Assembly (NCBI RefSeq): GCF_037991315.1
Contig: NZ_CP150300.1
Coordinates: 6,510,001 to 6,574,000, forward strand
Direction: 5' to 3'
Origin: Paenibacillus sp. FSL H8-0079
Lineage (GTDB): Bacteria > Bacillota > Bacilli > Paenibacillales > Paenibacillaceae
Length of the DNA: 64,000 nt
Position numbers and translations under genes: made by a program. The stretch's first letter is position 1; the number at the start of each line of letters is the position of its first letter. Shown here piece by piece: positions 1 to 64,000 of this stretch. The notes under the pieces were generated by a model. It saw only the letters and a list, made by a program, of their open reading frames with translations, did not search any database and was not told the DNA's origin.

Positions 1-1
1 G

Positions 2-634
2 GATCTGACACCGATTGCAGGTTTTACGTTTACCCGTGATCAGTCAGCGACGAATGCCATACAGGATATCTCGGCTTCCACCTCGTTATCATCCGGTATT
101 CAGACGTCTGTCTCAGAGGTTGAACCTGCGGGACTCACGGTGCAGAACAACTATCTGGATGTCGCGGGCGGCAGTCATACCATGCAGCTTCTGAACCGGA
201 TGAATGTGCGGGAGCAGAAACGAACGCCTCAGGGCAGCTTCCAGCGTCTGATTGAAGGGTCCACCACCGCCTATGTAGGTGATCGTGCTTACGCACTGGA
301 TGCTGCACCTTTTATCGATGAAGGCCGGACCTATGTGCCTCTGCGTTTTGTCTCGGAGCAGTTAAACGCCAATGTGAACTGGAACAGCGGTACACGCGAA
401 GCCGTGATCACACAGAATGACAAGACCATCCGCTGGAGCGTGGGCAATAAACAAGTTGTCGTGAATGATGCGCTTGCGATCCATGATGCTCCTCTCTTGA
501 TGAAAAATGGCAAAGCATTTGTACCGGTTCGCTTTATTTCGGAGCAGTTCAATACGACGGTTGCCTATATCGGAAGCAGCAAAACGATTCTGGTTTTTGA
601 AAATAAACAGCTTGGTGAAAGTGTGCAACCTTAA
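2..634 (+). CDS. Copper amine oxidase N-terminal (stalk) domain protein, 5'-truncated
   Basis: The reading frame is open from base 2, so the start lies outside the window and only the last 210 residues are seen. The C-terminal ~115 residues hold two half-repeats of the type (DG)RTYVPLRFVSEQL...VNW and GKAFVPVRFISEQF...V, the signature of the copper amine oxidase N-terminal domain (PF07833). In Bacillota this is a small stalk module of secreted proteins, not an oxidase active site. The preceding ~90 residues are low-complexity and not recognised. A rho-independent terminator follows at 681-710. The catalytic or binding part, if any, is upstream and cannot be judged. Confidence 0.8.
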   Translation, partial: DLTPIAGFTFTRDQSATNAIQDISASTSLSSGIQTSVSEVEPAGLTVQNNYLDVAGGSHTMQLLNRMNVREQKRTPQGSFQRLIEGSTTAYVGDRAYALDAAPFIDEGRTYVPLRFVSEQLNANVNWNSGTREAVITQNDKTIRWSVGNKQVVVNDALAIHDAPLLMKNGKAFVPVRFISEQFNTTVAYIGSSKTILVFENKQLGESVQP

Positions 635-680
635 AGGTGACTCACGTTCATTTCCAGCCATAAGAGAACCACAGCGAAGG

Positions 681-710
681 TCCCCGTCTGAACAATCAGC
701 GGGGATTTTT
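681..710 (+). terminator. Rho-independent terminator of the stalk-domain gene
   Basis: TCCCCG pairs with CGGGGA and the inner CTGA with TCAG around an ACAA loop, with one bulged T, followed directly by TTTTT. Confidence 0.8.
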
Positions 711-937
711 GGTTGTGCTACGACAGTTGTGCTATGACATTGGATAATGGTATATGGGTAGCGTCAATCACAAGTGAATACTGCAGATGATCTGTCTGTA
801 CGGATATGAACGTATGATACTCCATCTTGGATTAGGGTAAATTTCACACGGTTTAGCACATCTTCTTTTGCAGTGGGAGTTGTTATACTGAACGTAATAT
901 ATATGACAACTGAGGTTCAATCGAGGAGGAAATTCAC
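711..937. other. Intergenic region ahead of the GH30 gene
   Basis: The whole gap between the two genes is 303 bases (635-937). After the terminator I see no gene and no convincing structure. A GAGGAGG ribosome site at about 922-929 serves the GH30 start. A TATACT hexamer near 885 could be a -10, but no good -35 goes with it. Confidence 0.5.
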
Positions 938-2278
938 ATGACATTCACGTTCAGTGGTTATTCCACAACCCAAGACAACTCGTGGAGAGAGCTATCTTTT
1001 GTACCGACAAATGAAAACGCTAACTTAAAACTGACAGGTGAGCAGCACCAGCTTGTGGAAGGGTTTGGTGGCTGTTTCAACGAGCTTGGTTATATGGCTC
1101 TAACCCACTTAAACGAGGAGCAGCGCCATGAGGTATTTCATTCCCTCTTCCATCCGGAAGGTGAGCATAAGTTTAACATCTGTCGCCTGCCGATCGGCGC
1201 AAGTGATTATGCGGAGCAATGGTATAGCCACAACGAGGTGGACGGCGACGTGGCCATGGAACACTTTTCGATCGAACGTGATTTCAAATATCTGATTCCT
1301 TACATCAAGGAAGCTCTAAGTTATAACCCGAACCTGCAATTCTTCGCCTCCCCATGGAGTCCGCCAACGTGGATGAAGTCACCTAAAGCCTATAACTATG
1401 GTACGCTTCGTTGGGAGAAAGATATTCTGGAGGCCTACGCCTTGTATTTCGTAAAATTCGTACAGGCTTACCGTGAAGCAGGCATTACCATCCATCAGGT
1501 GCATGTGCAGAACGAAGTAATTGCAGATCAGAAATTCCCTTCTTGCATGTGGACAGGTGAGCAACTCCGTGAGTTCATCGCCGATTATCTGGGCCCGGCT
1601 TTTGACAAACACGGTCTGGATACGGAAATCTGGCTGGGAACGATCAACGCTCCTGATCCATGGGAAGAATTGATCAAGAAAAAAACAAATGACTTCGACG
1701 AGTACGCCGGGCTTGTCCTGAGTGACCCGAAGGCCTATTCCTATATCAAAGGTGTGGGATATCAATGGGCAGGCAAAAATGCGATTCAACGTACCTCGGC
1801 GAGTTATCCGGAGTTACGTTATATGCAGACCGAGAACGAATGCGGTGATGGCAACAACTCATGGAACTACGCCAAATATGTATATAACCTCTACCAGCAT
1901 TACTTCAGCAACGGAGTGAACGCATACATCTACTGGAACATGGTTCTGGAACCGAAAGGCCGCAGCACATGGGGCTGGGAGCAGAACTCCATGATTACGA
2001 TAGATCCGGACACGACGGAGGTTACTCGGAACCCCGAGTATTATGTGATGAAGCACTTCGCACATCATATTGTTCCTGGTGCTCGAAGAGTCGGCCTGTC
2101 TGGCGCCTGGAGCGGTAAATCCGTTGCTTTCCGCAACCCGGATAACAGTCTCGTGATTGTCATCAACAATCCATTCCAGGACCGTCGTGACCTGTATCTA
2201 ACCCTTGAAGAAGGACAGACCCTTCACATGGAATTGGAGGCCGATTCGTTCAACAGCATGGTTATTCAACCGAAATAA
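938..2278 (+). CDS. GH30 glycoside hydrolase (glucosylceramidase-like)
   Basis: 446-residue retaining glycosidase of family GH30 (clan A, TIM barrel plus a side beta-domain). Visible motifs are the N-terminal EGFGGCFNE signature (about 41-49), FASPWSPPTWMK (136-147), the acid/base glutamate E193 in VHVQNEV, and the nucleophile E299 in YMQTENE. The C-terminal ~60 residues form the usual beta-domain. There is no signal peptide or membrane segment, so it should act in the cytoplasm on imported oligosaccharides or glycosides. The family hydrolyses beta-glucosyl, beta-1,6-glucan or beta-xylosyl substrates; the sequence does not decide among these. A strong GAGGAGG lies 9 bases before the ATG. It is a single gene closed by a terminator. 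Confidence 0.9.
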   Translation: MTFTFSGYSTTQDNSWRELSFVPTNENANLKLTGEQHQLVEGFGGCFNELGYMALTHLNEEQRHEVFHSLFHPEGEHKFNICRLPIGASDYAEQWYSHNEVDGDVAMEHFSIERDFKYLIPYIKEALSYNPNLQFFASPWSPPTWMKSPKAYNYGTLRWEKDILEAYALYFVKFVQAYREAGITIHQVHVQNEVIADQKFPSCMWTGEQLREFIADYLGPAFDKHGLDTEIWLGTINAPDPWEELIKKKTNDFDEYAGLVLSDPKAYSYIKGVGYQWAGKNAIQRTSASYPELRYMQTENECGDGNNSWNYAKYVYNLYQHYFSNGVNAYIYWNMVLEPKGRSTWGWEQNSMITIDPDTTEVTRNPEYYVMKHFAHHIVPGARRVGLSGAWSGKSVAFRNPDNSLVIVINNPFQDRRDLYLTLEEGQTLHMELEADSFNSMVIQPK

Positions 2279-2311
2279 TAATCAACACATCGATAAAAGC
2301 ATGGATATCAA

Positions 2312-2351
2312 AGCGTCAGGCCCAAGAATTCCCCGGGCCGGCGCTATTTTT
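2312..2351 (+). terminator. Terminator after the GH30 gene
   Basis: GC-rich hairpin: AGCG-CAGGCCC against GGGCC-GGCGCT around an AAGAATTCC loop, then ATTTTT. Confidence 0.75.
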
Positions 2352-2441
2352 CATGGGGCAGACCATGCTTATTGTTACCATGATTACTCCTGTAGAACAC
2401 AAGCCGAAGACGACTTAAATATAAAACGTCTCACTTTTATA

Positions 2442-2469
2442 TTTACAAATCTATAAATCTAGATATAAT
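2442..2469 (+). promoter_or_regulatory. SigA-type promoter of the MFS gene
   Basis: TTTACA (2442-2447), 16 bases, TATAAT (2464-2469): five of six and six of six matches to the vegetative consensus. It predicts a leader of about 120 bases containing two GGAG-like stretches (about 2508-2525) before the true site GGAGG at 2579. The leader is AT-rich and shows no clear riboswitch. The whole gap between the genes is 315 bases. Confidence 0.65.
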
Positions 2470-2593
2470 GTAATCCAGAGAACTTACTCTCATGTCCATC
2501 ATATTATAGGAGTTATAGGAGGCAAGGCAGGCTCATTTCAGCATATTATATCTATTTTTCTATATATTTAAATTCATTGGAGGTACGCTTTAC

Positions 2594-3760
2594 ATGAAAT
2601 CACAACAGGTCAACCCGCTCCTTATCCTGATTCTGGCATTAGGTGTATTCGGGATCATTACAACAGAAATGGGAATTGTGGGAGTACTTCCTCAGGTTGC
2701 GCATAAATTCGGTATCTCGGCTGCACAGGCTGGTTGGCTGGTCAGTATATTTGCGCTGGTCGTAGCCATTGCAGGCCCTTTTCTCACCTTGCTGGCGTCC
2801 GGCATCAATCGCAAATTCATCCTGTTGGCCGCTGTGCTGATGTTTGCTATCTCGAACGTTGTTTATGCCTACGCCACAACATTTGATACCATGCTGATCT
2901 TCCGTATCATTCCCGCACTATTCCATCCCGTCTTCTTTTCCGTAGCCCTGGTCACCAGTGCTCAACTTGTTCCAGCAGAGAAAAGTAGCCAGGCCGTCGC
3001 TAAAGTCTTTACCGGAGTTACCGCGGGCTTTGCCTTTGGCGTGCCACTGACATCGTATCTTGCTGAACGGCTATCCCTCGAAATCGCCTTCCTGTTTGGA
3101 GCGATGGTCAGTGTGGTCGCTTTGATCGGCATATGGATCTGGCTGCCCTCGATGCCCGTGAAGGAAAAGATGTCCTATGGCAAGCAACTCGGTATTCTGC
3201 GCAAACCTGGATTATGGCTGAATGTTGCCGCAGTCATTTTTATATTCGCCGCCATGTTCTCTGTATACAGTTATTTCGCCGAGTATCTTGGACAGGTCAC
3301 TCACATGAGCGGATCATGGATCAGCGTTATGCTGACCGTCTTTGGTGTCGTCATGATCATCGGAAATTTGGGGTTTGGACAGTTTCTACGTAAGAGCGTG
3401 GTCCTTACTGTTCTCATGTTCCCCCTGCTCTATATAGCAGCTTACGCACTCGTCTATTGGGCCGGTCCCCACTTCATGTGGATGGTTATTGTAGTCATCA
3501 TCTGGGCATCCGTGCATTCAGGAGGATTAATTGTAAGCCAAACCTGGTTAACCGCTGAAGCGCAGGACGCGCCTGAATTTGGCAACAGCTTGTATGTATC
3601 CTTTTCCAACCTCGGTATTACCTTGGGTACTGCCGTCGGCGGCTGGTTCATCTCAAACCTGGGAATACATCAATTGATCTGGAGCGGGATGATATTTGCA
3701 CTGATCGCTTTAGTCTTGATCTGGATTAAAATCAAATGCTTCAACCGCGCAGCAGCCTAG
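2594..3760 (+). CDS. MFS transporter, DHA1-type drug or metabolite exporter
   Basis: 388 residues with about 12 hydrophobic segments along the whole length and no signal peptide, typical of the compact DHA1 drug:H+ antiporter branch (AraJ/PbuE-like, usually 380-400 residues). The opening segment ends in ITTEMGIVGVLP, a common start of this branch, followed by GWLVSIFALVVAIAGP, the TM2 region. The C-terminal half has a QTWL-(x)9-FGNSLY motif seen in PbuE/NepI-like exporters of nucleosides or related compounds. The substrate cannot be assigned. GGAGG stands 10 bases before the ATG. It converges with the AraC regulator gene, with only 13 bases between the stops and no visible terminator. Confidence 0.85.
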   Translation: MKSQQVNPLLILILALGVFGIITTEMGIVGVLPQVAHKFGISAAQAGWLVSIFALVVAIAGPFLTLLASGINRKFILLAAVLMFAISNVVYAYATTFDTMLIFRIIPALFHPVFFSVALVTSAQLVPAEKSSQAVAKVFTGVTAGFAFGVPLTSYLAERLSLEIAFLFGAMVSVVALIGIWIWLPSMPVKEKMSYGKQLGILRKPGLWLNVAAVIFIFAAMFSVYSYFAEYLGQVTHMSGSWISVMLTVFGVVMIIGNLGFGQFLRKSVVLTVLMFPLLYIAAYALVYWAGPHFMWMVIVVIIWASVHSGGLIVSQTWLTAEAQDAPEFGNSLYVSFSNLGITLGTAVGGWFISNLGIHQLIWSGMIFALIALVLIWIKIKCFNRAAA

Positions 3761-3773
3761 GGTAAATAGATGC

Positions 3774-5381
3774 TCAGGAATGGGACATTTGGCGATCCAG
3801 TATTAATTTCATCTGGGTATCCAGCTGGTAAGGCATGGATATGGGATCGGTAACAGCAAATTCCGTATACTCGGTCATATACACCTGATTTTGCCTCACT
3901 GCGGGCATTTCCTGCCACCAAACGCTGTTCGATATACGTTGGTACCGCTCCGAATCCAGCACCGTCAGGAACAAGTGGTCACCTGCATAGGATGTAACTT
4001 GCTCCTCTGAGATCATGAGATAAGCCTGACGGTCAATTAATTCCTTCTGAACCCGCTCTGGTGCCTGGAGTCCCAGGCCATCATACAGATTGTAGGCTCC
4101 CCTACACCAGTAATTGCCGAACACATAGATCGAATCATCGCGTATTTCCATCACGGAGAACGTATCTGTACTCTTAATAACACCCTTTAACCGGGATTTC
4201 AGGCGCTGTGTTTTGCGTTCATATTGCTGCATTACCTTCTCCGCTTCTGGCCCCTTACCGAATACCTCTCCAAGTTTCTGTAACAATACGAATGGCTTGT
4301 GGTCGTTCTGTGAAAAGATATATGTCGGCGCGATTGGTGATAACGCATCGTATTCCTCCTGATTTCCAACGAGAATCATCTCAGGCTGCAAATAGGAAAT
4401 CTCCTGTGGGTCCAGCGGTACGCTGTTAACCTTGTGGAAACTCGCACTTAACGGGGTTAGGTAATGCTCATTGGACAGATTTTTGGCAACCGCCGCCGGG
4501 CGAATTCCAAGGGCAAGCAGATGACCGAGACAACTCATCACACAGATGTTGGACGAACTCTGCCGGTGGTTAAGAATGAACTGACCTGGGGAGATTCCTT
4601 CCATCTGTTTAAAGCGTCGATTGAAATAGTACTCATCCCGATATCCCACCAGGGTGGCCACCTCTTTCATACGTCCTCCGCGTAAAAGCAGTTGTTTGGC
4701 ATGTTCCATCCGCAGCGTTGTCATATAATCCGACAGATTCGTTCCTGTGAGTTGCCTGAACCAATGGGTAAATCTGCGCTTGCTAATTCTGGCCTGTGCC
4801 GCCAGATCATCCACGGTAATTTCCTCGTTGTAGCGGCCCTTTAGCTGCGAAATGATCTCGGATATATTCGCTCTCGTGTGCTCACTGGAGACTTCTCCCT
4901 CGTACTCATGGGTATCTTTCAGCACCATACTCATTAATCTCTGAAACTGGGTGTGAATGCCGACTCGTTGTTTGCGATCCTGTACCATACGACGGTTTTC
5001 AATTCCCCTGATCCGCTGCAATATGGTTCGAAATCCCGCCGTGTCCATCTCACGGGTCTCGACGAGGGCGGGGAACATTCTGCGCTCCGAATCATGCAAG
5101 GTAAAGGCGACTAACCACGCGGATAACAACGTCTCTTCGTTTATTCGAATCTCTACCGTGTGTCCTGCATTGATAACAAGGGGAATCCCATATTGCAGCT
5201 CATGTATCTTACCATCGCAAATGAGCAGACCCTCTCCCTCCTCTACCACAATCATGATCTCGGTTGTTAGTGTTTGTGGTGGAATGTCATCGTTAGGTGA
5301 TAAATGCTGTAGAGCCAACCCGTGAAGTTCGTAATAAATGCCGGGAACACCGTACCGGGTTTTGAGATGAGTCAGATCCAA
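3774..5381 (-). CDS. btr-like: AraC-family regulator fused to a siderophore-binding domain (Btr-like)
   Basis: 535 residues in three parts: an N-terminal cupin-like AraC ligand domain (about 1-150), an AraC double helix-turn-helix (about 173-270, ending GYRDEYYFNRRFKQMEGISPGQF), and a C-terminal periplasmic-binding-protein domain of the iron-siderophore class (about 278-530), here cytoplasmic because there is no signal peptide. This is the layout of B. subtilis Btr (YbbB), which senses a ferric siderophore and activates its uptake genes. The start is TTG, with AAAGGAGAG placed 6-8 bases ahead. It is divergent from the receptor gene at 5594, with Fur-type boxes in the shared 212-base gap. Inferred role: siderophore-dependent activator of that receptor, with expression repressed by iron. 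Confidence 0.85.
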   Translation of the reverse strand: MDLTHLKTRYGVPGIYYELHGLALQHLSPNDDIPPQTLTTEIMIVVEEGEGLLICDGKIHELQYGIPLVINAGHTVEIRINEETLLSAWLVAFTLHDSERRMFPALVETREMDTAGFRTILQRIRGIENRRMVQDRKQRVGIHTQFQRLMSMVLKDTHEYEGEVSSEHTRANISEIISQLKGRYNEEITVDDLAAQARISKRRFTHWFRQLTGTNLSDYMTTLRMEHAKQLLLRGGRMKEVATLVGYRDEYYFNRRFKQMEGISPGQFILNHRQSSSNICVMSCLGHLLALGIRPAAVAKNLSNEHYLTPLSASFHKVNSVPLDPQEISYLQPEMILVGNQEEYDALSPIAPTYIFSQNDHKPFVLLQKLGEVFGKGPEAEKVMQQYERKTQRLKSRLKGVIKSTDTFSVMEIRDDSIYVFGNYWCRGAYNLYDGLGLQAPERVQKELIDRQAYLMISEEQVTSYAGDHLFLTVLDSERYQRISNSVWWQEMPAVRQNQVYMTEYTEFAVTDPISMPYQLDTQMKLILDRQMSHS

Positions 5382-5399
5382 AATCAGCTCTCCTTTTCG

Positions 5400-5414
5400 T
5401 GATAACCATTATCA
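5400..5414. promoter_or_regulatory. Fur box upstream of the AraC regulator
   Basis: TGATAAC-C-ATTATCA is a 7-1-7 inverted repeat with one mismatch to the bacillar Fur consensus TGATAAT-N-ATTATCA. It lies 18 bases upstream of the TTG start, placed to block the regulator gene. Confidence 0.75.
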
Positions 5415-5548
5415 ATTAGAGCCATCATAACTCAACTCTTCCTCGGTTATCAATGGCCGGAACCTGCCCATAACCAGCCTATTAATGCAAAAAAAACGTC
5501 CTAATCTTCCATTGAATGCATTCTTGAACTTCATTACACTTGATTTAT

Positions 5549-5563
5549 TGATAATGATTATCA
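5549..5563. promoter_or_regulatory. Perfect Fur box upstream of the siderophore receptor
   Basis: TGATAAT-G-ATTATCA is a perfect 7-1-7 palindrome identical to the Fur consensus. It lies 30 bases upstream of the receptor ATG at 5594. Iron-dependent repression of the downstream receptor and reductase genes is a firm prediction. Confidence 0.85.
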
Positions 5564-5593
5564 GTAAATGCTTAATCATACAGGGGGATATTC

Positions 5594-6583
5594 ATGAGAC
5601 ACAAAATGTCGAGACTCACCACGTTGCTCACTTTATGTTTAGTGGTATTGGTTGCAACAGCTTGTGGTAAAACAGCTGATACAGCCAGCAACACAGCGGC
5701 GCAGAACACCAGTCAAACGACCACCCAATCCGAGGAAAAAGGAACCCAGATGGCGACCGACGCTTATGGTAATCAGGTGGAGATTCCCATAGCGCCCAAA
5801 CGCATTGTATACACCGACAACACGGTTGGAGATCTGTTGATTTTCGGTATCAAGCCTGTAGGTGTAGTACAACAAGGTTTGCAATACGCGACGTATAAAG
5901 ACGAACTGAAAGATGTTGCAGATATCGGCTGGCCGCCAAGTCCTGAGAAGATTGTGGAACTTCAACCCGATCTGATTATTACCTCAACTCCAGACCAAAA
6001 ACAGAATGAGACCCTCTCCAAGATCGCACCGGTGATCCTGACCAATGAATGGGACCCTATGCCTGTTCGGATCAATCGTCTGGGTGAATGGCTTGGCAAC
6101 AAGCAAGTACCCGAACAATTCCTTGCACAGCATAATGCAAAGATTGTGAAGATGTGGAACGACTTACAGCAAGACGGAACCATTGAGAAGGACGAGACGG
6201 CATCCGTATTCCAATACATGATCGGCCAAAAACGATTAAGTGTGTACACGACCAGTTACCTACCTGGTTTCGTCTATAACGAAGATGGATTTAAGCCAAC
6301 CGCAGCGATTCAGAAAATGATTGATAACCCGGATGACTATGGCTATGCCGATATTTCCATTGAACAGCTTCCCGAAATTGCCGGGGACCGGATATTCATT
6401 GTGTATTACAGTGACGAAGAACTGAAGGAAGTCGAGAATATGACCAAAGGTCCTGTATGGAATCAACTGCCCGCTATCAAAGCCGGTAAAGTATATTTCG
6501 TAAATGGCGGTCTCGGAATATCGACAGATCCACTAGCGAGGGAAGAACTGATCAAACAACTGCCGATCATGCTCAAAAAATAA
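5594..6583 (+). CDS. Iron-siderophore ABC transporter substrate-binding lipoprotein
   Basis: 329-residue receptor of the FeuA/YfiY/FhuD class. It opens with a lipoprotein signal peptide with lipobox VATAC (lipidated Cys24), then a threonine/serine-rich linker, then the two-lobed binding domain, starting MATDAYGNQVEIPIAPKRIV and containing the typical 'I.GLQPDLII' equivalent VELQPDLIIT. It sits on the outer face of the membrane and delivers a ferric siderophore to a FecCD-type permease. No permease or ATPase is adjacent, so it must share a transporter encoded elsewhere, possibly the permease pair at 38818-40850. GGGGGAT precedes the ATG, and a perfect Fur box lies upstream. The following reductase gene starts 34 bases later and is probably co-transcribed. 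Confidence 0.88.
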   Translation: MRHKMSRLTTLLTLCLVVLVATACGKTADTASNTAAQNTSQTTTQSEEKGTQMATDAYGNQVEIPIAPKRIVYTDNTVGDLLIFGIKPVGVVQQGLQYATYKDELKDVADIGWPPSPEKIVELQPDLIITSTPDQKQNETLSKIAPVILTNEWDPMPVRINRLGEWLGNKQVPEQFLAQHNAKIVKMWNDLQQDGTIEKDETASVFQYMIGQKRLSVYTTSYLPGFVYNEDGFKPTAAIQKMIDNPDDYGYADISIEQLPEIAGDRIFIVYYSDEELKEVENMTKGPVWNQLPAIKAGKVYFVNGGLGISTDPLAREELIKQLPIMLKK

Positions 6584-6617
6584 AGGGATTGCACCCAACC
6601 AATTATGGAGGTAAGCG

Positions 6618-7661
6618 ATGACAGATTCACTTGAACGGTATGATGTGACCATCATCGGCGGAGGACCCGCCGGGTTGTACACAGCATTTTATAGCGGCAT
6701 GAGAGAACTGAAGACCAAGGTTATCGAAGCACAGCATGAACTGGGCGGAAGAGTCCTGACGTACCCTGAGAAAATGATATGGGATGTCGGGGCCATGCCT
6801 CCAATTCGTGGGGAACAGCTCATTGCACAGTTAATTGGACAAGCCCGTACATTCGATCCGACGATTGTTCTCGGTCAGCGGATTGTCGGCATGGAGCGTC
6901 AGGAGGATGGAGCCATTCTACTGACCGCTGATCAAGGCGAGCAACATCTGACCAAGACCGTAATTCTGGCTATTGGGTACGGAGAGCGCCAGAACGTCAA
7001 GCTTGAGATCGAAGGAGCAGATCGCTTCGAAGTGACCAACCTGCACTACACGGTTCAGGAACTGGAACGCTTCCGCAACCAGCGAGTATTAATCTCAGGT
7101 GGAGGTGACTCCGCTGTAGACTGGGCCAATGAGTTACAACCCATTGCCAGTAGCGTAACGATCGTTCATCGACGTGATCACTTTGGCGGTCTGGAGCGCA
7201 GTGTTACGATGATGAAGGACTCCTCCGTTCAAGTTCGGACACCCTATACCATAGAAGCGCTCCACAGCAGCGATGGGACACAAATTAATCGTGTATCACT
7301 CGTCCATACCGAGACTTCAGAGCGAGAGCAGCTGGAGGTCGATGCAGTTATCGTCAATCACGGTATGAAGTGCAACTATGGTACCATCCGGGATTGGGGA
7401 CTGAATCTGGGTGAATGGAACCTGGAGGTGGAAGCAGATATGACAACTAACCTTCCCGGCGTATATGCCGCAGGTGATTTTGTCTCCTATGATAGTAAAG
7501 TTGAATTACTCGCTGGCACCTTCACCAGTGGTATTCTTGCATTGAACAGTGCCAAGCGTTATATACAACCCGATGCTTCTCCAATGGCTTATGTCTCCTC
7601 ACACAATGAGCTGTTCAAAGAGAAAAACAGCGCTTTGGGTGTAGTTGAGGAAGAAATTTAA
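6618..7661 (+). CDS. FAD/NAD(P)-dependent oxidoreductase (ferredoxin-NADP reductase type 2-like)
   Basis: 347 residues with the thioredoxin-reductase fold but no CxxC redox pair. It has an FAD GxGxxG motif in [17 protein letters not shown] (11-27), an NAD(P) motif in [17 protein letters not shown] (about 155-171), and the second FAD motif in YAAGDF near the C-terminus. This matches bacillar YumC-type ferredoxin/flavodoxin-NADP+ reductases (about 330-350 residues). It follows the siderophore receptor by 34 bases under the same Fur box. Inference: it supplies electrons for reductive iron release from the imported ferri-siderophore. GGAGG lies 7 bases before the ATG. Confidence 0.85.
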
Positions 7662-7694
7662 AACGGTTAACACATAGAAACATCCTTCTGCACA

Positions 7695-7744
7695 CCAAAT
7701 AGCACCTGTTCCACTGCTTAGTACGCAGAACAGGTGCTATTTGG
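7695..7744. terminator. Long perfect hairpin between convergent genes
   Basis: A 17-base inverted repeat (7695-7711 and 7728-7744) without mismatch around a 16-base loop, between the reductase and xylanase stops. Neither strand has a clean U-tract after the stem, so it may be an mRNA-end stabiliser or a weak bidirectional terminator. Confidence 0.6.
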
Positions 7745-7800
7745 CGTTATATTATAATATCGAAATCACAAGGGAAGCACAGAGACGTCCAAACGCAAGC

Positions 7801-8763
7801 TTAAGGATTGTTCGCCAGGTAATTTCTCAGCCATTGCATGGCCGGACGTTCTGTACCATTACTGTTGACCAAGTGGGAGCCTGCCTGCCAGGTTTGATTC
7901 TGGTTGTAACCCCACAGCGTCACACCTTTAACAGCAGAGTGTTTCCACAGCACAGGGAATTTTTGCTGATAACGCTGCAATTGTGTATTATCATCACCTG
8001 TCATATCCAGCTCGGATACATAGATTGGCAACCCTGTCGCTGCAAGCTTGTTCAGTACCGTGTTCATCGTGCTCACCGAGACGTTGTCCATATTGAAGTA
8101 ATGCGCTTGGATACCGATGCCATCAACTAGACCCCTGTTTTTCAAAAGGTTGATAATCTGGATATATTGATCAGCTTTAGCCGGATCACCGATAATACCA
8201 TATTCATTAATTAACAATTTGGAGTTAGGGAAGGCTTGTCTCGCTTGTTGGAATGACCAGATAACCCAATCCCAACCCGTTGCCCCATCTCCACCAATGG
8301 CATTGCGGTAAGATGGTTTCGCATGCAGAGGTTCGTTCACAACATCAACGAAGGCAGACTTCGAATACCGTTGTCCTGCTGCTTTAATCCATTGTGTCAC
8401 TTCAGCCTTCTGGTCTGCAGCTGAGAGACCGTTAATCCATGTTGGCTGCTGGCTTCCCCATACGAGGGTATGAAACTTGAACGGAAATCCATTGTTATTA
8501 GCGTAGTTGTACGCCATATCTGCCTGCGACCAGTTCATCACATTTCGCGTGCCTTCCACAGCATCCCACTTGGTTGAATTCTCTGGGGTCACCTGATTCC
8601 AGTAAGGACTGAAATTAGAGGGTACACTACTTGCGATGATGTTCCCCAGGAATTTGCTACCTTTCGCTAAACCCGCACTCACACTACCAACCGCAACAGA
8701 AGCAGCGAGAATCCCTACCAATGCCAATGAGCCGACTGTCTTGAACCATTTGGACTTAATCAA
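7801..8763 (-). CDS. Secreted GH10 endo-1,4-beta-xylanase
   Basis: 320 residues: a Sec signal peptide (KSKWFK, hydrophobic core, probable cut near VSA at 28-30), then a single GH10 TIM barrel with no carbohydrate-binding module. The catalytic residues are E144 (acid/base, DVVNEP) and E251 (nucleophile, YVSELD). HTLVWGSQQPTW and WKHSAVKGVTLWG are also typical of the family. It cleaves internal beta-1,4-xylosidic bonds of xylan outside the cell. AAGGAGG precedes the ATG, and a CcpA-type site lies 29 bases upstream. It is shorter than multidomain xylanases but complete for the catalytic domain. Confidence 0.95.
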   Translation of the reverse strand: MIKSKWFKTVGSLALVGILAASVAVGSVSAGLAKGSKFLGNIIASSVPSNFSPYWNQVTPENSTKWDAVEGTRNVMNWSQADMAYNYANNNGFPFKFHTLVWGSQQPTWINGLSAADQKAEVTQWIKAAGQRYSKSAFVDVVNEPLHAKPSYRNAIGGDGATGWDWVIWSFQQARQAFPNSKLLINEYGIIGDPAKADQYIQIINLLKNRGLVDGIGIQAHYFNMDNVSVSTMNTVLNKLAATGLPIYVSELDMTGDDNTQLQRYQQKFPVLWKHSAVKGVTLWGYNQNQTWQAGSHLVNSNGTERPAMQWLRNYLANNP

Positions 8764-8791
8764 TATATGTCCTCCTTCGTTTCAAGTATTT

Positions 8792-8806
8792 TGTTAAGCG
8801 CTTACA
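8792..8806 (-). promoter_or_regulatory. Catabolite-responsive element (CcpA site) of the xylanase gene
   Basis: On the minus strand TGTAAGCGCTTAACA fits the cre consensus TGWAANCGNTNWCA. It ends 28 bases before the start codon. The rhamnogalacturonan lyase gene has the same core at nearly the same distance (53880-53894). Confidence 0.75.
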
Positions 8807-8914
8807 ATAACCACTTTACTGGATAATTATGGTTTTAGAAACCTGACAAATTATAGTATTTAACACCAATAATAGAGACCGATATTATATTTCCATCCAT
8901 TTATCTACTCAAAT

Positions 8915-8943
8915 CCTACATGATTGTTACATTGGAGTTTACA
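8915..8943 (+). promoter_or_regulatory. PhoP-type direct repeats upstream of the 5'-nucleotidase gene
   Basis: Three hexamers CCTACA (8915), GTTACA (8926) and TTTACA (8938), spaced by 5 and 6 bases, resemble the B. subtilis PhoP box TTNACA-N5. They lie 70-100 bases before the start of a secreted phosphatase, where PhoP activation would make sense. Inference only. Confidence 0.45.
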
Positions 8944-9015
8944 TTCCCCAAATGTTTATCTAGTATGAAATGATACATATCTTTACACACACTAGATAAC
9001 AAGGGAGATTACAAC

Positions 9016-11304
9016 ATGCGCAAAATTTCAATGAAACGTTTCGCCGGATGGCCTTTATCATTCCTCTTATGTGCCTCCATTTTGTTCGCCCCTTTTGCTT
9101 CCACTCCGGTTCAGGCTGCTGAGGCAGACAAGGAAACCAAGATCACGTTGCTGGGTACATCGGATATTCATGGTCGATTCATGCCGTGGGACTATGCTTT
9201 GGATGGTCCAAACCCAACCGGAAGTATGACACAGCTCTACACCATTGTAAAAAAAGTGCGTGCGGAGAATCCCAATACGATCCTGCTGGATGCAGGAGAC
9301 ATGATTCAGGATAACTCGGCTGAGTTGTTCAATGATCAACCCCAATCTCCCATGATGGTTGCAATGAACGAAATGAAATATGACGCATGGGTTATGGGTA
9401 ACCATGAGTTTAACTTTGGACTGGACGTACTGGAGAAGATCTCCTCCCAATTCAATGGACAGCCTCTCGTGGGTAACATTTTCAAAGAAAACGGCGACCG
9501 CTACATGCCTGCCTATACGATTATTGAGAAAGACGGCATCAAAGTCGGTGTTATTGGAATGAACACACCTATGATTACCGAGTTTGAGAAAGGTACGGAT
9601 CACCTGGACGGCATCATCGTCAAAGATCCTGTGGAAGAGACCAAGAAGGCCATTGCCGAGCTGAAAGGCAAAGTCGATGTCATGGTTGGACTTATGCATA
9701 TGGGATTGGATAACGAGAACGGTAATCCGGGAACCGGAGTGACGGATATCGCCAATGCCAACCCGGAGCTGGCTGCCATTTTTGCCGGACACATGCACAC
9801 CTTGATTGAATCCCAAACGGTTAACGGCGTATTGATCTCTGAACCAAATAAATATGGCTCACATATTTCACGAATCGATCTGACATTTGAAAAAGACGGC
9901 GACAAAGTCGTGCTGAAAAGCAAAGAAGCTCAAGCACTCGCTGTAAAAGCAGCAGACGGAACGTATGAAGTCTCCGATCCTGCGCTGGAAGAGACATTGC
10001 ACCCGTTCCACGAGTTCGCTCGTGCCGATGCCAACATCGAAGTGGCTGAACTGAAAGGAACAAACCTGGTGCCTGCCGATGAGATTAAGGGTATTCCTGC
10101 GGTGCAGATCCAGGAAACACCTTTGTCTGACTTTTTCACCGAAGTGATGCTTCATTACAGTGATGCCGACGTAGTCGCGCACCAGATTGATAACGACAAG
10201 GCCAAGCTGGATGTAGGCCCGATCAAGAAAAAGGATATTGCGTTCAACTACCAATATACCTTCGGTGAAGTAACCGTGTATGAAGTGACCGGACGCGATC
10301 TGATGGATTATATGGAGTGGTCTGCGGGGTACTTCAACTCCACACGCCCGGGTGATGTGACCATCAGTTTTGATCCGAAACGACGTGCTTCCAAATACAG
10401 CACCGATGATTTCTTCGGCGGCGTGACGTATGAGATTGACCTGACCAAACCATACGGCAGTCGGATTACAAATCTCAAGTACAGCAACGGTACGACAGTA
10501 AAAGAAGACGATACGTTAAAACTTGGCATGAACGCCTATCGAATGGAAGCCCTGATTGCCAAAGGTGGCGCCATGGAAGGGCGTAAGTTCAAGCAACTCT
10601 GGTCCTCCAAGGACGCCTCGGCATTTGGTGAGATTCAAGGCACGATTCGCAACCTGTCCATCGCCTATCTGAAAGATGTCATGAAAGGCGTCTACGAACC
10701 GAAGATTCAACACAACTGGAAAATCACTGGCGTAGACCTGACTGCACCGGAGCGTGCAGATATAGTGGAGTTAATTAACGATGGCATTATGTCTGTGCCA
10801 ACAACAGAAGATGGCAAGTACACCAACATTGCCTCCATTAACATTTTGGATGCGGTGACTCAAGAAGAGATTGATGCGCTATCTGCCAAAGCAGGTGTGA
10901 GTGCAGCCCAATTCGCAGGCGTGAAAACCAAGGGAGCGTTCTATCAACAGCTGAACAAAGCTCGCAAAGCAGCAGGTAATGGTGAGGAAGAAACTACACC
11001 TGAGAAGCCTACGACACCAACAGTACCAAAACCAACACCAACTCCAGGCACGCCGAAACCTGGTAAACCAGCAACACCAAGCACTGGAAAACCAGGAACT
11101 GTCACCAAAGGCAAACAAGCCAAGGTCACTGCGGCTTACCTGAACGTACGCGCTGGCGCTTCATCCAAAGCCAAAGTTGTTGCTGCGGTACCGAAAGGTA
11201 CCCTGCTTGAGGTGATCAGTACAGACAAGTATGGTTGGGTAAAAGTGAAGCTGGATGGACGTGTAGCATTCGTATACGGGAAATATGTGAGTATTTTGAA
11301 ATAG
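9016..11304 (+). CDS. Secreted bifunctional 5'-nucleotidase / 2',3'-cyclic phosphodiesterase with C-terminal SH3b domain
   Basis: 762 residues. After a Sec signal peptide (cleavage near VQAAEA, about 35-38) comes a calcineurin-like metallophosphoesterase domain with its metal ligands in GTSDIHGRF, LLDAGDMIQDN, VMGNHEFNFG, GLMHMGL and FAGHMHT (about 46-260). Next is the 5'-nucleotidase C-terminal substrate domain (about 340-560), a Pro/Thr linker (about 655-700), and an SH3b module (YLNVRAGASSKAKVVAAVPKG...) that probably binds the wall. This is the UshA/CpdB/YfkN class that strips phosphate from extracellular nucleotides. Upstream PhoP-like repeats suggest phosphate-starvation control. AAGGGAG precedes the ATG. 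It is a single gene followed by a bidirectional terminator. Confidence 0.9.
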   Translation: MRKISMKRFAGWPLSFLLCASILFAPFASTPVQAAEADKETKITLLGTSDIHGRFMPWDYALDGPNPTGSMTQLYTIVKKVRAENPNTILLDAGDMIQDNSAELFNDQPQSPMMVAMNEMKYDAWVMGNHEFNFGLDVLEKISSQFNGQPLVGNIFKENGDRYMPAYTIIEKDGIKVGVIGMNTPMITEFEKGTDHLDGIIVKDPVEETKKAIAELKGKVDVMVGLMHMGLDNENGNPGTGVTDIANANPELAAIFAGHMHTLIESQTVNGVLISEPNKYGSHISRIDLTFEKDGDKVVLKSKEAQALAVKAADGTYEVSDPALEETLHPFHEFARADANIEVAELKGTNLVPADEIKGIPAVQIQETPLSDFFTEVMLHYSDADVVAHQIDNDKAKLDVGPIKKKDIAFNYQYTFGEVTVYEVTGRDLMDYMEWSAGYFNSTRPGDVTISFDPKRRASKYSTDDFFGGVTYEIDLTKPYGSRITNLKYSNGTTVKEDDTLKLGMNAYRMEALIAKGGAMEGRKFKQLWSSKDASAFGEIQGTIRNLSIAYLKDVMKGVYEPKIQHNWKITGVDLTAPERADIVELINDGIMSVPTTEDGKYTNIASINILDAVTQEEIDALSAKAGVSAAQFAGVKTKGAFYQQLNKARKAAGNGEEETTPEKPTTPTVPKPTPTPGTPKPGKPATPSTGKPGTVTKGKQAKVTAAYLNVRAGASSKAKVVAAVPKGTLLEVISTDKYGWVKVKLDGRVAFVYGKYVSILK

Positions 11305-11340
11305 GGACAATCGTTACGTACTACGCTTCATGAAAAACAA

Positions 11341-11384
11341 AAAGGGCGATTCTCCCATGGAACTCATGGTCGGGATCGCCCTTT
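11341..11384. terminator. Bidirectional terminator
   Basis: AAAGGGCGAT pairs with ATCGCCCTTT, with a CCATGG...CCATGag-type loop region between. The better U-tract (TTTTTGTTTTT) is on the minus strand, so it mainly ends the lipoprotein gene at 11449. Confidence 0.8.
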
Positions 11385-11448
11385 GTTATATTAAACGAAT
11401 GGTTATGCGTATGGCCCTTCCTCTACTGCTCTAGGGGAATGAAGTCAT

Positions 11449-12138
11449 TTAGCCTTGTGGCAGGTTCTTAATTTTATCCATAAAAGCGTCCAGCTGGATG
11501 CCATTCGTTTGTTCCGTAAAATCACGCAATTCCTCCGATTCCCCCTCGTAGGCGGCAAGTACGTAGTCATCATCGACAATATAGTACGTGCCGTAGCGGG
11601 TGAACGAATATCCTCCCAGCTGTTCTCCGGTCGTCCCCTTTTTGACTACAGCGATAATCTCCATACCTGGTTTAAGTTCAGGCTCCACACCTGCGAAGTC
11701 AGCGTTGTAAAATAAAAAAGTATCCTCGGCTACATCATCGCCTGTTACCACTTCATGTACCTTCACCTCATAGGAGATGAATTCAGGTTGGTAGGGTGTC
11801 ATTCCATTATCCCTTTCCTTATCAGCCATCTTTCGTTCAGGCGTGCCCGGTTCAGTCGACAGCTCCACACGAAAACTCGGCAACACCTTCACGACCTCCG
11901 CCACAACGACCCCATCCCCAAACGCCATGATTTCATTGAAGCTCACTTCCCTCATATTAATCGTCGCGGGGACGCCAGTGGATAGCGGATATTGCTCGCG
12001 GAGTTCCTTCATACGATCAGAGGACAACCTGATGCTTGCGGTATTTTGCGATTCGGAAAAAGGGGACGAGCACCCGGTTAGACTCACCATAGTCAGTACG
12101 ATACTTAACAACCAACATGTCATCTTGACTAGCGGCAT
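11449..12138 (-). CDS. Putative lipoprotein of unknown function
   Basis: 229 residues with a lipoprotein signal peptide and lipobox SLTGC (Cys23). The body is mixed alpha/beta and mostly acidic: a segment FGDGVVVAEVVKVLPSF (about 75-90) and a PEFISYEVKVHEVVTGD stretch alternate hydrophobic strands, as in small secreted beta-domains, and KPGMEIIAVVKK resembles the later strands. I do not recognise the family. It should be anchored on the outer membrane face. GGGGGAT precedes the ATG, and a hairpin with a U-tract sits just upstream in the leader (12173-12192). The gene stands alone between convergent neighbours. Confidence 0.75.
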   Translation of the reverse strand: MPLVKMTCWLLSIVLTMVSLTGCSSPFSESQNTASIRLSSDRMKELREQYPLSTGVPATINMREVSFNEIMAFGDGVVVAEVVKVLPSFRVELSTEPGTPERKMADKERDNGMTPYQPEFISYEVKVHEVVTGDDVAEDTFLFYNADFAGVEPELKPGMEIIAVVKKGTTGEQLGGYSFTRYGTYYIVDDDYVLAAYEGESEELRDFTEQTNGIQLDAFMDKIKNLPQG

Positions 12139-12155
12139 ATCTTATCCCCCTTTTC

Positions 12156-12192
12156 CTGATAAAAAAATAAAACACAGACATCCATGTCTGTG
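12156..12192 (-). promoter_or_regulatory. Terminator-like hairpin in the leader of the lipoprotein gene (possible attenuator)
   Basis: CACAGACAT-CC-ATGTCTGTG is a perfect 9-base stem. Read on the minus strand it is followed by TTTTATTTTTTTATC and then by the ribosome site and ATG of the 11449-12138 gene. No minus-strand gene lies upstream for it to terminate. The rest of the 338-base gap (12139-12476) holds only AT-rich sequence with a palindromic CCGGCCGG at about 12223. Confidence 0.55.
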
Positions 12193-12476
12193 CAGTCCAT
12201 TAAAATTTCGGTTGTACTCGCTCCGGCCGGGTAATACGTAGTATATAAAAGTACCACTATTATAAAAATATTTCATGACTAGCGACATACGTGTAATAAA
12301 CGATTGATTATCCTATAACTTTTTTACAGATACCCATATTCTACCATATCTCATTTTTCAGTTCCAGCCTCAATGGAGTGATTTTTGTTCTTTTTTCCAT
12401 TGATGTAAAGGAACTTTGATGTCTCAAAAACCGTCCATACCTATAGAGCATGACAAAAGGAGGAGGGGAAGAAGCT

Positions 12477-12845
12477 GTGTCTGTTGTACGAAGATTATTC
12501 GTATTCCCGTTTATCTTGCTGCTAACGTTAGGATGCGCTGGAGAATCCTTGGAAAAGAGGGAGGATAAGCCCCATGCACGTGGGATTATTACGGATTTTG
12601 AGGAAGAAAAGGGACAGGTCCTCATCGACAATACAGAGGATAACGGTGTTGAATCAGGACCGATCTGGATTTCGCTCAACACGGATGCCGAACTCATCAT
12701 CGAAGGAGAGACGGCTACTGCCGCTTTGGATGAAACACTCGTTGGACGAAGCGCAGAAGTGTGGATCGGTGGGTATATCGCTCAGTCCTCCCCTCCCCAA
12801 ACCAATGCTGTAAAGATGGTCATTCATGAACTTAAAGCAAACTAA
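12477..12845 (+). CDS. Small lipoprotein, DUF3221 (YobA-like)
   Basis: 122 residues from a GTG start. The longer frame begins with ATG at 12450, but the GGAGGAGGGG ribosome site lies inside it and is 8 bases from the GTG at 12477, which also gives a cleaner signal peptide (lipobox LTLGC). The mature part opens ARGIITDFEEEKGQVLIDN and ends with a strand pattern AEVWIGGYIAQSSPPQTNAVKM, which matches the small beta-barrel DUF3221 proteins such as B. subtilis YobA. Function is unknown; family members are exported. No operon partner is seen. Confidence 0.65.
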   Translation: MSVVRRLFVFPFILLLTLGCAGESLEKREDKPHARGIITDFEEEKGQVLIDNTEDNGVESGPIWISLNTDAELIIEGETATAALDETLVGRSAEVWIGGYIAQSSPPQTNAVKMVIHELKAN

Positions 12846-13024
12846 GCCGATACATTTCGTTTCACGTGGAACGCTTTGATACACTTACGAAAACAATTTA
12901 CACACTCGAAGCATTTACTCCGTTAGCCTGCCTGCATATAGAGTATAATGAAGAGGTATACGATAAATGTACGGTGCAATGCTTGTATGTAGAGTATTCA
13001 AAACTAACGCAAAAGAGGTAAACG

Positions 13025-14470
13025 ATGAGCGAGCAACAATTTAAAGATTATGGACTTGGTGAAGAGATCGTAAAAGCACTGGACAGTCTGGGCTATGAGA
13101 CACCAACCGAGGTACAGACCAAAGTTATTCCTGTGGCACTGGAGAATCAGGATCTTGTGGTGAAATCACAGACAGGTAGTGGTAAAACAGCTGCATACGG
13201 CATTCCGCTCTGCGAGCTGGTGGATTGGAATGAGAATAAGCCACAGGCTTTGATTCTTACACCAACCCGGGAACTGGCTTTGCAGGTGAACGAAGATATT
13301 ACAAATATCGGCCGCTTTAAGCGTATTAAAGCAACCGCACTATACGGACAGTCCCCTTTTCATATCCAAAAGGCGGAGTTAAAACAAAGAACTCATGTCG
13401 CTGTTGGTACGCCAGGTCGGGTCCTGGATCATATCGAACGTGGCACGCTGCCACTCGAACGGATCGCCTATCTCGTTATTGACGAGGCGGATGAGATGCT
13501 GAATATGGGCTTTATCGAGACGGTACAAGCGATCATTCAGAAACTGCCGCAGGAGCGAGTAACGATGTTGTTCTCCGCTACGTTCCCTGAAGATGTAGCC
13601 AAGCTGTCACGCAAATACATGAACAAACCGGTAGAGATCGAGATCAAGGCAAGTGGACTGACGACAGCCACGATTGAACATGCTGTGATTAACGTGCCAG
13701 AAGTGAACAAAACCGCGCTGCTTCAGGACTTGTTCATTGTGGAAAATCCGGATAGCTGCATTGTGTTCTGCCGTACGCAGGAGAATGTGGACAAACTGTT
13801 CCGGGTCATGGCTGACCTGGACTACCCAGCAGATCGTATCCATGGTGGTATGGAGCAGGATGAGCGGATCGAAGTAATGAACGCATTCAGACGGGGACAA
13901 TTCCGTTATCTGATCGCGACGGATGTAGCCGCACGTGGTATTGATATCACGAATATTACCCATGTCATCAACTACGATATTCCTTTGGAAAAAGAGGGAT
14001 ATGTTCACCGTACAGGCCGTACGGGTCGCGCAGGCAAAACAGGTAAAGCCATTACGTTGATTACACCGAAAGATGGCAGACGTCTGGCTGAGATTGAATC
14101 CTATATCGGATTCCAAATCCCTGTCGTGAAAGCCCCTTCCGAAGAGGCTGTGGATCGCCGCAGAGAAGATTTTGAGAAGCGATTGAAGATCGTGCCTGAA
14201 CGCAAAAAGGACAAGCGTGAACAGTTGAACCAACAGATCATGAAGCTGAACTTCAACGGAGGCAAGAAGAAGAAACTTCGTGCCGTTGACTTTGTAGGTA
14301 CCATCGCCAAGCTCGAAGGGGTAACCGCAGACGACATCGGGATCATTACGATTCTGGATAATGTGACGGATGTAGAGATCCTGAACGGTAAAGGCCCGCT
14401 CGTACTGGAGCTCATGCAGAATACAACGATCAAAAAGATGCAGCTTAAGGTTCGCAAAGGTCATAAATAG
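13025..14470 (+). CDS. dbpA: DEAD-box ATP-dependent RNA helicase, DbpA/YxiN type
   Basis: 481 residues. Helicase motifs in order: Q-motif region (YETPTEVQ), motif I SQTGSGKT (48-55), Ia PTREL, Ib TPGR, II DEAD (153-156), III SAT (184-186), then [16 protein letters not shown] and HRTGRTGR. The C-terminal ~75 residues ([20 protein letters not shown]...) are the DbpA RNA-binding domain, which in DbpA and B. subtilis YxiN binds hairpin 92 of 23S rRNA. It therefore remodels RNA during late 50S ribosome assembly in the cytoplasm. Length and domain order match YxiN. AAGAGGT precedes the ATG. The gene stands alone. Confidence 0.95.
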
Positions 14471-14512
14471 ATTGGTGAATGTCGCACTGCCTTCCTAAAC
14501 GCTTTAAACAAG

Positions 14513-14555
14513 ACAAGCAGACCTGCTAAAATGACGTTATGGCAGGTCTGCTTGT
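14513..14555. terminator. Hairpin after the helicase gene
   Basis: Perfect 14-base inverted repeat (14513-14526 and 14542-14555) with a 15-base loop; no U-tract follows on the plus strand, so termination may be partial. Confidence 0.55.
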
Positions 14556-14631
14556 GAATCGTCGTTATTGGATTATATTTATTGCGATTAAGAAGTATTC
14601 AAGTTTACCTATTAAACCTAAAGATAAAACT

Positions 14632-14676
14632 CATTAAAAATAGCGGAGTAAGGATCACCTTCCTTACTCCGCTATT
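14632..14676 (-). terminator. Terminator of the PT-repeat SLH gene
   Basis: 16-base perfect stem (14639-14654 with 14661-14676), followed on the minus strand by TTTTTAATG. It lies 6 bases past the stop codon of the 14683-16185 gene. A degenerate relative is at 27327-27367. Confidence 0.85.
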
Positions 14677-14682
14677 ATCCTT

Positions 14683-16185
14683 TTATATTGAGCCTAAGTA
14701 ATTATCAATAACTTCCTGGATTTCTTGTTTAGTTAATAAGCCGCCTGGACCTCCGTTTGGACCTCCTCCTAGACCGCCCCCATATTCCGTTTGAAGGTGC
14801 GCTATGATGTCAACTATGTTCAAATCAGTCACTCCGTTTATACCAGCAAGATCGAATACTCTCTTGTCAGGCTCAGATCCATAACCAAATCCAAAATAAT
14901 TATTGATTGCATTAAAATGAATAGTCTCGTCAACAATCGTTTGAATTTGAGTCAATGTTTTCGGAAGTTGTGTTATAGCGTAATTGTCTTGCAATATGCC
15001 CTGGATGCCCACTAGGTACTCATTGGTAACACCGATAACTCCCGCATTAGCAAAAGTCAACTCAGTAACTTCCGTCCATACACGTGAAATCGCTGCAGCA
15101 TTGATCAAATTTAGTGCCGCTTGCTTCGTAATCTCCGCATTGACGATAGCTTGAATTCCTAAAACTGTTCTTGGAGAGCTTCCACCAGATTCGAGTGCAA
15201 CTTTAACCGCTGACACATTGTCTGTCGTTACACCCGTAACACCTGCATTTACAAAAATTTCAATATCAACATTGGTCCATAAACCGGAAGCTGATGCAGC
15301 GTTAATTAAATCTAATGGTGTTGGTGTTGGTGTTGGTGTTGGTGTTGGTGTCGGTGTTGGTGTTGGTGTTGGTGTTGGTGTTGGTGTTGGTGTTGGTGTT
15401 GGTGTTGGTGTTGGTGTTGGTGTTGGTGTTGGTGTTGGTGTTGGTGTTGGTGTTGGTGTTGGTGTTGGTGTTGGTGTTGGTGTTGGTGTTGGTGTTGGTG
15501 TTGGTGTTGGTGTTGGTGTTGGTGTTGGTGTTGGTGTTGGTGTTGGTGTTGGTGTTGGTGTTGGTGTTGGTGTGCTTTCCTCCGTTTTTTTCCCTTCTTC
15601 TTTCCGTTCCATTATCACTTGCTCTGCCTGATAGGCTAAAGACACTAGGTCCGCTCGTGTAGCAGCCTCTTTATAATTGGTTGGGAAATCAACTTTTGCG
15701 TTTATAATAGCTTGAACATAACCTGCAGCCCAATCTGAAACTCCCTCTACTTCTGCGCCCTCTACAGGTTCCATATCAAGTAAGCGTCCAGCTGCGACCG
15801 CGGTCTCCTGGACAGTCATAGCCTTATTAGGGGTAAAGGTTTCATTTCCATTACCTATCATAATGCCAGCCTCTTTTACAGCTGTAATCTCTTCTACGGC
15901 CCAGTGTGTCAGCTCCACATCACTGAAAGGTTTTGTTGTTGGAGTCGTAGTTTCCGTTGCTCCAAGATTTAGAATTAACGCAGCGACTCTAGCAAATTGT
16001 GCACGATTCATATTCTCATTAAGTTTTGCTTCGCCGTTGATTCCGGAGAAAATTCCTTTCGCTACTAACTCATCATATTTTTGCTGCGCAGTACGATCTT
16101 GAGAGTCCGCGGCATTCCCTACTGTTGGAAAGAGTAAAGCTCCCATCAACAAAACCAGTGAAATTCGACTTAACTTCTTTTTCAT
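14683..16185 (-). CDS. SLH-domain surface protein with a long (Thr-Pro)n stalk
   Basis: 500 residues. A Sec signal peptide (cut near GNA at 24-26) is followed by SLH-type repeats (about 35-195, e.g. [40 protein letters not shown]), which bind pyruvylated secondary wall polymer. Then comes a rigid Thr-Pro stalk of about 85 residues encoded by a hexanucleotide tract, and a C-terminal region of three related ~70-residue repeats (INAA...W..V....F.NAGV.GVT..N......), ending in a Gly-rich stretch and a short acidic helix. The C-terminal repeats would be held away from the wall by the stalk; their function is unknown. GGGGGAT precedes the ATG. The promoter carries a box shared with two other genes here. 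Confidence 0.85.
15317..15568. repeat. Hexanucleotide tract (GGTGTT)42
   Basis: Forty-two tandem 6-base units, 41 identical and one GGTGTC variant at 15347, inside the SLH gene (AACACC on the coding strand). Being a multiple of three, unit gain or loss lengthens or shortens the Thr-Pro stalk without frameshift. Such purity suggests recent slippage. Confidence 0.95.
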
Positions 16186-16228
16186 AGCGTTTATCCCCCT
16201 TAAATTGCGAGCAAGATCACATAGGTCT

Positions 16229-16279
16229 ATAGTATCATGTCAAGTGCATTACAAGAGCGAACTTAAAGTTTTCTTTAAG
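16229..16279 (-). promoter_or_regulatory. Promoter with OmpR-type box, SLH gene (shared architecture, copy 1)
   Basis: Box CTTAAAG-N4-CTTTAAG at 16262-16279 (also readable as TTAAAG-N5-TTTAAG), 24 bases, then extended -10 TGATACTAT at 16237-16229 on the minus strand. No good -35 exists, as expected for an activated promoter. The predicted leader is about 37 bases. A further half-site, TTAAAT, lies just upstream at 16283. The same layout recurs at 27241-27291 and 28405-28455. Confidence 0.7.
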
Positions 16280-16468
16280 TTTCTTAAATGGGCTAATCTA
16301 CCACGGTTCACCCTCCAACCCTGTTGTGAAATAAGTCTCTCCTCATTTTAACGCGTGTACCTGATTCTCTCTACATCATCGCACATGATATTTAAGCGCA
16401 ATTCCCCCGCTCTCACCGCTCAACCTCGATGAAATGTCGGTTTGTTCAGCAATGGATGGATTGTTCAC

Positions 16469-16496
16469 TTGAAAAAGTGTATGGCACAACTAAAAT
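16469..16496 (+). promoter_or_regulatory. Candidate promoter of the GH43 gene
   Basis: TTGAAA (16469-16474), 16 bases, TAAAAT (16491-16496); a long inverted repeat begins about 11 bases after it. The remaining 16290-16468 of this 413-base gap shows nothing recognisable. Confidence 0.5.
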
Positions 16497-16507
16497 ATAA
16501 ATGAAAG

Positions 16508-16553
16508 AATCAATTTCATAATACCTTTATTTTAGTGAGTTATGAAATTGATT
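16508..16553. promoter_or_regulatory. 14-base inverted repeat at the 5' end of the GH43 transcript
   Basis: AATCAATTTCATAA (16508-16521) and TTATGAAATTGATT (16540-16553) are perfect complements with an 18-base spacer. Its place right after the predicted -10 fits an operator or a 5'-end mRNA hairpin; it has no U-tract and ends 45 bases before the start. Confidence 0.6.
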
Positions 16554-16598
16554 TGAGAACGCTACATTTAATCTGATATCTTTCGGGAGGTGTATGTA

Positions 16599-18467
16599 AT
16601 GGGTAACAGGAAAGCTATCTGGTTTCTGGTCTTCGCACTCACGTTCACCCTGTTTGGACTTCATCCTGAACGGACAAGTGCAGCAAGTGTCACGATAACC
16701 AACGGTACCGATTGGCTTGATACCGCAGGTAACCCCATCCATGCGAACAGCGGCAACATTCTGCAGGTAGGCTCGACGTATTATCTGTACGGTGAACATG
16801 CCGTGGGTGGCAGGTTCGACAGCGTGAACGTCTACACCTCCACCGATCTGAAGAACTGGACTTTCAGCAACGCCATTCTGACGAAAGATTCCGCAACCGA
16901 GCTGGCCTCCAGCAAGATCGAACGTCCCAAAGTCATCTATAACGCCTCCACCAATCAGTATGTGCTCTGGGCACACTATGAGAATGGTACAGACTACAAC
17001 CTCGGGCGTGTAGCGGTGGCAACAAGCAATACCCCGAATGGCAAATTCACCTATGAGGGCAGCTTCCGCCCGCTGAATTATGAATCCCGTGACATGACCG
17101 TCTTTGTTGATACAGATGGCACAGGTTATCTGGTTACTGCTTCACGCAAAAATGGCGGTGCCAATGATACGATGGCTATTTTTAAAATGAATGCAAGTTA
17201 CACCGGAATACAGTCCTTCGAGGGCTGGCTGTTCGAGAACGCCTATCGTGAAGCGCCTGCTGTTGTGAAAAAAGGAAACCGTTACTACCTCTTCACCTCT
17301 CAAGCCGCTGGCTGGTATCCAAATCAGGGCGCTTATGCTACAGCAACTTCCATGACGGGTCCATGGACTTCGCTTACGCCATATGGCAATCCATCTGCCT
17401 TCGGTTCGCAGATTCACGATATTGCCACGATTACAGGCAGCAACACCACATCCTACATCTACATGGCGGATCGCTGGAATCCGATGAACCTCGGAGAGCA
17501 CAAACATATCTGGCTGCCGCTAACCTTGAATGATACGAACGGAACAGCATCACTGGAGTGGTATACGGCGTGGAATATCGACGCAGCAACAGGCACGGTA
17601 ACACCACCTGCTCTCGTCAACCACGCCCAAGGCAAAACAGCTACCGCTATCTCCACAGCCTCCGGTTCGTCTGCATCCAACGTCAATGATGGCAATTACC
17701 AGACTTCATGGGTGGCTTCCTCCAATAGCTGGTCTGCATGGTGGCAGGTGGACTTCGGCGCATCAAAGACGATCACCGAGATCGACACGTCCTGGTTTAT
17801 GTATAAAGGTTCTGAAGGATACTACAAATACAAAATTGAAATTAGCAACGATGGAGTTAATTACTCCACCTTGGATCGCACCAATAATCTGACCTATGGC
17901 TTCACCACGGATGCCGTGCATTTCACTGCCCGTTATGTACGGATCAATATGGTGAACGCGGTCTTGTGGAATAATCCGGGGAACTGGTACACCCCAACTC
18001 TTCACGAGGTCAAAATGTTGGGTCCTGCAACACCTGAAGCCACAGGTTACAGCCGGTTCAGTTCGCACAACTATCCGGATCGATACATCCGTCATGCCAA
18101 TTACACCGATCGCGTGGATGCCAACGTCTCTCCTGTTCTGGATTCACAGTTCCGCGTCGTACCAGGCCTTGCCAGCTCCACGGGAATTTCACTGGAGTCC
18201 ATCAACTTCCCAGGCTACTTCTTGAAGCGCAACACCAGCAATAAAATTGTACTTGAAGCTTATGCCGACACCTCCGCCTATAAGGGAGATGCTACGTTCC
18301 TAAGCAGTCCAGGTTGGGCTGACAGCACCAAAGTATCCCTTCAATCGTATAGTCAGCCCGGCTATTACATCCGGCATTATGATTACGTGTTACAGCTCGA
18401 TGCCATCAACGCATCTAGCAGCTCGACGGTGAAGAGTGACGCCACGTTTGGGCGAACCAATTTCTAA
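16599..18467 (+). CDS. Secreted GH43 (subfamily 24-like) exo-beta-1,3-galactanase with CBM32 and AbfB domains
   Basis: 622 residues from ATG at 16599; a longer GTG start at 16590 overlaps the GGGAGG ribosome site, so the ATG (8-base spacing) is preferred. After a Sec signal peptide comes a GH43 five-bladed propeller (about 35-335) with GNPIHANSGNIL, IERPKVIYN, NYESRDMTVFVDTDG and REAPAVVKKGNRYYLFTS, closely matching bacterial exo-beta-1,3-galactanases of subfamily 24. These lack the usual N-terminal Asp base. Next is an F5/8C (CBM32) module (about 340-475), then an AbfB/CBM42-like beta-trefoil (about 480-620). Likely substrate: the beta-1,3-galactan backbone of plant arabinogalactan, with AbfB binding arabinose branches. 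It acts outside the cell. No terminator stands out. Confidence 0.85.
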   Translation: MGNRKAIWFLVFALTFTLFGLHPERTSAASVTITNGTDWLDTAGNPIHANSGNILQVGSTYYLYGEHAVGGRFDSVNVYTSTDLKNWTFSNAILTKDSATELASSKIERPKVIYNASTNQYVLWAHYENGTDYNLGRVAVATSNTPNGKFTYEGSFRPLNYESRDMTVFVDTDGTGYLVTASRKNGGANDTMAIFKMNASYTGIQSFEGWLFENAYREAPAVVKKGNRYYLFTSQAAGWYPNQGAYATATSMTGPWTSLTPYGNPSAFGSQIHDIATITGSNTTSYIYMADRWNPMNLGEHKHIWLPLTLNDTNGTASLEWYTAWNIDAATGTVTPPALVNHAQGKTATAISTASGSSASNVNDGNYQTSWVASSNSWSAWWQVDFGASKTITEIDTSWFMYKGSEGYYKYKIEISNDGVNYSTLDRTNNLTYGFTTDAVHFTARYVRINMVNAVLWNNPGNWYTPTLHEVKMLGPATPEATGYSRFSSHNYPDRYIRHANYTDRVDANVSPVLDSQFRVVPGLASSTGISLESINFPGYFLKRNTSNKIVLEAYADTSAYKGDATFLSSPGWADSTKVSLQSYSQPGYYIRHYDYVLQLDAINASSSSTVKSDATFGRTNF

Positions 18468-18599
18468 GCAAAATAATTGGAGTTGAGGATGAGCCATCTA
18501 CATCTACAATTCGAGGAAAGGCCGTTTTTTCAGGAGTCACAACTGAAGAAGCGTTTTTTTCTGCTGCACGGTTTCAGATATAGATGACGTAACCCCATC

Positions 18600-19211
18600 T
18601 CAGACTGAAAATGCAGGTTTCATTAGAGCGAAATCGCCAGCCAGACTGGCTAGTGGCTGCCAGCTCTCTATCGCTATTTTATAATGACTGGCATATGCCT
18701 CTGCATCCACCCGTACATGCTTTACTTTTCCAAGAACCACATGATCTGTACCCACTTCAATGATACGATCCAGTGTAAGTTCAAAAGCAATCGGAGATTC
18801 CAGCACGGAAGGTACATCTACACGTATGCCTGCCTTGGGTGTAACCCCCGCCAGTTGAAATTCATCTTCGTCCGATGCTACATCTGCTGACGAACGCTGC
18901 ATGGACGCTGCAAGTACAGCGGGAACTACATTGATCACAAACTCTCCCGTCTCTCGTATATTGACGAGTGTATCCTTCACGGTACCTTGCCTCTCACCTA
19001 CACCAGGTCCAATGGATAGGAGCAGAGTCGCCGGATTGCGTGAAGCAACGGTAAAAAAACTGAATGGAGCGAGGTTAAGCACACCCTCCTTGCTTCGCGT
19101 AGAGACCCAAGCAATGGGCCGCGGCACCACGGAACCCGTCATTAATTTGTACATTTCATCCACGGTGATATCACCTGTTGCAAATGCATATGTATTTTTT
19201 TCTTCCAACAT
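18600..19211 (-). CDS. Flavin reductase family protein (FMN-binding split barrel)
   Basis: 203 residues from ATG at 19211, which has AGAAAGGTTG ahead; the longer frame from 19274 has no ribosome site. The fold signature is MTGSVVPRPIAWVSTRSKEGVLNLAPFSFFTVASRNPATLLLSIG (FMN-binding region, about 20-63), with DHVVLGKVKHVRVD near the C-terminus. Family members reduce or bind FMN and often partner with monooxygenases; no partner is adjacent. It is divergent from an HxlR regulator with a perfect palindrome between them, the usual arrangement of an HxlR-controlled, stress- or aldehyde-induced reductase. Confidence 0.85.
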   Translation of the reverse strand: MLEEKNTYAFATGDITVDEMYKLMTGSVVPRPIAWVSTRSKEGVLNLAPFSFFTVASRNPATLLLSIGPGVGERQGTVKDTLVNIRETGEFVINVVPAVLAASMQRSSADVASDEDEFQLAGVTPKAGIRVDVPSVLESPIAFELTLDRIIEVGTDHVVLGKVKHVRVDAEAYASHYKIAIESWQPLASLAGDFALMKPAFSV

Positions 19212-19315
19212 ACTCAACCTTTCTGAAGTGCCCCTGAGCAGGTCCTTCGGTTTACAACGCTCTGTGGGACACATATAGTTGGTATAAGAATATACACTTG
19301 TTCACCACAAAAAAA

Positions 19316-19337
19316 GTACGCACTTTGAAGTGCGTAC
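19316..19337. promoter_or_regulatory. Palindromic HxlR operator in the divergent promoter region
   Basis: GTACGCACTT-TG-AAGTGCGTAC is a perfect 10-2-10 palindrome between the flavin reductase and hxlR-type genes. It starts 20 bases upstream of the hxlR GTG and abuts a possible minus-strand promoter (TTGTGG, 17 bases, TTATAC). A run of seven T follows on the minus strand, so it could also fold as a terminator there. A related degenerate copy is at 31665-31721. Confidence 0.7.
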
Positions 19338-19357
19338 CTGCATAAAGGAGCTTATTC

Positions 19358-19687
19358 GTGATGGGTAATCCGAGCACAGTCCCAATGGAAACACTAACTC
19401 CCTTCGACTACACCCTGTCCATTATCGGCGGAAAGTGGAAGATGAAGATCATGTATCAACTTGCCTTTCATGGAGTCACACGTTACGGCGAACTCAAAAG
19501 ACGTGTATCCGGGATCACGTACAAGGTATTAACCTCTCAACTGAACGATTTGGAACGTGAAGGTGTGATAAAACGAGTGGAGTATTCGTTAACCCCACGA
19601 GGGAGAAGTCTTATACCCATTCTGGAAGAAATCTGCAAGTGGGGTGTGCATCATGTACCGGAGATACAATCGCTGCATGAATTATAG
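19358..19687 (+). CDS. HxlR-family transcriptional regulator
   Basis: 109 residues, the usual HxlR length. The winged helix is clear: FDYTLSIIGGKWKMKIMYQLAFHGVTRYGELKRRVSGITYKVLTSQLNDLEREGVIKRVEYSLTPRG, where GKWK and ITxKVLTxQLxxLExxGxIxR are family signatures. No cysteine is present near the N-terminus, so a YodB/HypR-type thiol switch is unlikely. AAAGGAG lies 7 bases before GTG at 19358. The degenerate copy of this leader at 31665-31721 has ATG at the same place, supporting the GTG over the ATG three bases later. Probably represses itself and the flavin reductase gene through the palindrome. Confidence 0.88.
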   Translation: MMGNPSTVPMETLTPFDYTLSIIGGKWKMKIMYQLAFHGVTRYGELKRRVSGITYKVLTSQLNDLEREGVIKRVEYSLTPRGRSLIPILEEICKWGVHHVPEIQSLHEL

Positions 19688-19704
19688 TGAATATGGATGA
19701 TATG

Positions 19705-19743
19705 CAAAAAGAACAGCCTACTCCCATGGGAGCAGACTGTTCT
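19705..19743. terminator. Bidirectional terminator between hxlR-type gene and giant SLH gene
   Basis: AGAACAG...CTGTTCT outer stem with inner CTCCC-AT-GGGAG; TTTTTG follows on the minus strand, serving the 19767-26873 gene. Confidence 0.8.
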
Positions 19744-19766
19744 GCCAATCTAATCTATTAAGGATA

Positions 19767-22700
19767 TTACAAGTTCGGATCATACTTCATCATATTCATT
19801 TTACCTTGTTTCTTATAACTTACATAAACGTGGTCCGTGCTGTCTATGAAAATATCTAGCTCCAGAGCGTCATCATTGGAGAATCCGGCAGACCCTACCG
19901 GTCTCCAACCCATATTCTCATATTTCATCACAGTCACCTTGTTGCCATATGCAGCATCTCGATAAGCAACGTAAGGCGTGCCTTGGCTGTCAAAGGCCAT
20001 ATCCATGCTTCCTCCTTTAGACGAACCAACCGAGAATCCGGGAGTGCTCACCTTCTCCCATGCTGTATCTTCTGACGGAATGGAGTGCGGATATTTCCAC
20101 ATTTCAACAACGTTGGAGCTGCTAAGATAGATCATATAAGGTACGCCAGACGGATCAAGCGCGGATGCAGCAACCATATTTGCAGATGCTGGATATGAAT
20201 ATTGTTTCGGATCTAATAATTCCCAAAATTTATCCTGTCCAGATGAGCTAGCTGGTAAGCTATATCCTAATGCCGCATAACTACTGGATGAAACAGATGC
20301 GTAAGATGGAGCAAACAAATACATGCCGTTGTTTGGTAACGGTGCGAGGAATGCTCTTAGACCTGCGTATGCCTGTACCCTCGCTTCTTGTACCCGTCCC
20401 CTATCTTTATAAAACCTCCATGACATGAGCATTGATGGTTCTGCAGCATTACCGACCAAAACACCTCTAAACATCAGAAAAGGATTATCATCCTTATCAA
20501 AGGTAATGACGAAGCTATCGTAAACTCTATCCACTTTTCTTACATTCGGTCTGACACTCGTTCCGTCTTTCCAATCGAAATCATAAATAGTTACTGGTCT
20601 CCACCACTTATGTTCATCATTGTAATTCTTAAAGCTTACTTGACCTGAACTGTTCTTATAACCAACATAAATCTTATCCTTACTGTCTATTCCAAGCGAT
20701 ATAGCTGAGCTCCCCAATCCTCCCGCTTTTTCAAGATCGCTTTGATTGCCAACGGGCTGCCACGTGCCTCCCTTATATTGCACCACAGATACTTCGTTAT
20801 TGTCCTTTATATAAGCCATGTAAGGCGTCCCTTGACTGTCGAAGACGATATTGGACTTGCTATTCAATTCCAGCTCGCCACCCACCTGCAGCCACGATGT
20901 CATGGTCCACTTCGCGTAAAGCCTTATGTCTGCCGTCACTGGCGTCCCGAAGTCGTAGACGATCTCCAGATCACGATCGCTGTACCAACCATCGAATCGA
21001 TAGCCCGCCCATTTCAGTGGAGCAGGTTCCACAGCATTGCCGTTAGGAGCCACCACCTGACTCGCTACGGCTGTCCCACCGTTACTCTCGAAGCTGACCA
21101 TGTGGCTGTCAAATGTCCACTTCGCGTAAAGTGTGCGGTTACCCGTCACCGATGTCGTGAAGCTATACGCTTCATTCAGTCCAATATCGCTATACCAACC
21201 GTTGAATGTGTACCCATCCCTCGTCGGTACAGTAGGCTCAATGGCAGTGCTGCCACTTTCCATCGTCTGGTCAGCCACCGATGATCCGCCGTTACTGTTG
21301 AAACTCACTGTGTAGATTGCCGTCCATTTCGCGTACAACGTGAGGTTAGTCATCACTGGTGTCATGAAGCTGTAGGCTTCATTCAGACCAGCTTGACTAT
21401 ACCAACCATTAAATACATGTCCTGCGCGCGTCGGTGCGTCAGGAATTGTTGCCGTGTCACCTTCACTCACGGACTGACTACTCACCGACGATCCATTGTT
21501 ACTGTTAAAGCTCACTGTGTAGCTGTTCTTTGTCCACTTCGCGTACAGCATCACATTCGCCATTACACCTTCCGTGAAACCATAAGGTGTCGTCAATTCG
21601 CTATCACTATACCAGCCATCGAACGTGTATCCTTCCAGCATCGGTGCACCAGGAGCAGCAGCCACGGCACCTTCATTCACCGTCTGTTCTGTGACCACTG
21701 ATCCGCCGTTACTCTCAAAAGTTACAGTATACGTATTCGGTACATAAACCGTCCACTTCGCGTACAATGTCAGGTCTCCCGTTACCACCATAGTAGTGAA
21801 ATTGTAGGCGTTCATTAATTCGATATCGCTGTACCAGCCGCTAAACACATAGCCTTCCCGCTCTGGGGCGACAGGTGCCATAGCCTTGGTCCCTTCATTC
21901 ACTGTTTGGGCATCTACTACCGACCCTTCATTACTCTCGAAGCTTATTGTGTAAGGGATCAGCCACTTCGCATGTAGTGTGAGATCCCCCGTTATCGCCG
22001 CAGAGAAGTCGTAAGCATTCGTCAACGTGTTATCACTATACCAGCCGCCAAATACATAACCATCTCTCATCGGTTCAATCGGTGTACTAATCGTAGCACC
22101 ATATCCCACAGTCTGAGCCGTCGCTTCGGACCCGCCGTAAGTGTCAAAGGTTACGGTATAGTTGTTAATTGCCCACTGCGCGGTAAATTGAACATCTTCC
22201 GCAGGCATGGTAGTCGGAAGCGTTGGCGACCAACCCGTAAAGCTATATCCCTGCCATGTTGGCGTGCCTAGACGGAGCAACATTGTCGCTCCGAATGGAA
22301 CGATATCCGTTGTACTTGTTTGTCCAGAACCATTGTAATCAACAGTCATTTGGTACGCCTCGCGCTTATAGTACACCTTCAGCACCGTTGTACCGTTACC
22401 TTCAATCAGAGCTGTCAGTACCGCTCCCGGAACACTGTCATCTCGTACAAAGCCCGCATAGGATTTAGGCTTGGCATCTGCCACATTCGCTTCTGTATTG
22501 GTAGCTCCACGATACGATTCCGTATCCACAACCGTATAAGTGTCACTTCCGATATTTTGCAGTAAGTGTACAACCTGATAAGGCGTACCCTCTCTCCCCG
22601 TCCACTTCGCTGTATACGTAGTGTCCTCAATCGGCATCGTACTTGGAACTTCTGGCGACCAACCGGCAAACGTATATCCCTGCCTTGTCGGCACAGGTAA

Positions 22701-25700
22701 ACGAGCAGCAATGTTCTTGCCAACGGCTTCCGTTAGCGAGATTTGGGGCGCACCGGCATAACCCCCAGCGAAGGTCATCTTTCGATTCTCCGGATAGTAA
22801 TTAACTCTTACGACTGTCGAGCCGTCTCCCTTGATTAATACGCCGCTTACCGTTCCGGTCGCATAGCCCTGCTCCTTAAACCTGTCGGAGCTGATTCGAA
22901 TCTCTGTGTCCGTTGTTCCAGTCCTATTTTCAGTATCCACAGGCGGAGCCTGTATTCTGCTGTTCGGGTCTAGCACATAATACTCAACCGTATACGGCGT
23001 ATTCTTGTTCGCAATCCAGTGCGCGTACAGTTTTCGATCCTCCGCAGCCATTCGGTTCGGAATCGTGATCTTCGTGCCGCCGGAAGCGGCCGTATACCAG
23101 CCGTCAAAGGTGTATCCTGGATATACCGGGGTGACCACGCTGATTGGCGCGTTATAAGGAGCCGCCACAACCTGGGTCACTCCGCTGTTCTGTGGATCCA
23201 GCTGAAGGATGTAGTCACCCACTCTGGCAAGCCAGCTTAACTGAATCGTACGCTTGAGTGGCTCGGACATGAACGACGCCGGTGCCCCCTTCCAGGTGAT
23301 AACCAGATTGCCATCACTCACCTGAATGTTCTTGTCCACCACTTCAATCATCCCGTTTGCTGCGTCATACTTGAAGTTTGGATTGTCCACCTGAATATCG
23401 AAATTCGAGCGATCATACGCCTGTTCATCCGTATCGCCTGTCTTCAAATCAAAGGTATTCATCGTGACCCACAACTCCGGTACAGCGATGGATGACGCAG
23501 AACCCGCCATGTTCACTTTGAGCGACTTATCCTGAGGATAGGCGAAGTCGTAGACGTTCTGTTCTTCTCCAATCGTATACAGTGGCCACTCTTCATCTAC
23601 CAGCTCTACGCCGCCGGAAAGCCCTCCATCACCTAATTGAGCGCCGAGTTCGACCTCCAAATAGATGCCAATCTCGACGAACAGGGCACCTAAAGACTTC
23701 GTGGTCTTCACCCCGCTAATATTTTTCAATTGATAATAGAAGTAGCCCCACAGATTCACATACACACCGGGTTCTACAGCAAGCCCGATACTATTCAACT
23801 TGACGCTTCCAATCCCCGCTTTGACCTCCATATGAATACCAGCTCGTAAACCGATCGTCCCCATCACATAGAAGGTAAATTGGTAATCTCCGTCTCCCGG
23901 CAAGCTGACCGTATTGCTCGAACCACTGAAACTCAATACGCGCAAGCTAACCGAGTAGCGCTTGGCCATCTTATAGTAGAAATCTGCCCCCACCGTCAGG
24001 TTCACCTGGGCGCTGACCACAAACTCCGCTTCAAATTTGACTTCCACAATACCTAAAGCCACACGTACGCTCTTTTCAAAGAGTTCCTTCTTGATTAACG
24101 GAACCCACTCCGTGTCTTGCTCCAACATCTCTTGATACTTTTCCTTCAACGATTCCGCATCTACGGCAGTATCCTGCACACCCGCCATTACCGCTTTAAT
24201 CTGTGTCGCAATGTCCTGAACCTTTCCCAACCTGCCAGCGTTCTTCTCGCCCACCCAGTCATTCACTGCATCATTTAACTTATCGTGTTCAACGAGAGCT
24301 ATCTCTGCCGTGATGTTCATCCCGGTATAGCTATAAGCATCCAGATTCGCCGTAATTACATAATCATCAATGCTGTACCAGTAAGGAATCCCCCACTTTT
24401 TCAGCCAGTGCCCTTTCATATCCCCATTGATACCGAGGTCCAGGCTCATCTCCTGCACGAATGTACCCGTCATATGGATGACAAGATCGCTGTCTTCATT
24501 GATATTGACAACAATATCGGCACCCACTTGTAACGTAACGCTTACGCCTGAGGTTCGGCCGTCAATATTCTTCAGCCTCGTGCCGAGTGAAGCAACAACG
24601 GTCAGCTTCTCCACACTTACCCGGCTCCCTTTACCGGACGCTAGGGAGGACTGAGCCTTGATCTGCTGAATTTCCTTTGTCTCCATGGCGATGTCAGACA
24701 GATAATCCGCGGCTTCGTTGACGAATCCGCTGTCTCTCGCTTGCTGCTCAATTTGCTCTTCGAGCTGTGCAATCTGTTCTTCCGACAACAGATCATCGCC
24801 GTCAATTGCTTGCTTCTGATAGATGTTGAAGGCATTTTCAATATCTTCAATGGTGGCATCGGTATACGTAATTACGTCCATCTCCGCCTCAGGCGTAATC
24901 GACGTAATACGTCCATAACCCATGATCTCAATACCTTCTTGATCGAATTGTCCATCATAAAAACCAATAAAGTCGCCCACATCAACAGTGGTCAGCTCAT
25001 CCAAACCGAAGGGCTTGTACAGGCTGTCACTGTAGTTCATGGAAGTGTGCTCAACCGTGATGGAATGGTTATTGGGAATTCCATCCTTATCTGCTTCTAT
25101 GCTCACCGGTAGAACATCCGGCTTGAACAACACTTGATTGGCATCTGCGTGATCATAAGTGTAGACACTTCCATCTACCGCCGTGATCTGGACATAGGCC
25201 ACATCACCATCGTCTTCACCAGTCGTTTCGACTGTGCGCAGTTCGGGACTAACTCCCTCATAGATGGCTACGGTATCACCGACTTGAATCACCGTGCCAG
25301 TGCTTCCGGTGTACTTGAACGTTCCACTACTCGCATTCACTTCGGCGAGTGCATTTTCGCCGCCTACCGTCGTAGTAACGACTGAAATCGCGGGCGAATC
25401 GACATCTGCTCCATTTATCACCATATCCGTGACATCCGTGAACGGAATGTAGATCATGTTCGGATTGAGTGGAATATTCATGACTTCTTTTTTAGCAACG
25501 CTAAATACATAAATACTTGTCGTCGCGTCTTGGCCTTGGAAGGACAAACTGTCATCCGTCAACGTAAGTTGATATGTGTTACCTTCAACGAACTTGCCGT
25601 TTTCGGCTGCTGACGATACCGTGAAAACTCCGTTCCCGCCAGAGACGGTAACCCCTTCGAATTCGGGATTCGCCGTATCCACGAAGGTCATCCTCTCTTT

Positions 25701-26873
25701 GACCTGGGATTCCGTTAGACTGCCTGATGAATCCTGCACCTTAATGGTGAAGTTCGGCGCGACATCCAGTACCGAATAGCTTGGTACGCTCTGTACGGCA
25801 CGATCTATGCTATCGGTATACTTCGCATACAACTTCGTATCAGCAGTCAAGGTAGTGCCACTTGCGAAGATAAGTGAAAGATCACTATCCGCAAACCAAC
25901 CTTGGAATATATATCCTTCTTTTGTTGGAGCAGGTAGATTATTTAGCACCTGGCCTTTTCGTACCGTCTGTGCAGTGACTGGCGTACCTCCGTTGCTCTC
26001 GAAGGTGAGTGTGTATGTAGCCTCACCGGTGTTACCGCCTCCGCTGCCTCCAGACGTTCCGCCGCCACTATTACCACCTGCTGATGGCGTTGGTGTCGGT
26101 GTTGGTGTCGGTGTTGGTGTTGGAGTAGGCGTCACCGGCGTTTGATTCTGATTTTTCCACGCCTCTACAACCGCGTTGTTGCGCATGAAGAGAACCGCTG
26201 CTTCCGCGCGAGTCGCTTGTGCACGCGGATTGAAGTTCCCCTTTTCGTCCCCGGTGAACACACCGGCTTGCCACAGCTTGATGACCGCGTCAGCCGCCCA
26301 AGACGATACATCCCCGAGATCGCCCGGCTCTGTCGTGACCGGATTCTCGGTCTGATAAGGGATCTGTTCGCTTTCGAAATACCGCAACGTCATCGTCGCC
26401 ATTTGCTCCCGAGATACGGTAGCATCCGGCGAATATTTCCGATCCCCCGTGCCATCGGTAATTCCTTTCTTAACCGCCCATTCGACATATGGCGCATACC
26501 AGCTGCCCGCCTGTACATCGGCAAAGCTCGAAGTGGAGTACGCCCCGGCATCGACTCCGGCCATCCGTCCAAGTGCCGTCACATACATGGCACGTGTCAT
26601 TGTCCCCTTAGGAGAGAAGCTACTCGCGTTCGTTCCGCTGAATATGCCCTTCTCCTGCACATGGACGACTGCATCATAGAACCAGTCGGTGGGACTCACA
26701 TCCTGGAATCCACTGGATGTGGTTACTTTTGTCATCTGCATCGGCAGTTCAGCCGCTACTGCCGATTGCGCTGGTAATAGGGGCACGGCAGAAACTACTA
26801 AGCTGATCACCAGCATCCACATCAGGATCTGCCGGCTCACCTTCCATCCCTGTCTTACTTTCTTCACTTTCAT
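19767..26873 (-). CDS. Giant SLH-anchored surface protein with ten InlB-type B repeats
   Basis: 2368 residues. Order: signal peptide (about 1-41); three SLH domains (about 56-235); a Thr-Pro linker and Gly/Ser stretch; one B repeat (about 283-352); a ~870-residue middle region of mixed beta strands with a coiled-coil-like segment (about 690-790), not recognised; nine more B repeats (about 1228-1990) with two MucBP-like segments between the early ones; and a C-terminal ~375 residues of propeller-like repeats (FDSQGTPYMAYIKDNNEVSVVQYK, AFDSQGTPYVAYRDAAYGNKVTVMKY). B repeats (PF09479, Y.V.F..NGG...) build long stalks on Listeria-like adhesins. Likely a wall-bound adhesin or matrix protein. Its promoter shares the OmpR-type box and has a ~360-base leader. 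Confidence 0.88.
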   Translation of the reverse strand: MKVKKVRQGWKVSRQILMWMLVISLVVSAVPLLPAQSAVAAELPMQMTKVTTSSGFQDVSPTDWFYDAVVHVQEKGIFSGTNASSFSPKGTMTRAMYVTALGRMAGVDAGAYSTSSFADVQAGSWYAPYVEWAVKKGITDGTGDRKYSPDATVSREQMATMTLRYFESEQIPYQTENPVTTEPGDLGDVSSWAADAVIKLWQAGVFTGDEKGNFNPRAQATRAEAAVLFMRNNAVVEAWKNQNQTPVTPTPTPTPTPTPTPTPSAGGNSGGGTSGGSGGGNTGEATYTLTFESNGGTPVTAQTVRKGQVLNNLPAPTKEGYIFQGWFADSDLSLIFASGTTLTADTKLYAKYTDSIDRAVQSVPSYSVLDVAPNFTIKVQDSSGSLTESQVKERMTFVDTANPEFEGVTVSGGNGVFTVSSAAENGKFVEGNTYQLTLTDDSLSFQGQDATTSIYVFSVAKKEVMNIPLNPNMIYIPFTDVTDMVINGADVDSPAISVVTTTVGGENALAEVNASSGTFKYTGSTGTVIQVGDTVAIYEGVSPELRTVETTGEDDGDVAYVQITAVDGSVYTYDHADANQVLFKPDVLPVSIEADKDGIPNNHSITVEHTSMNYSDSLYKPFGLDELTTVDVGDFIGFYDGQFDQEGIEIMGYGRITSITPEAEMDVITYTDATIEDIENAFNIYQKQAIDGDDLLSEEQIAQLEEQIEQQARDSGFVNEAADYLSDIAMETKEIQQIKAQSSLASGKGSRVSVEKLTVVASLGTRLKNIDGRTSGVSVTLQVGADIVVNINEDSDLVIHMTGTFVQEMSLDLGINGDMKGHWLKKWGIPYWYSIDDYVITANLDAYSYTGMNITAEIALVEHDKLNDAVNDWVGEKNAGRLGKVQDIATQIKAVMAGVQDTAVDAESLKEKYQEMLEQDTEWVPLIKKELFEKSVRVALGIVEVKFEAEFVVSAQVNLTVGADFYYKMAKRYSVSLRVLSFSGSSNTVSLPGDGDYQFTFYVMGTIGLRAGIHMEVKAGIGSVKLNSIGLAVEPGVYVNLWGYFYYQLKNISGVKTTKSLGALFVEIGIYLEVELGAQLGDGGLSGGVELVDEEWPLYTIGEEQNVYDFAYPQDKSLKVNMAGSASSIAVPELWVTMNTFDLKTGDTDEQAYDRSNFDIQVDNPNFKYDAANGMIEVVDKNIQVSDGNLVITWKGAPASFMSEPLKRTIQLSWLARVGDYILQLDPQNSGVTQVVAAPYNAPISVVTPVYPGYTFDGWYTAASGGTKITIPNRMAAEDRKLYAHWIANKNTPYTVEYYVLDPNSRIQAPPVDTENRTGTTDTEIRISSDRFKEQGYATGTVSGVLIKGDGSTVVRVNYYPENRKMTFAGGYAGAPQISLTEAVGKNIAARLPVPTRQGYTFAGWSPEVPSTMPIEDTTYTAKWTGREGTPYQVVHLLQNIGSDTYTVVDTESYRGATNTEANVADAKPKSYAGFVRDDSVPGAVLTALIEGNGTTVLKVYYKREAYQMTVDYNGSGQTSTTDIVPFGATMLLRLGTPTWQGYSFTGWSPTLPTTMPAEDVQFTAQWAINNYTVTFDTYGGSEATAQTVGYGATISTPIEPMRDGYVFGGWYSDNTLTNAYDFSAAITGDLTLHAKWLIPYTISFESNEGSVVDAQTVNEGTKAMAPVAPEREGYVFSGWYSDIELMNAYNFTTMVVTGDLTLYAKWTVYVPNTYTVTFESNGGSVVTEQTVNEGAVAAAPGAPMLEGYTFDGWYSDSELTTPYGFTEGVMANVMLYAKWTKNSYTVSFNSNNGSSVSSQSVSEGDTATIPDAPTRAGHVFNGWYSQAGLNEAYSFMTPVMTNLTLYAKWTAIYTVSFNSNGGSSVADQTMESGSTAIEPTVPTRDGYTFNGWYSDIGLNEAYSFTTSVTGNRTLYAKWTFDSHMVSFESNGGTAVASQVVAPNGNAVEPAPLKWAGYRFDGWYSDRDLEIVYDFGTPVTADIRLYAKWTMTSWLQVGGELELNSKSNIVFDSQGTPYMAYIKDNNEVSVVQYKGGTWQPVGNQSDLEKAGGLGSSAISLGIDSKDKIYVGYKNSSGQVSFKNYNDEHKWWRPVTIYDFDWKDGTSVRPNVRKVDRVYDSFVITFDKDDNPFLMFRGVLVGNAAEPSMLMSWRFYKDRGRVQEARVQAYAGLRAFLAPLPNNGMYLFAPSYASVSSSSYAALGYSLPASSSGQDKFWELLDPKQYSYPASANMVAASALDPSGVPYMIYLSSSNVVEMWKYPHSIPSEDTAWEKVSTPGFSVGSSKGGSMDMAFDSQGTPYVAYRDAAYGNKVTVMKYENMGWRPVGSAGFSNDDALELDIFIDSTDHVYVSYKKQGKMNMMKYDPNL
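20905..23200 (-). repeat. Array of nine protein-level B repeats (InlB/Flg_new type)
   Basis: Nine copies of a ~65-75-residue unit ending (L/F)YAKW, each with a GY.F.GWYSD core; the last six are most alike, suggesting recent duplication, and the first three, with MucBP-like inserts, are diverged. A tenth copy lies apart at about 25810-26030. Confidence 0.85.
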
Positions 26874-27240
26874 TCATCCCTTCTATGTATAGATCAAACT
26901 AAAAAAGACCGTCCAAAATTGGTTTCTAATCAAGCTAATCAACAAAGCCAGACTAATAGCGGATACCACTGACCCAGATCGGGATCATTGGTTTCCTGCG
27001 AGTCAGTTCGCTCGGCACGTGGAGATCAAGCGAGGAAAAACTTCACATACAGAAATGGCATTGTTCTAGCTGCGGCGTTCAGAACATCAACCTCAGCTCA
27101 AACATCCGACTGGAGAGATCCGACTGCTTTAAGGTACGATAATGCCAACTTTACAGATTGAATTCGTTCACCGACCTTTCTGATCAGTCGCAGTCGAATT
27201 GTGACACCGACACAGCAAATTATGTCGTTTTTTCTTCCGT
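26874..27240 (-). other. Long leader region of the giant SLH gene
   Basis: About 360 bases between the predicted transcription start (about 27234) and the ATG. It holds a direct repeat ATCCGACTG (about 27106 and 27120). I found no recognisable riboswitch core and no credible small gene. Confidence 0.4.
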
Positions 27241-27291
27241 ATTTTATCATGCGAGATAGGGGCGCTTGTGAATTATAAAGAAAACTTTAAG
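27241..27291 (-). promoter_or_regulatory. Promoter with OmpR-type box, giant SLH gene (copy 2)
   Basis: Box CTTAAAG-N4-CTTTATA on the minus strand (27291-27274), exactly 24 bases, then extended -10 TGATAAAAT (27249-27241). It matches copy 3 also outside the box (shared ATGTCGTT and ATTTTATCATG blocks), so the two promoters look homologous. Confidence 0.7.
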
Positions 27292-27326
27292 TATGCAACT
27301 ACTCGCAAGTGAGAACATCAATTACA

Positions 27327-27367
27327 TCAATAAATAGCGGCGTAGGGAAGGTAACTCCCACACCACT
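27327..27367. terminator. Imperfect hairpin after the MinD-like gene
   Basis: AAATAG-GG-GT-GGGA against TCCCAC-CC-CTATTTTT around an AGGTAAC loop; resembles the terminator at 14639-14676 with substitutions. It lies about 80 bases beyond the MinD-like stop codon. Confidence 0.5.
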
Positions 27368-27445
27368 ATTTTTCATGAATTCTTAAGCTAGTCTGCAATC
27401 CATTCCAGATGATTCTCTTCTCAACGATTCATCTACCAGAATCAA

Positions 27446-28255
27446 CTATAACGAACTGCTCTTCCCCCAACGCAGTCTTTGAGGAAGTGAAAAAACACTA
27501 ATATGCCTCTTGGGTTTCAATGCGATGAAAGGCTCCTGCTGATTCTTCGCCACATTGTGGGCGATATGCCTGAAGCGCAGCCCGCTTTCGAACTCGGGAT
27601 TAAGCGCAATCGGGATGCCCTTATGTACGGAACGTATAATTTCTACATCGGCATGGATCACGCCAATCACACCGATATTGAGAATATCGATAATATCCTG
27701 CATCTTTACCGTTGCCGAACGGGCTTCCTGTCCGTCGGCCATATTAATGATGAGCTGTGGCGGAGCCGGAATCATATCTTCTAATAATCCGATTACGCGA
27801 TCCGCGTCCTGAAGCGATGTACGATGAGGCGTAGTGACGACAATAGCCTCATCTGCCGCTAAAGATGTATTCCAGAATCCATTTTCAATGCCTGCTGGCG
27901 AATCGATCAGCACATAATCATAACCCTGGGCTATTTGCTGCACAACCTTGCGAAAAACTTGTGGATCATCGTGATGCACCGCGTCGTTACTACAGGAGAT
28001 AAAGGACAAGGTACTGATTCGCTTATCTTTGACGATCACTTGATGTAAAGCACATCGACCCGTCAGAAAATCGGAAATATGATAGTTTACCCTATTGCTC
28101 AAACCAAGCGGAATATCCAGATTTCTCAATCCAAAATCAGCGTCAATCAGGCAAACGCTACTCCCCGATAAGGCAAGGGCAGCCCCGAGATTAGCTGTGA
28201 CCGTTGTCTTGCCAACTCCACCTTTCCCTGATGTAATACATATAACTCGTGCCAT
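27446..28255 (-). CDS. MinD-like P-loop ATPase, without MinC or MinE partner
   Basis: 269 residues from ATG at 28255 (AAGGAAG 8 bases ahead; the longer frame starts at a TTG). It is a deviant-Walker-A ATPase: SGKGGVGKTT (9-18, both lysines), the CLIDADFGLRNLDIPLGLSNR block, YDYVLIDSPAGIENGF (Walker B) and AIVVTTPHRTSLQDADRVIGLLED all follow MinD. The C-terminus (ISVFSLPQRLRWGK) could form a short amphipathic membrane-binding helix as in MinD. No minC, minE, chemotaxis or flagellar gene is near, so it is probably a paralogue that positions something else at the membrane. Its promoter carries the same box as the two SLH genes, and the sensor kinase operon lies just upstream on the same strand. 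Confidence 0.85.
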   Translation of the reverse strand: MARVICITSGKGGVGKTTVTANLGAALALSGSSVCLIDADFGLRNLDIPLGLSNRVNYHISDFLTGRCALHQVIVKDKRISTLSFISCSNDAVHHDDPQVFRKVVQQIAQGYDYVLIDSPAGIENGFWNTSLAADEAIVVTTPHRTSLQDADRVIGLLEDMIPAPPQLIINMADGQEARSATVKMQDIIDILNIGVIGVIHADVEIIRSVHKGIPIALNPEFESGLRFRHIAHNVAKNQQEPFIALKPKRHISVFSLPQRLRWGKSSSL

Positions 28256-28404
28256 CGGAGCCACTTCCTTCTTCAAGTACTAATGCGGGACAGCAAGACA
28301 ACCATTTCTTCACGTATTATCGTTTGATCCGGCTCGAATGAACGTCCTCTTAGCTAATAATCAGTTACAATTTGATGAAATATGTCGTTATATCGACCAA
28401 TGTG

Positions 28405-28455
28405 ATTTTATCATGATGGATTATCCTACTTGAGAAACCTAAAGAAAACTTTAAA
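28405..28455 (-). promoter_or_regulatory. Promoter with OmpR-type box, MinD-like gene (copy 3)
   Basis: Box TTTAAAG-N4-CTTTAGG on the minus strand (28455-28438), exactly 24 bases, then extended -10 TGATAAAAT (28413-28405). Predicted leader about 140 bases. The gap between genes (28256-28662) otherwise holds only the response-regulator terminator. Confidence 0.7.
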
Positions 28456-28572
28456 TCCGTGTGTATTGGATCGTTTAATTCTTCGGAGAGATGGCACATC
28501 ATTTTGACGAGGATGGAAGATCGCAGACTTGTGTTGAGGAATTCAATATCTTAAGTCGATTACGAAGCTAGT

Positions 28573-28633
28573 GAAAAAAAACAAAAAATGGGCCAATAGC
28601 GTCAAGTACTACCCTAACGCCATTCTCCCATTT
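28573..28633 (-). terminator. Terminator of the kinase/response-regulator operon
   Basis: On the minus strand AAATGGG and ATGGCGT pair with CCCATTT and ACGCTAT, followed by TTTGTTTTTTTT. It separates the two-component operon from the MinD-like gene. Confidence 0.85.
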
Positions 28634-28662
28634 ATAATAGATTACCCACCTTACTGCTGTGT

Positions 28663-29361
28663 TCATGCTCGTGATGCACTGGTAGCAACCAGCATATACC
28701 CGCTCCCCCGAACCGTAATGATTCGCTCAGGATCGGCAGGGTTGGACTCGATTTTTTTGCGTAAATTACTGATGTGTACAGCGACCGTTCTCGTATCCTC
28801 CAGACTTTCCATTCCCCAGATGATTTGGAACAACGTATCGACACTGATGACACAATTCACGTTTTGTGCCATATAGGACAGCAGACTGAACTCTTTTTTC
28901 GATAAAAAGATAGGTTTACTCCCCATGTTGACGGACTGCGTATAGAAATCCAGTGTCAAACCCGGTAACTCTAGCAGTTGTTCCCTCCTGCCTGTCGACA
29001 CTCTGCGAAGGTGAGCCTTGATCTTGGCCATGAGCACTCCCGGACTGAACGGCTTGGTCACATAATCGTCACCACCATAGGATAATGCGCTAATTTTCAC
29101 TTCGTCTTCCTCCTGGCTACTCAGAAACATGATCGGCGCACTGGTCAAGTTACGCGCATTTCTGCACCAATCAATGCCATTTTCATTAGCCAGCAATACA
29201 TCCAATACAATCAAATCGGGCTCAAACGATGTAAGCAGCTCCATCGCTTCTGTCCCGCTATGACTATAGGTGGAAATAAACCCCTCCCGTTCGCAATACA
29301 CCTGCACAATCTCGCATATATGAGGATCATCATCAACGATCATGATTTTGTGCGTGTCCAT
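28663..29361 (-). CDS. OmpR/PhoB-family response regulator
   Basis: 232 residues from ATG at 29361, preceded by AAAGGGG; the longer frame uses a TTG inside the kinase gene. Receiver domain (1-120) with acidic pocket D10-D12, phospho-acceptor D54 (LIVLDVLL) and K103-type lysine in DYVTKPF; OmpR winged helix (about 130-230) with ISVDTLFQIIWGM and VHISNLRKKIE...ITVRGSGYML. It starts 4 bases after the kinase stop, so the two are translated together. Candidate regulator of the three box-bearing promoters at 16.2, 27.3 and 28.4 kb: OmpR-class proteins bind 6-base direct repeats spaced by 5, which is what those boxes contain. Confidence 0.92.
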   Translation of the reverse strand: MDTHKIMIVDDDPHICEIVQVYCEREGFISTYSHSGTEAMELLTSFEPDLIVLDVLLANENGIDWCRNARNLTSAPIMFLSSQEEDEVKISALSYGGDDYVTKPFSPGVLMAKIKAHLRRVSTGRREQLLELPGLTLDFYTQSVNMGSKPIFLSKKEFSLLSYMAQNVNCVISVDTLFQIIWGMESLEDTRTVAVHISNLRKKIESNPADPERIITVRGSGYMLVATSASRA

Positions 29362-29365
29362 CTCA

Positions 29366-31507
29366 TCACCCCTTTCCTTCAATCACCGTACAAGGAAACG
29401 TTACATAGAATGTTGCCCCCATCTTGCCGTCGCTCTCCGCTCGAACCATGCCTCCGTGCGCTTGTACGATTTCCCTGCAAATTGCCAGCCCCAGTCCACT
29501 GCCCTCTATGCCCATTCCCGGCCGATCATATCTGTAATTACGTTCGAAGATTTGCTCAAGCTGCTCCGGAGGAATCCCCATGCCAGAATCCTGTATGCTA
29601 ATGACTGCATGGGGAGCATGATTCATCACTTCCACAACTAATGCAATACGCACCAGTCCCCCGCTGGAGGTGAACTTCATGGCGTTGGATACTAGATTAA
29701 ATAAGGCCTGTTCTACTCTTTTCGCATCCATCTCGACAACAAGCGCATTAGATCGTCTATCCTCGGTATCTCCGATATCCAGTATGAAGTCTAATCCTGC
29801 GTCGCGCACTACCAACTCATATTGTTCAAAAAAACCATGCAAGAAAGGAATCATCTGAACCGGCTCCATTCGGTACGAGACCTGTCCGGTCTCCAAATGC
29901 GACAAGAAGGACAACTCCTCGATCATACGGTTAATCCTTATCGTGTTCTCCCGGATGTACTTCAGATATTGTTCATTGCGTTCCGGCTTAACCCTGTCCT
30001 GTATAGCTTCTACATATCCAAGCATGCTGGACAACGGCATACGCAGATCATGCGTAATATAAGCAAGTAGCTTCTTCCTCCCTTGCTCGGAGTGAAGCAG
30101 TCGGTCATACGAGGCTTGGAGATCATCATGCACTGAAGATAAAGCCTGTGTTCGCTCCTGAACGGTCTGTTCCAGATTCATATTCATTTCAATCAGCTTG
30201 TCATTAACGTCCTGTAATTCACGTGTAATTCTCTCTTCGTTCGATGCCGTCCTCGTAGATCGCGAAGACAGCAAAATCAGCTGCGCGATCGTAAATATCA
30301 ATAAGCCAAGCGGAGATGTATTTCCAACTAGCGACCATCCGTTAAAATATAAAAAATCGTTGACAACCGTGACCAAAGTAACCACCGACACCAGCAGGAA
30401 GATCAACGCTCCCTCCATACGTCGCACAGCCGCCTGAACCAGTCCGATCATCAGATAAATCATATGTAGAACTACCATCACACCGATGACCAGCAAAAAT
30501 TTTGTATATATAATTGCAGGGGTTAGCACTACAAGGATACAGAATGCACCAGTTACCATCCGGGTGCCAAGACGAAACCATCGCGACACATAATTCGGAA
30601 AAATACAATCAAAATACATGGTGATGATATAACCACTGACACAAAGAATTAGATATTCGATCTTGAACTGCAATTCCCAAGGAAAATGAGGCAACCATTG
30701 TGTAAAGATAAGCTCGCCGTTGAACAAGGATCGAATACCAAGCAGTACAGTAAACAGGCCAAAATATAACGGAGCTCTATCCTTACGTCGCAGCATGAAC
30801 AACAGCAGATTATACAAACCGATCACTAGCAAACTTGCCGTGATGAACATATCCCTGGCAAGATTCAGATTGGTCTTGGTCGTTAGTACGTCACTGCCAC
30901 CCAGCTCGATATCCTTGGTAATGCCGCCCCGATGATGTTGGAAGTTGGATACTTGCATGACCAGCTCTAACGTATCGTTTTTAGGCTGAAAATACACCAG
31001 CTTTGTTTCCAATTGCGGGGTCATGCTGTGCTTGTCCTGACCAACCTCACCAACTTCTGCCAGCAGCTCGCCATTGACCCATAATTTGTACGCATTAAAA
31101 ATGCTAGACAGCCGCAGAGCAAGCATCTCATCTCGATCCTGCTCGCTTAGATGAATGACCAGTCCAAAGGTTACATAGCCTGTACCGCTCAGCCGCTGAC
31201 CTTCTAACGGGTAGCCCCGCCAGGAGCTTGGGATGCTAATCCAGTGGTTCTGATTTCCTTCCCTTGCCGAACGAACCCGCATATCCTCAGGCGACAGCAG
31301 TTCTTGCCAATAGAACGCCCACTTCCCTGTTAATTTTTGCGGATTCGTACTAAGTTGCGCCTGCGTTAAATCCAGAACACCTTCTTCACTTTGGAACTTA
31401 GGAGAGTCCTGCTCAGAGAGGACGACATAGCCTGCAACCAAACCAATAACAGCAGCAATGATATACAACCAAACCTTACGAGAACCGACTCGGAGAATCT
31501 CCCTCAT
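29366..31507 (-). CDS. 7TMR-DISM sensor histidine kinase
   Basis: 713 residues: one N-terminal membrane segment (15-32); an extracellular beta-sandwich (about 40-205; galactose-binding-like 7TMR-DISMED, e.g. WAFYWQELLSPED, WISIPSSWRGYP, YVTFGLVIHL); seven membrane helices (about 215-405); a coiled coil (about 415-475); HisKA with THDLRMP (His near 486); and HATPase_c with NLVSNAMKF, DSGMGIP and EGSGLGLAICREIV. The external fold suggests sensing of a carbohydrate or other soluble ligand. It forms an operon with the following OmpR-type regulator. No OmpR-type box was found in its own upstream region, so autoregulation is not evident. Confidence 0.9.
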   Translation of the reverse strand: MREILRVGSRKVWLYIIAAVIGLVAGYVVLSEQDSPKFQSEEGVLDLTQAQLSTNPQKLTGKWAFYWQELLSPEDMRVRSAREGNQNHWISIPSSWRGYPLEGQRLSGTGYVTFGLVIHLSEQDRDEMLALRLSSIFNAYKLWVNGELLAEVGEVGQDKHSMTPQLETKLVYFQPKNDTLELVMQVSNFQHHRGGITKDIELGGSDVLTTKTNLNLARDMFITASLLVIGLYNLLLFMLRRKDRAPLYFGLFTVLLGIRSLFNGELIFTQWLPHFPWELQFKIEYLILCVSGYIITMYFDCIFPNYVSRWFRLGTRMVTGAFCILVVLTPAIIYTKFLLVIGVMVVLHMIYLMIGLVQAAVRRMEGALIFLLVSVVTLVTVVNDFLYFNGWSLVGNTSPLGLLIFTIAQLILLSSRSTRTASNEERITRELQDVNDKLIEMNMNLEQTVQERTQALSSVHDDLQASYDRLLHSEQGRKKLLAYITHDLRMPLSSMLGYVEAIQDRVKPERNEQYLKYIRENTIRINRMIEELSFLSHLETGQVSYRMEPVQMIPFLHGFFEQYELVVRDAGLDFILDIGDTEDRRSNALVVEMDAKRVEQALFNLVSNAMKFTSSGGLVRIALVVEVMNHAPHAVISIQDSGMGIPPEQLEQIFERNYRYDRPGMGIEGSGLGLAICREIVQAHGGMVRAESDGKMGATFYVTFPCTVIEGKG

Positions 31508-31664
31508 GATGAATTAAACCCCAATCTCTAAAAGCGCAATAAGTAAGTTTATTTATCCAAATGATATCATCATTATAGGAGAATGTACCCTGCAAATTTC
31601 TAGCAGGTGTAGATAGCTAACATCGCGATGAGACCCTTTTGACGACGCGCGCTTAGCTGGTCAT

Positions 31665-31736
31665 ACACCAAAAAAAGCACACACTATGAAGTGCGTACTG
31701 ATATGAAGGAGCTTAATCATGACTACAGTGAATTAT
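31665..31736 (+). pseudogene. Degenerate copy of the hxlR-type leader and start, now probably a terminator
   Basis: 31665-31721 aligns at roughly 80% with 19303-19360, covering an A-run, the palindrome (right arm AAGTGCGTAC intact, left arm decayed), GAAGGAGCTTAATC and an ATG in place of the GTG. Behind the ATG the frame stops after six codons (MTTVNY). On the minus strand the decayed palindrome still folds (GTACGCACT with AGTGTGTGC) and runs into TTTTTTT, ending the lipoprotein gene at 31723. Confidence 0.6.
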
Positions 31737-32316
31737 TGATGATGTCCGCGAATGCATCCCTATTGTAGGTATCATCCTGAATGCGCCATTCTCCCTGATC
31801 TTGCAAAAAGGTGATATCGCCCGATAGCGGAATAGACTTGAACTCCTTGCCGTTCTCGTCTGTAAATTTCAGATCGAGCGTGTATTCCACAAGAATCCAG
31901 TCGCTCTTGCTATCGTTGATCTTGGTTTGTATATTTTCAGGATGAAGCTTCGCTTGTTCGAGGTGTGCAACCTGAAGAAGCAATATAATATATCCATTAG
32001 CCATATAAGCCTCATAATTTCTGGAGGTCAGGAATGGCTTCATAGTGTCTCCTTTGGCTAATAATCCTTCCATCTCTAACGCATCATCATAGTCCTTGCC
32101 ATCCACCGTGAGTTCTGTTGTCTTATAATCTAGCGACATTTCGAGCGCTTGTAGCTGCTCCTCTGCTGTCGCCTTCTGATCACTCACATCACTCGGCTGT
32201 TCCGTTACTGGTGGAGTTATGGGTTCCGTGCTTTCCGCTGGTTCAGATGGTGTACATCCCACTAACATGCCGGCGAAAAGAAATAATGTACCGATCACAT
32301 AAGCCAACTTGCGCAT
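31723..32316 (-). CDS. Putative lipoprotein of unknown function
   Basis: 197 residues with lipobox MLVGC (Cys21), a Pro/Thr/Glu-rich linker (about 22-45), and a globular part with EEQLQALEMSLDYKTTEL, a helical YEAYMANGYIILLLQVAHLEQAK segment and a strand-rich end (VEYTLDLKFTDENGKEFKSIPLSGDITFLQDQGEWRI) that resembles NTF2-like or small beta domains in exported proteins. No family is recognised with confidence. GAAAGGGATGG precedes the ATG. It lies upstream of the sensor kinase on the same strand but is separated by a terminator-like hairpin, so it is not clearly part of that operon. Confidence 0.7.
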   Translation of the reverse strand: MRKLAYVIGTLFLFAGMLVGCTPSEPAESTEPITPPVTEQPSDVSDQKATAEEQLQALEMSLDYKTTELTVDGKDYDDALEMEGLLAKGDTMKPFLTSRNYEAYMANGYIILLLQVAHLEQAKLHPENIQTKINDSKSDWILVEYTLDLKFTDENGKEFKSIPLSGDITFLQDQGEWRIQDDTYNRDAFADIINNSL

Positions 32317-32469
32317 GGTTAATCCATCCCTTTCTCGTCTGTATTACTCTCAATTATCCCTTCAATAGGATATGATGTCCAGTTACTGGGCACATCTGAA
32401 CAGACATCCAGTGAATTACATCCATTGGGTGTCATCTTCATCATAGATTATGTTATAGTCATCGGGAAG

Positions 32470-32505
32470 TGGACCGAATCTCGAAGGATAGCGCCTGTGG
32501 GTCCA
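32470..32505 (+). promoter_or_regulatory. Hairpin in the leader of the GNAT gene
   Basis: TGGACC (32470-32475) pairs with GGTCCA (32500-32505) about 40 bases before the start codon. No known riboswitch or T-box core is recognised around it. Confidence 0.35.
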
Positions 32506-32545
32506 ATAACTGCGTGTTTCCTTCAACAATGAAGGTGTGAAAGCT

Positions 32546-33412
32546 ATGTCAACTTATCAAGTCGTTCCCATGATTTATAACTCCAAGGAACAGATTGATG
32601 CTATTATTTTGCTCGAACAACAATGTAAACAACTGGATTCCGTCCATCTAAAGGCAGACCTTGACCATATCAGCAAAAAAGACGGAGACCATGCGCTCCT
32701 CTGTTATCGTGACGGTAAATTGGTAGGACTCCTCAGTTGGTATGCATCTGACACCGTAACCGGAAATATTAATGCCATCGTACATCCGCAGTATCGTCGC
32801 CAAGGTGTGTTCAGCAGCTTACTGAAACGGGCCATCCTGGACATGAGACCACAGGGGATCAACCAACTCAGCTATCGCGTTCCTCAGGGCTTATCTCCGG
32901 GTGTTCATACTGCTCAATCTCTTGGAGCCATTTATGATCGTGCGGAGTATTCGATGCAACTTGTAAATGAAGTCCTTTCGGTTGTGGAACCGCCTGAACT
33001 AACGTTGTCCGTGGCGAAAGCCGAGGATATGGAGTTTATGATCACTTGCTCATCCCTAGCCTTTGGAGATTCAGAGGACTGGACACGCGATTATTTCGAG
33101 CAAACGAATGAACCCAGCCGAGTCACCTATATTGCATGGCAGCATCAACAGCCTGTTGGGATGGTACGAGTCAACTCCATTAATGCGACAACCGCATTTA
33201 TTCATAACTTCTGTATCTTACCTGATTATCAGGGACGGAAACTGGGGCGCACCGCGCTTAGTATCCTGGTGAATTTCCTGAGGAAACAAAGTTATACAGA
33301 TATTCGCCTGTCTGTGGTTACTGAGAACGAACGCGCTTTGAATCTGTACTACAGTGTTGGTTTTGAAGTGAATTCAGAGTATCACTATTTCAGTGGTAAT
33401 TTGAATATGTAA
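32546..33412 (+). CDS. GNAT-family N-acetyltransferase, two tandem domains
   Basis: 288 residues from ATG at 32546, 8 bases after GAAGGTG; the longer GTG start at 32537 overlaps that site. Two acetyl-CoA-binding GNAT folds are visible: the first around VTGNINAIVHPQYRRQGVFSSLLKRAI (about 75-100, motif A QxxGxF-like), the second around TAFIHNFCILPDYQGRKLGRTALSILVNFL and LSVVTENERALNLYYSVGFEVNSEYHYF (about 215-283). Only the second keeps a full R/Q-x-x-G-x-G/A-like loop and C-terminal signature. The substrate is unknown; the family acetylates amines of antibiotics, amino acids or proteins. It stands alone. Confidence 0.8.
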   Translation: MSTYQVVPMIYNSKEQIDAIILLEQQCKQLDSVHLKADLDHISKKDGDHALLCYRDGKLVGLLSWYASDTVTGNINAIVHPQYRRQGVFSSLLKRAILDMRPQGINQLSYRVPQGLSPGVHTAQSLGAIYDRAEYSMQLVNEVLSVVEPPELTLSVAKAEDMEFMITCSSLAFGDSEDWTRDYFEQTNEPSRVTYIAWQHQQPVGMVRVNSINATTAFIHNFCILPDYQGRKLGRTALSILVNFLRKQSYTDIRLSVVTENERALNLYYSVGFEVNSEYHYFSGNLNM

Positions 33413-33448
33413 GCCAAAAAGCCACATTCGACTGCTCGAACATGGCTT
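33408..33448. terminator. Bidirectional terminator between GNAT and CD3324-family genes
   Basis: AAGCCA and TTCGA (33419-33429 region) pair with TCGAA and TGGCTT (33437-33448); TTTTT follows on the minus strand. Confidence 0.75.
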
Positions 33449-33456
33449 CTATAGTT

Positions 33457-33726
33457 TCATCCCTTTTTGGAATACACAATTTTCTTGATGCTATCGATGG
33501 ATAAACAGTATTGGTCCACAAGTTGATCGATGGTTGTTCCCGCAGCAAAAAGCTGGCGGATCTCGTCGTTCCGCTCCTGGACAATCCTTCTGCCCCCCGA
33601 GTTCTCGCCCCACTTCTTGTGGGCATCCTTGGGCCTCGGAATATAGATCAGGCCTCCGGGGATATGACGCTGTATTTCTTTGAGCAATTCTTCCGGGAAG
33701 ATTGTATCCGCATTAATATATTTCAC
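33457..33726 (-). CDS. CD3324-family small protein (Mor/homeodomain-like helix-turn-helix)
   Basis: 89 residues from GTG at 33726, with AAGGAGTGG about 9 bases ahead; the longer frame to 33786 has no site. The sequence opens VKYINADTIFPEELLKEIQRHIPGG, followed by LIYIPRPKDAHKKWGENSGGR, a pattern common to the small CD3324-type proteins of Bacillota. The C-terminal RNDEIRQLFAAGTTIDQLVDQYCLSIDSIKKIVY looks like a helix-turn-helix with a Mor/transposase-type recognition helix. It is probably a DNA-binding protein of unknown target. An inverted repeat, CCTTAAA...TTTAAGG (33737-33760), overlaps its ribosome site. Confidence 0.75.
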   Translation of the reverse strand: MKYINADTIFPEELLKEIQRHIPGGLIYIPRPKDAHKKWGENSGGRRIVQERNDEIRQLFAAGTTIDQLVDQYCLSIDSIKKIVYSKKG

Positions 33727-33824
33727 GTTGCTCCACTCCTTAAAAGTTAAAATCTTTAAGGCAGCAGAGTCGTAAGATGAACGCATTAGATATGCACTAT
33801 AAGTATGGCGGAAAAGAATTTCAA

Positions 33825-33874
33825 GCTCTATGCAAACAACCGCCGTTGTTCATCGCATGGACTCTGCATAGAGC
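33825..33874. other. Nested inverted repeats between SDR and CD3324 genes
   Basis: GCTCTATGCA (33825-33834) pairs perfectly with TGCATAGAGC (33865-33874), and inside it AACAAC pairs with GTTGTT. No U-tract follows on either strand. It may be a weak terminator or structured leader. Confidence 0.45.
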
Positions 33875-33918
33875 GGGTCGTTAAATTTATTATGAATCGA
33901 ATCATGGTAGCCCCCCAT

Positions 33919-34845
33919 TCAATCGTTAAATCTGTAATAAACCCCTGTTAATTCTTCTGATACGCTCCATAGCTTGTTTGAGATGTTAGCGTCATATAAT
34001 TTTTCGATAATCTTAGCGCTCTTGGGATAGCCCTTCGTGCCGCCCATACCGCTGGGAGCAATATACTCTCCTCCCGTAATCGTCGGATCTGCTGCAGCAT
34101 ATAAGGTAGGTAATGCCCCCATATGTGCCGGTTGACTAATGATTTTCAAAAGACTGCGCATGAATATATTGGTCCGTTTCCCCGAACCGAAGGAAAATAG
34201 ATTGGTATGCGAAATTCCTGGATGAGCGGCGATACTCATGGAATCAATATGGGCGGAATTAAATTTATTCTGCAGCTCTCTCGCAAACATCAGATTGGCT
34301 AACTTGCTTTGACTGTAGAACTTCATGGGAGCATACCCTTTAGATCCATCTAAATTATTAAAATCAATTGCACCATTACCAGCCGCCAAACTGCTTACAG
34401 TGACAACTCTCGATTTCGGAGTAGAGATCAATCGAGGCAATAGTAAGCCTGTAAGCGCAAAATGGCCTAGATGATTACTACCAAACTGTAATTCAAAGCC
34501 ATCTTTCGTCAACTGGAATGGAGGGTTCATAATTCCTGCATTATTAACGAGAATGGACAAGGAATCGTATTGCTCAAGAAAAGCGGCTGCGAACTTACGG
34601 ATACTAGCTAAATCGCTAAGGTCGAGCTGCATAACGATTACCTCTCCAGCTACATGCACAGACGACTTTATTTTATTTGCTGCCTTTTCACCTTTTTCCA
34701 GATTACGAACTGCAAGGATAACTTTCGCGCCTTTTTCAGCTAACGCTAATGCCGTTTCGTACCCTAACCCGCCGTTCGAACCTGTCACAATCACTACTTT
34801 ATCGGATACAGTCGGGATGATGTCTTTAGTCCAAACTTCGCTCAT
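33919..34845 (-). CDS. Short-chain dehydrogenase/reductase (retinol-dehydrogenase-like SDR)
   Basis: 308 residues from ATG at 34845 (AAAGGTG 9 bases ahead; the longer frame starts GTG). Classical SDR motifs: TGSNGGLG (NAD(P)-binding), DLSDLASIR, NNAGIM, a catalytic Ser in VSSLAAG, and YSQSK (Tyr and Lys). The length and the AVRNLEKGEKAA and FQLTKDGFELQFGSNHLGHFALT blocks place it with the bacterial retinol-dehydrogenase/oxidoreductase branch, probably NADP-dependent (R after the first strand-loop). The substrate is unknown. Just upstream, in the same orientation, is the WYL regulator gene with a 60-base gap; no shared regulation is evident. Confidence 0.85.
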   Translation of the reverse strand: MSEVWTKDIIPTVSDKVVIVTGSNGGLGYETALALAEKGAKVILAVRNLEKGEKAANKIKSSVHVAGEVIVMQLDLSDLASIRKFAAAFLEQYDSLSILVNNAGIMNPPFQLTKDGFELQFGSNHLGHFALTGLLLPRLISTPKSRVVTVSSLAAGNGAIDFNNLDGSKGYAPMKFYSQSKLANLMFARELQNKFNSAHIDSMSIAAHPGISHTNLFSFGSGKRTNIFMRSLLKIISQPAHMGALPTLYAAADPTITGGEYIAPSGMGGTKGYPKSAKIIEKLYDANISNKLWSVSEELTGVYYRFND

Positions 34846-34905
34846 TTTTCTACACACCTTTCTTATCTCTTCCTTGATACCCTAATATCCAGCGTTTGAA
34901 AGCTT

Positions 34906-35814
34906 TTATCCCCCACCATACTGGCTTAAACTCCGTTCCAGCATCCCTCTAACCTGCTGTTGCAGTTCGAGCGGAGACACCACCTTCACTTCCGGACCAT
35001 AGGAGAGTAATTTTCGCGCTGTAAAAGAGAACTCCTCGGGCGGAACAAGTCCGCGCCACTCATGGCCTTCAACCGACTTGAACAACACATCTGACGCAGC
35101 AATCCTTGCTCCAAATTCCGTGAATTGCAGTACCACTTCTACGCTTGCTCTGTCTTCTTTGGTATCTAGCCATACCTTTAGACTCGGAACAGATTCATCG
35201 ACCGATTTCATAACAACCAACTGCTGCATGCGATCTACCCGATACAACAATACGCGGTCCTTATTTCCGGCTGGCATGTACCAATGTCCCTGCTCATAGT
35301 AGATACCATAGGGAAAGACCTGGACTTTTTTACGACCACTGCGGGCATGATACATAAATTCGATTTCTCTCTTTTCTACCGCTGCACCCAATATCTCGGT
35401 TGTTAAAGGCTCGGCATGCTCACCGGGATGCTGGACAAAGGTTATATGCTCTCTCATTCGCATAATCAGATCCTGTACATCTTCGGGCAAAGTAGAGAAG
35501 TATTGATCAGCCAGATGTTCGCGCATTGATCCATATGGAAAATCCGGGACTTGCTGTAGATATTCCAGCATCATAAACAGCCCCAATGCCTCCTGCTGTG
35601 TCAGTTGAAGAGGTGGCAAAATACGATTGGGCAACACCCGATATCCGCCGTTCACGCCAACTTCTGTGTACAAGGGGAAACCCAGCGCCTGCAATGCATC
35701 CAGATCTCGCTGAATCGTACGCACCGATACGTCGAATCGTTCTGCCAATTCTCGGGCAGTGAACTTCTGCCTAGAATCCATCAGACGCATGATAGCCAGC
35801 TTCCGATGATTCAT
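34906..35814 (-). CDS. YafY-type transcriptional regulator (HTH_11 + WYL domain)
   Basis: 302 residues: N-terminal winged helix-turn-helix (1-60; RQKFTARELAERFDVSVRTIQRDLDALQALGFPLYTEVGVNGGYRV), a linker helix region, a WYL domain (about 140-215; YGIYYEQGHWYMPAGNKDRVLLYRVDRM) and a C-terminal WCX-like part (about 225-300). WYL domains bind nucleic-acid or small ligands, and the family usually controls an adjacent divergent gene. Here that is a DHFR-like reductase 69 bases away, with an inverted repeat TAACTA...TAGTTA in the gap. TTAGGATG lies ahead of the ATG. Confidence 0.88.
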   Translation of the reverse strand: MNHRKLAIMRLMDSRQKFTARELAERFDVSVRTIQRDLDALQALGFPLYTEVGVNGGYRVLPNRILPPLQLTQQEALGLFMMLEYLQQVPDFPYGSMREHLADQYFSTLPEDVQDLIMRMREHITFVQHPGEHAEPLTTEILGAAVEKREIEFMYHARSGRKKVQVFPYGIYYEQGHWYMPAGNKDRVLLYRVDRMQQLVVMKSVDESVPSLKVWLDTKEDRASVEVVLQFTEFGARIAASDVLFKSVEGHEWRGLVPPEEFSFTARKLLSYGPEVKVVSPLELQQQVRGMLERSLSQYGGG

Positions 35815-35827
35815 AAATTCAACATCC

Positions 35828-35854
35828 TAACTACGTCAACTTTTGTCATAGTTA
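35828..35854. promoter_or_regulatory. Candidate WYL-regulator operator
   Basis: TAACTA (35828-35833) and TAGTTA (35849-35854) form an inverted repeat with a 15-base spacer. It overlaps a possible plus promoter (TTGTCA, 16 bases, TACATT). Confidence 0.5.
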
Positions 35855-35883
35855 AAGTGTATCATACATTGTAGAAGGGAGCG

Positions 35884-36450
35884 ATGAATATGAACAATAA
35901 CAAAACAATTTTGTACATTGCTATGAGTTTGGATGGATATATCGCAAGACTGGACGGTTCGGTAGATTGGTTATTTGATGTGGAGGGTGACGGAGGAGAT
36001 AACGGTTATGCTGCATTTTATCAAACGATTGGTAGCGTCGTTATGGGACGTTATACGTATGAAGAGGTGCTCACACTGTCTGAAGAATTTCCTTATGCGG
36101 ATCGCCCAACATATGTGCTTTCCCGCTCAGAACAGCCTCCCGCTCCGCATGTACAGTTTACAACCGAGACGATAGATACGATCATTCCTCGATTAAAGCA
36201 GGATTCTGATGGAGACGTGTGGATTGTAGGTGGCGGCATATTGGTTCAAGCTGTGTTAGCAAAAAAATTATTGGATGAGATTGAAGTCGCCATCATTCCG
36301 AAAATTCTTGGCGAAGGCATCCCCTTATTCCCGGCAGGTACTGTGCCAAGTCAATTCAAAATGATCGGAACACAGACGCTCGGACAGATCATTTCGATTC
36401 GTTATGAGGTACAGAACAGCGATACAGAGGACACACCCTCGAATGTCTAG
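35884..36450 (+). CDS. Dihydrofolate reductase family protein (RibD C-terminal-like)
   Basis: 188 residues with the DHFR/RibD-C fold: TILYIAMSLDGYIARLDGSVDWL at the start (strand A and active-site loop), VVMGRYTYEEVL, PTYVLSR, DVWIVGGGILVQAVLAKKLLDEIEVAIIPKILGEGIPLFP (NADPH-binding glycines and C-terminal strands). This is the YyaP/YwjB type common in Bacillota, not a housekeeping FolA. The reaction is unknown but probably an NADPH-dependent reduction. GAAGGGAG precedes the ATG. Divergent from, and likely controlled by, the WYL regulator at 34906. Confidence 0.87.
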   Translation: MNMNNNKTILYIAMSLDGYIARLDGSVDWLFDVEGDGGDNGYAAFYQTIGSVVMGRYTYEEVLTLSEEFPYADRPTYVLSRSEQPPAPHVQFTTETIDTIIPRLKQDSDGDVWIVGGGILVQAVLAKKLLDEIEVAIIPKILGEGIPLFPAGTVPSQFKMIGTQTLGQIISIRYEVQNSDTEDTPSNV

Positions 36451-36460
36451 ATAAGCAGAA

Positions 36461-36554
36461 AAGGGAAAAGACCATTCTTATAATGAAGGGACTCCATACA
36501 GTTAGACACGATCTACCATTGGGGTACCGTTCATGAAAGAGTGGTCTTTCCCTT
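36461..36554. repeat. Long imperfect hairpin between convergent genes
   Basis: AAGGGAAAAGACCA (36461-36474) pairs with TGGTCTTTCCCTT (36542-36554), with inner ATGAA/TTCAT. The full 94-base element can fold on itself. Probably a bidirectional terminator with an extended loop; a small mobile-element relic is possible. Confidence 0.5.
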
Positions 36555-36567
36555 ACCATGTATCAAG

Positions 36568-37692
36568 TTATCCTATCAGTCCTCGTACATATTCCGCTAA
36601 CACATCTGCCGTCCTACGGTGAGATAACTCGCCTGGATGGGTGCGCGCCCCTACCGTCTCTTCAGTTGTATCAGGAAGCCGGATAATCGTAACCTTGCGA
36701 TCCCCTGTCTCCTTTGCATACGCATCAACCGCACGGTAGATGGCGGGCATCATGGGGAAACCAAGCATGCCATAAGCCCATACGAGTTGTGCCGTTGGAT
36801 TGTTTTTCCGAAGTTTGAACAGGAACTGTTCCACTGCTTTCTCGAATGCGGTCAAATCCTCTTCACGATACGTCCCATCTTCGTTCAGACGTTGCTTGTA
36901 CACCTTACCGGTGTCAGGGTCTTTCCACTCAGGTGACTGAAACGCACCTCCATCATTGCTGCCCAGGTTCACGACCACAACATCCGGCTGCCACGAACCA
37001 AAATCATGCTGATCTCCCGCGCCGATCGCTTCGTTACGTTCACCAGCAAGCAGGCCACAGACCTGTTCGTAAACATCGGGAATGTTCCCCTTCGGATTGT
37101 TATCCCAACTTGTCAGCACGCCCCAGCCACTTTGCGAGATGACCCGATACTCCGCGTTCAATGCCTCTGCTGTCATAAACGTATAATTATGTATGGCGCT
37201 GAACCACATCGGAACCCAATCTTCCTCCGCTTTAGCTCCAATCGCACCTTCGCCAGAGGTAATACTGTCACCGATAAACTCAATCTTGTACGGTTTTTCC
37301 TGCACAGGCAGAAATGCTCCATCTGACTTCACCGCATGAATCTGCAAGGAACAGCCTGGGTCGCCACTCATCGCTTGAACATCTTTAACGATCCGTACAT
37401 TCTTCACCACATCCGCGTTCATGCCTCGGAATACACAGATCCAGTACCGTCCTTCCGTTAACATCTGCCGGCTCACCGGAACACCGTTGATCAGAATGCT
37501 AATCCATGACTCATATATATCATATTCGGACTCTACCTCAACCCATAGTTCAGATCCCTGCACATTAAGTTCTACTGCACTACCTGTCCAAAACAAGGTC
37601 AGAGGTAATAATTGTCCTGTTGTTCTCCCATGTACTTTGAGATGTTCAACCTCAGGCAGACTATATACCTGTAACTGCTCACTAGCCTTCAC
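36568..37692 (-). CDS. CE2-type SGNH esterase (probable acetylxylan/carbohydrate esterase)
   Basis: 374 residues from a GTG start with AGGAGG ahead. It has two domains: an N-terminal jelly roll (about 18-125; GRTTGQLLPLTLFWTGSAVELNVQGSELWVEV) and a C-terminal SGNH hydrolase (about 135-374) with block I FIGDSITSGEG (Ser143), the GSND of block III and the C-terminal HPGELSH (His near 353). This is the layout of carbohydrate esterase family 2, which removes acetyl groups from plant polysaccharides or oligosaccharides. There is no signal peptide, so it should act inside the cell on imported acetylated sugars. It stands alone. Confidence 0.8.
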   Translation of the reverse strand: MKASEQLQVYSLPEVEHLKVHGRTTGQLLPLTLFWTGSAVELNVQGSELWVEVESEYDIYESWISILINGVPVSRQMLTEGRYWICVFRGMNADVVKNVRIVKDVQAMSGDPGCSLQIHAVKSDGAFLPVQEKPYKIEFIGDSITSGEGAIGAKAEEDWVPMWFSAIHNYTFMTAEALNAEYRVISQSGWGVLTSWDNNPKGNIPDVYEQVCGLLAGERNEAIGAGDQHDFGSWQPDVVVVNLGSNDGGAFQSPEWKDPDTGKVYKQRLNEDGTYREEDLTAFEKAVEQFLFKLRKNNPTAQLVWAYGMLGFPMMPAIYRAVDAYAKETGDRKVTIIRLPDTTEETVGARTHPGELSHRRTADVLAEYVRGLIG

Positions 37693-37805
37693 GGTGCATT
37701 CCTCCTATATCGTTAACTGATGTCCTGTAAGCTTATTTTCGCTGAACATCCCCTATTCCCTTTCCCTGGATGCAGAAAAATCAGAACATTCCCATGCAGA
37801 CATAA

Positions 37806-37842
37806 CAAAAACCCTGTACTAATCGAATAGTCACAGGGGTTT
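37806..37842 (-). terminator. Terminator of the siderophore transporter operon
   Basis: On the minus strand AAACCCCTGTG-ACT pairs with AGT-ACAGGGTTT, followed by TTTTTG. Confidence 0.85.
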
Positions 37843-37852
37843 CCAATTGATC

Positions 37853-38794
37853 TTATTGGGACAGGATACGCTCCAGATCTTCCAGCGCAAGCATGTTGCC
37901 AGAAGCAGAATAATCGAGCCAAGGTTGTTCTGTAATGACATATACTTTATCATTCTGAACGGCCTTCAATCCCATCCAGATCGGATCAGATTTCAGTTGT
38001 TCAAAAACTTCTTCGCTACCTTCATCTACGGAAGAAACCAGTACAAATATGGCATCTGCGTCGAAGTCAGGCAACACTTCTTTGGAGATATTCTCCCAGT
38101 TCTTCGTGATGGATTCGACTCCCTTGGCTGGGGTTAAAGCCAGATCCTCAAACAGGATTGGTCCCAACGGACGTTCCATACCATATACGCGCAAGCCTTT
38201 GGCCGAGATCCGGACTGCCATAACCGTTCCGTCTCCTATTGCCTGTTTGGCCAATGTAGATACTTCCTTCGCTTTAGCATCATACGATGCAATAAACTCC
38301 TCCGCCGTTTCTTCACGGTCAACGACCTTCGATATGTTACGGAGTTGATCCTTCCATGAACCTTCATCCAAATTGATCACATGAGTTGTTGCAATTTTCT
38401 CCAACTTCTCCAGACCCAATTTCTCAGCAAATTCTGCGTCTATGAAGATCTCATCCGGCTGCAAACCAATCAAAGCCTCCATATCCGGGTCTTTTGTGAA
38501 GCCTAGGTATTCGATATTCTGATATCGCTCCTCTGTGATGGGCAGATAGTCACTCGTTGTTGTGCCATCCGGTTTAATTCCTAGAGCCATCAGGTCTCCC
38601 GTCAGGAAAATGGAGATGGAAGCAACCTTTTTACCATAAACGCCTTCTGTAGTTTCAGTCGTACTTGCAGTTTGTGCTGTTTCCGTCTGTGCGGTTGTGT
38701 CGTCCGTCACCTGCTTCAAATCTTTATCGGACCCACAGGCCGCCAGAATAAATATCATACAGAGGCTCATCAGTATAGCTACAACATTTTTCAT
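37853..38794 (-). CDS. Iron-siderophore ABC transporter substrate-binding lipoprotein
   Basis: 313 residues with a lipoprotein signal (lipobox ILAAC, Cys20), a Thr/Glu-rich linker, and a FhuD/YfiY-type two-lobed receptor: GKKVASISIFLTGDLMALGIKP, then EYLGFTKDPDMEALIGLQPDEIFID, and a C-terminal PIWMGLKAVQNDKVYVITEQPW. It shares little beyond fold with the receptor at 5594, so it probably has another ferric ligand. It is the third gene of an operon of permease, permease, receptor (24-base gap after the second permease), driven from the Fur-boxed promoter at 40.9 kb and closed by a strong terminator. Confidence 0.88.
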   Translation of the reverse strand: MKNVVAILMSLCMIFILAACGSDKDLKQVTDDTTAQTETAQTASTTETTEGVYGKKVASISIFLTGDLMALGIKPDGTTTSDYLPITEERYQNIEYLGFTKDPDMEALIGLQPDEIFIDAEFAEKLGLEKLEKIATTHVINLDEGSWKDQLRNISKVVDREETAEEFIASYDAKAKEVSTLAKQAIGDGTVMAVRISAKGLRVYGMERPLGPILFEDLALTPAKGVESITKNWENISKEVLPDFDADAIFVLVSSVDEGSEEVFEQLKSDPIWMGLKAVQNDKVYVITEQPWLDYSASGNMLALEDLERILSQ

Positions 38795-38817
38795 TTCGTT
38801 TTTCCTCTCGGCATCTT

Positions 38818-39843
38818 CTAGATGGTTTTATTGGATTTGCGTAGTAAATATAAAAAGTATGGAGCACCGACAGCAGCCACTACAATTCCCGCCGGGATGG
38901 ATTTGGGATCAAAGACTGCACGCGTTACCGTATCCGCCACAACCAGAATTAACATGCCCAGCAGAGCCGAAATGGGGATAAGGTACTGAAATGCAGGGCC
39001 AACCAGCCTACGTGCCATATGCGGGGCCACCAGTCCGATAAATCCAATTCCTCCAGCCATAGATACACTCACTGAAGAGAGAGCAACGGCAATACATAAA
39101 ATCTGGATTCGTTCTCTCTCCACCGGGGTACCGATGCTAACTGCGGACGAATCCTCTAGCGCTAGCGCATTTAAGCTTTTACTCTTGGCCCACGCCAGTG
39201 GTATGAGCAGAACCATCCAGGGTAGCATTGCATAAACGTTAATCCAGTCTCTACCCCAGATGTTCCCCAGTAGCCAACTTGCGGTAAACGAATACGTCTT
39301 CTCATCCAGTTGCAGTGATAGATAAAGGCTAGCTGCATTAAAACCTGCCGCTACAGCAATCCCGATCAGAATCAATCGAGCTGGTATGAATCCCTTTTGC
39401 CGATCCCACACGAACAGAATGATAAGCGTTGCCGCCAATATTCCTCCCACAAAAGTAAACAAGGGAATCATGAGTACTGGAAGTGTATTTAAGGATTGAA
39501 AAAAGCTGACATAAATTAATAAACCAAAGGATGCTCCAGCGTGAATCCCGAGGATTCCCGGGTCTGCCAGTGCATTACGGGTGATACCCTGTAACATAGC
39601 GCCCGCAATACCGAGCCCCATTCCTGCAAGCATCGTAATAAGTATGCGAGGTAAACGGTAATCAAAGAGCACCATGTGATGCATATCCGTGCCTTTACCC
39701 AGTAACGTCAGAACAAGATCGGGCAATGCAATCTGCATAGAGCCTGTATTCAGTCCGATCGCAATGGAGGTGAATACGATAAGGACCAGAATTCCGCCTG
39801 TTAAAAGCGTGCGTTGGTAACGATGATTTGCTTGGTTTTTCAT
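38818..39843 (-). CDS. FecCD-family siderophore permease
   Basis: 341 residues with about ten membrane helices. FecCD signatures: RLPRILITMLAGMGLGIAGAMLQGITRNALADPGILGIHAGASFG and, near the end, AGGIGFIGLVAPHMARRLVG followed by PISALLGMLILVVADTVTR, with the EAA-like coupling region to the ATPase. It forms a heterodimer with the permease gene upstream, whose stop overlaps its ATG by 4 bases (translational coupling). It moves a ferric siderophore across the membrane using an ATPase not encoded here. Confidence 0.9.
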   Translation of the reverse strand: MKNQANHRYQRTLLTGGILVLIVFTSIAIGLNTGSMQIALPDLVLTLLGKGTDMHHMVLFDYRLPRILITMLAGMGLGIAGAMLQGITRNALADPGILGIHAGASFGLLIYVSFFQSLNTLPVLMIPLFTFVGGILAATLIILFVWDRQKGFIPARLILIGIAVAAGFNAASLYLSLQLDEKTYSFTASWLLGNIWGRDWINVYAMLPWMVLLIPLAWAKSKSLNALALEDSSAVSIGTPVERERIQILCIAVALSSVSVSMAGGIGFIGLVAPHMARRLVGPAFQYLIPISALLGMLILVVADTVTRAVFDPKSIPAGIVVAAVGAPYFLYLLRKSNKTI

Positions 39844-40850
39844 AAATTCCGCTGTTCCTTTCGGGCAACATAGAGGAAGAAAGGTACGCCGATCATGGCG
39901 ACAATAACACCAATAGCCAGTTCCTTGGGAGGATCAGCAATTCTTGCGCCCAAGTCAGCTAGAACAAGCAATATACTTCCCAGCACTGCTGAAAGTGGAA
40001 TGACATATGTATAGTTCACCCCTACAAGCTTTCTTGCAATATGCGGAATAACCAGTCCCACAAAGGCAATTGAACCTACGGCTGAAACGGATACTCCCGC
40101 TAGTACCAACGCAATTATGATGGCATACAAACGAACTCTTGCTATGCGAACGCCCAGATTGGATGCAACCTCTGCACCCAAGGCCATAATCGAAATGGAT
40201 CTGCCCAAGGATATGGAGAGAATTAATGCACTCAGAATAACCGGCAACACGATACGAAGCTGCTCCCACGATACCCCAGCTACTCCGCCAGCATACCAGA
40301 ACGCCAGATCCTGACTGAGTTCAAAATAGATAGCAATCCCTGAAGTCAACGAATGTAGCAAGGCCGCAACAACGGTACCTGCCAAAGTAAGCTTCATAGG
40401 TGTTAATCCACCTGGAGAACCGGAGCCCAATAGATAGATGAGCAACGTACTTAGAACAGCACCCGTGAATGACAGTAGCATTAATACAGAGAACGGAAGC
40501 TGTGGTAAAAATACAAAGCTTAGCGCAACCACAAACATGGCACCCGCATTGATTCCAAGCACACCAACATCAGCCAGAGGGTTACGGGTAACCCCCTGCA
40601 TCAGAGCACCCGCAACAGCAAATGCGGCTCCAACCACTGCGGCAGCCAGCACTCGGGGCAGACGAATTTCCTGAATGATCTGGTGGGTACTCAGACTGCG
40701 GTTATAGCTAAAGACTGCATCCCACACGGTATGGAGCGTTAACGATTTTGCGCCCATAGAGATTGCTATAAACATGGAGAATAACAATAGGGCAATTGCT
40801 GAAAGTAGTATCAGCGTGAAACGAAGAGGGGTTCCCGTTTGCTTCTTCAC
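39840..40850 (-). CDS. FecCD-family siderophore permease
   Basis: 336 residues from GTG at 40850. A longer frame reaches a TTG at 40886, but that start and the next ATG (40880) lie inside a Fur box, while AAAGAGAGA stands 6 bases ahead of the GTG; the GTG is therefore chosen. About ten membrane helices, with RLPRVLAAAVVGAAFAVAGALMQGVTRNPLADVGVLGINAGA and VGSIAFVGLVIPHIARKLVG. First gene of the permease-permease-receptor operon. As in many Bacillota, no ATPase gene is attached; a shared FhuC/YusV-type ATPase elsewhere is expected. Confidence 0.9.
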   Translation of the reverse strand: MKKQTGTPLRFTLILLSAIALLLFSMFIAISMGAKSLTLHTVWDAVFSYNRSLSTHQIIQEIRLPRVLAAAVVGAAFAVAGALMQGVTRNPLADVGVLGINAGAMFVVALSFVFLPQLPFSVLMLLSFTGAVLSTLLIYLLGSGSPGGLTPMKLTLAGTVVAALLHSLTSGIAIYFELSQDLAFWYAGGVAGVSWEQLRIVLPVILSALILSISLGRSISIMALGAEVASNLGVRIARVRLYAIIIALVLAGVSVSAVGSIAFVGLVIPHIARKLVGVNYTYVIPLSAVLGSILLVLADLGARIADPPKELAIGVIVAMIGVPFFLYVARKEQRNL

Positions 40851-40870
40851 TCGAATCTCTCTTTTCTCAT

Positions 40871-40885
40871 TGATAATCATTTTCA
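40871..40885. promoter_or_regulatory. Fur box upstream of the permease operon
   Basis: TGATAAT-C-ATTTTCA, a 7-1-7 repeat with one mismatch to the Fur consensus, ending 20 bases before the chosen GTG start. Confidence 0.8.
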
Positions 40886-40945
40886 ATTAGTGAATTTTAC
40901 CCTGCTCTCTCTATGAAGTCAAGTCTTGCCTTGGTTATCATTACG

Positions 40946-41020
40946 AAAAACCCCCTGTAAGCACACTACGTTCAGCCCATCACAACAGATGTGCTTGAAC
41001 CATCGTCCGCCCATAGGGGA
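40946..41020 (-). terminator. Terminator of the amino acid transporter operon
   Basis: On the minus strand an outer stem ATCCCCTA/ACAGGGGGT and an inner AAGCAC/GTGCTT enclose a branched loop; TTTTTC follows the stem. Confidence 0.6.
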
Positions 41021-41052
41021 TTATTTTCATTCATTTTTTTGCTCCAGTATCG

Positions 41053-41775
41053 TTATAAAACCTTACCCAGAAACGCCTTGGTACGCTCGTGCTGGGTATT
41101 CTGAAAGAGTTCTTCAGGCGTGCCTTCTTCCACAATATATCCGCCGTCCATAAAGATTACCCGGTCCGCCACCTCGCGAGCGAAGCCCATCTCATGCGTA
41201 ACGACAATCATGGTAATCCCCTCCTGAGCGAGGTCTTTCATAACTTGCAGTACTTCTCCAACCATCTCCGGGTCAAGTGCAGACGTAGGTTCGTCGAACA
41301 GCATCACACTCGGATTCATGGCAAGTGCACGTGCGATGGCTACACGCTGTTGTTGTCCACCTGATAACTGCTCGGGATAAGCATCCCTCTTCTGAGATAG
41401 CCCGACCTTGCCGAGCAGTTCCATTGATTTTTTCTCATTTTCGGCCTTACTGAGTTTCTTGATATGCTTCGGCGCGAGCATGATATTCTCCAGCACGGTC
41501 AGATGCGGGAATAGGTTAAATTGCTGGAACACCATGCCCACATTGGTTCGCAACTGATCGATATCCGTCTTTGGTGAAGTGACCTCGACACCGCCGATGG
41601 TCACCTTTCCAGACGTTACATCCTCCAGCAGATTGAGGCAGCGCAAGAAGGTACTTTTACCCGACCCGGAAGGTCCGATGACGCATACGACTTCTTTCTC
41701 CTGAATCGTGGTGGAGATATCCTTCAGCACCTCATTGGCACCAAACTGCTTTTTCAGATTCTCTACTGTAATCAT
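41053..41775 (-). CDS. Polar amino acid ABC transporter ATPase
   Basis: 240 residues from ATG at 41775, which overlaps the permease stop as ATGA; a longer in-frame start lies inside the permease gene and is rejected. Walker [10 protein letters not shown] (about 33-41), Q-loop [16 protein letters not shown], signature [19 protein letters not shown], Walker [21 protein letters not shown] and switch [11 protein letters not shown]. This is the PAAT-type ATPase (GlnQ/HisP/ArtP class). It energises the permease encoded just before it. Confidence 0.93.
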
Positions 41776-42428
41776 CGGATCGCATACCTCCTCTCGATCA
41801 ATCGGGAAACTCGGGACAACAGAACAATGATGATGAGGTAGAATATGCCCACCACTCCCCAAATTTCAAACGCTCGGAAGTTAGAGGAAATGATGATTTC
41901 TCCACTCTGTGTCAATTCTGCAATACCTATTGCTGACAACAGCGAAGTATCTTTTATCGTAATAATAAACTGGTTCACAAAGGTAGGAATCATGCGCCGG
42001 GTTGCTTGGGGCAACACGACCAGCCTCATCGTCTGGAAACGAGTCAAGCCCAGGGATCGCGCTGCCTCGTGTTGCCCGTTGCTAATGGAATTAATCCCTG
42101 CTCGGAATATCTCCGAGATGTAAGCTCCGGCATTCAGACTAATCGCAATAATGCCTGCGGTCATCGCCGGAATCCGCATATCCAGGAACACAGGCAGTCC
42201 GAAGTAGATGAAATATACCTGCACCAGAAGGGGTGTGCCACGGATGATATCCACGTAAAGTGTGGCTACCAGCCGCAAAAATCGATTCAAAGAAGTGCTC
42301 ATCAGACCTGAGATCAATCCGATCACCATCGCAATGATGAGCGAGATCACGACTAGTTTCAACGTAACTACTGAACCCTCTAACAGAAGAGGCAGTGCGT
42401 CTATTATGACTTGCAAGGAGGAGTCCAT
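41772..42428 (-). CDS. Polar amino acid ABC transporter permease
   Basis: 218 residues from ATG at 42428 (a GTG at 42437 is too close to the AAGGG site). Five or so membrane helices with the HisM-class features [69 protein letters not shown] (EAA loop) and [16 protein letters not shown] single permease gene suggests a homodimer. Lies between the binding protein and the ATPase in one operon. Confidence 0.92.
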
Positions 42429-42445
42429 CCGTACCACATTCCCTT

Positions 42446-43243
42446 CTATTTAGCCGTCGTTCCCAGATAGTTGCCGACAATCTCATCATACTTACCGTTT
42501 TCCTGTAATTTCTTCAGTCCATCATTGATTTTCTTCTGCAACTCCGCATCGCCTTTGGCAACAGCAATGCCGTAGAAGTCACCGTTCAATCGGTCTCCAA
42601 CGATCTTGAGTTTGGCGTTCGGGTCGATGGCAATCTTATAGGAGATGACCGGGAAATCCTCCAGCGTAGCATCTGCGTTTTTGTTCGCGACTTCCTGATA
42701 CATCGATGGGCTGTCATCAAAATATTTCACGGTTGCCCCGTAGGTTTTCGCATATTCATCTGCGAGATTGGCACCTGAGGTTCCTTTTTTAATCGCAATA
42801 ATTTTTCCTTTTAAATCTTCAGGACTTTGGATGTCCGCGTTATCTTCATGCACGATTAAGGACAGACCGGCCTGATAATACGGTTCCGAGAAGTCCACGA
42901 CTTTTTTACGTTCGTCCGTAATGCTAATGCCTGCAATGGCTCCGTCCAGCTGATTCGCCGTGATGGCTGGAATAATGCCTTTGAAGTCCATCGGTTTGAT
43001 CTCTACTTCAAAGCCCTCTTCTTCCGCAATCGCGTTCATAAGGTCAATATCAATTCCTACATATTTGCCGTCCTTCTGAAACTCAAAAGGGGGATACGTT
43101 GCATCGGTACCAAATGTATATTTCTCAACAGCTGAACCACTTGCCGATTGTGCATTGCTCTCTTCACCGGACTTTGCTGCACCGCAGGCACTAAGTGTTA
43201 AAGCAAGAACGGACGCCATTACAATGGATGCTACCTTTTTCAT
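42446..43243 (-). CDS. glnH-like: Polar amino acid (probably glutamine) substrate-binding lipoprotein
   Basis: 265 residues: lipobox TLSAC (Cys20), Ser-rich linker, then a family-3 amino acid binding domain with YTFGTDATYPPFEFQKDGKYVGIDIDLMNAIAEE, the GFEVEIKPMDFKGIIPAI stretch and AGISITDERKKVVDFSEPYY (substrate-contacting Arg and Asp). Similar to GlnH-type receptors. Glutamine is favoured by context, not by a diagnostic residue: the operon follows a GlnK-GlnL two-component system and has a perfect GlnR/TnrA box about 205 bases upstream of the start. First gene of receptor-permease-ATPase. Confidence 0.85.
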   Translation of the reverse strand: MKKVASIVMASVLALTLSACGAAKSGEESNAQSASGSAVEKYTFGTDATYPPFEFQKDGKYVGIDIDLMNAIAEEEGFEVEIKPMDFKGIIPAITANQLDGAIAGISITDERKKVVDFSEPYYQAGLSLIVHEDNADIQSPEDLKGKIIAIKKGTSGANLADEYAKTYGATVKYFDDSPSMYQEVANKNADATLEDFPVISYKIAIDPNAKLKIVGDRLNGDFYGIAVAKGDAELQKKINDGLKKLQENGKYDEIVGNYLGTTAK

Positions 43244-43366
43244 AGAAAAAACCCCTTTTCCGAATTAGATTGGGATCGACCGAATCGACCATTTGTATTT
43301 ATGTACGTATTGTAGTTCGCTCCCTACGCCAACTTACATGATCCTACACAAAATAATTACAACTCA

Positions 43367-43383
43367 TGAAAATTAAATTAACA
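43367..43383. promoter_or_regulatory. Weaker second GlnR/TnrA-like site
   Basis: TGAAA-N7-TAACA, one mismatch to TGTNA-N7-TNACA, lying 124 bases upstream of the binding-protein start. Confidence 0.4.
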
Positions 43384-43448
43384 CGAAATGCTTATTAATA
43401 GATAAACGCACAAGAATCGCTAATAAAAGATCCTATTTCAATATTTTG

Positions 43449-43465
43449 TGTAAGGTTATATAACA
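43449..43465. promoter_or_regulatory. GlnR/TnrA box upstream of the amino acid transporter
   Basis: TGTAA-GGTTATA-TAACA matches the nitrogen-regulator consensus TGTNA-N7-TNACA at every fixed position. The 317-base gap 43244-43560 otherwise holds an AT-rich promoter region and the glnL terminator. Confidence 0.75.
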
Positions 43466-43483
43466 ATTAAGAAAGTAGAAAAC

Positions 43484-43533
43484 AAAAAAAGCCGAGAATC
43501 CATGAAGGTGTTACCTTCCGGAATTCGGCTTTT
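43484..43533 (-). terminator. Terminator of the glnK-glnL operon
   Basis: AAAAGCCGA-AAT and GAAGG arms pair with CCTTC and ATT-CGGCTTTT around TGTTA; TTTTTTT follows on the minus strand. Confidence 0.85.
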
Positions 43534-43560
43534 GGATAAGAGACAGAATATCTCAGTTAT

Positions 43561-44454
43561 TCAGTTATTCATCTTTTCAATCGTCTCCATGTAGAACACA
43601 TGCAGGAACTTTTTGATATTCACCTTGCCTTTGTCGCCTGCCTGATCTTCTTCCATCGCTCTCATCTTCATTCGAACATCCTGGAAGTCAAAGTAGAGGG
43701 GCGCATAATGCTCAAACTTGTGGTTGCTATAATCGTTGAGTCCAATCGAGGCCATGTTCGTCAATGCGGCAATTACCGTTCTGCGAATGCGTTGTTCCAT
43801 CGCCTTGCTCTCTTTCTCCACGTCTTTGGGCGTAGACTTGTACGTCTGGGCCACCGCTTCATACGACTCCTTCAGCGGCGGCCACTCCCCGGCACGCTTC
43901 TGATCAATCGCATACTCCATAAGGGCCACAATATCCTTGCTACCACTTTCTCCGATGATCCCCAGATCCATCAAAATGCTTCTTGTCGCATCTCGCACGG
44001 TACGACCTTGGGCAGGGGCCGGCGCTTCCACCAGATTCAATCGGGCCATCGACTGCTTGATCTCCAGCACGTAACGTTCATACTTCCACTGTTCATTCAC
44101 TTTGCTGAGCACATGCTCCACCTCCACCCGATTAATCGGTTTATGAATGAAGAATTCAATTCCGTTCTGGTAGGCCGCCCCCACCATCTCCTTGTTCTCC
44201 ACCTGAGAGATCATGATGAATTTCCCGGTATATCCGCTGTGCCTCAGCTTCGCAACAGTCTCGATCCCGTCCTGATCCGGCATCAGCAGATCAATCAGCA
44301 CCACATCGGGACGCAGATCCATGATCATCCTTGCCCCTTCTATGCCGCCCTCCGCCATGCCTGCAAGCTCGCCGATTCCACAGGATTCAATGATGTCATG
44401 CAGCATGCTCCGACTTACCACATCATCATCCACGATCATGATAGAAAGTGTCAT
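43561..44454 (-). CDS. glnL: GlnL (YcbB)-type response regulator
   Basis: 297 residues from ATG at 44454 (9 bases after AAGGGGG; another ATG at 44460 is only 4 bases away). Receiver domain (1-120) with D9-D11, phospho-acceptor D55 (VVLIDLLMP) and the lysine in FFIHKPI; then the YcbB output domain (about 150-295; TRSILMDLGIIGESGSKDIVALMEYAIDQ, EQRIRRTVIAALTNMASIGL, FLHVFYMETI), found in B. subtilis GlnL, which activates glutamine-use genes. It overlaps the kinase gene by about 29 bases. Likely targets: the neighbouring amino acid transporter and glutaminase genes elsewhere. Confidence 0.9.
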   Translation of the reverse strand: MTLSIMIVDDDVVSRSMLHDIIESCGIGELAGMAEGGIEGARMIMDLRPDVVLIDLLMPDQDGIETVAKLRHSGYTGKFIMISQVENKEMVGAAYQNGIEFFIHKPINRVEVEHVLSKVNEQWKYERYVLEIKQSMARLNLVEAPAPAQGRTVRDATRSILMDLGIIGESGSKDIVALMEYAIDQKRAGEWPPLKESYEAVAQTYKSTPKDVEKESKAMEQRIRRTVIAALTNMASIGLNDYSNHKFEHYAPLYFDFQDVRMKMRAMEEDQAGDKGKVNIKKFLHVFYMETIEKMNN

Positions 44455-45745
44455 CGACATCGGCCCCCTTTATTAGATTCATCTTGGGAATAGCTATACG
44501 AAATGTAGTCCCTCTCGCTCCAGAAGGCGCCGATTCTACCTTAATCTGTCCCTTCAATGACTGAACGATATCACGTACATGAGACAAGCCAATACCCGTC
44601 GCGGCAATGCCGACTTCGTTGAACTTCGTTGTATAGCCAGGTTCAAAGATGACATCCCGTTTGGCTTCAGGTACGCCTTTTCCAGAATCCATTACGACGA
44701 AATGCACGTCATCTTCCTGCTCATATACACGAATTCGGATCGTTCCGTCATGCTCAATCGCCTCTACCGCATTGGCAATCAGGTTGTTCATTACCGTGAG
44801 AAGAGGAATGTAATACGGAGACTCACAATCATACTGTTGCTCAATATCGATCTCGACCTGCTTATGCAGCATCTCACTGTATTTTCGGTTTGCTTTGCTG
44901 GCAAAGTTCAGTACTTCAGATAGGCTCATGTTGACTGCTTTTTCATTATCATACAGCTTCAGCAGACCCGCCAGAATACGTTGTGAATCCTTCTTCACTT
45001 CATGAATCTGCTGAGCGATGCCCAGCGTGCGCTGACTGTATTGGTTCAAGTCCTGCTCCCGGAGATCGCGATATAGATCATAGCTGTCTGCCGTAATGCC
45101 TTCAATCGTGTTCATCGCTTTCTTCAGGTAAAATACCTCGCCATACAGACCGGAGTTCACATTCAGCATCTGCTCCATCCGCTTCTCCTGCTCTGCATGC
45201 AAGAGCCGCATCTGCCTCACCGCAAAGCTGTTATAGAGCCCAATCACAAAGTAACTTCGCAGACCACCCACCACAAGCAGATACAACCATTCCTTCATAT
45301 AAAAGATATTGGTCCCGCTTAACATTCCGCGAAGAAGCAGCTCAACAAGATTAGAGGAGAAATCGATACATGTGATTAACCCGCCGAGCAGAAGAGGTTG
45401 CATCTCATGGAATCGATGCCTGAACTTGCTAAGCCCATAGGCAAAGACCACGTAATACACGCCTGCCCCCAGATTGTCTCGCATGCTTTCCAGGATGGAC
45501 ACGGTCTGTACATGATTGATGAGATCTGCAGACTGGAACAGAAAATTCGCGATGCCTGTCAGGATTCCTGTCTTCACATAAGACAGGTGCGGCATGATCA
45601 TCAGCAGAAATAAAAGGATGCTGACCCCCAGCCCGATTCGGAAGTAGTCTTCCCGGAACGGATTAATCTTGAATTGTGCCCCTACCGCTGTGGCAAAGGC
45701 AATGGCCGTCATCTGCACATTCTCATTTTTGACCCAATTGCGCAT
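44426..45745 (-). CDS. glnK: GlnK (YcbA)-type sensor histidine kinase
   Basis: 439 residues from ATG at 45745 (GGGTG about 9 bases ahead; a GTG at 45757 is possible). The N-terminal half has about six hydrophobic segments (about 15-220), then a dimerisation helix with the probable phospho-acceptor in GIAQQIHEVKKDSQRILAGLL, and an HATPase_c domain (about 300-430) with TVMNNLIANAVEAIEHDG, DSGKGVPE and GIAATGIGLSHVRDIV. This is the SpoOB/DcuS-like kinase class of B. subtilis GlnK, which senses glutamine. A perfect GlnR/TnrA box lies about 60 bases upstream. Confidence 0.87.
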   Translation of the reverse strand: MRNWVKNENVQMTAIAFATAVGAQFKINPFREDYFRIGLGVSILLFLLMIMPHLSYVKTGILTGIANFLFQSADLINHVQTVSILESMRDNLGAGVYYVVFAYGLSKFRHRFHEMQPLLLGGLITCIDFSSNLVELLLRGMLSGTNIFYMKEWLYLLVVGGLRSYFVIGLYNSFAVRQMRLLHAEQEKRMEQMLNVNSGLYGEVFYLKKAMNTIEGITADSYDLYRDLREQDLNQYSQRTLGIAQQIHEVKKDSQRILAGLLKLYDNEKAVNMSLSEVLNFASKANRKYSEMLHKQVEIDIEQQYDCESPYYIPLLTVMNNLIANAVEAIEHDGTIRIRVYEQEDDVHFVVMDSGKGVPEAKRDVIFEPGYTTKFNEVGIAATGIGLSHVRDIVQSLKGQIKVESAPSGARGTTFRIAIPKMNLIKGADVDDTFYHDRG

Positions 45746-45804
45746 CAATCTCTTCACCCACTATAGCAACATTTAGCGCCCACTACCGGAATCCGCGCTT
45801 CTAA

Positions 45805-45821
45805 TGTTAAATATACTAACA
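45805..45821. promoter_or_regulatory. GlnR/TnrA box upstream of glnK-glnL
   Basis: TGTTA-AATATAC-TAACA, a perfect match to TGTNA-N7-TNACA with symmetric half-sites. Confidence 0.78.
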
Positions 45822-45872
45822 TATGAAACAAGCATTAGAAATAATTAAAATTAGGGAATGAACACGCAAGCA

Positions 45873-45910
45873 CAACAAAAGGCCGGAAGTCTTCACTTCT
45901 GCGGCCTTTT
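45873..45910 (-). terminator. Terminator of the hybrid kinase operon
   Basis: GGCCG-GAAGT pairs with ACTTC-CGGCC around CTTC; TTTTGTTG follows on the minus strand. Confidence 0.8.
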
Positions 45911-45912
45911 CC

Positions 45913-48900
45913 CTATATCTCATCCGGTATATCAAATGACACCATCGTTCCCTCACCCGGCTCACTTACGATCGATAATCCTTGACCATACCGTTGCAGC
46001 AACCTGCGGTTCGTGTTTACAATGCCTATTCCGCCTTTTCCACCTGGCGTAGCATGTAGCAGCTCTGCAACCTTCTCCGGTTCGATGCCTTTGCCATTAT
46101 CCTTCACCTCAATACGGGTATAACCTTCATGGCGAGTGATAGTCAAACATACCGTCCCACCCACATTTCGGCTTAATAGCCCGTGTCTTACAGCATTTTC
46201 GATCAAGGGCTGAATCGATAGCGGCGGGAGAAGCAACGGAAGGTCTGGCTCTATGTTCAATACCACCGACAACCGATCCTCAAATCGTGTTTTCTCAATA
46301 AAAAGATAGGCTTCCACGAGCTCCAGCTCGTATGATAATTTCACCAGTTCCCCTGTATTGAGATAGTTGAAGCTGATCCGCAAATAGGATGAAAAAGCTT
46401 CGCCAAGCTTCCGCATATGCTCTGTATCAATATCACTTAAGACCATCAGTGAATTCAGCGTATTGAACAGGAAGTGAGGCTGAATCTGAGCCTGCAAATA
46501 GGCTGCCTCCATGCGCAGGCGCTCTTGGATGGACCGATTTAACATAGTCAATGCACGTATCCGATATTTCAGCTCCAACGCGTCTACAGGCTTCGTGACG
46601 TAATCATTCGCGCCCGACGCGAAACCCGTGTAGATATCTGGCGGTTGACTTCGTGCTGTCAACAGCAGTACGGGAAGCTCCGACATGGAGAATTGTTCCC
46701 TTACCTTTTGGGTTAACTCATAGCCGGACATATTAGGCATCATCACATCTGTAATGAGCAGATCCCACTGACGTGTGCCCAGCAATTCCATCGCTTCCTG
46801 GCCCGAACGGGCTGTAGTTATATCATATGGCTCTGTCGAAAGAATGCTGACCAATACATCCAGATTCACTGGGTCATCATCCACAGCCAGAATGGTGGCT
46901 CTCCCCTCTTTTAACAACGGAGCCATCTCCGCTGTCGCCGAAGATTCCACGTCGCCTATACCAGGGCGGGGTAACAGGAATCCGCCAGGTGCATCTTCCA
47001 TCATCTCCATCGCCTGCTCCCAAATCAGGGGAAGCTGCGACTGAGCCTGATCGGTGGTTTCATGCGCGAGCGGCATATCGAAACTAAATACCGAGCCCTT
47101 TCCAAGTTCCGAGTGAACCGTTAGTGCCCCGCCGTGCAGTTCTACGAGTTGCTTGCAGATGTTCAGTCCAAGACCGATGCCTTGTCCATCACTTATTCCA
47201 TATGACCCTTGTTCATACGGTAGAAAAATGCGCATCCGCGTGTCTTCATCCATACCAATGCCTGTATCCTCCACATGAATCAGAGCATGCCCTTCACGAA
47301 TTTCGGCGCTTACTGAGATCGTTCCTTCCTCTGTATGTTTGAGCGCGTTATGCAGCAGATTATACAAAATCTGAACCAGTCTTTCTTCATCAGCCATGAC
47401 CAGTGGGAAGGATTCTGAAATCTCCATATGAAGGCGGACCGGTTTTCGTTCTGCCATGAATTGCAGCATAGCGATAATGCCAGGCACCACCGACTGGATA
47501 GAAAGAGGAACCTGACGCAGCACAATGCGATGCTCCTTCAGCCTGACTACATCCAACAGATCCCCAAGCAGATGGGACATCCGACGACCGATCGTGATGA
47601 GCAGTTCCATATCCTCCAGGCTCCGTTCATCCAACCTGCTCTTCTCTCTGGTGACCACATTATGAGCGATATTAATGATCCCGTGCAGCGGAGTCCGCAG
47701 TTCATGCGATGTGTTCGCCAAGAACTGATCTTTAATTTTGTCACCCTTCTGCAATTCTATATTCAATTCCATGTTCTCTCTGGCATTCCTGAAGTATTTC
47801 TTGAACCAATAAGCTGAGAAGCCGGTAATGGCAAAAATGATATCCATTGGATAGTACACTGTCGTCACATCTCTGGCCGTTTCGACCACACTCCATAACA
47901 GGTTGGATGTAATCCCTCCTGCAGTAAGCAACAGAAACACAATGTCCCGGTCCGCCTGTTTCCTGAAGATCATCGTTCCAACGATGTATAGAAACCAGAT
48001 CATAGATACAAGAAAGAATATGTTAATGACATTGTAATGGATCAAGGCATATGTAGTATGAATGGGCACCACCACGATTATGGCAGTATAGATCAAGGTA
48101 ATGAGAACATGTAACTGAAGCCATGTTTTTCGTACATGAACCATCGCTAATCTCTGGAATAACAGAAGAATACACACATTTTGCAGCAATAATGAGATCA
48201 ATCGAATTTTAATGCCCCAGGTATAATTAATAGGAAGCCATAACATCAGTATATTATCATGACCCACCATAACGGCGACGCCAACAGATAAGGTTAATAT
48301 GGCGGCAACCAGTAAGGCGCGTTCCTGAGGGTTGAATGCATAGAGAATGCAGGCATACATACCGTGAAGGAGCAGAATCAGAAAGATAACCATCTGAAAA
48401 CCAATGGAGTACCACCGCGAAAAATCAACAGCTGCCTGTGATCCAAAGCGAACAGGTTTGCTAATTCCGCCCATATACGGGCTGTCGTGATTAGCTACGC
48501 GAATCAGCAATTCAATCGTTGTTGTTCCTTCCTGATCGTAGGTTCCCGTATATGAGGTACTTCTGGGTATATATGTATTGCTATCCATAGCGACCGTACC
48601 CATGCCCCCGTCGGCGACTCCGTTCATCTCAATCTCGGACGAACTTCGAATTCCCTTGAACCAGAAGGTGACCGGTGTCTGAAGTGGATCTGTCAAAATG
48701 CGCAATCGATATGTTCCGTAACCGAATGAACCCTCTTGTTCCTGACTCTGTGCACTTCCCCAGTCTCCAGGGACTTGGACACTCTTCGCACCGCCATTCC
48801 TCTTCGTAAAATCTTGTTGGGTCAGCAACTCATCCGGGTAAAGTTCCCACTCCCCATTTAGGTACATGACCGGAGATTGCTCCAGATCTACGCCCCTTAA

Positions 48901-49050
48901 GTCAATCACTCCATTAACGGCGCGATGCTCATCAAAAGTGTGGAAAAACGTCGACCATGCCGAGCGCATGCCAATCAACACTCCAAAAATGATCAGTATG
49001 ATGATCAGATATCTGTAACGTTTCACAGGTTTCGTATGCAATGATTTCAT
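45913..49050 (-). CDS. Hybrid 7TMR-DISM sensor kinase with two kinase cores and a receiver
   Basis: 1045 residues. One membrane segment (13-32); extracellular jelly-roll sensor (about 45-195; YLNGEWELYPDELLTQ, VQVPGDWGS, FGYGTYRLRI); seven membrane helices (about 205-400); HisKA with NTSHELRTPLHGI (His near 450); HATPase_c with NLLHNALKHTEEG, GIGLGLNICKQLV; a receiver (about 710-830) with DDDPVN and phospho-Asp in LLITDVMMP (near 765); then a second, LytS-type kinase: QAQIQPHFLFNTLNSL (His near 858) and HATPase with PLIENAVRHGL and GIGIVNTNRRL. The regulator gene precedes it by 4 bases and it lacks its own ribosome site, so translation is coupled. It may integrate two phosphorylation routes. 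Confidence 0.88.
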   Translation of the reverse strand: MKSLHTKPVKRYRYLIIILIIFGVLIGMRSAWSTFFHTFDEHRAVNGVIDLRGVDLEQSPVMYLNGEWELYPDELLTQQDFTKRNGGAKSVQVPGDWGSAQSQEQEGSFGYGTYRLRILTDPLQTPVTFWFKGIRSSSEIEMNGVADGGMGTVAMDSNTYIPRSTSYTGTYDQEGTTTIELLIRVANHDSPYMGGISKPVRFGSQAAVDFSRWYSIGFQMVIFLILLLHGMYACILYAFNPQERALLVAAILTLSVGVAVMVGHDNILMLWLPINYTWGIKIRLISLLLQNVCILLLFQRLAMVHVRKTWLQLHVLITLIYTAIIVVVPIHTTYALIHYNVINIFFLVSMIWFLYIVGTMIFRKQADRDIVFLLLTAGGITSNLLWSVVETARDVTTVYYPMDIIFAITGFSAYWFKKYFRNARENMELNIELQKGDKIKDQFLANTSHELRTPLHGIINIAHNVVTREKSRLDERSLEDMELLITIGRRMSHLLGDLLDVVRLKEHRIVLRQVPLSIQSVVPGIIAMLQFMAERKPVRLHMEISESFPLVMADEERLVQILYNLLHNALKHTEEGTISVSAEIREGHALIHVEDTGIGMDEDTRMRIFLPYEQGSYGISDGQGIGLGLNICKQLVELHGGALTVHSELGKGSVFSFDMPLAHETTDQAQSQLPLIWEQAMEMMEDAPGGFLLPRPGIGDVESSATAEMAPLLKEGRATILAVDDDPVNLDVLVSILSTEPYDITTARSGQEAMELLGTRQWDLLITDVMMPNMSGYELTQKVREQFSMSELPVLLLTARSQPPDIYTGFASGANDYVTKPVDALELKYRIRALTMLNRSIQERLRMEAAYLQAQIQPHFLFNTLNSLMVLSDIDTEHMRKLGEAFSSYLRISFNYLNTGELVKLSYELELVEAYLFIEKTRFEDRLSVVLNIEPDLPLLLPPLSIQPLIENAVRHGLLSRNVGGTVCLTITRHEGYTRIEVKDNGKGIEPEKVAELLHATPGGKGGIGIVNTNRRLLQRYGQGLSIVSEPGEGTMVSFDIPDEI

Positions 49051-49054
49051 AGAT

Positions 49055-50212
49055 TTATGTTTTCATGACTTTGGTTAAACCGAGCTTCCAGTCCTGATAC
49101 CATTCGCTAATGTTTTCACTGACTGGTATCTCCAAATCTTGCTCCATTCTGGTGGTTAAGAGACGATACTGCTCCTCCACACCGAGATCGTTGTGCATTT
49201 CATCATACAATTTCATTAGAACAAAATAACTTTCTTCCTCATCCGGAAGCATCTGCTGGATACGACGCGTGCTCTCAATCACTTTCTCCCCCAGCCCCTG
49301 TTGCTGGTAATACAGACTTAGTTGTCTCATATGATACAACCACAGGTAGCGTAGTCTTTCTCGCTCAGGTTCAGCCCACATATATTCGTAATTGCCAAGA
49401 TACGTGCCCTTGTATAGATGAAGCGCTTGCTCATAGGCATGAACGGTACTGTTATCCACGACTTTCCATTGCCTGATCTCTTGTTCCCACTGCTCACTAT
49501 CCAACTGAGCTTCACCCAATTCGAGCCGATAGCCAGCTTCCAGGTGTCCACTCTGAATAGTGATCATATCCATGTTGCATGCTTTCAGGGTTTGGCGGAC
49601 ATGATACATTGCGGTATAGAGCTGATGCACCGTCTTGTCCTCTTCCAATTCAGGCCACAGCATCTCCAGCAACACGCTGCGATGAATTGTCTGATTCCGG
49701 TGGTGAAGTAAATAGGCAAATAGCTCCTGTGCCTTACTTGTACGCCACTTGGCAACTTGGATATCCCTGTCTGGAAGCTTGAATTGAATCTGATTAAAGC
49801 AGCAAATTAATGGCACATCTATATCTTTTGACCGTTGCTCGCGTTTCGAACTCAGTTTCTCCCGTACTCGGCTCACCGTCTGCTTTAATCGATCCTTCTG
49901 GATGGGCTTCATGACATAGTCCAAAGCCTGTAGATCGAAGGCATGCACTGCATATTGGTCGTAGCTGGTCACAAAAATAATTTCGACCCCAGGTACTGTG
50001 GCCTGAATCTGTTTCCCCAGATCCATACCGTCCATCTCTGGCATATGGATATCCAGAAACACCACATCAGGGCGGTGCTCCATAATTCCCCCTATAGCCT
50101 CTGTCGGATTCATATATGTAGCGATAATTTCAATACCGCTTACTTCTTTCTCTAGTGATTTTTGAAGGCCTATCAACGCTAGACGTTCGTCGTCAACCAA
50201 TATCACTTTCAC
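49055..50212 (-). CDS. Response regulator with SARP-like (winged helix + BTAD) output
   Basis: 385 residues from GTG at 50212, with AGGAGGAAG ahead. Receiver (1-125): DDE at 7-9, phospho-acceptor D54 (VVFLDIHMP), LDYVMKPI; winged helix (about 140-230; RTSKAQELFAYLLHHRNQTIHRSVLLEMLWPELEEDKTVHQLYTAMYHVRQTL); bacterial transcriptional activation domain of helical repeats (about 235-375). Actinobacterial SARPs with this output bind heptamer direct repeats spaced 11 bases apart. It is the first gene of an operon with the hybrid kinase (45913-49050). A second relative lies at the window end (63123-64000). Confidence 0.88.
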   Translation of the reverse strand: MKVILVDDERLALIGLQKSLEKEVSGIEIIATYMNPTEAIGGIMEHRPDVVFLDIHMPEMDGMDLGKQIQATVPGVEIIFVTSYDQYAVHAFDLQALDYVMKPIQKDRLKQTVSRVREKLSSKREQRSKDIDVPLICCFNQIQFKLPDRDIQVAKWRTSKAQELFAYLLHHRNQTIHRSVLLEMLWPELEEDKTVHQLYTAMYHVRQTLKACNMDMITIQSGHLEAGYRLELGEAQLDSEQWEQEIRQWKVVDNSTVHAYEQALHLYKGTYLGNYEYMWAEPERERLRYLWLYHMRQLSLYYQQQGLGEKVIESTRRIQQMLPDEEESYFVLMKLYDEMHNDLGVEEQYRLLTTRMEQDLEIPVSENISEWYQDWKLGLTKVMKT

Positions 50213-50380
50213 CGGAGCTTCCTCCTCGACCCTAAAGTCTTGAGATTTATTTACACTATTATATCATAGGAATTTTAAGTATTTAGATTCTTGTTATTTT
50301 TAATTTCTAGCAATTTAATTGTATAATACTTAACAGAAGACAGGTTAACAGATCCGGTCTGGAAGAGAGGAAGGTTCCAT

Positions 50381-50878
50381 ATGTCAGATGCTAATCATAG
50401 CTTTGGGCAAGCCCTAGTCAAATCATTAGTGGGCGAACGCGGTCATATCCGCATCGCTCGTGCTCTACCCGATATTGATGTCACACTTGCTGCTCGTACG
50501 CACGATGCTATGCCATATACGATCTATCAGTTGGTGAAGCACATGCATTATTGGCAGCAATTCATGCTCGAGCACTTGGAAGGACGCAAGCCGCAGCTCC
50601 CTGCTAACGTGAGCGAGAGCTGGCCTGAAGAGAAAGGTCCACAGGATGAAGACACGTGGAAGGCGGATATTCAGGCATTCTTGGATGGGGTTGATCGAGC
50701 GGTAGCCATTGCGGAAACGGCACAATTGGATGATGCACTTCTCTATTTCCCAGGGGAAACCAAGGCAGGACTCCTACGCAATATCGCCTCGCACAACTCG
50801 TATCATCTGGGCGAGATTGTTCTGCTTCGCCGCTTCTACGGCGCATGGCCTCCTCCAGGTGGTGGATTCCCGGCGTAA
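50381..50878 (+). CDS. DinB-family protein (DinB_2)
   Basis: 165 residues of the four-helix DinB/YfiT fold. The metal-binding histidines are probably in YQLVKHMHYWQQFMLEHLEG (about 48-55) and in NIASHNSYHLGEIVLLRRF (about 137-145). Members bind Ni, Zn or Fe; some are thiol-dependent transferases, most are uncharacterised. GAGAGGAAGG precedes the ATG. It stands alone with a strong terminator behind. Confidence 0.85.
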   Translation: MSDANHSFGQALVKSLVGERGHIRIARALPDIDVTLAARTHDAMPYTIYQLVKHMHYWQQFMLEHLEGRKPQLPANVSESWPEEKGPQDEDTWKADIQAFLDGVDRAVAIAETAQLDDALLYFPGETKAGLLRNIASHNSYHLGEIVLLRRFYGAWPPPGGGFPA

Positions 50879-50901
50879 ACCGGAAAGAATCCGATAGAAC
50901 G

Positions 50902-50950
50902 AAAACAAGCCGCAAGGGAATGTCTTTTCCTCGCGGCTTGTTTTGCTTTT
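50902..50950. terminator. Terminator after the DinB gene
   Basis: AAAACAAGCCGC pairs with GCGGCTTGTTTT, with an inner GGGAA/TTCC; TTTTGCTTTT follows. Confidence 0.88.
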
Positions 50951-51061
50951 ACCATTCTGTGCATTGTCTAGATAGCGATAGTGTAGAAGCACTTCAACAC
51001 AACCGTACTATACATACTTTACTGCATCCATATGTCTGAACGTGCTACTGTTCATAAGGTT

Positions 51062-52012
51062 CTAAACCTCCGGAGTCATTAACCCTTGGATAAACGTCTC
51101 AAAGTTCGGTGCCAGTGGAATGATCTCTTTGGGATTCTCCCTTTTCACATAGACTACCTCGGGTTCTCCGTCATTACCGAATGAACGATAATCCAGCATG
51201 ACGACCCCTGACTCCGAAGGAGATACCGCGATGACCACCCCAATCTCCGGATAGCCTTCACGCTCAATCAAAGTCCAGCTGCCCTGTACACCGGCTAACG
51301 TGCGAGGCTTCTCACGGCCAATACCCAGTATGCCTTCAATTTCAACATAATCCGTAGCTCCCGTATCTGTGTTCGCTACAGGGAAATAACGATTGTACGG
51401 AATACCGCCGTTATGTACCTTCATCATCTCAATGTACGAGGCTGGGAGTCGGAACACCAATTGCTCCTCGACAGAATCAATGAGACCGTCACTTGGCGGA
51501 TTGGACACATAATGTTCCAATGCCTGCTCACTATCGTTCCAGAATTCACCGGATTCCGGTCTGGGAACGGTTTGAAGAGTCGCTACAACGTCAACGGGTA
51601 CACGGAATTCCTCGACAGCCTCTGGGCCCGTTTCAACTTCAGGTTCAGACTCGGACGGCTCCTCAATTTTACTTCGAATCCACTCCAGAAACTCCAGCGT
51701 ATCTTCATCCTCAGGCTCCAATTCATCCGCTCTTTCGAACGCCTGCAGCGCATGCGCATATTGCTCCAGATAATAATAAGCCAGTCCAATCCGGTAATGC
51801 CAGAGTGGGTCACCTGTGCCCTCTTTGGCAACTGTCAGGAATTGTTCAACCGCTTCTTCATACTGTTCCAAGTTATTCAGCGCTCGTCCCAAATGGTTAA
51901 CCAGCTCATAATCTCTTTCTTCCACAGGAATCGCTTGGATTGCATCTACAATTTCCTGAAATTCATCTTCTTCATGCCACTCTTGCAATTGAACCAACAG
52001 ATCGTCTCTCAT
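51062..52012 (-). CDS. TPR protein with C-terminal SMI1/KNR4 (SUKH) domain
   Basis: 316 residues from ATG at 52012, 8 bases after GGGGAGG; the longer frame to 52033 contains that site and is rejected. The N-terminal ~110 residues are tetratricopeptide-like repeats (NHLGRALNNLEQYEEAVEQFLTV, YRIGLAYYYLEQYAHALQAFERADELEPEDEDTL). After an acidic linker comes a SUKH domain (about 175-310; VEEQLVFRLPASYIEMMKVHNGG, then strands with GVVIAVSPSESGVVMLDYRS). SUKH domains often act as immunity proteins against toxins, but here no toxin gene is adjacent; a housekeeping binding role is equally possible. Confidence 0.85.
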   Translation of the reverse strand: MRDDLLVQLQEWHEEDEFQEIVDAIQAIPVEERDYELVNHLGRALNNLEQYEEAVEQFLTVAKEGTGDPLWHYRIGLAYYYLEQYAHALQAFERADELEPEDEDTLEFLEWIRSKIEEPSESEPEVETGPEAVEEFRVPVDVVATLQTVPRPESGEFWNDSEQALEHYVSNPPSDGLIDSVEEQLVFRLPASYIEMMKVHNGGIPYNRYFPVANTDTGATDYVEIEGILGIGREKPRTLAGVQGSWTLIEREGYPEIGVVIAVSPSESGVVMLDYRSFGNDGEPEVVYVKRENPKEIIPLAPNFETFIQGLMTPEV

Positions 52013-52146
52013 TCTCTTTTCCTCCCCGTTCATTCACTCATGATTACGTATTGAAAATTATACCACTATCCGGATCACCATCTCCAGCAAAGCAAGATCC
52101 TTAGGGATCTCATGAATCGATATCTTTTCATTTCGGATGACAAAGC

Positions 52147-52197
52147 TAAAAGAGGTAACCTGAACCCGGTTAAGAAAACCAGGTAGGCTACCTCCTC
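52147..52197 (-). terminator. Terminator of the rhamnogalacturonan lyase gene
   Basis: AGAGGTA-CCTG and GGTT arms pair with AACC and AGG-TACCTCCT; TTTTAG follows on the minus strand. Confidence 0.65.
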
Positions 52198-52226
52198 TAT
52201 TCCTTCCACTATATTGCATTCTTAAT

Positions 52227-53852
52227 TCAATTCAGCAACTCAACACAATCGTAGACCCAGCCTGCACTTAACCAGTTACCCAAGTCACTGGAACCGCTGA
52301 TCGGCGTAATCGTGATAGTATTGGAACCATTCACGAAGTAGGATGCTGGAACATTCCAGCTAAAGGTTGTGTTGTTGCCACGATACGTACCAATGGTGAA
52401 GCTACGAGAATTGGGCTGTGAAGATGCAGCAGGATTGGTTAAAGCATGTCCATTAACCGTTACACTCGGTCTGCCATTATTGTAGGCTGCGGTAATACCG
52501 ATGTTGAGCATATGAGAAGATGCCGCTTGAGATGCATTCAAGTTAAACGTTATTGTGGTTGGAGAATTCTGACCACGGAACTGGATTGCCGGGAATCGAT
52601 TAGTCGCGCTACCGGTAGCATAAGTGACAGGCCCCCAGCTTGGGTTGCGACTATCGGAAGGGTGACGAATCGGTATCGTCTGTCCATTCAGGAATTCCCG
52701 TGGTGTACCATCCCAGTTACCGATTCGCCAGATGCTGGAGGCTTGACTCGGATCATTATTGATCGTACGCGTATTCAGTGTCGTCGTTTGTCCTGCTGTA
52801 ACACTAACCGTTTCCGTGTATACGGCCAGTTCTCCTTTATAGGCTGTCATGGTGTACGTCCCCGGGATCATACTGTATTTAGCGGCCGCCCCACTTGAAG
52901 ACGTCCCTACCCAATACTGGGCACTGCTATTGGCGAAACCAATCGTGTACGCATAACCTGCATCCATCCCGCTGAGACCATTAAGCACGACATTCCCCCG
53001 ACTGGATACCCAACCTTGCAGATTCAGACCAGACATCCAGCTGAAATCGGGTACACTCGGCGTACCACCCGTTGTGAAGATCAAAGCGTACGGCCCATGC
53101 AGACCCAGACGCCAATTTTCCGTCTGTGCATGTCCCGAGTTCATATAATTATATACTTCCGTCTCTGTTCCACTTTGGAACTGGATGTCACGGAAGAATG
53201 GTCCACCAGAGCTTTTTTCCCGATTGCCGTAGGCCATAAATACACCGACGCCATTACCCGTGACCCCACGAACGGATAAATCTTTAGCCTGATCATTACC
53301 ATAATATTTCGAGGCACTTTGACCATTTGCGAAACCAAATACATCCTGACTCTCGATCGCCCCTGTGTTGCCCCGATTATTTGAATTGGCCGGAACACCC
53401 GTCAACACACTACCATTACCGCGGAAAATGTAACGCAGCTCCCCGATCGAAGGTTGAGCCGTGATATGCGTTGCCATGTATATGATGTTCTCTCCACCAC
53501 GCGAAGCATAATAGTGAGTTAGTGTGCTTGTCGATACCGTGATTAACACGGTCGATCCTGAAGGAGAGGTATTCCAAGTTACATTGGCGGAGGAGCCCAA
53601 TCCTGAACCGATATGCGATCCCCTGTTGCTGTTTAGCTCCGTACCGTTCATTTTCGCCGAGATAATATCGCCATTAGTTTTGTTCACCACATAGACTAAT
53701 CCTGAACCGGTGTTCACTTCAATTCTGGAGCCGTTATCGGTAACATTAATGGTTGCCGCGTGTCCGGTAGATGCAGGGTATACAGCAGCTGTTGCGATCA
53801 TAACGACTATTAAAAGCAAGCCAAGCGCCTTTCTCACTATACGTTGATTCAT
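52227..53852 (-). CDS. Secreted rhamnogalacturonan lyase, polysaccharide lyase family 4
   Basis: 541 residues: Sec signal peptide (cut near GHA, about 30-32), then the three-part PL4 layout: an N-terminal beta-super-sandwich catalytic domain (about 33-275; IEVNTGSGLVYVVNKTNGDIISAKMNG, HYYASRGGENIIYMATHITAQPSIGELRYIFR), a fibronectin III-like domain (about 285-365) and a C-terminal carbohydrate-binding jelly roll (about 375-541; WRIGNWDGTPREFLNG, GWVYDCVELLN). The family cleaves rhamnogalacturonan I by beta-elimination, outside the cell. AAGGAGG precedes the ATG. A CcpA-type site 28 bases upstream fits carbon catabolite repression, as for the xylanase. Confidence 0.87.
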   Translation of the reverse strand: MNQRIVRKALGLLLIVVMIATAAVYPASTGHAATINVTDNGSRIEVNTGSGLVYVVNKTNGDIISAKMNGTELNSNRGSHIGSGLGSSANVTWNTSPSGSTVLITVSTSTLTHYYASRGGENIIYMATHITAQPSIGELRYIFRGNGSVLTGVPANSNNRGNTGAIESQDVFGFANGQSASKYYGNDQAKDLSVRGVTGNGVGVFMAYGNREKSSGGPFFRDIQFQSGTETEVYNYMNSGHAQTENWRLGLHGPYALIFTTGGTPSVPDFSWMSGLNLQGWVSSRGNVVLNGLSGMDAGYAYTIGFANSSAQYWVGTSSSGAAAKYSMIPGTYTMTAYKGELAVYTETVSVTAGQTTTLNTRTINNDPSQASSIWRIGNWDGTPREFLNGQTIPIRHPSDSRNPSWGPVTYATGSATNRFPAIQFRGQNSPTTITFNLNASQAASSHMLNIGITAAYNNGRPSVTVNGHALTNPAASSQPNSRSFTIGTYRGNNTTFSWNVPASYFVNGSNTITITPISGSSDLGNWLSAGWVYDCVELLN

Positions 53853-53879
53853 GAGTAAGTTCCTCCTTGGAATCCATTT

Positions 53880-53899
53880 AATAAAGCGCTTACATTATA
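53880..53899 (-). promoter_or_regulatory. CcpA site (cre) and -10 of the rhamnogalacturonan lyase gene
   Basis: On the minus strand a TATAAT directly abuts TGTAAGCGCTTTATT, which shares the AAGCGCTT core of the xylanase cre. The rest of the 342-base gap (53853-54194) is AT-rich; it contains the terminator at 54151-54176 and nothing else recognised. Confidence 0.7.
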
Positions 53900-54150
53900 A
53901 TATATAACAACCGACACTTCCGTCTCATATCGATATGTCTGCTATGCGGGCATGTCCATAATCACTGAAATGTTATGTCTGCGTGCGTATAGAGTAGAGT
54001 CGTTACTTCATGTAAATCTGATCTGGCCACCCCCTTCTTAAATTACTCTTCTACATACAAGGATTCTTACAATTCCAATAAAATAATACCATTATATTAC
54101 ATATGCATGCAATGGAAATGAACCATATATTCGATAGAAAATTCTCAAAA

Positions 54151-54176
54151 CAAAAAACGCAGCTTCACAAGCTGCG
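54151..54176 (-). terminator. Terminator of the TerD-like gene
   Basis: CGCAGCTT-CAC-AAGCTGCG hairpin; TTTTTTGTTTTG follows on the minus strand. Confidence 0.88.
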
Positions 54177-54194
54177 CTTTAGATATCAAACAGG

Positions 54195-56327
54195 TCAAAC
54201 CAGATACTCCGCCATGATCTGCTCGATATCGTACGGCGTAACGCCTTGATCCACCGAATAGATCGTATCTGCCTGATCCATTGTATCCACCAGTTCTCCT
54301 CTAGCTTTGGCATGGAGCATGAACAAGTCATGCAGATCGGGTTTGCGTAAATTCGTTAGCGCTTTGCCCATCAGAACCATACCTTTTTGATTGCCTTCCA
54401 CATTGTTGTAGTAATCCGGATGGCTTGTCAGCGCCAGATCTGTCCAGATGACGGTACGTTCGACCAGGTCCATAATGACAGGGATCGCAATCTGCATATC
54501 CGCGGTAATATCGATTTTGTTCGCTACGGTGGACGGTTCGAAAATCTCGCCAGACCCCGGTTTCTTCCGCATCATCCAGCCCACAAAACATTCGGGCAGA
54601 TCACAATACGGATGACTGGTAAACGATAGCAGTGTCGCCACCACATATCGTCCACCATAGGCCACGATGGATGGAATATGCAGATCAATGAACTCACTTG
54701 CTCCGTTAGGTGCGGTCACGATATCTCCGCTATGAACAGCCTTATAGTTAGAGGATCGCAGATTCGTATAGGAAATATGCTCCACATAGTTCCAGTCCTT
54801 ATCGTACATCACCGCAGACAAGTCAATGTCTACGCGCCCTGTAGACTGGCCATCCACGTCCCCCTCTTTCCACCAGTTGAAGAAACGAATCGTATCTCCC
54901 TCGGCCATTGGTACACGACTCCCACGAACAATGGTATGCAGAGCCTTACTCGCCGATCTCTGGGAAAAGGGTACCAGATAATCATGGAGCTGCGGATCGA
55001 CATAGGTCTTTCCAAGCGGGGCAAGGGCTGCGAAGCGCTCTATCAATGCCCGCTCGCACAATTGCACGACATCCTGACACGTGGCTTCATCGATCTCTGG
55101 CAGCTCATTCGGAACAGCAAAAGCTTTGGCTACATTGCCTTTCGGGAAGAAGACACGCAGATCCTGCCGTTCATTACGCTGAGCAAAATGCTGTCTCACC
55201 TGCAATAACACCGGGGTGGATACTTGCGGTATAACTTCACCAAATGCCAGCAGCACATACGCTTCATCTTCGGTCATCCGCAGCAAGTGATCCAGTCTTC
55301 TCGCGAATTCACCTGGACGCTGTGACAACAGATCGATCAGACTCCAGACATTCCGATATTGGAAGGCAAGCTCCACACTTCCGTTGAAGGTCGAATACGG
55401 CTTATTATTACGCAAAATATCAAAGGCTTCTTCGCATCGCGGATACCGAAGCTTATATTCCGAAGGATGAAGAATTTCGCCAAGGCGAATCCAGCGATCC
55501 TTATAGCGCAGCATATCCTCGATTATTGAACCGCACTGCTCCAACAATCCGAGTAGCAAGCGTCTTTCGCGACGTTTGAATTTCCGAAAGGGAGACGCTG
55601 CTGCCAGGCTGACATCACCATTAGACCACGCGACAACCAGACGGAGAACATCACTTGCGGTTTTGAAGTACGGACCGATCCGGTCGATGTTCGCCTTTTC
55701 ATGTTTCAACAGCGAGGCAACCACAAAGCCCACATTTTCTTTGAACGGAATCTCGGCGGGTAATAGCGCATCTACTTCTTCAGGGTCTGCATGTTCCAAT
55801 ACCGTATCGATATCTGCCTTGTCTGTTTCCGAGATGGAACCCTTGGCTTCAATGACCTGGCGGATCAGCGTCTGGAATGCTTGTTTGTTGCCCAAACCAA
55901 TGACTTTTAAGTCCGTCTTCTCCAGTAAAGGCGTTCTCTCCACAAATTGTTGATCCGGATAGACAACATTCAGATGAGTCAGATAATGAATAATCGCATT
56001 GAGATATAACTCGGCTTCATCCGCTTGCATTACCTGCATCGGGAATCCTGCATACATCGGTTTGTATTTCACATGTGCGCCGACCAAGACTCTCAGATCA
56101 GCTACAAGTTGAATATATACTGCTTCAAATTGTTCCTTGGACAGCTGCCGCATCGCCTGCATTAACTCATCCGAGAAGGTGTATCCGAGTGCTTCAATAT
56201 TTTTAAGGGCAGTCGCCAGATGAGTCTTCGGTAACTGTTGTTTCCCTTCGTTTGATTCGATAATGAGTTTGTTCGCTCTGCGCAAATAGATTGTATTGTT
56301 CATGATAAAAGAGTCCAGGAAAGCCAC
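54195..56327 (-). CDS. Large cytoplasmic protein with C-terminal TerD-like region
   Basis: 710 residues, no signal peptide or membrane helix. The first ~490 residues are helical and unrecognised. The C-terminal ~200 residues contain VDIDLSAVMYDKDWNYVEHISYTNLRSSNYKAVHSGDIVTAPNGASEFIDL, a pattern related to the calcium-binding TerD fold of tellurite/stress-resistance proteins (DLDLS and SGD-type acidic positions), followed by GGRYVVATLLSFTSHPYCDLPECFVGWM. No ter operon genes are nearby. The start is uncertain: the longest frame begins GTG with only AGGGA close by, and a downstream ATG at 56303 has no site. Function unknown; a stress-related role is an inference from the fold. Confidence 0.65.
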   Translation of the reverse strand: MAFLDSFIMNNTIYLRRANKLIIESNEGKQQLPKTHLATALKNIEALGYTFSDELMQAMRQLSKEQFEAVYIQLVADLRVLVGAHVKYKPMYAGFPMQVMQADEAELYLNAIIHYLTHLNVVYPDQQFVERTPLLEKTDLKVIGLGNKQAFQTLIRQVIEAKGSISETDKADIDTVLEHADPEEVDALLPAEIPFKENVGFVVASLLKHEKANIDRIGPYFKTASDVLRLVVAWSNGDVSLAAASPFRKFKRRERRLLLGLLEQCGSIIEDMLRYKDRWIRLGEILHPSEYKLRYPRCEEAFDILRNNKPYSTFNGSVELAFQYRNVWSLIDLLSQRPGEFARRLDHLLRMTEDEAYVLLAFGEVIPQVSTPVLLQVRQHFAQRNERQDLRVFFPKGNVAKAFAVPNELPEIDEATCQDVVQLCERALIERFAALAPLGKTYVDPQLHDYLVPFSQRSASKALHTIVRGSRVPMAEGDTIRFFNWWKEGDVDGQSTGRVDIDLSAVMYDKDWNYVEHISYTNLRSSNYKAVHSGDIVTAPNGASEFIDLHIPSIVAYGGRYVVATLLSFTSHPYCDLPECFVGWMMRKKPGSGEIFEPSTVANKIDITADMQIAIPVIMDLVERTVIWTDLALTSHPDYYNNVEGNQKGMVLMGKALTNLRKPDLHDLFMLHAKARGELVDTMDQADTIYSVDQGVTPYDIEQIMAEYLV

Positions 56328-56349
56328 ATCCCTATATAACGTGAAAGGT

Positions 56350-56468
56350 TAGGGTTAGAAGGAAGGAATGTGATAGCCTGGACGCCTCCTCTCTGAAATG
56401 AAATCTTCAGGAGAGCTGCGACCCTATTTTCGCCAATGAAGTTAGAAGGAAGGATCGCAATAGCCTGA
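56350..56468. repeat. Direct repeat pair in the 245-base gap 56328-56572
   Basis: Two ~28-base copies sharing GTTAGAAGGAAGGA and ATAGCCTG (about 56353-56376 and 56442-56465), 89 bases apart, with hairpin-forming sequence between (CTCTC-TGAA...TTCA-GAGAG) and after (GGTTCG...CGAACC). No gene is evident. It looks like a dispersed non-coding repeat family. Confidence 0.5.
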
Positions 56469-56572
56469 AGGCCAGCGGTTCGAAGTTCGTCACCCGAACC
56501 TCTGGTGAACCCATCATCTCAGATTCCACGATCTGCCAACAGGGCGAAAGTATTACGACATGATACAATGAC

Positions 56573-57166
56573 CTAATTTGTACCGGATAATGAGTCTGCC
56601 CAGTCATCTACAGATCTAACCTCTGCCTGAAGAGGGAATACTTTTTCGGTGAGCACACGATGTACCTCAGGATCAGCATCGATGCAGGCATCCGAGAGCA
56701 CGGTGAGCGCATAGTCTTTATCCGCAGCCTCCCTCAAAGTCGACAGAACAACTCCGCTTGTCGCAATCCCACTAAGAATGAGTGTGTCTATCTGGCGGGA
56801 CCGAAGAATGACCTCCAGATCGCTTCCGGCGAATGCGCTGACCCGAACCTTGGTCACAATAGGCTCGTCCGGCTGGGGTTGTACAGATTCATCAATCTGC
56901 ACCGCAGCTTCCATAGCTGCCACCGCATCTGCTCCAGCTCCAGCCCGACCAGGAATTCCGCCGAACATTTTGTTGCGTGAACTAATCTCCGGATAACCCG
57001 GGCGGAACGCCACTCTTATATAGATCACAGGAATCCCGTGACTACGTGCAGTCTCAATTGCTTTTTGAAATGGTAGCAGGGCCTCTCTATCTTTAACAAA
57101 CTGCGACACGACACTCTTTTGCATATCCATGATCAGCAACGCACTTTTGCTCATTGAATGTGGCAT
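56573..57166 (-). CDS. Isochorismatase-fold hydrolase lacking the catalytic cysteine
   Basis: 197 residues from ATG at 57166 with AAGGAGAAGG ahead; the 41-residue longer frame runs through the promoter and is rejected. The fold is clear: ALLIMDMQKS (Asp14), GIPVIYIRVAFRPGYPE, VTKVRVSAFAGSDLEVILRS (Lys106) and LILSGIATSGVVLSTLREAADKDY. In nicotinamidases and isochorismatases the last motif carries the nucleophilic Cys; here the aligned residue is Val139, as in one widespread subfamily, so classical amide or vinyl-ether hydrolysis is doubtful. Divergent from a TetR gene with two palindromes in between, which probably repress both. Confidence 0.83.
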   Translation of the reverse strand: MPHSMSKSALLIMDMQKSVVSQFVKDREALLPFQKAIETARSHGIPVIYIRVAFRPGYPEISSRNKMFGGIPGRAGAGADAVAAMEAAVQIDESVQPQPDEPIVTKVRVSAFAGSDLEVILRSRQIDTLILSGIATSGVVLSTLREAADKDYALTVLSDACIDADPEVHRVLTEKVFPLQAEVRSVDDWADSLSGTN

Positions 57167-57231
57167 GTTATCCTTCTCCTTTGGAATTGAGTTTAGAAAT
57201 TCAGAATAGGTTAATATTATTCTCCCGAAAT

Positions 57232-57253
57232 AAACGGAGGAATGGTTCCGTTT
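57232..57253. promoter_or_regulatory. TetR operator 1
   Basis: AAACGGA-N8-TCCGTTT, a perfect 7-8-7 palindrome. It shares ACGGAGG with operator 2, 28 bases away. Confidence 0.7.
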
Positions 57254-57261
57254 AAAATTAT

Positions 57262-57308
57262 ACGGAGGTCGCCCTCCGTTTGTCAACAAATCAACAGTGG
57301 GGTATATT
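57262..57308 (+). promoter_or_regulatory. TetR operator 2 and tetR-type promoter
   Basis: ACGGAGG-TCGC-CCTCCGT (57262-57279) abuts the -35 TTGTCA (57280-57285), followed by 17 bases and -10 TATATT (57303-57308) of the regulator gene. This placement fits autorepression. Confidence 0.72.
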
Positions 57309-57331
57309 TATGAAAGAGGTGTGATCCCATA

Positions 57332-57949
57332 ATGTCTAATAAAAACAATCCTACTCCTGACGGTGAGGTTACGCATACAGATTCCATCGTCGCTCAGGTT
57401 CCAGAGAAGACACTGCGTGCAGATGCCAAGAAAAATCGGGACAAGCTGCTCCGTGTCGCGCATGAAATTTTTAAAACCGAGGGCATTGCTGTCTCAATGG
57501 ATGAGATTGCAAAGCGTACCGGTGTCGGTATAGGCACGGTCTATCGCCATTTCCCAACGAAGGAAGATCTGTTCGGGGCTGTCATCGCCAGCCACAAGAT
57601 GCGTCTGATGGAAGAGGCTGATCAATTGCTTCATCACGACGATCCGGGCGAAGCATTTTTTCAATATTTCACCAAAATCATAAGCGAGGGGATTGCCAAC
57701 AAGGCGATTACCGATGCTCTTGTTAGCAGTTTGACTATAGACACTGGCCGCTCAGAGATAGCCAATCAGTTCTGGCGTGGCATTACCCGACTGCTAGAGC
57801 GAGCGCAGCAACATGGCTCCGTGCGGGCGGATGCCAGCATTGAGGATATTAAAATCATGCTGATCGGTGTGCTTCAAGCCACCGGGAATCGAGGAATTTT
57901 CCCGGAACGCGTTGTATCGATCCTGTGTGATGGTCTGCGTAACGGTTAG
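57332..57949 (+). CDS. TetR/AcrR-family transcriptional regulator
   Basis: 205 residues. After a 30-residue polar tail comes the TetR helix-turn-helix (about 33-80): NRDKLLRVAHEIFKTEGIAVSMDEIAKRTGVGIGTVYRHFPTKEDLFGAVI, then a helical ligand domain with EEADQLLHHDDPGEAFFQYFTKII and GVLQATGNRGIFPERVVSILCDGL. The inducer is unknown. It probably represses itself and the divergent isochorismatase-fold gene through two palindromes in the gap. AAGAGGTG precedes the ATG. Confidence 0.92.
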   Translation: MSNKNNPTPDGEVTHTDSIVAQVPEKTLRADAKKNRDKLLRVAHEIFKTEGIAVSMDEIAKRTGVGIGTVYRHFPTKEDLFGAVIASHKMRLMEEADQLLHHDDPGEAFFQYFTKIISEGIANKAITDALVSSLTIDTGRSEIANQFWRGITRLLERAQQHGSVRADASIEDIKIMLIGVLQATGNRGIFPERVVSILCDGLRNG

Positions 57950-57981
57950 AGAGAAATTCATACAAGAACTGAGGATACAAG

Positions 57982-59055
57982 ATGCCGCTTCAAACACTAT
58001 ATAACGAATATATCAATATCAAATGGAAACGTAGTCGAACGCCTGCCCATACCGAACCTTTTGAATATGGAATATATGAAGATGGTAGCGCAGACTTATT
58101 TTTGACTGATTCATCCGAGGAGACCTTTACGAACTGGATGAGTCAACTCCAGCCCAAAGATCCGTACTATGGCGCCAAACCAAACGGGAAACCCGTTCTC
58201 ACCGATGTGTTCAACCAACTTGATATGTATGACGAACTCACCCTGTATTATTTGTTGTTTACAATTAATACCACGATGTCGATTAACACGTATAATTGTT
58301 ACAGCGACATGAATGATTTCATGAAAAGTTACAGCTTCTTTCAGTTGTCCCAACTGAGCGAAGCCATCAGACTCAACGATGAACAAAAGCAACAGTTACG
58401 AGACATTTTCTACTTTTTCTACCTGTATGCCCATCCCGTCAATGAAGAGACTCTGTACGCCTGCTCATTCACCGAGAACCGTTTGATATACACACAAAAA
58501 GCCATCTCTTTGGATCGTTATTTCTCGGCGTTTCATGACCACTATTGTGAAAATAGAGAGCTATATAGTGAACATATTGTTATCACTCCTCATGAAATTC
58601 AGGTCTGCAAACACCTGACACTGGAGCTGTTAGCTGTAATAGAGGGTAGATCACCCAAGCTTAGTATGCCTTCAGAGAAGGGGTTGGAGTCCGTCGTAGC
58701 GTTAATCAGCGATGTGGATCAAATGCTAGAAATGTACGAAGGTGACCGGATCGCGTTGTTTAACATCATGGGGGACTTTCTGGCTGAAGATGGTTCCAAT
58801 CTGTATCGTGACCATTGCTTCACGACATTGCTTCAGAATTATGCTTTATATATTCTGTATTTCAATTTTGACGAGCTTCATACACTAGTAGATCATTTCA
58901 AAGTTACCCCGTTATGGTGCGAGATTATCATCAATAAAATGTTCACGGATACCATCTTCATGCGGTGGTTTATGAAACGGAAAGATATCGACATTACGAC
59001 TTACCCCGATGTCATTCAGTTCTTCAACGAAGAAGCTAGCAAGATGTATCTGTAA
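57982..59055 (+). CDS. Unrecognised cytoplasmic protein
   Basis: 357 residues; no signal peptide, no membrane helix, no motif I recognise. It is rich in aromatic residues (Tyr, Phe) and acidic, predicted mostly helical after a beta-rich first 50 residues (FEYGIYEDGSADLFLTDSSEE). CSFTENRLIYTQKAISLDRYFSAFHDHYCEN and NALFNIMGDFL-like stretches are the most conserved-looking. Starts 32 bases after the TetR gene with TGAGGAT ahead of the ATG, so it may be co-transcribed with it, but nothing else links them. A strong bidirectional terminator follows. Confidence 0.75.
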   Translation: MPLQTLYNEYINIKWKRSRTPAHTEPFEYGIYEDGSADLFLTDSSEETFTNWMSQLQPKDPYYGAKPNGKPVLTDVFNQLDMYDELTLYYLLFTINTTMSINTYNCYSDMNDFMKSYSFFQLSQLSEAIRLNDEQKQQLRDIFYFFYLYAHPVNEETLYACSFTENRLIYTQKAISLDRYFSAFHDHYCENRELYSEHIVITPHEIQVCKHLTLELLAVIEGRSPKLSMPSEKGLESVVALISDVDQMLEMYEGDRIALFNIMGDFLAEDGSNLYRDHCFTTLLQNYALYILYFNFDELHTLVDHFKVTPLWCEIIINKMFTDTIFMRWFMKRKDIDITTYPDVIQFFNEEASKMYL

Positions 59056-59090
59056 ATTACAGCATCTTTATTGTTCTTGTTACCACTAAA

Positions 59091-59133
59091 AAAAGCCTTT
59101 GCCGACCCCCAATGTCAGCAAAGGCTTTTCGTT
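59091..59133. terminator. Bidirectional terminator
   Basis: AAAAGCCTTTGC (59091-59102) pairs with GCAAAGGCTTTT (59118-59129), with T- or A-rich flanks on both sides. It ends both converging genes. Confidence 0.9.
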
Positions 59134-59144
59134 TTAGATTGTGT

Positions 59145-62100
59145 TTATTGATCAATCAAGTTTGTTACTTTCAACATTCTTGCAATCAATGCGGTGACCT
59201 CAGCACGGGTCATCGTGGTCTTCGGACTCAGCACCTCTGGCCCGTTACCTTGGATGATTCCAGCTGCAATCAACTGGGCTACATCTTCTTTTGCCCAATT
59301 CGATACATTCGCTGCATCACTGTAACGTTCCAGTTCAGAATTCATCTGATCCGGGCTGATTGCCGCTTCTGGTTCAATCAGACGGTAGGCACGAGCAACC
59401 ATGGCAAATCCCTGCTCACGTGTGATTTCCTGATTACCGTAGAAGTTACCATTATCGTAACCGCGAACGATACCGAATTCATTCGCAAGGGCTACCGCAG
59501 AGCGGAACCATGCGGAATCGTTAACGTCAGGGAATAGATTCTGTGGTGCATCCTGACGCATTAAGCCCAGTCCAAGTACAACAATCTCGGCAAACTCAGA
59601 ACGGGTAACCTGACGGTTCGGTGAGAATGTGTTATCTCCATTACCTTGCAAATCCAATCTTGCAGCGATGTTGTTCACATCGGTTTTGCCCCAATGAGAT
59701 CTGGCATCTTCAAAATCCTGCGGGTTCCAGATAACCGAGTAACTTCCGCTACTACGCAAGTCATTAATGAGTGCATAGTAACGACTACTGATCTTGGTAA
59801 CAACCGTTGGTACATGGAAGATGCTACCGTCCGGATTAATGATTACACCTGTGGTAATCCGATTCGGATCGATACCTTCTGGAAGTGCAATATACTTCGG
59901 TGCATAGCCGTTCAGCTGGTCGGATCTAACGGTTTGTCCATCTTTCGTAAACGTCAGATCCAGATCAACCGGTGTCACAAGTAATTCGTATCCTTGAGAA
60001 GCGGCTCTCGTTTCGGCGCTGTCAATCAACGCATCCGAGGAACGTGCAATATCAATATGGACATCAATATCATTCAATGCTGCATTACCAAGCTGTCTGG
60101 ACACACCATTCAAGTCCATTTTACCGCCAGGTACCGGATAGATCGCCAACGGATTGCTAATGTTCAGTTTGGAACCTTGATCTACCAATTGTTTCAGTGT
60201 TTCCAGGGTTAAACCGTCCACCTTCATATCACCATCATTCGGCGAATGAATCGCGAACTGCTGCCCTGTGCCTTGTGACATGGCGACGTTCAATTTGGCT
60301 GGATCAACTTGAACCCATGTTTGGTTGTCGTCAGAAGGCTTGGAAGTCGCGTAAGGCTGGTGACTGCCATCCTGGGTTGTTTCCAGATTATCCTTCACCG
60401 GTGCCGGAGTTGGCGTTGCTGTGGGTACTGGCGCAGGTACTGGTGTGCTTCCACTGTTACCTCCTGTATTTCCACCGCCGCCATTGTTTCCTCCACCGTT
60501 GTTACCATTGTCACTGGCTGCTCTGTTCACGTTGATTTTGTACTTCGTAACATGGCCAAGTGAGTCCGTGACTTTAACAACAATCGTATTTCCTCCAACT
60601 TGAAGAGGTAAATTCTCACTTGCACTACCACTTGTAACCTCGTTCCATTCTCCATCTCCAACAGCTATTTCAATCTTGGAAAGTGGATCAATTGCTGTTG
60701 GCGTTAACTGGAATTGATATACGCTATTCGTCACAGAAATTGTGTACGTGTCTTTAGCAGGATCAAAGGCCGGAGACAAACTTCCGGAGGATGGGATCAG
60801 CGTCTGCAGTGAAGATGGGTCTGTTCCGGGTACTTCAGTGAGACCCTCCCAAGCATCCACTAAATCCTGATGAGCTTTGTCTACTTGTTCTTGTGCTGCA
60901 TTCTCGTCAGCCAGTACCCGCTCAGCTTCTTTCATCGCATCATCAAGTGTCTTCCAGCTATCTACCGTATACTTCATTTCATTCAGGTTTTCACCCTGGA
61001 TTCTATCATGTTCATTTTTCAGCACTGACGTGTCGACACCAGTACCAGGCTTTTTGGTAAGCCCCTTCCGGGCATCCACCAAATCCTGATAAGCCTTTTC
61101 CACGTGTTCCGGTGTTGCATTCTCGTCGTCGAACACGGATTCAGCAACTCCTAACGCATCTTGCAGCGTTTGCCATGTTTCTGGTGTGTACTCCTCTTCG
61201 TCCAGTTCGCCCGTTTCGATCTTACCGTTAATTTCATCAGCTTTGGCTTTCAGCTTCGCCTTATCAATAGCAACAACGTAACTTTTCGAATTCGACCCTT
61301 TTGAATCTGAATAGGCTGGGTTGTTCGTCTTCGCTCTGACTGTCACCGTGTAAGCGCCAGCTTCCAGCGGCGGTTCCAATTGCGACAGGTTAAGTACTAT
61401 ATCGGTTACCTCTACCGTCCGCTTCTTGCCGTCTTCCAGTTCAATTGTTACTTCATATTTATCTGCATGCTCAACTGCTTCCCATTTCAACTCATCGTCG
61501 GTCAGTGTAACGTCTGGTACCGTCAAAGGAGTGGCAGCAGTTGCAATAGTAAAGTACGAGTTCGGACCAAAGTTTGAGGTATTAAGGGTTACTTCGCCGT
61601 TCTCAATTAAATGTATTGAGTCTGGAGCACCAAATTGATCATCGCCGCTGATTACAACATACTGAGGCAACTCCGGGGTATCCCCCGTTTCGTCCACTTG
61701 AAGTGTAATTTGTGTTTCAGCCCATTTTGATTTATGTACTTTGTAGATACGCTCCATCCCAAGCAGTTTTTTCTCATCTTTCGTAATCGGTGTTTTGAAT
61801 TCAGTACTTGAACCATTGTCACCAAACGTAAAGAAAGAAGAATCATTTGAAAATTTATTTTTATTTGTAGAATTGGTATCCTTAACACTGTCTCCCAATG
61901 CAAGCGTCAACGTAGATCCCTGTTCCTGCGCTTTGGCTTGTTTCTGCATTAAGCCGCTCTGATCATCTCGACCGATGCTTGTAATGCGATGGGTATAGAC
62001 CTTATTTACACTTGAATCCCAGATCATATCCATGTTGGAATCAAAATATGAATTGGCTGTAGCCTGATCCAGCGTATAGCCGTATTTGATTGCCAGATAT

Positions 62101-62945
62101 GTACTGACTTTTTGACGTTCTGGGTCCGTCAGAGCATGGTCAAATACGATAATTTCTTCAATTGTACCCTGCCAATAGCTTTTATTAATTGCAGTTGCCG
62201 GGATAAGCTTACCAACTACAGCTCCGTCAGAATTACCGGTATCCCACTCCTTATTAAATTCTTTTCCATATCCATTCAGATCCTGTACCTTTTTCATTTT
62301 GCTGTATAATCTAGCTATGTTGGATTCCGTGTTCCCACCTGTCCAAGTAACAAATAGCTCGTTTGGAAACGTCGTTTCCATAAAGCTGTCGGGAGAGTAT
62401 AATGTCTGGTTAGGGGAACTGTTAAATGTCGTCAAGCCGCCCCTTGTGTCAACTTGCAGCATCCCCATACCCGTATAAGGCCCCGTATGACTGCCCCAGG
62501 AAGTGATATATCTGATTACTCCAGTTATATTAGTTTTACTAACCGTAATAATTGATCTGGGACTCTTCCCTTGAGGAAGCTTACTTACATCCAGATTCAT
62601 AAAACTACTCGTGCCGTTATATTCCAATACCGGATTGAAATTAATATTATGACTCTTATCATCCCAATAAATTGGTTGGTTATCGACCTCATTTTGCGTT
62701 GCGTTATTTACTTTACTGCCTTGATCTTCCCAGATACTCACCTTTTCGCCGCTGGCAACTCCGTTTACCCGCTCTGGTCGTAGCCATAGTGAAGGGGATC
62801 CAACTCCGCCCGGACCAACAGGAGTCTGGTCAGTCGCCTCCGCTTGAGCTAAACTCATTGGCAACGTTCCAATCGCCAGAATAAAGGAAAGAACCAGCAT
62901 GGACATTCTTTGCCATGGTTTCTTCCGGATTTCTGCTGTGTACAT
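59145..62945 (-). CDS. SLH-domain surface protein with LamG-like and FIVAR modules
   Basis: 1266 residues with AGGAGG ahead of the ATG. Order: signal peptide (about 1-36; SLAQAEA); a LamG/concanavalin-like domain (about 45-300; SLWLRPERVNG...VSIWEDQGSK, ending WQGTIEEIIVFDHALTDPERQKVSTYLAIKYGYTL); a ~130-residue region common behind such domains (DUF8202-like; ITSIGRDDQSGL); a fibronectin-like strand region (about 475-555); two FIVAR repeats (about 557-702; ...LQDALGVAESVFDDENATPEHVEKAYQDLVDA and its twin); a cadherin-like beta-sandwich (about 710-800); a Gly/Asn and Pro/Thr linker; a ~200-residue unknown domain; and three C-terminal SLH domains (about 1077-1266). A wall-bound adhesin or matrix-binding protein. 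Confidence 0.87.
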   Translation of the reverse strand: MYTAEIRKKPWQRMSMLVLSFILAIGTLPMSLAQAEATDQTPVGPGGVGSPSLWLRPERVNGVASGEKVSIWEDQGSKVNNATQNEVDNQPIYWDDKSHNINFNPVLEYNGTSSFMNLDVSKLPQGKSPRSIITVSKTNITGVIRYITSWGSHTGPYTGMGMLQVDTRGGLTTFNSSPNQTLYSPDSFMETTFPNELFVTWTGGNTESNIARLYSKMKKVQDLNGYGKEFNKEWDTGNSDGAVVGKLIPATAINKSYWQGTIEEIIVFDHALTDPERQKVSTYLAIKYGYTLDQATANSYFDSNMDMIWDSSVNKVYTHRITSIGRDDQSGLMQKQAKAQEQGSTLTLALGDSVKDTNSTNKNKFSNDSSFFTFGDNGSSTEFKTPITKDEKKLLGMERIYKVHKSKWAETQITLQVDETGDTPELPQYVVISGDDQFGAPDSIHLIENGEVTLNTSNFGPNSYFTIATAATPLTVPDVTLTDDELKWEAVEHADKYEVTIELEDGKKRTVEVTDIVLNLSQLEPPLEAGAYTVTVRAKTNNPAYSDSKGSNSKSYVVAIDKAKLKAKADEINGKIETGELDEEEYTPETWQTLQDALGVAESVFDDENATPEHVEKAYQDLVDARKGLTKKPGTGVDTSVLKNEHDRIQGENLNEMKYTVDSWKTLDDAMKEAERVLADENAAQEQVDKAHQDLVDAWEGLTEVPGTDPSSLQTLIPSSGSLSPAFDPAKDTYTISVTNSVYQFQLTPTAIDPLSKIEIAVGDGEWNEVTSGSASENLPLQVGGNTIVVKVTDSLGHVTKYKINVNRAASDNGNNGGGNNGGGGNTGGNSGSTPVPAPVPTATPTPAPVKDNLETTQDGSHQPYATSKPSDDNQTWVQVDPAKLNVAMSQGTGQQFAIHSPNDGDMKVDGLTLETLKQLVDQGSKLNISNPLAIYPVPGGKMDLNGVSRQLGNAALNDIDVHIDIARSSDALIDSAETRAASQGYELLVTPVDLDLTFTKDGQTVRSDQLNGYAPKYIALPEGIDPNRITTGVIINPDGSIFHVPTVVTKISSRYYALINDLRSSGSYSVIWNPQDFEDARSHWGKTDVNNIAARLDLQGNGDNTFSPNRQVTRSEFAEIVVLGLGLMRQDAPQNLFPDVNDSAWFRSAVALANEFGIVRGYDNGNFYGNQEITREQGFAMVARAYRLIEPEAAISPDQMNSELERYSDAANVSNWAKEDVAQLIAAGIIQGNGPEVLSPKTTMTRAEVTALIARMLKVTNLIDQ

Positions 62946-62996
62946 AGTTTCCTCCTACTTAATATGTTATTTTTGGACTGCTTACTGACTCAAAAC

Positions 62997-63056
62997 ATCA
63001 TATCTACCCTCATCTTGCTTATTCTACACATAGTCTCTTACCAAACTCTTACCAAA
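62997..63056 (-). promoter_or_regulatory. Promoter with 11-base tandem repeat, SLH gene
   Basis: On the minus strand TTTGGTAAGAG occurs twice in tandem (63056-63035), ending about 10 bases before the -35 position of a promoter whose -10 would be TATGAT (63002-62997) and whose -35 is poor. SARP-type activators bind such 11-base-period repeats, and a SARP-like regulator is encoded directly upstream. Confidence 0.55.
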
Positions 63057-63069
63057 CTCCTCAATAACA

Positions 63070-63112
63070 AATACAACAAAAAACAGCCCTGCAAATGAAG
63101 CTGCAAGGCTGT
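63070..63112 (-). terminator. Terminator of the second SARP-like regulator gene
   Basis: ACAGCC-TGCA pairs with TGCA-GGCTGT; TTTTTTGTTG follows on the minus strand. It separates the regulator from the SLH gene. Confidence 0.88.
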
Positions 63113-63122
63113 GTACTTTCAA

Positions 63123-64000
63123 TCAAATATTCGAATTTTTCCATTGTTGGTACCATAACTCGACTTCCAGGCCAGGACGTATGCCCGCCTCTTGTTCTAA
63201 CGCAGTAACTAACTGATTATATTGAGCAATCACAGGATCTTTGTTGCCTAATCGATCATAGGTCTTCATTAACGCCAGTCCAACTTGCTCCAATGAAGGC
63301 TCGAATTGCTGTACCCGATGATATAATGTGAGTGCTTCCGTGTGCTGTCCCAGTTCAATATAGTATTGTGCAAGCTGCATGGCGTGGTTACGCCAAAGGG
63401 CATGCAAGCGCTGACGCTCCAGCTCAGCCCATACGTAATCATCCTCACCATAATATTTACCTTCATATTGATCTGAAGTCTGCCGATGTTCAACTATTGT
63501 AGACGAGGATAACAGAGACAATTGGTTAAGACGACTTTCCCATTCTTCCACATCAACCCTGAATTCTCCTGTTTCCAATAGATAACCAAACTGTTGATAA
63601 CGAATGACCATCTTGTCCTCGCCCATGAATTCGTTCATCATGCTGCGTAAGCGATGGATCCCACTGTGCAGATTGGATATACCTCTCCGCTCATCCAACT
63701 CTGGCCACAACAGTTCAAGTAGCGTATCCCGCTTAATCGGTTTGTTCCGATGGTGGAGCAAATAGGCGAATAACTCTCTAATCTTGGTTGTTCTGAACTT
63801 CATATGTTTTGGCGGCTCATTTGGGTGCACTTGGACTTGGAGCATCCCCAGACAACGAATCAACATGGATGGCCCTTCTGCTATATTCAGACTTGCTGAC
63901 ACCGTTCGGCGTTGATACATCTTCATCGTTTTTTCCAAACGGTCACGTGTTACAGGCTTCATGATATAGTCGAGCACTTCAAGCCCATAGGCCGTCAGTG
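63123..64000 (-). CDS. Response regulator with SARP-like output, 5'-truncated by the window
   Basis: The frame is open to the window end; 291 residues are seen. It begins in the last third of a receiver domain (LTAYGLEVLDYIMKPVTRDRLEKT, with the conserved lysine), then a winged helix (about 45-130; FRTTKIRELFAYLLHHRNKPIKRDTLLELLWPELDERRGISNLHSGIHRLRSMM) and a BTAD-type helical domain to the end. It is clearly homologous to the regulator at 49055-50212. The phospho-acceptor Asp lies outside the window. Candidate activator of the SLH gene downstream through the 11-base repeats at 63035-63056. Confidence 0.87.
   Translation of the reverse strand, partial: LTAYGLEVLDYIMKPVTRDRLEKTMKMYQRRTVSASLNIAEGPSMLIRCLGMLQVQVHPNEPPKHMKFRTTKIRELFAYLLHHRNKPIKRDTLLELLWPELDERRGISNLHSGIHRLRSMMNEFMGEDKMVIRYQQFGYLLETGEFRVDVEEWESRLNQLSLLSSSTIVEHRQTSDQYEGKYYGEDDYVWAELERQRLHALWRNHAMQLAQYYIELGQHTEALTLYHRVQQFEPSLEQVGLALMKTYDRLGNKDPVIAQYNQLVTALEQEAGIRPGLEVELWYQQWKNSNI

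Follow-up and report, generated by a model that had tools for sequence, protein, structure and literature searches.

Streptococcal CiaR is a response regulator of the OmpR type. Activators of the PhoB/OmpR family can replace a -35 element, and the sites of OmpR-family proteins are usually tandem direct repeats of ~11 bp. For the streptococcal CiaRH system, the CiaR box is given as NTTAAG-N5-TTTAAG (PMC3091779). The locus of Paenibacillus sp. FSL H8-0079 described here is similar to CiaRH in having a two-component regulator, an AT-rich TTAAG-type box, a conserved -10 element, and a limited set of promoters (PMC3091779). However, its operator is more aptly viewed as a dyad centred on TTTT, its kinase is of the 7TMR-DISM type, and the putative targets comprise SLH genes and further genes of the cell surface. 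With the PhoB/OmpR activators it shares a receiver and a winged helix, a site located immediately before the -35 region, and an extended -10 element, whereas the site looks more like a dyad than like clear tandem 11-bp repeats and the promoter pieces recur beside unrelated flanks.

SlhA of Paenibacillus alvei and SplA of Paenibacillus larvae are likewise SLH or S-layer surface proteins of this genus, and the consulted parts of the literature on them make no mention of such an operator or of two-component control. At the level of titles and listings in the open-licence literature, nothing was found on the motif, the regulator, or the regulon. What is gained here is a specific regulator together with its candidate operator and a list of putative targets spanning dozens of genomes, and this strong assignment of regulator to operator was reached from sequence alone. 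We consider it very probable that the three sites described below are operators of the adjacent two-component system and constitute a small surface regulon.

Boxes and promoters in the window

The window is a stretch of 64,000 nucleotides, and direct reading of it located all three boxes, each assigned to a minus-strand gene. Box 1 (16262..16279; minus-strand reading 16279-16262, CTTAAAGAAAACTTTAAG) is the operator reversed, with the canonical TTAAAGTTTTCTTTAAGTTTC...GGGCTAATCTACCA on the plus strand, and boxes 2 (27274..27291; minus-strand reading 27291-27274, CTTAAAGTTTTCTTTATA) and 3 (28438..28455; minus-strand reading 28455-28438, TTTAAAGTTTTCTTTAGG) are in the canonical orientation. The extended -10 elements on the minus strand are TGATACTAT for the Thr-Pro SLH gene (16229..16237) and TGATAAAAT for both the giant SLH gene (27241..27249) and the MinD-like gene (28405..28413), each preceded by CA and each at exactly 24 bases from its box. 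By eye, the best TTGACA-like -35 hexamer at the three sites, 17 bases before the -10, matches at most 2 of 6 positions. The boxes, their exact distance to the extended -10, and the lack of a good -35, all pointed out in an earlier note on this DNA, are thus seen in the sequence. The consensus given there held in part: TTAAAG-N5-TTTAAG strictly, and CTTAAAG-N4-CTTTAAG perfectly, occur at site 1 only, and not at sites 2 and 3, whose second half-sites read TTTATA and TTTAGG, respectively. The CiaR box fits none of the three exactly; site 1 (TTAAAG-N5-TTTAAG) is off by one base in the first half, and at the other two sites the second half deviates too.

A missing sigma-A -35 and a constant distance at the three window sites would also suit an alternative sigma factor that reads the promoter with the box as its -35-like element. 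We find this hardly credible, since the -10 TGATAAAAT fits the consensus of the sigma-A extended -10, the box lies too far upstream for a -35, and site 1 uses the box in reverse orientation.

The orientation of site 1 raises another alternative, namely, that its operator serves or served the plus-strand GH43/AbfB gene (16599-18467) instead of or besides the Thr-Pro SLH gene. The canonical orientation at 16263 on the plus strand (46.4 bits) points to this gene, which starts 286 bases past the 50-base promoter pattern. However, the -10 part scores -21.6 bits on the plus strand versus 8.7 on the minus strand, and the minus-strand arrangement is kept in two related stretches, L126 (same species) and L140 (extended -10 present as TGTTACTAT), the sequences of which diverge beyond CTACCA on the other side. 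We therefore regard service to the GH43/AbfB gene as unlikely.

Rarity of the pattern and shape of the proposed operator

The whole 6.7-Mb genome was searched with TTAAAGN4CTTTA-N24-CATGATANNAT at up to 3 mismatches. There were three exact matches, corresponding to the reported sites, none with 1 or 2 mismatches, and one with 3 (at 2280542), which lacks a likely -10 and was judged to be due to chance; the reversed pattern, used as a control on the same genome, gave no matches. The core TTAAAGTTTTCTTTA occurs at 8 places at up to 1 mismatch. Against a promoter profile built from 63 relatives, sites 1, 2, and 3 score 46.4, 59.9, and 65.4 bits, respectively, the last two values being partly circular because close orthologs of both sites are in the training set. 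The other five core places, all 1-mismatch cores, score -3.1 to -40.7 bits, 20 Mb of random sequence reaching at most -1.8, and we judged them to be chance occurrences. A pattern frequent genome-wide, which the earlier note had held would count against a regulon, was not what we found: by the patterns used, the genome has only three good sites. The presence of these three sites is confirmed and far exceeds what chance would produce.

The profile sites were reduced from 100 distinct sequences to 70 (under 80% identity) and then to 63 (up to 2 mismatches); only sequences that started with TTAAAG and agreed with the search pattern were admitted, so that the pattern columns are conserved by construction and the conservation of the core and the -10 partly reflects how the sites were fetched. 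In the site alignment, the dyad axis scored 0.83 versus 0.71 for the 11-bp direct repeat, the best direct period, both scores being partly built in by the search pattern. To judge from this alignment, a dyad, AACNTAAAG-TTTT-CTTTANGTT, seems to describe the operator better than a direct repeat does. TTTT is the conserved centre in 63 of 66 Bacillales sites, and site 1 has AAAA there on the minus strand, and thus carries this operator in reverse orientation. Two conserved columns outside the search pattern complete the dyad: an A (88%) lying three bases ahead of the core and a T (90%) at the mirror position.

The kinase-regulator pair and its co-occurrence with the box

The candidate box-binding protein is an OmpR/PhoB-type response regulator (28663..29361, minus strand), whose ORF begins with TTG 29382; in several relatives the ORF starts at the position of ATG 29361. 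Beside it on the same strand lies the gene for a histidine kinase with a 7TMR-DISM membrane domain (29366..31507), the presumed cognate sensor. Domain matches above cut-offs were obtained in both proteins, as expected of an OmpR/PhoB-family regulator and a 7TMR-DISM sensor kinase: Response_reg (82.4 bits) and the Trans_reg_C winged helix (84.8 bits) in the regulator, and 7TMR-DISM_7TM (73.7 bits), HisKA (56.0 bits), and HATPase_c (89.7 bits) in the single chain of the kinase. The AlphaFold prediction for the kinase, based on 16 sequences, had a mean pLDDT of 51.9, too low for the sensor domain to be read, and was set aside. The profile scan gave no box upstream of the kinase-regulator operon of the window.

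Of the 392 genomes searched within the order, 72 carry the box, 65 a regulator ortholog, and 57 both (Fisher p about 2e-45, a value that ignores kinship among the genomes and overstates significance because related genomes are not independent). The 75 genomes of the genus itself include 19 with the box, 18 with the regulator, and 17 with both; outside the genus, 40 genomes had both, 13 the box only, 7 the regulator only, and 264 neither. At up to 2 mismatches, the corresponding numbers for the order were 52, 4, 13, and 323. Within the genus, the TTTT core is missing from the matches in G072 and G014, which were taken as chance. In three genomes (G098, G108, and G149) a convincing box is present and the regulator is absent at E 1e-70. 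Eight genomes with the regulator had no box at 3 mismatches. Of these, 6 were matched by a relaxed pattern (8 places, about five of them convincing by eye; 4 places with the reversed control), and the other two, G076 and G162, had no box even by this pattern. In a DNA-only scan of one genome per species, 84 stretches were obtained, 62 of them named as Bacillales; the remaining 22, set aside for want of a Bacillales genus or family name, include four labelled only as Bacillota or Bacilli (L106, L118, L172, and L173). A regulator and/or kinase ortholog was located inside the stretch (up to 8 kb) in 28 of the 62, versus none of the 22.

The 57 genomes with both elements contain 116 boxes, all of which were placed relative to a regulator copy: 74 within 10 kb, 7 at 10 to 50 kb, 13 sharing its contig at more than 50 kb, and 22 on a different contig. 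Ten of these genomes have unlinked boxes only, with none within 50 kb of the regulator on the same contig. Such distant boxes argue for action in trans, and the proposal that the adjacent pair belongs with the boxes gains from co-occurrence that extends to unlinked cases. Furthermore, a copy of the regulator is the first ORF after the box in L114, L164, and L166 and, by eye, also in L234, L241, and L242 (other genomes).

These observations bear on the idea that some other DNA-binding protein, co-inherited with the pair, binds the box, the pair merely accompanying it in the genome. A single regulator was tested against the box, and the three box genomes without it fit that idea; nevertheless, boxes stand before copies of the regulator itself, even unlinked boxes track it, and it is well conserved (75 to 100% identity in the listed matches). 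We consider a co-inherited binder improbable. The evolutionary data could instead suggest a conserved, mobile, unregulated sigma-A promoter whose likeness reflects recent spread and not an operator: of 53 promoter pairs that share at least 82% identity across 87 bases, 14 have no detectable similarity in either flank, and the history of the regulator conflicts with that of the housekeeping MinD. That conflict points to horizontal spread, and it is possible that promoters as well as genes have passed between genomes; no match to the regulator was found in 72,556 plasmid records at 1e-60. However, an unregulated promoter is very improbable in view of the absent -35, the tie to one regulator, unlinked cases included, and the conserved dyad-completing columns.

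Proposed target genes and regulation

The listing of genes downstream of boxes in relatives, suggested by the earlier note, gave SLH domains as the commonest class, present in 29 of 55 scanned proteins encoded directly after a box, compared with 43 SLH-bearing frames in all of this genome; 11 of the 66 Bacillales sites, having no suitable ORF within 900 bases (three for missing sequence), were excluded from this tally. Other genes found there encode regulator copies and MinD-like, HD-domain, FliD-like, and csrA/giant-flagellin products.

We propose that the 7TMR-DISM-type kinase would phosphorylate the regulator, which, probably as a dimer, would bind the near-palindromic operator. This operator ends about 22 bases upstream of the extended -10, and some 48 bases separate its centre from the predicted start. 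The bound regulator would recruit sigma-A RNA polymerase to promoters without a -35, with transcription predicted to start just after the TGATANNAT elements. Activation (not repression), the signal, and the role of the ATPase are all inferred. In this genome the putative output comprises two SLH proteins plus the second ATPase of the MinD type, and in relatives chiefly SLH proteins, together with the other products named above. The comparative data also back the suggestion that the sensor, regulator, ATPase, and two surface proteins may form one module. More tentatively, and with some doubt, this could be a horizontally travelling surface-identity regulon of Bacillales, in which the kinase-regulator pair and portable ~87-bp promoter cassettes, with an operator working either way, would bring SLH adhesins, csrA and giant flagellin, FliD-like caps, and an ATPase of the MinD type under one switch re-dressing surface and filaments together.

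The proposed targets in the window are all on the minus strand. The first is a 500-aa SLH-domain protein with a long Thr-Pro linker (14683..16185), and the second is a giant SLH protein of 2368 aa with Listeria-Bacteroides repeats (19767..26873). The leader of the giant gene, about 360 nt up to the ATG, shows indel variation among relatives. No Rfam family matched the window at the gathering score, and the leader is therefore not explained by any known leader RNA. By hand count, the genome has 43 SLH-bearing frames (104 matches), 41 of which, including the window frame 59145-62945, have no box. The third target is a MinD-family ATPase (27446..28276; start, TTG 28276 or ATG 28255), with a TIGR01968 score of 254.2 bits, above the curated equivalog cut-off of 212.9; it may have a membrane-positioning role. 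It is the second MinD paralog, and the other one, by eye, adjoins a MinC-like ORF.

Three box promoters in the genome

The boxes at 16262-16279 (site 1), 27274-27291 (site 2), and 28438-28455 (site 3), together with the 24-base gap between each of them and TGATANNAT, were found in the sequence as the earlier note had described them, and a fair -35 is, by eye, absent from all three promoters. When the frequency of the full pattern was examined genome-wide (6.7 Mb, one contig; window, 6510001-6574000), it occurred at these three places only, and the reversed control pattern gave no matches. Weaker boxes may exist in the genome because this search used the pattern alone. A profile built from 63 relatives scored site 1 (+ strand) at 46.4 bits and sites 2 and 3, close orthologs of which are included in the training set, at 59.9 and 65.4 bits, respectively. 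The remaining five near-copies of the core scored -3.1 to -40.7 bits, and random sequence (20 Mb, similar composition) reached at most -1.8 bits.

On the minus strand, the strand of the Thr-Pro SLH gene that follows it, site 1 has an AAAA centre, a whole-promoter score of -1.4, and a -10 part of 8.7. This arrangement is preserved in two stretches of relatives, L126 (same species) and L140. The simplest reading of these sequences is that one operator is used in reverse, which would be possible because the operator is nearly palindromic. A lesser candidate is that it serves the GH43/AbfB gene (16599-18467) on the + strand, where the box part scores 42.5 but the -10 part just -21.6. In the window (16290-16310), L126, and L140, homology ends exactly at CTACCA, which precedes canonical -10s, as if this edge were a recombination boundary.

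Operator architecture in relatives

Scanning 84,980 species, each represented by one genome, with the pattern TTAAAGWWWWCTTTA-N26-TGNTANNAT yielded 84 stretches, 62 of them Bacillales by title; Paenibacillus and Cohnella predominate, and Ammoniphilus, Lederbergia, Peribacillus, Sporosarcina, and Domibacillus contribute one stretch each. The centre is TTTT in 63 of the 66 Bacillales sites versus 4 of 22 in the remaining stretches, which serve as a built-in control. From 70 non-redundant sites, the consensus cgAaCTTAAAGTTTTCTTTA.gtTTCataaatgggctaAtCtaccATGaTAaaATa was obtained. Its columns within the search patterns owe their conservation to the search itself; AAC before and GTT and TTC after lie outside the patterns and are thus not built in. 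Of the two symmetries previously seen in the box, the near-palindrome (dyad axis, 0.83) fits the operator better than the direct repeat does (best period, 11 bp; 0.71).

The 15-base core lies 26 bases from the -10 at 87 sites and 25 bases from it at 3 others, a count biased by the retrieval of most loci with a pattern requiring 26; 16 sites have no strict -10 match, several of these carrying, by eye, a variant -10 at spacing 26. In six loci retrieved by MinD similarity, the giant-SLH promoter shows the two spacings, 26 and 25, three times each. Because the operator ends immediately before the -35 position, a -35 is absent, and the -10 is of the extended sigma-A type, the best fit is that the OmpR-type regulator (28663-29361) would act at the boxes as an activator. 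The predicted model of the kinase (29366-31507) was too weak to inform on the signal, and searches of open-licence literature found no account of this box/regulator regulon. Upstream of the kinase gene lies a putative lipoprotein of 197 amino acids (31723-32316) with no match in Pfam or NCBIfam; ORFs resembling it by eye are present in three relatives (L143, L149, and L159).

Co-occurrence and possible spread of box and regulator

Of the 62 Bacillales stretches, 28 hold orthologs of the window regulator and/or kinase; none of the 22 other stretches does. Among 75 genomes of the genus, own genome counted, 19 have the box (≤2 mismatches), 18 the regulator (E up to 1e-70), and 17 both. The proposed association of box and regulator extended to the order: among 392 genomes (68 from the own genus), the box (≤3 mismatches) occurs in 72, the regulator in 65, both in 57, and neither in 312, without correction for ancestry. 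Outside the own genus, 40 genomes have both, 13 the box only, 7 the regulator only, and 264 neither; the regulator was found in 12 of 49 genera. Eleven of the 15 box-only genomes have 3-mismatch matches only, and apparently true boxes without the regulator occur in G098, G108, and G149. A relaxed pattern matched six of the eight regulator-only genomes, about five convincingly (8 places versus 4 for the control).

Of the 116 boxes in the 57 genomes, 74 are no more than 10 kb from a regulator copy and 7 are 10 to 50 kb away; 13 share a contig with a copy at a distance of more than 50 kb, and 22 are on different contigs. Distances include 572 to 574 kb (G077) and 1.7 Mb (G024). Ten genomes have unlinked boxes only; some contigs in the set of 57 genomes are short drafts. 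Multiple regulator copies, with or without a kinase, lie close to boxes in L114 (4137-7866), L127 (1690-7484), and L163 (3-6712), and genome G204 has five regulator matches.

Regulator and MinD identities were compared in 18 chosen genomes. In four of the same genus (G060, G095, G010, and G082), the regulators are 81 to 83% identical to the own copy and the MinD proteins 98 to 99%; in G252, from another family, the values are 89% and 74%, respectively. Among 53 promoter pairs at least 82% identical over 87 bases, 14 lack detectable flank similarity. This discordance and these 14 pairs suggest that the regulator, and perhaps promoter pieces as well, spread horizontally; for the same-genus divergence, old paralogs are suggested as an alternative.

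Genes behind the boxes

The first downstream protein was covered by a domain scan at 55 of the 66 Bacillales sites. SLH domains occur in 29 of these 55, in agreement with the cell-surface regulon proposed in the earlier note, followed by CHB_HEX_C_1 (12), Flg_new (10), MinD/ParA (5), response regulator (3), and HD_5 (1) domains. Additional boxes precede, as judged partly by eye, a FliD-like-looking gene or a small gene of no recognised kind and then such a gene. In L117 (3096-7445), L125 (3896-7573), and L152 (3374-8000), the box promoter is followed on the same strand by a pair of csrA-like genes and a very long flagellin-like gene (787 to >1067 residues); Pfam matches confirmed the identity of one csrA gene and of the flagellin in L117 only. 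Parts of these loci share 88 to 98% DNA identity across Bacillaceae genera and Paenibacillus, and an apparent SLH-gene remnant was seen by eye immediately after the box in L117 and L150.

The MinD-like gene behind site 3 is a second paralog, 42% identical to the housekeeping MinD. Of 58 other genomes, six have it at 86 to 95% conservation, each with the box retained in front of the gene. In the own genome, boxes precede 2 of 43 SLH frames; no box precedes the window's third SLH protein gene (59145-62945; match 6569196-6569714), and the regulon is therefore selective. The ~360-nucleotide leader (26874-27240) ahead of the giant SLH gene has no Rfam match and shows large indels among relatives. 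In L161 (4062-6258), a clostripain-family peptidase with an SLH domain lies behind a variant box at 4062 and directly upstream of a box-preceded gene of a ~2,270-residue surface-protein family that also occurs in L181.
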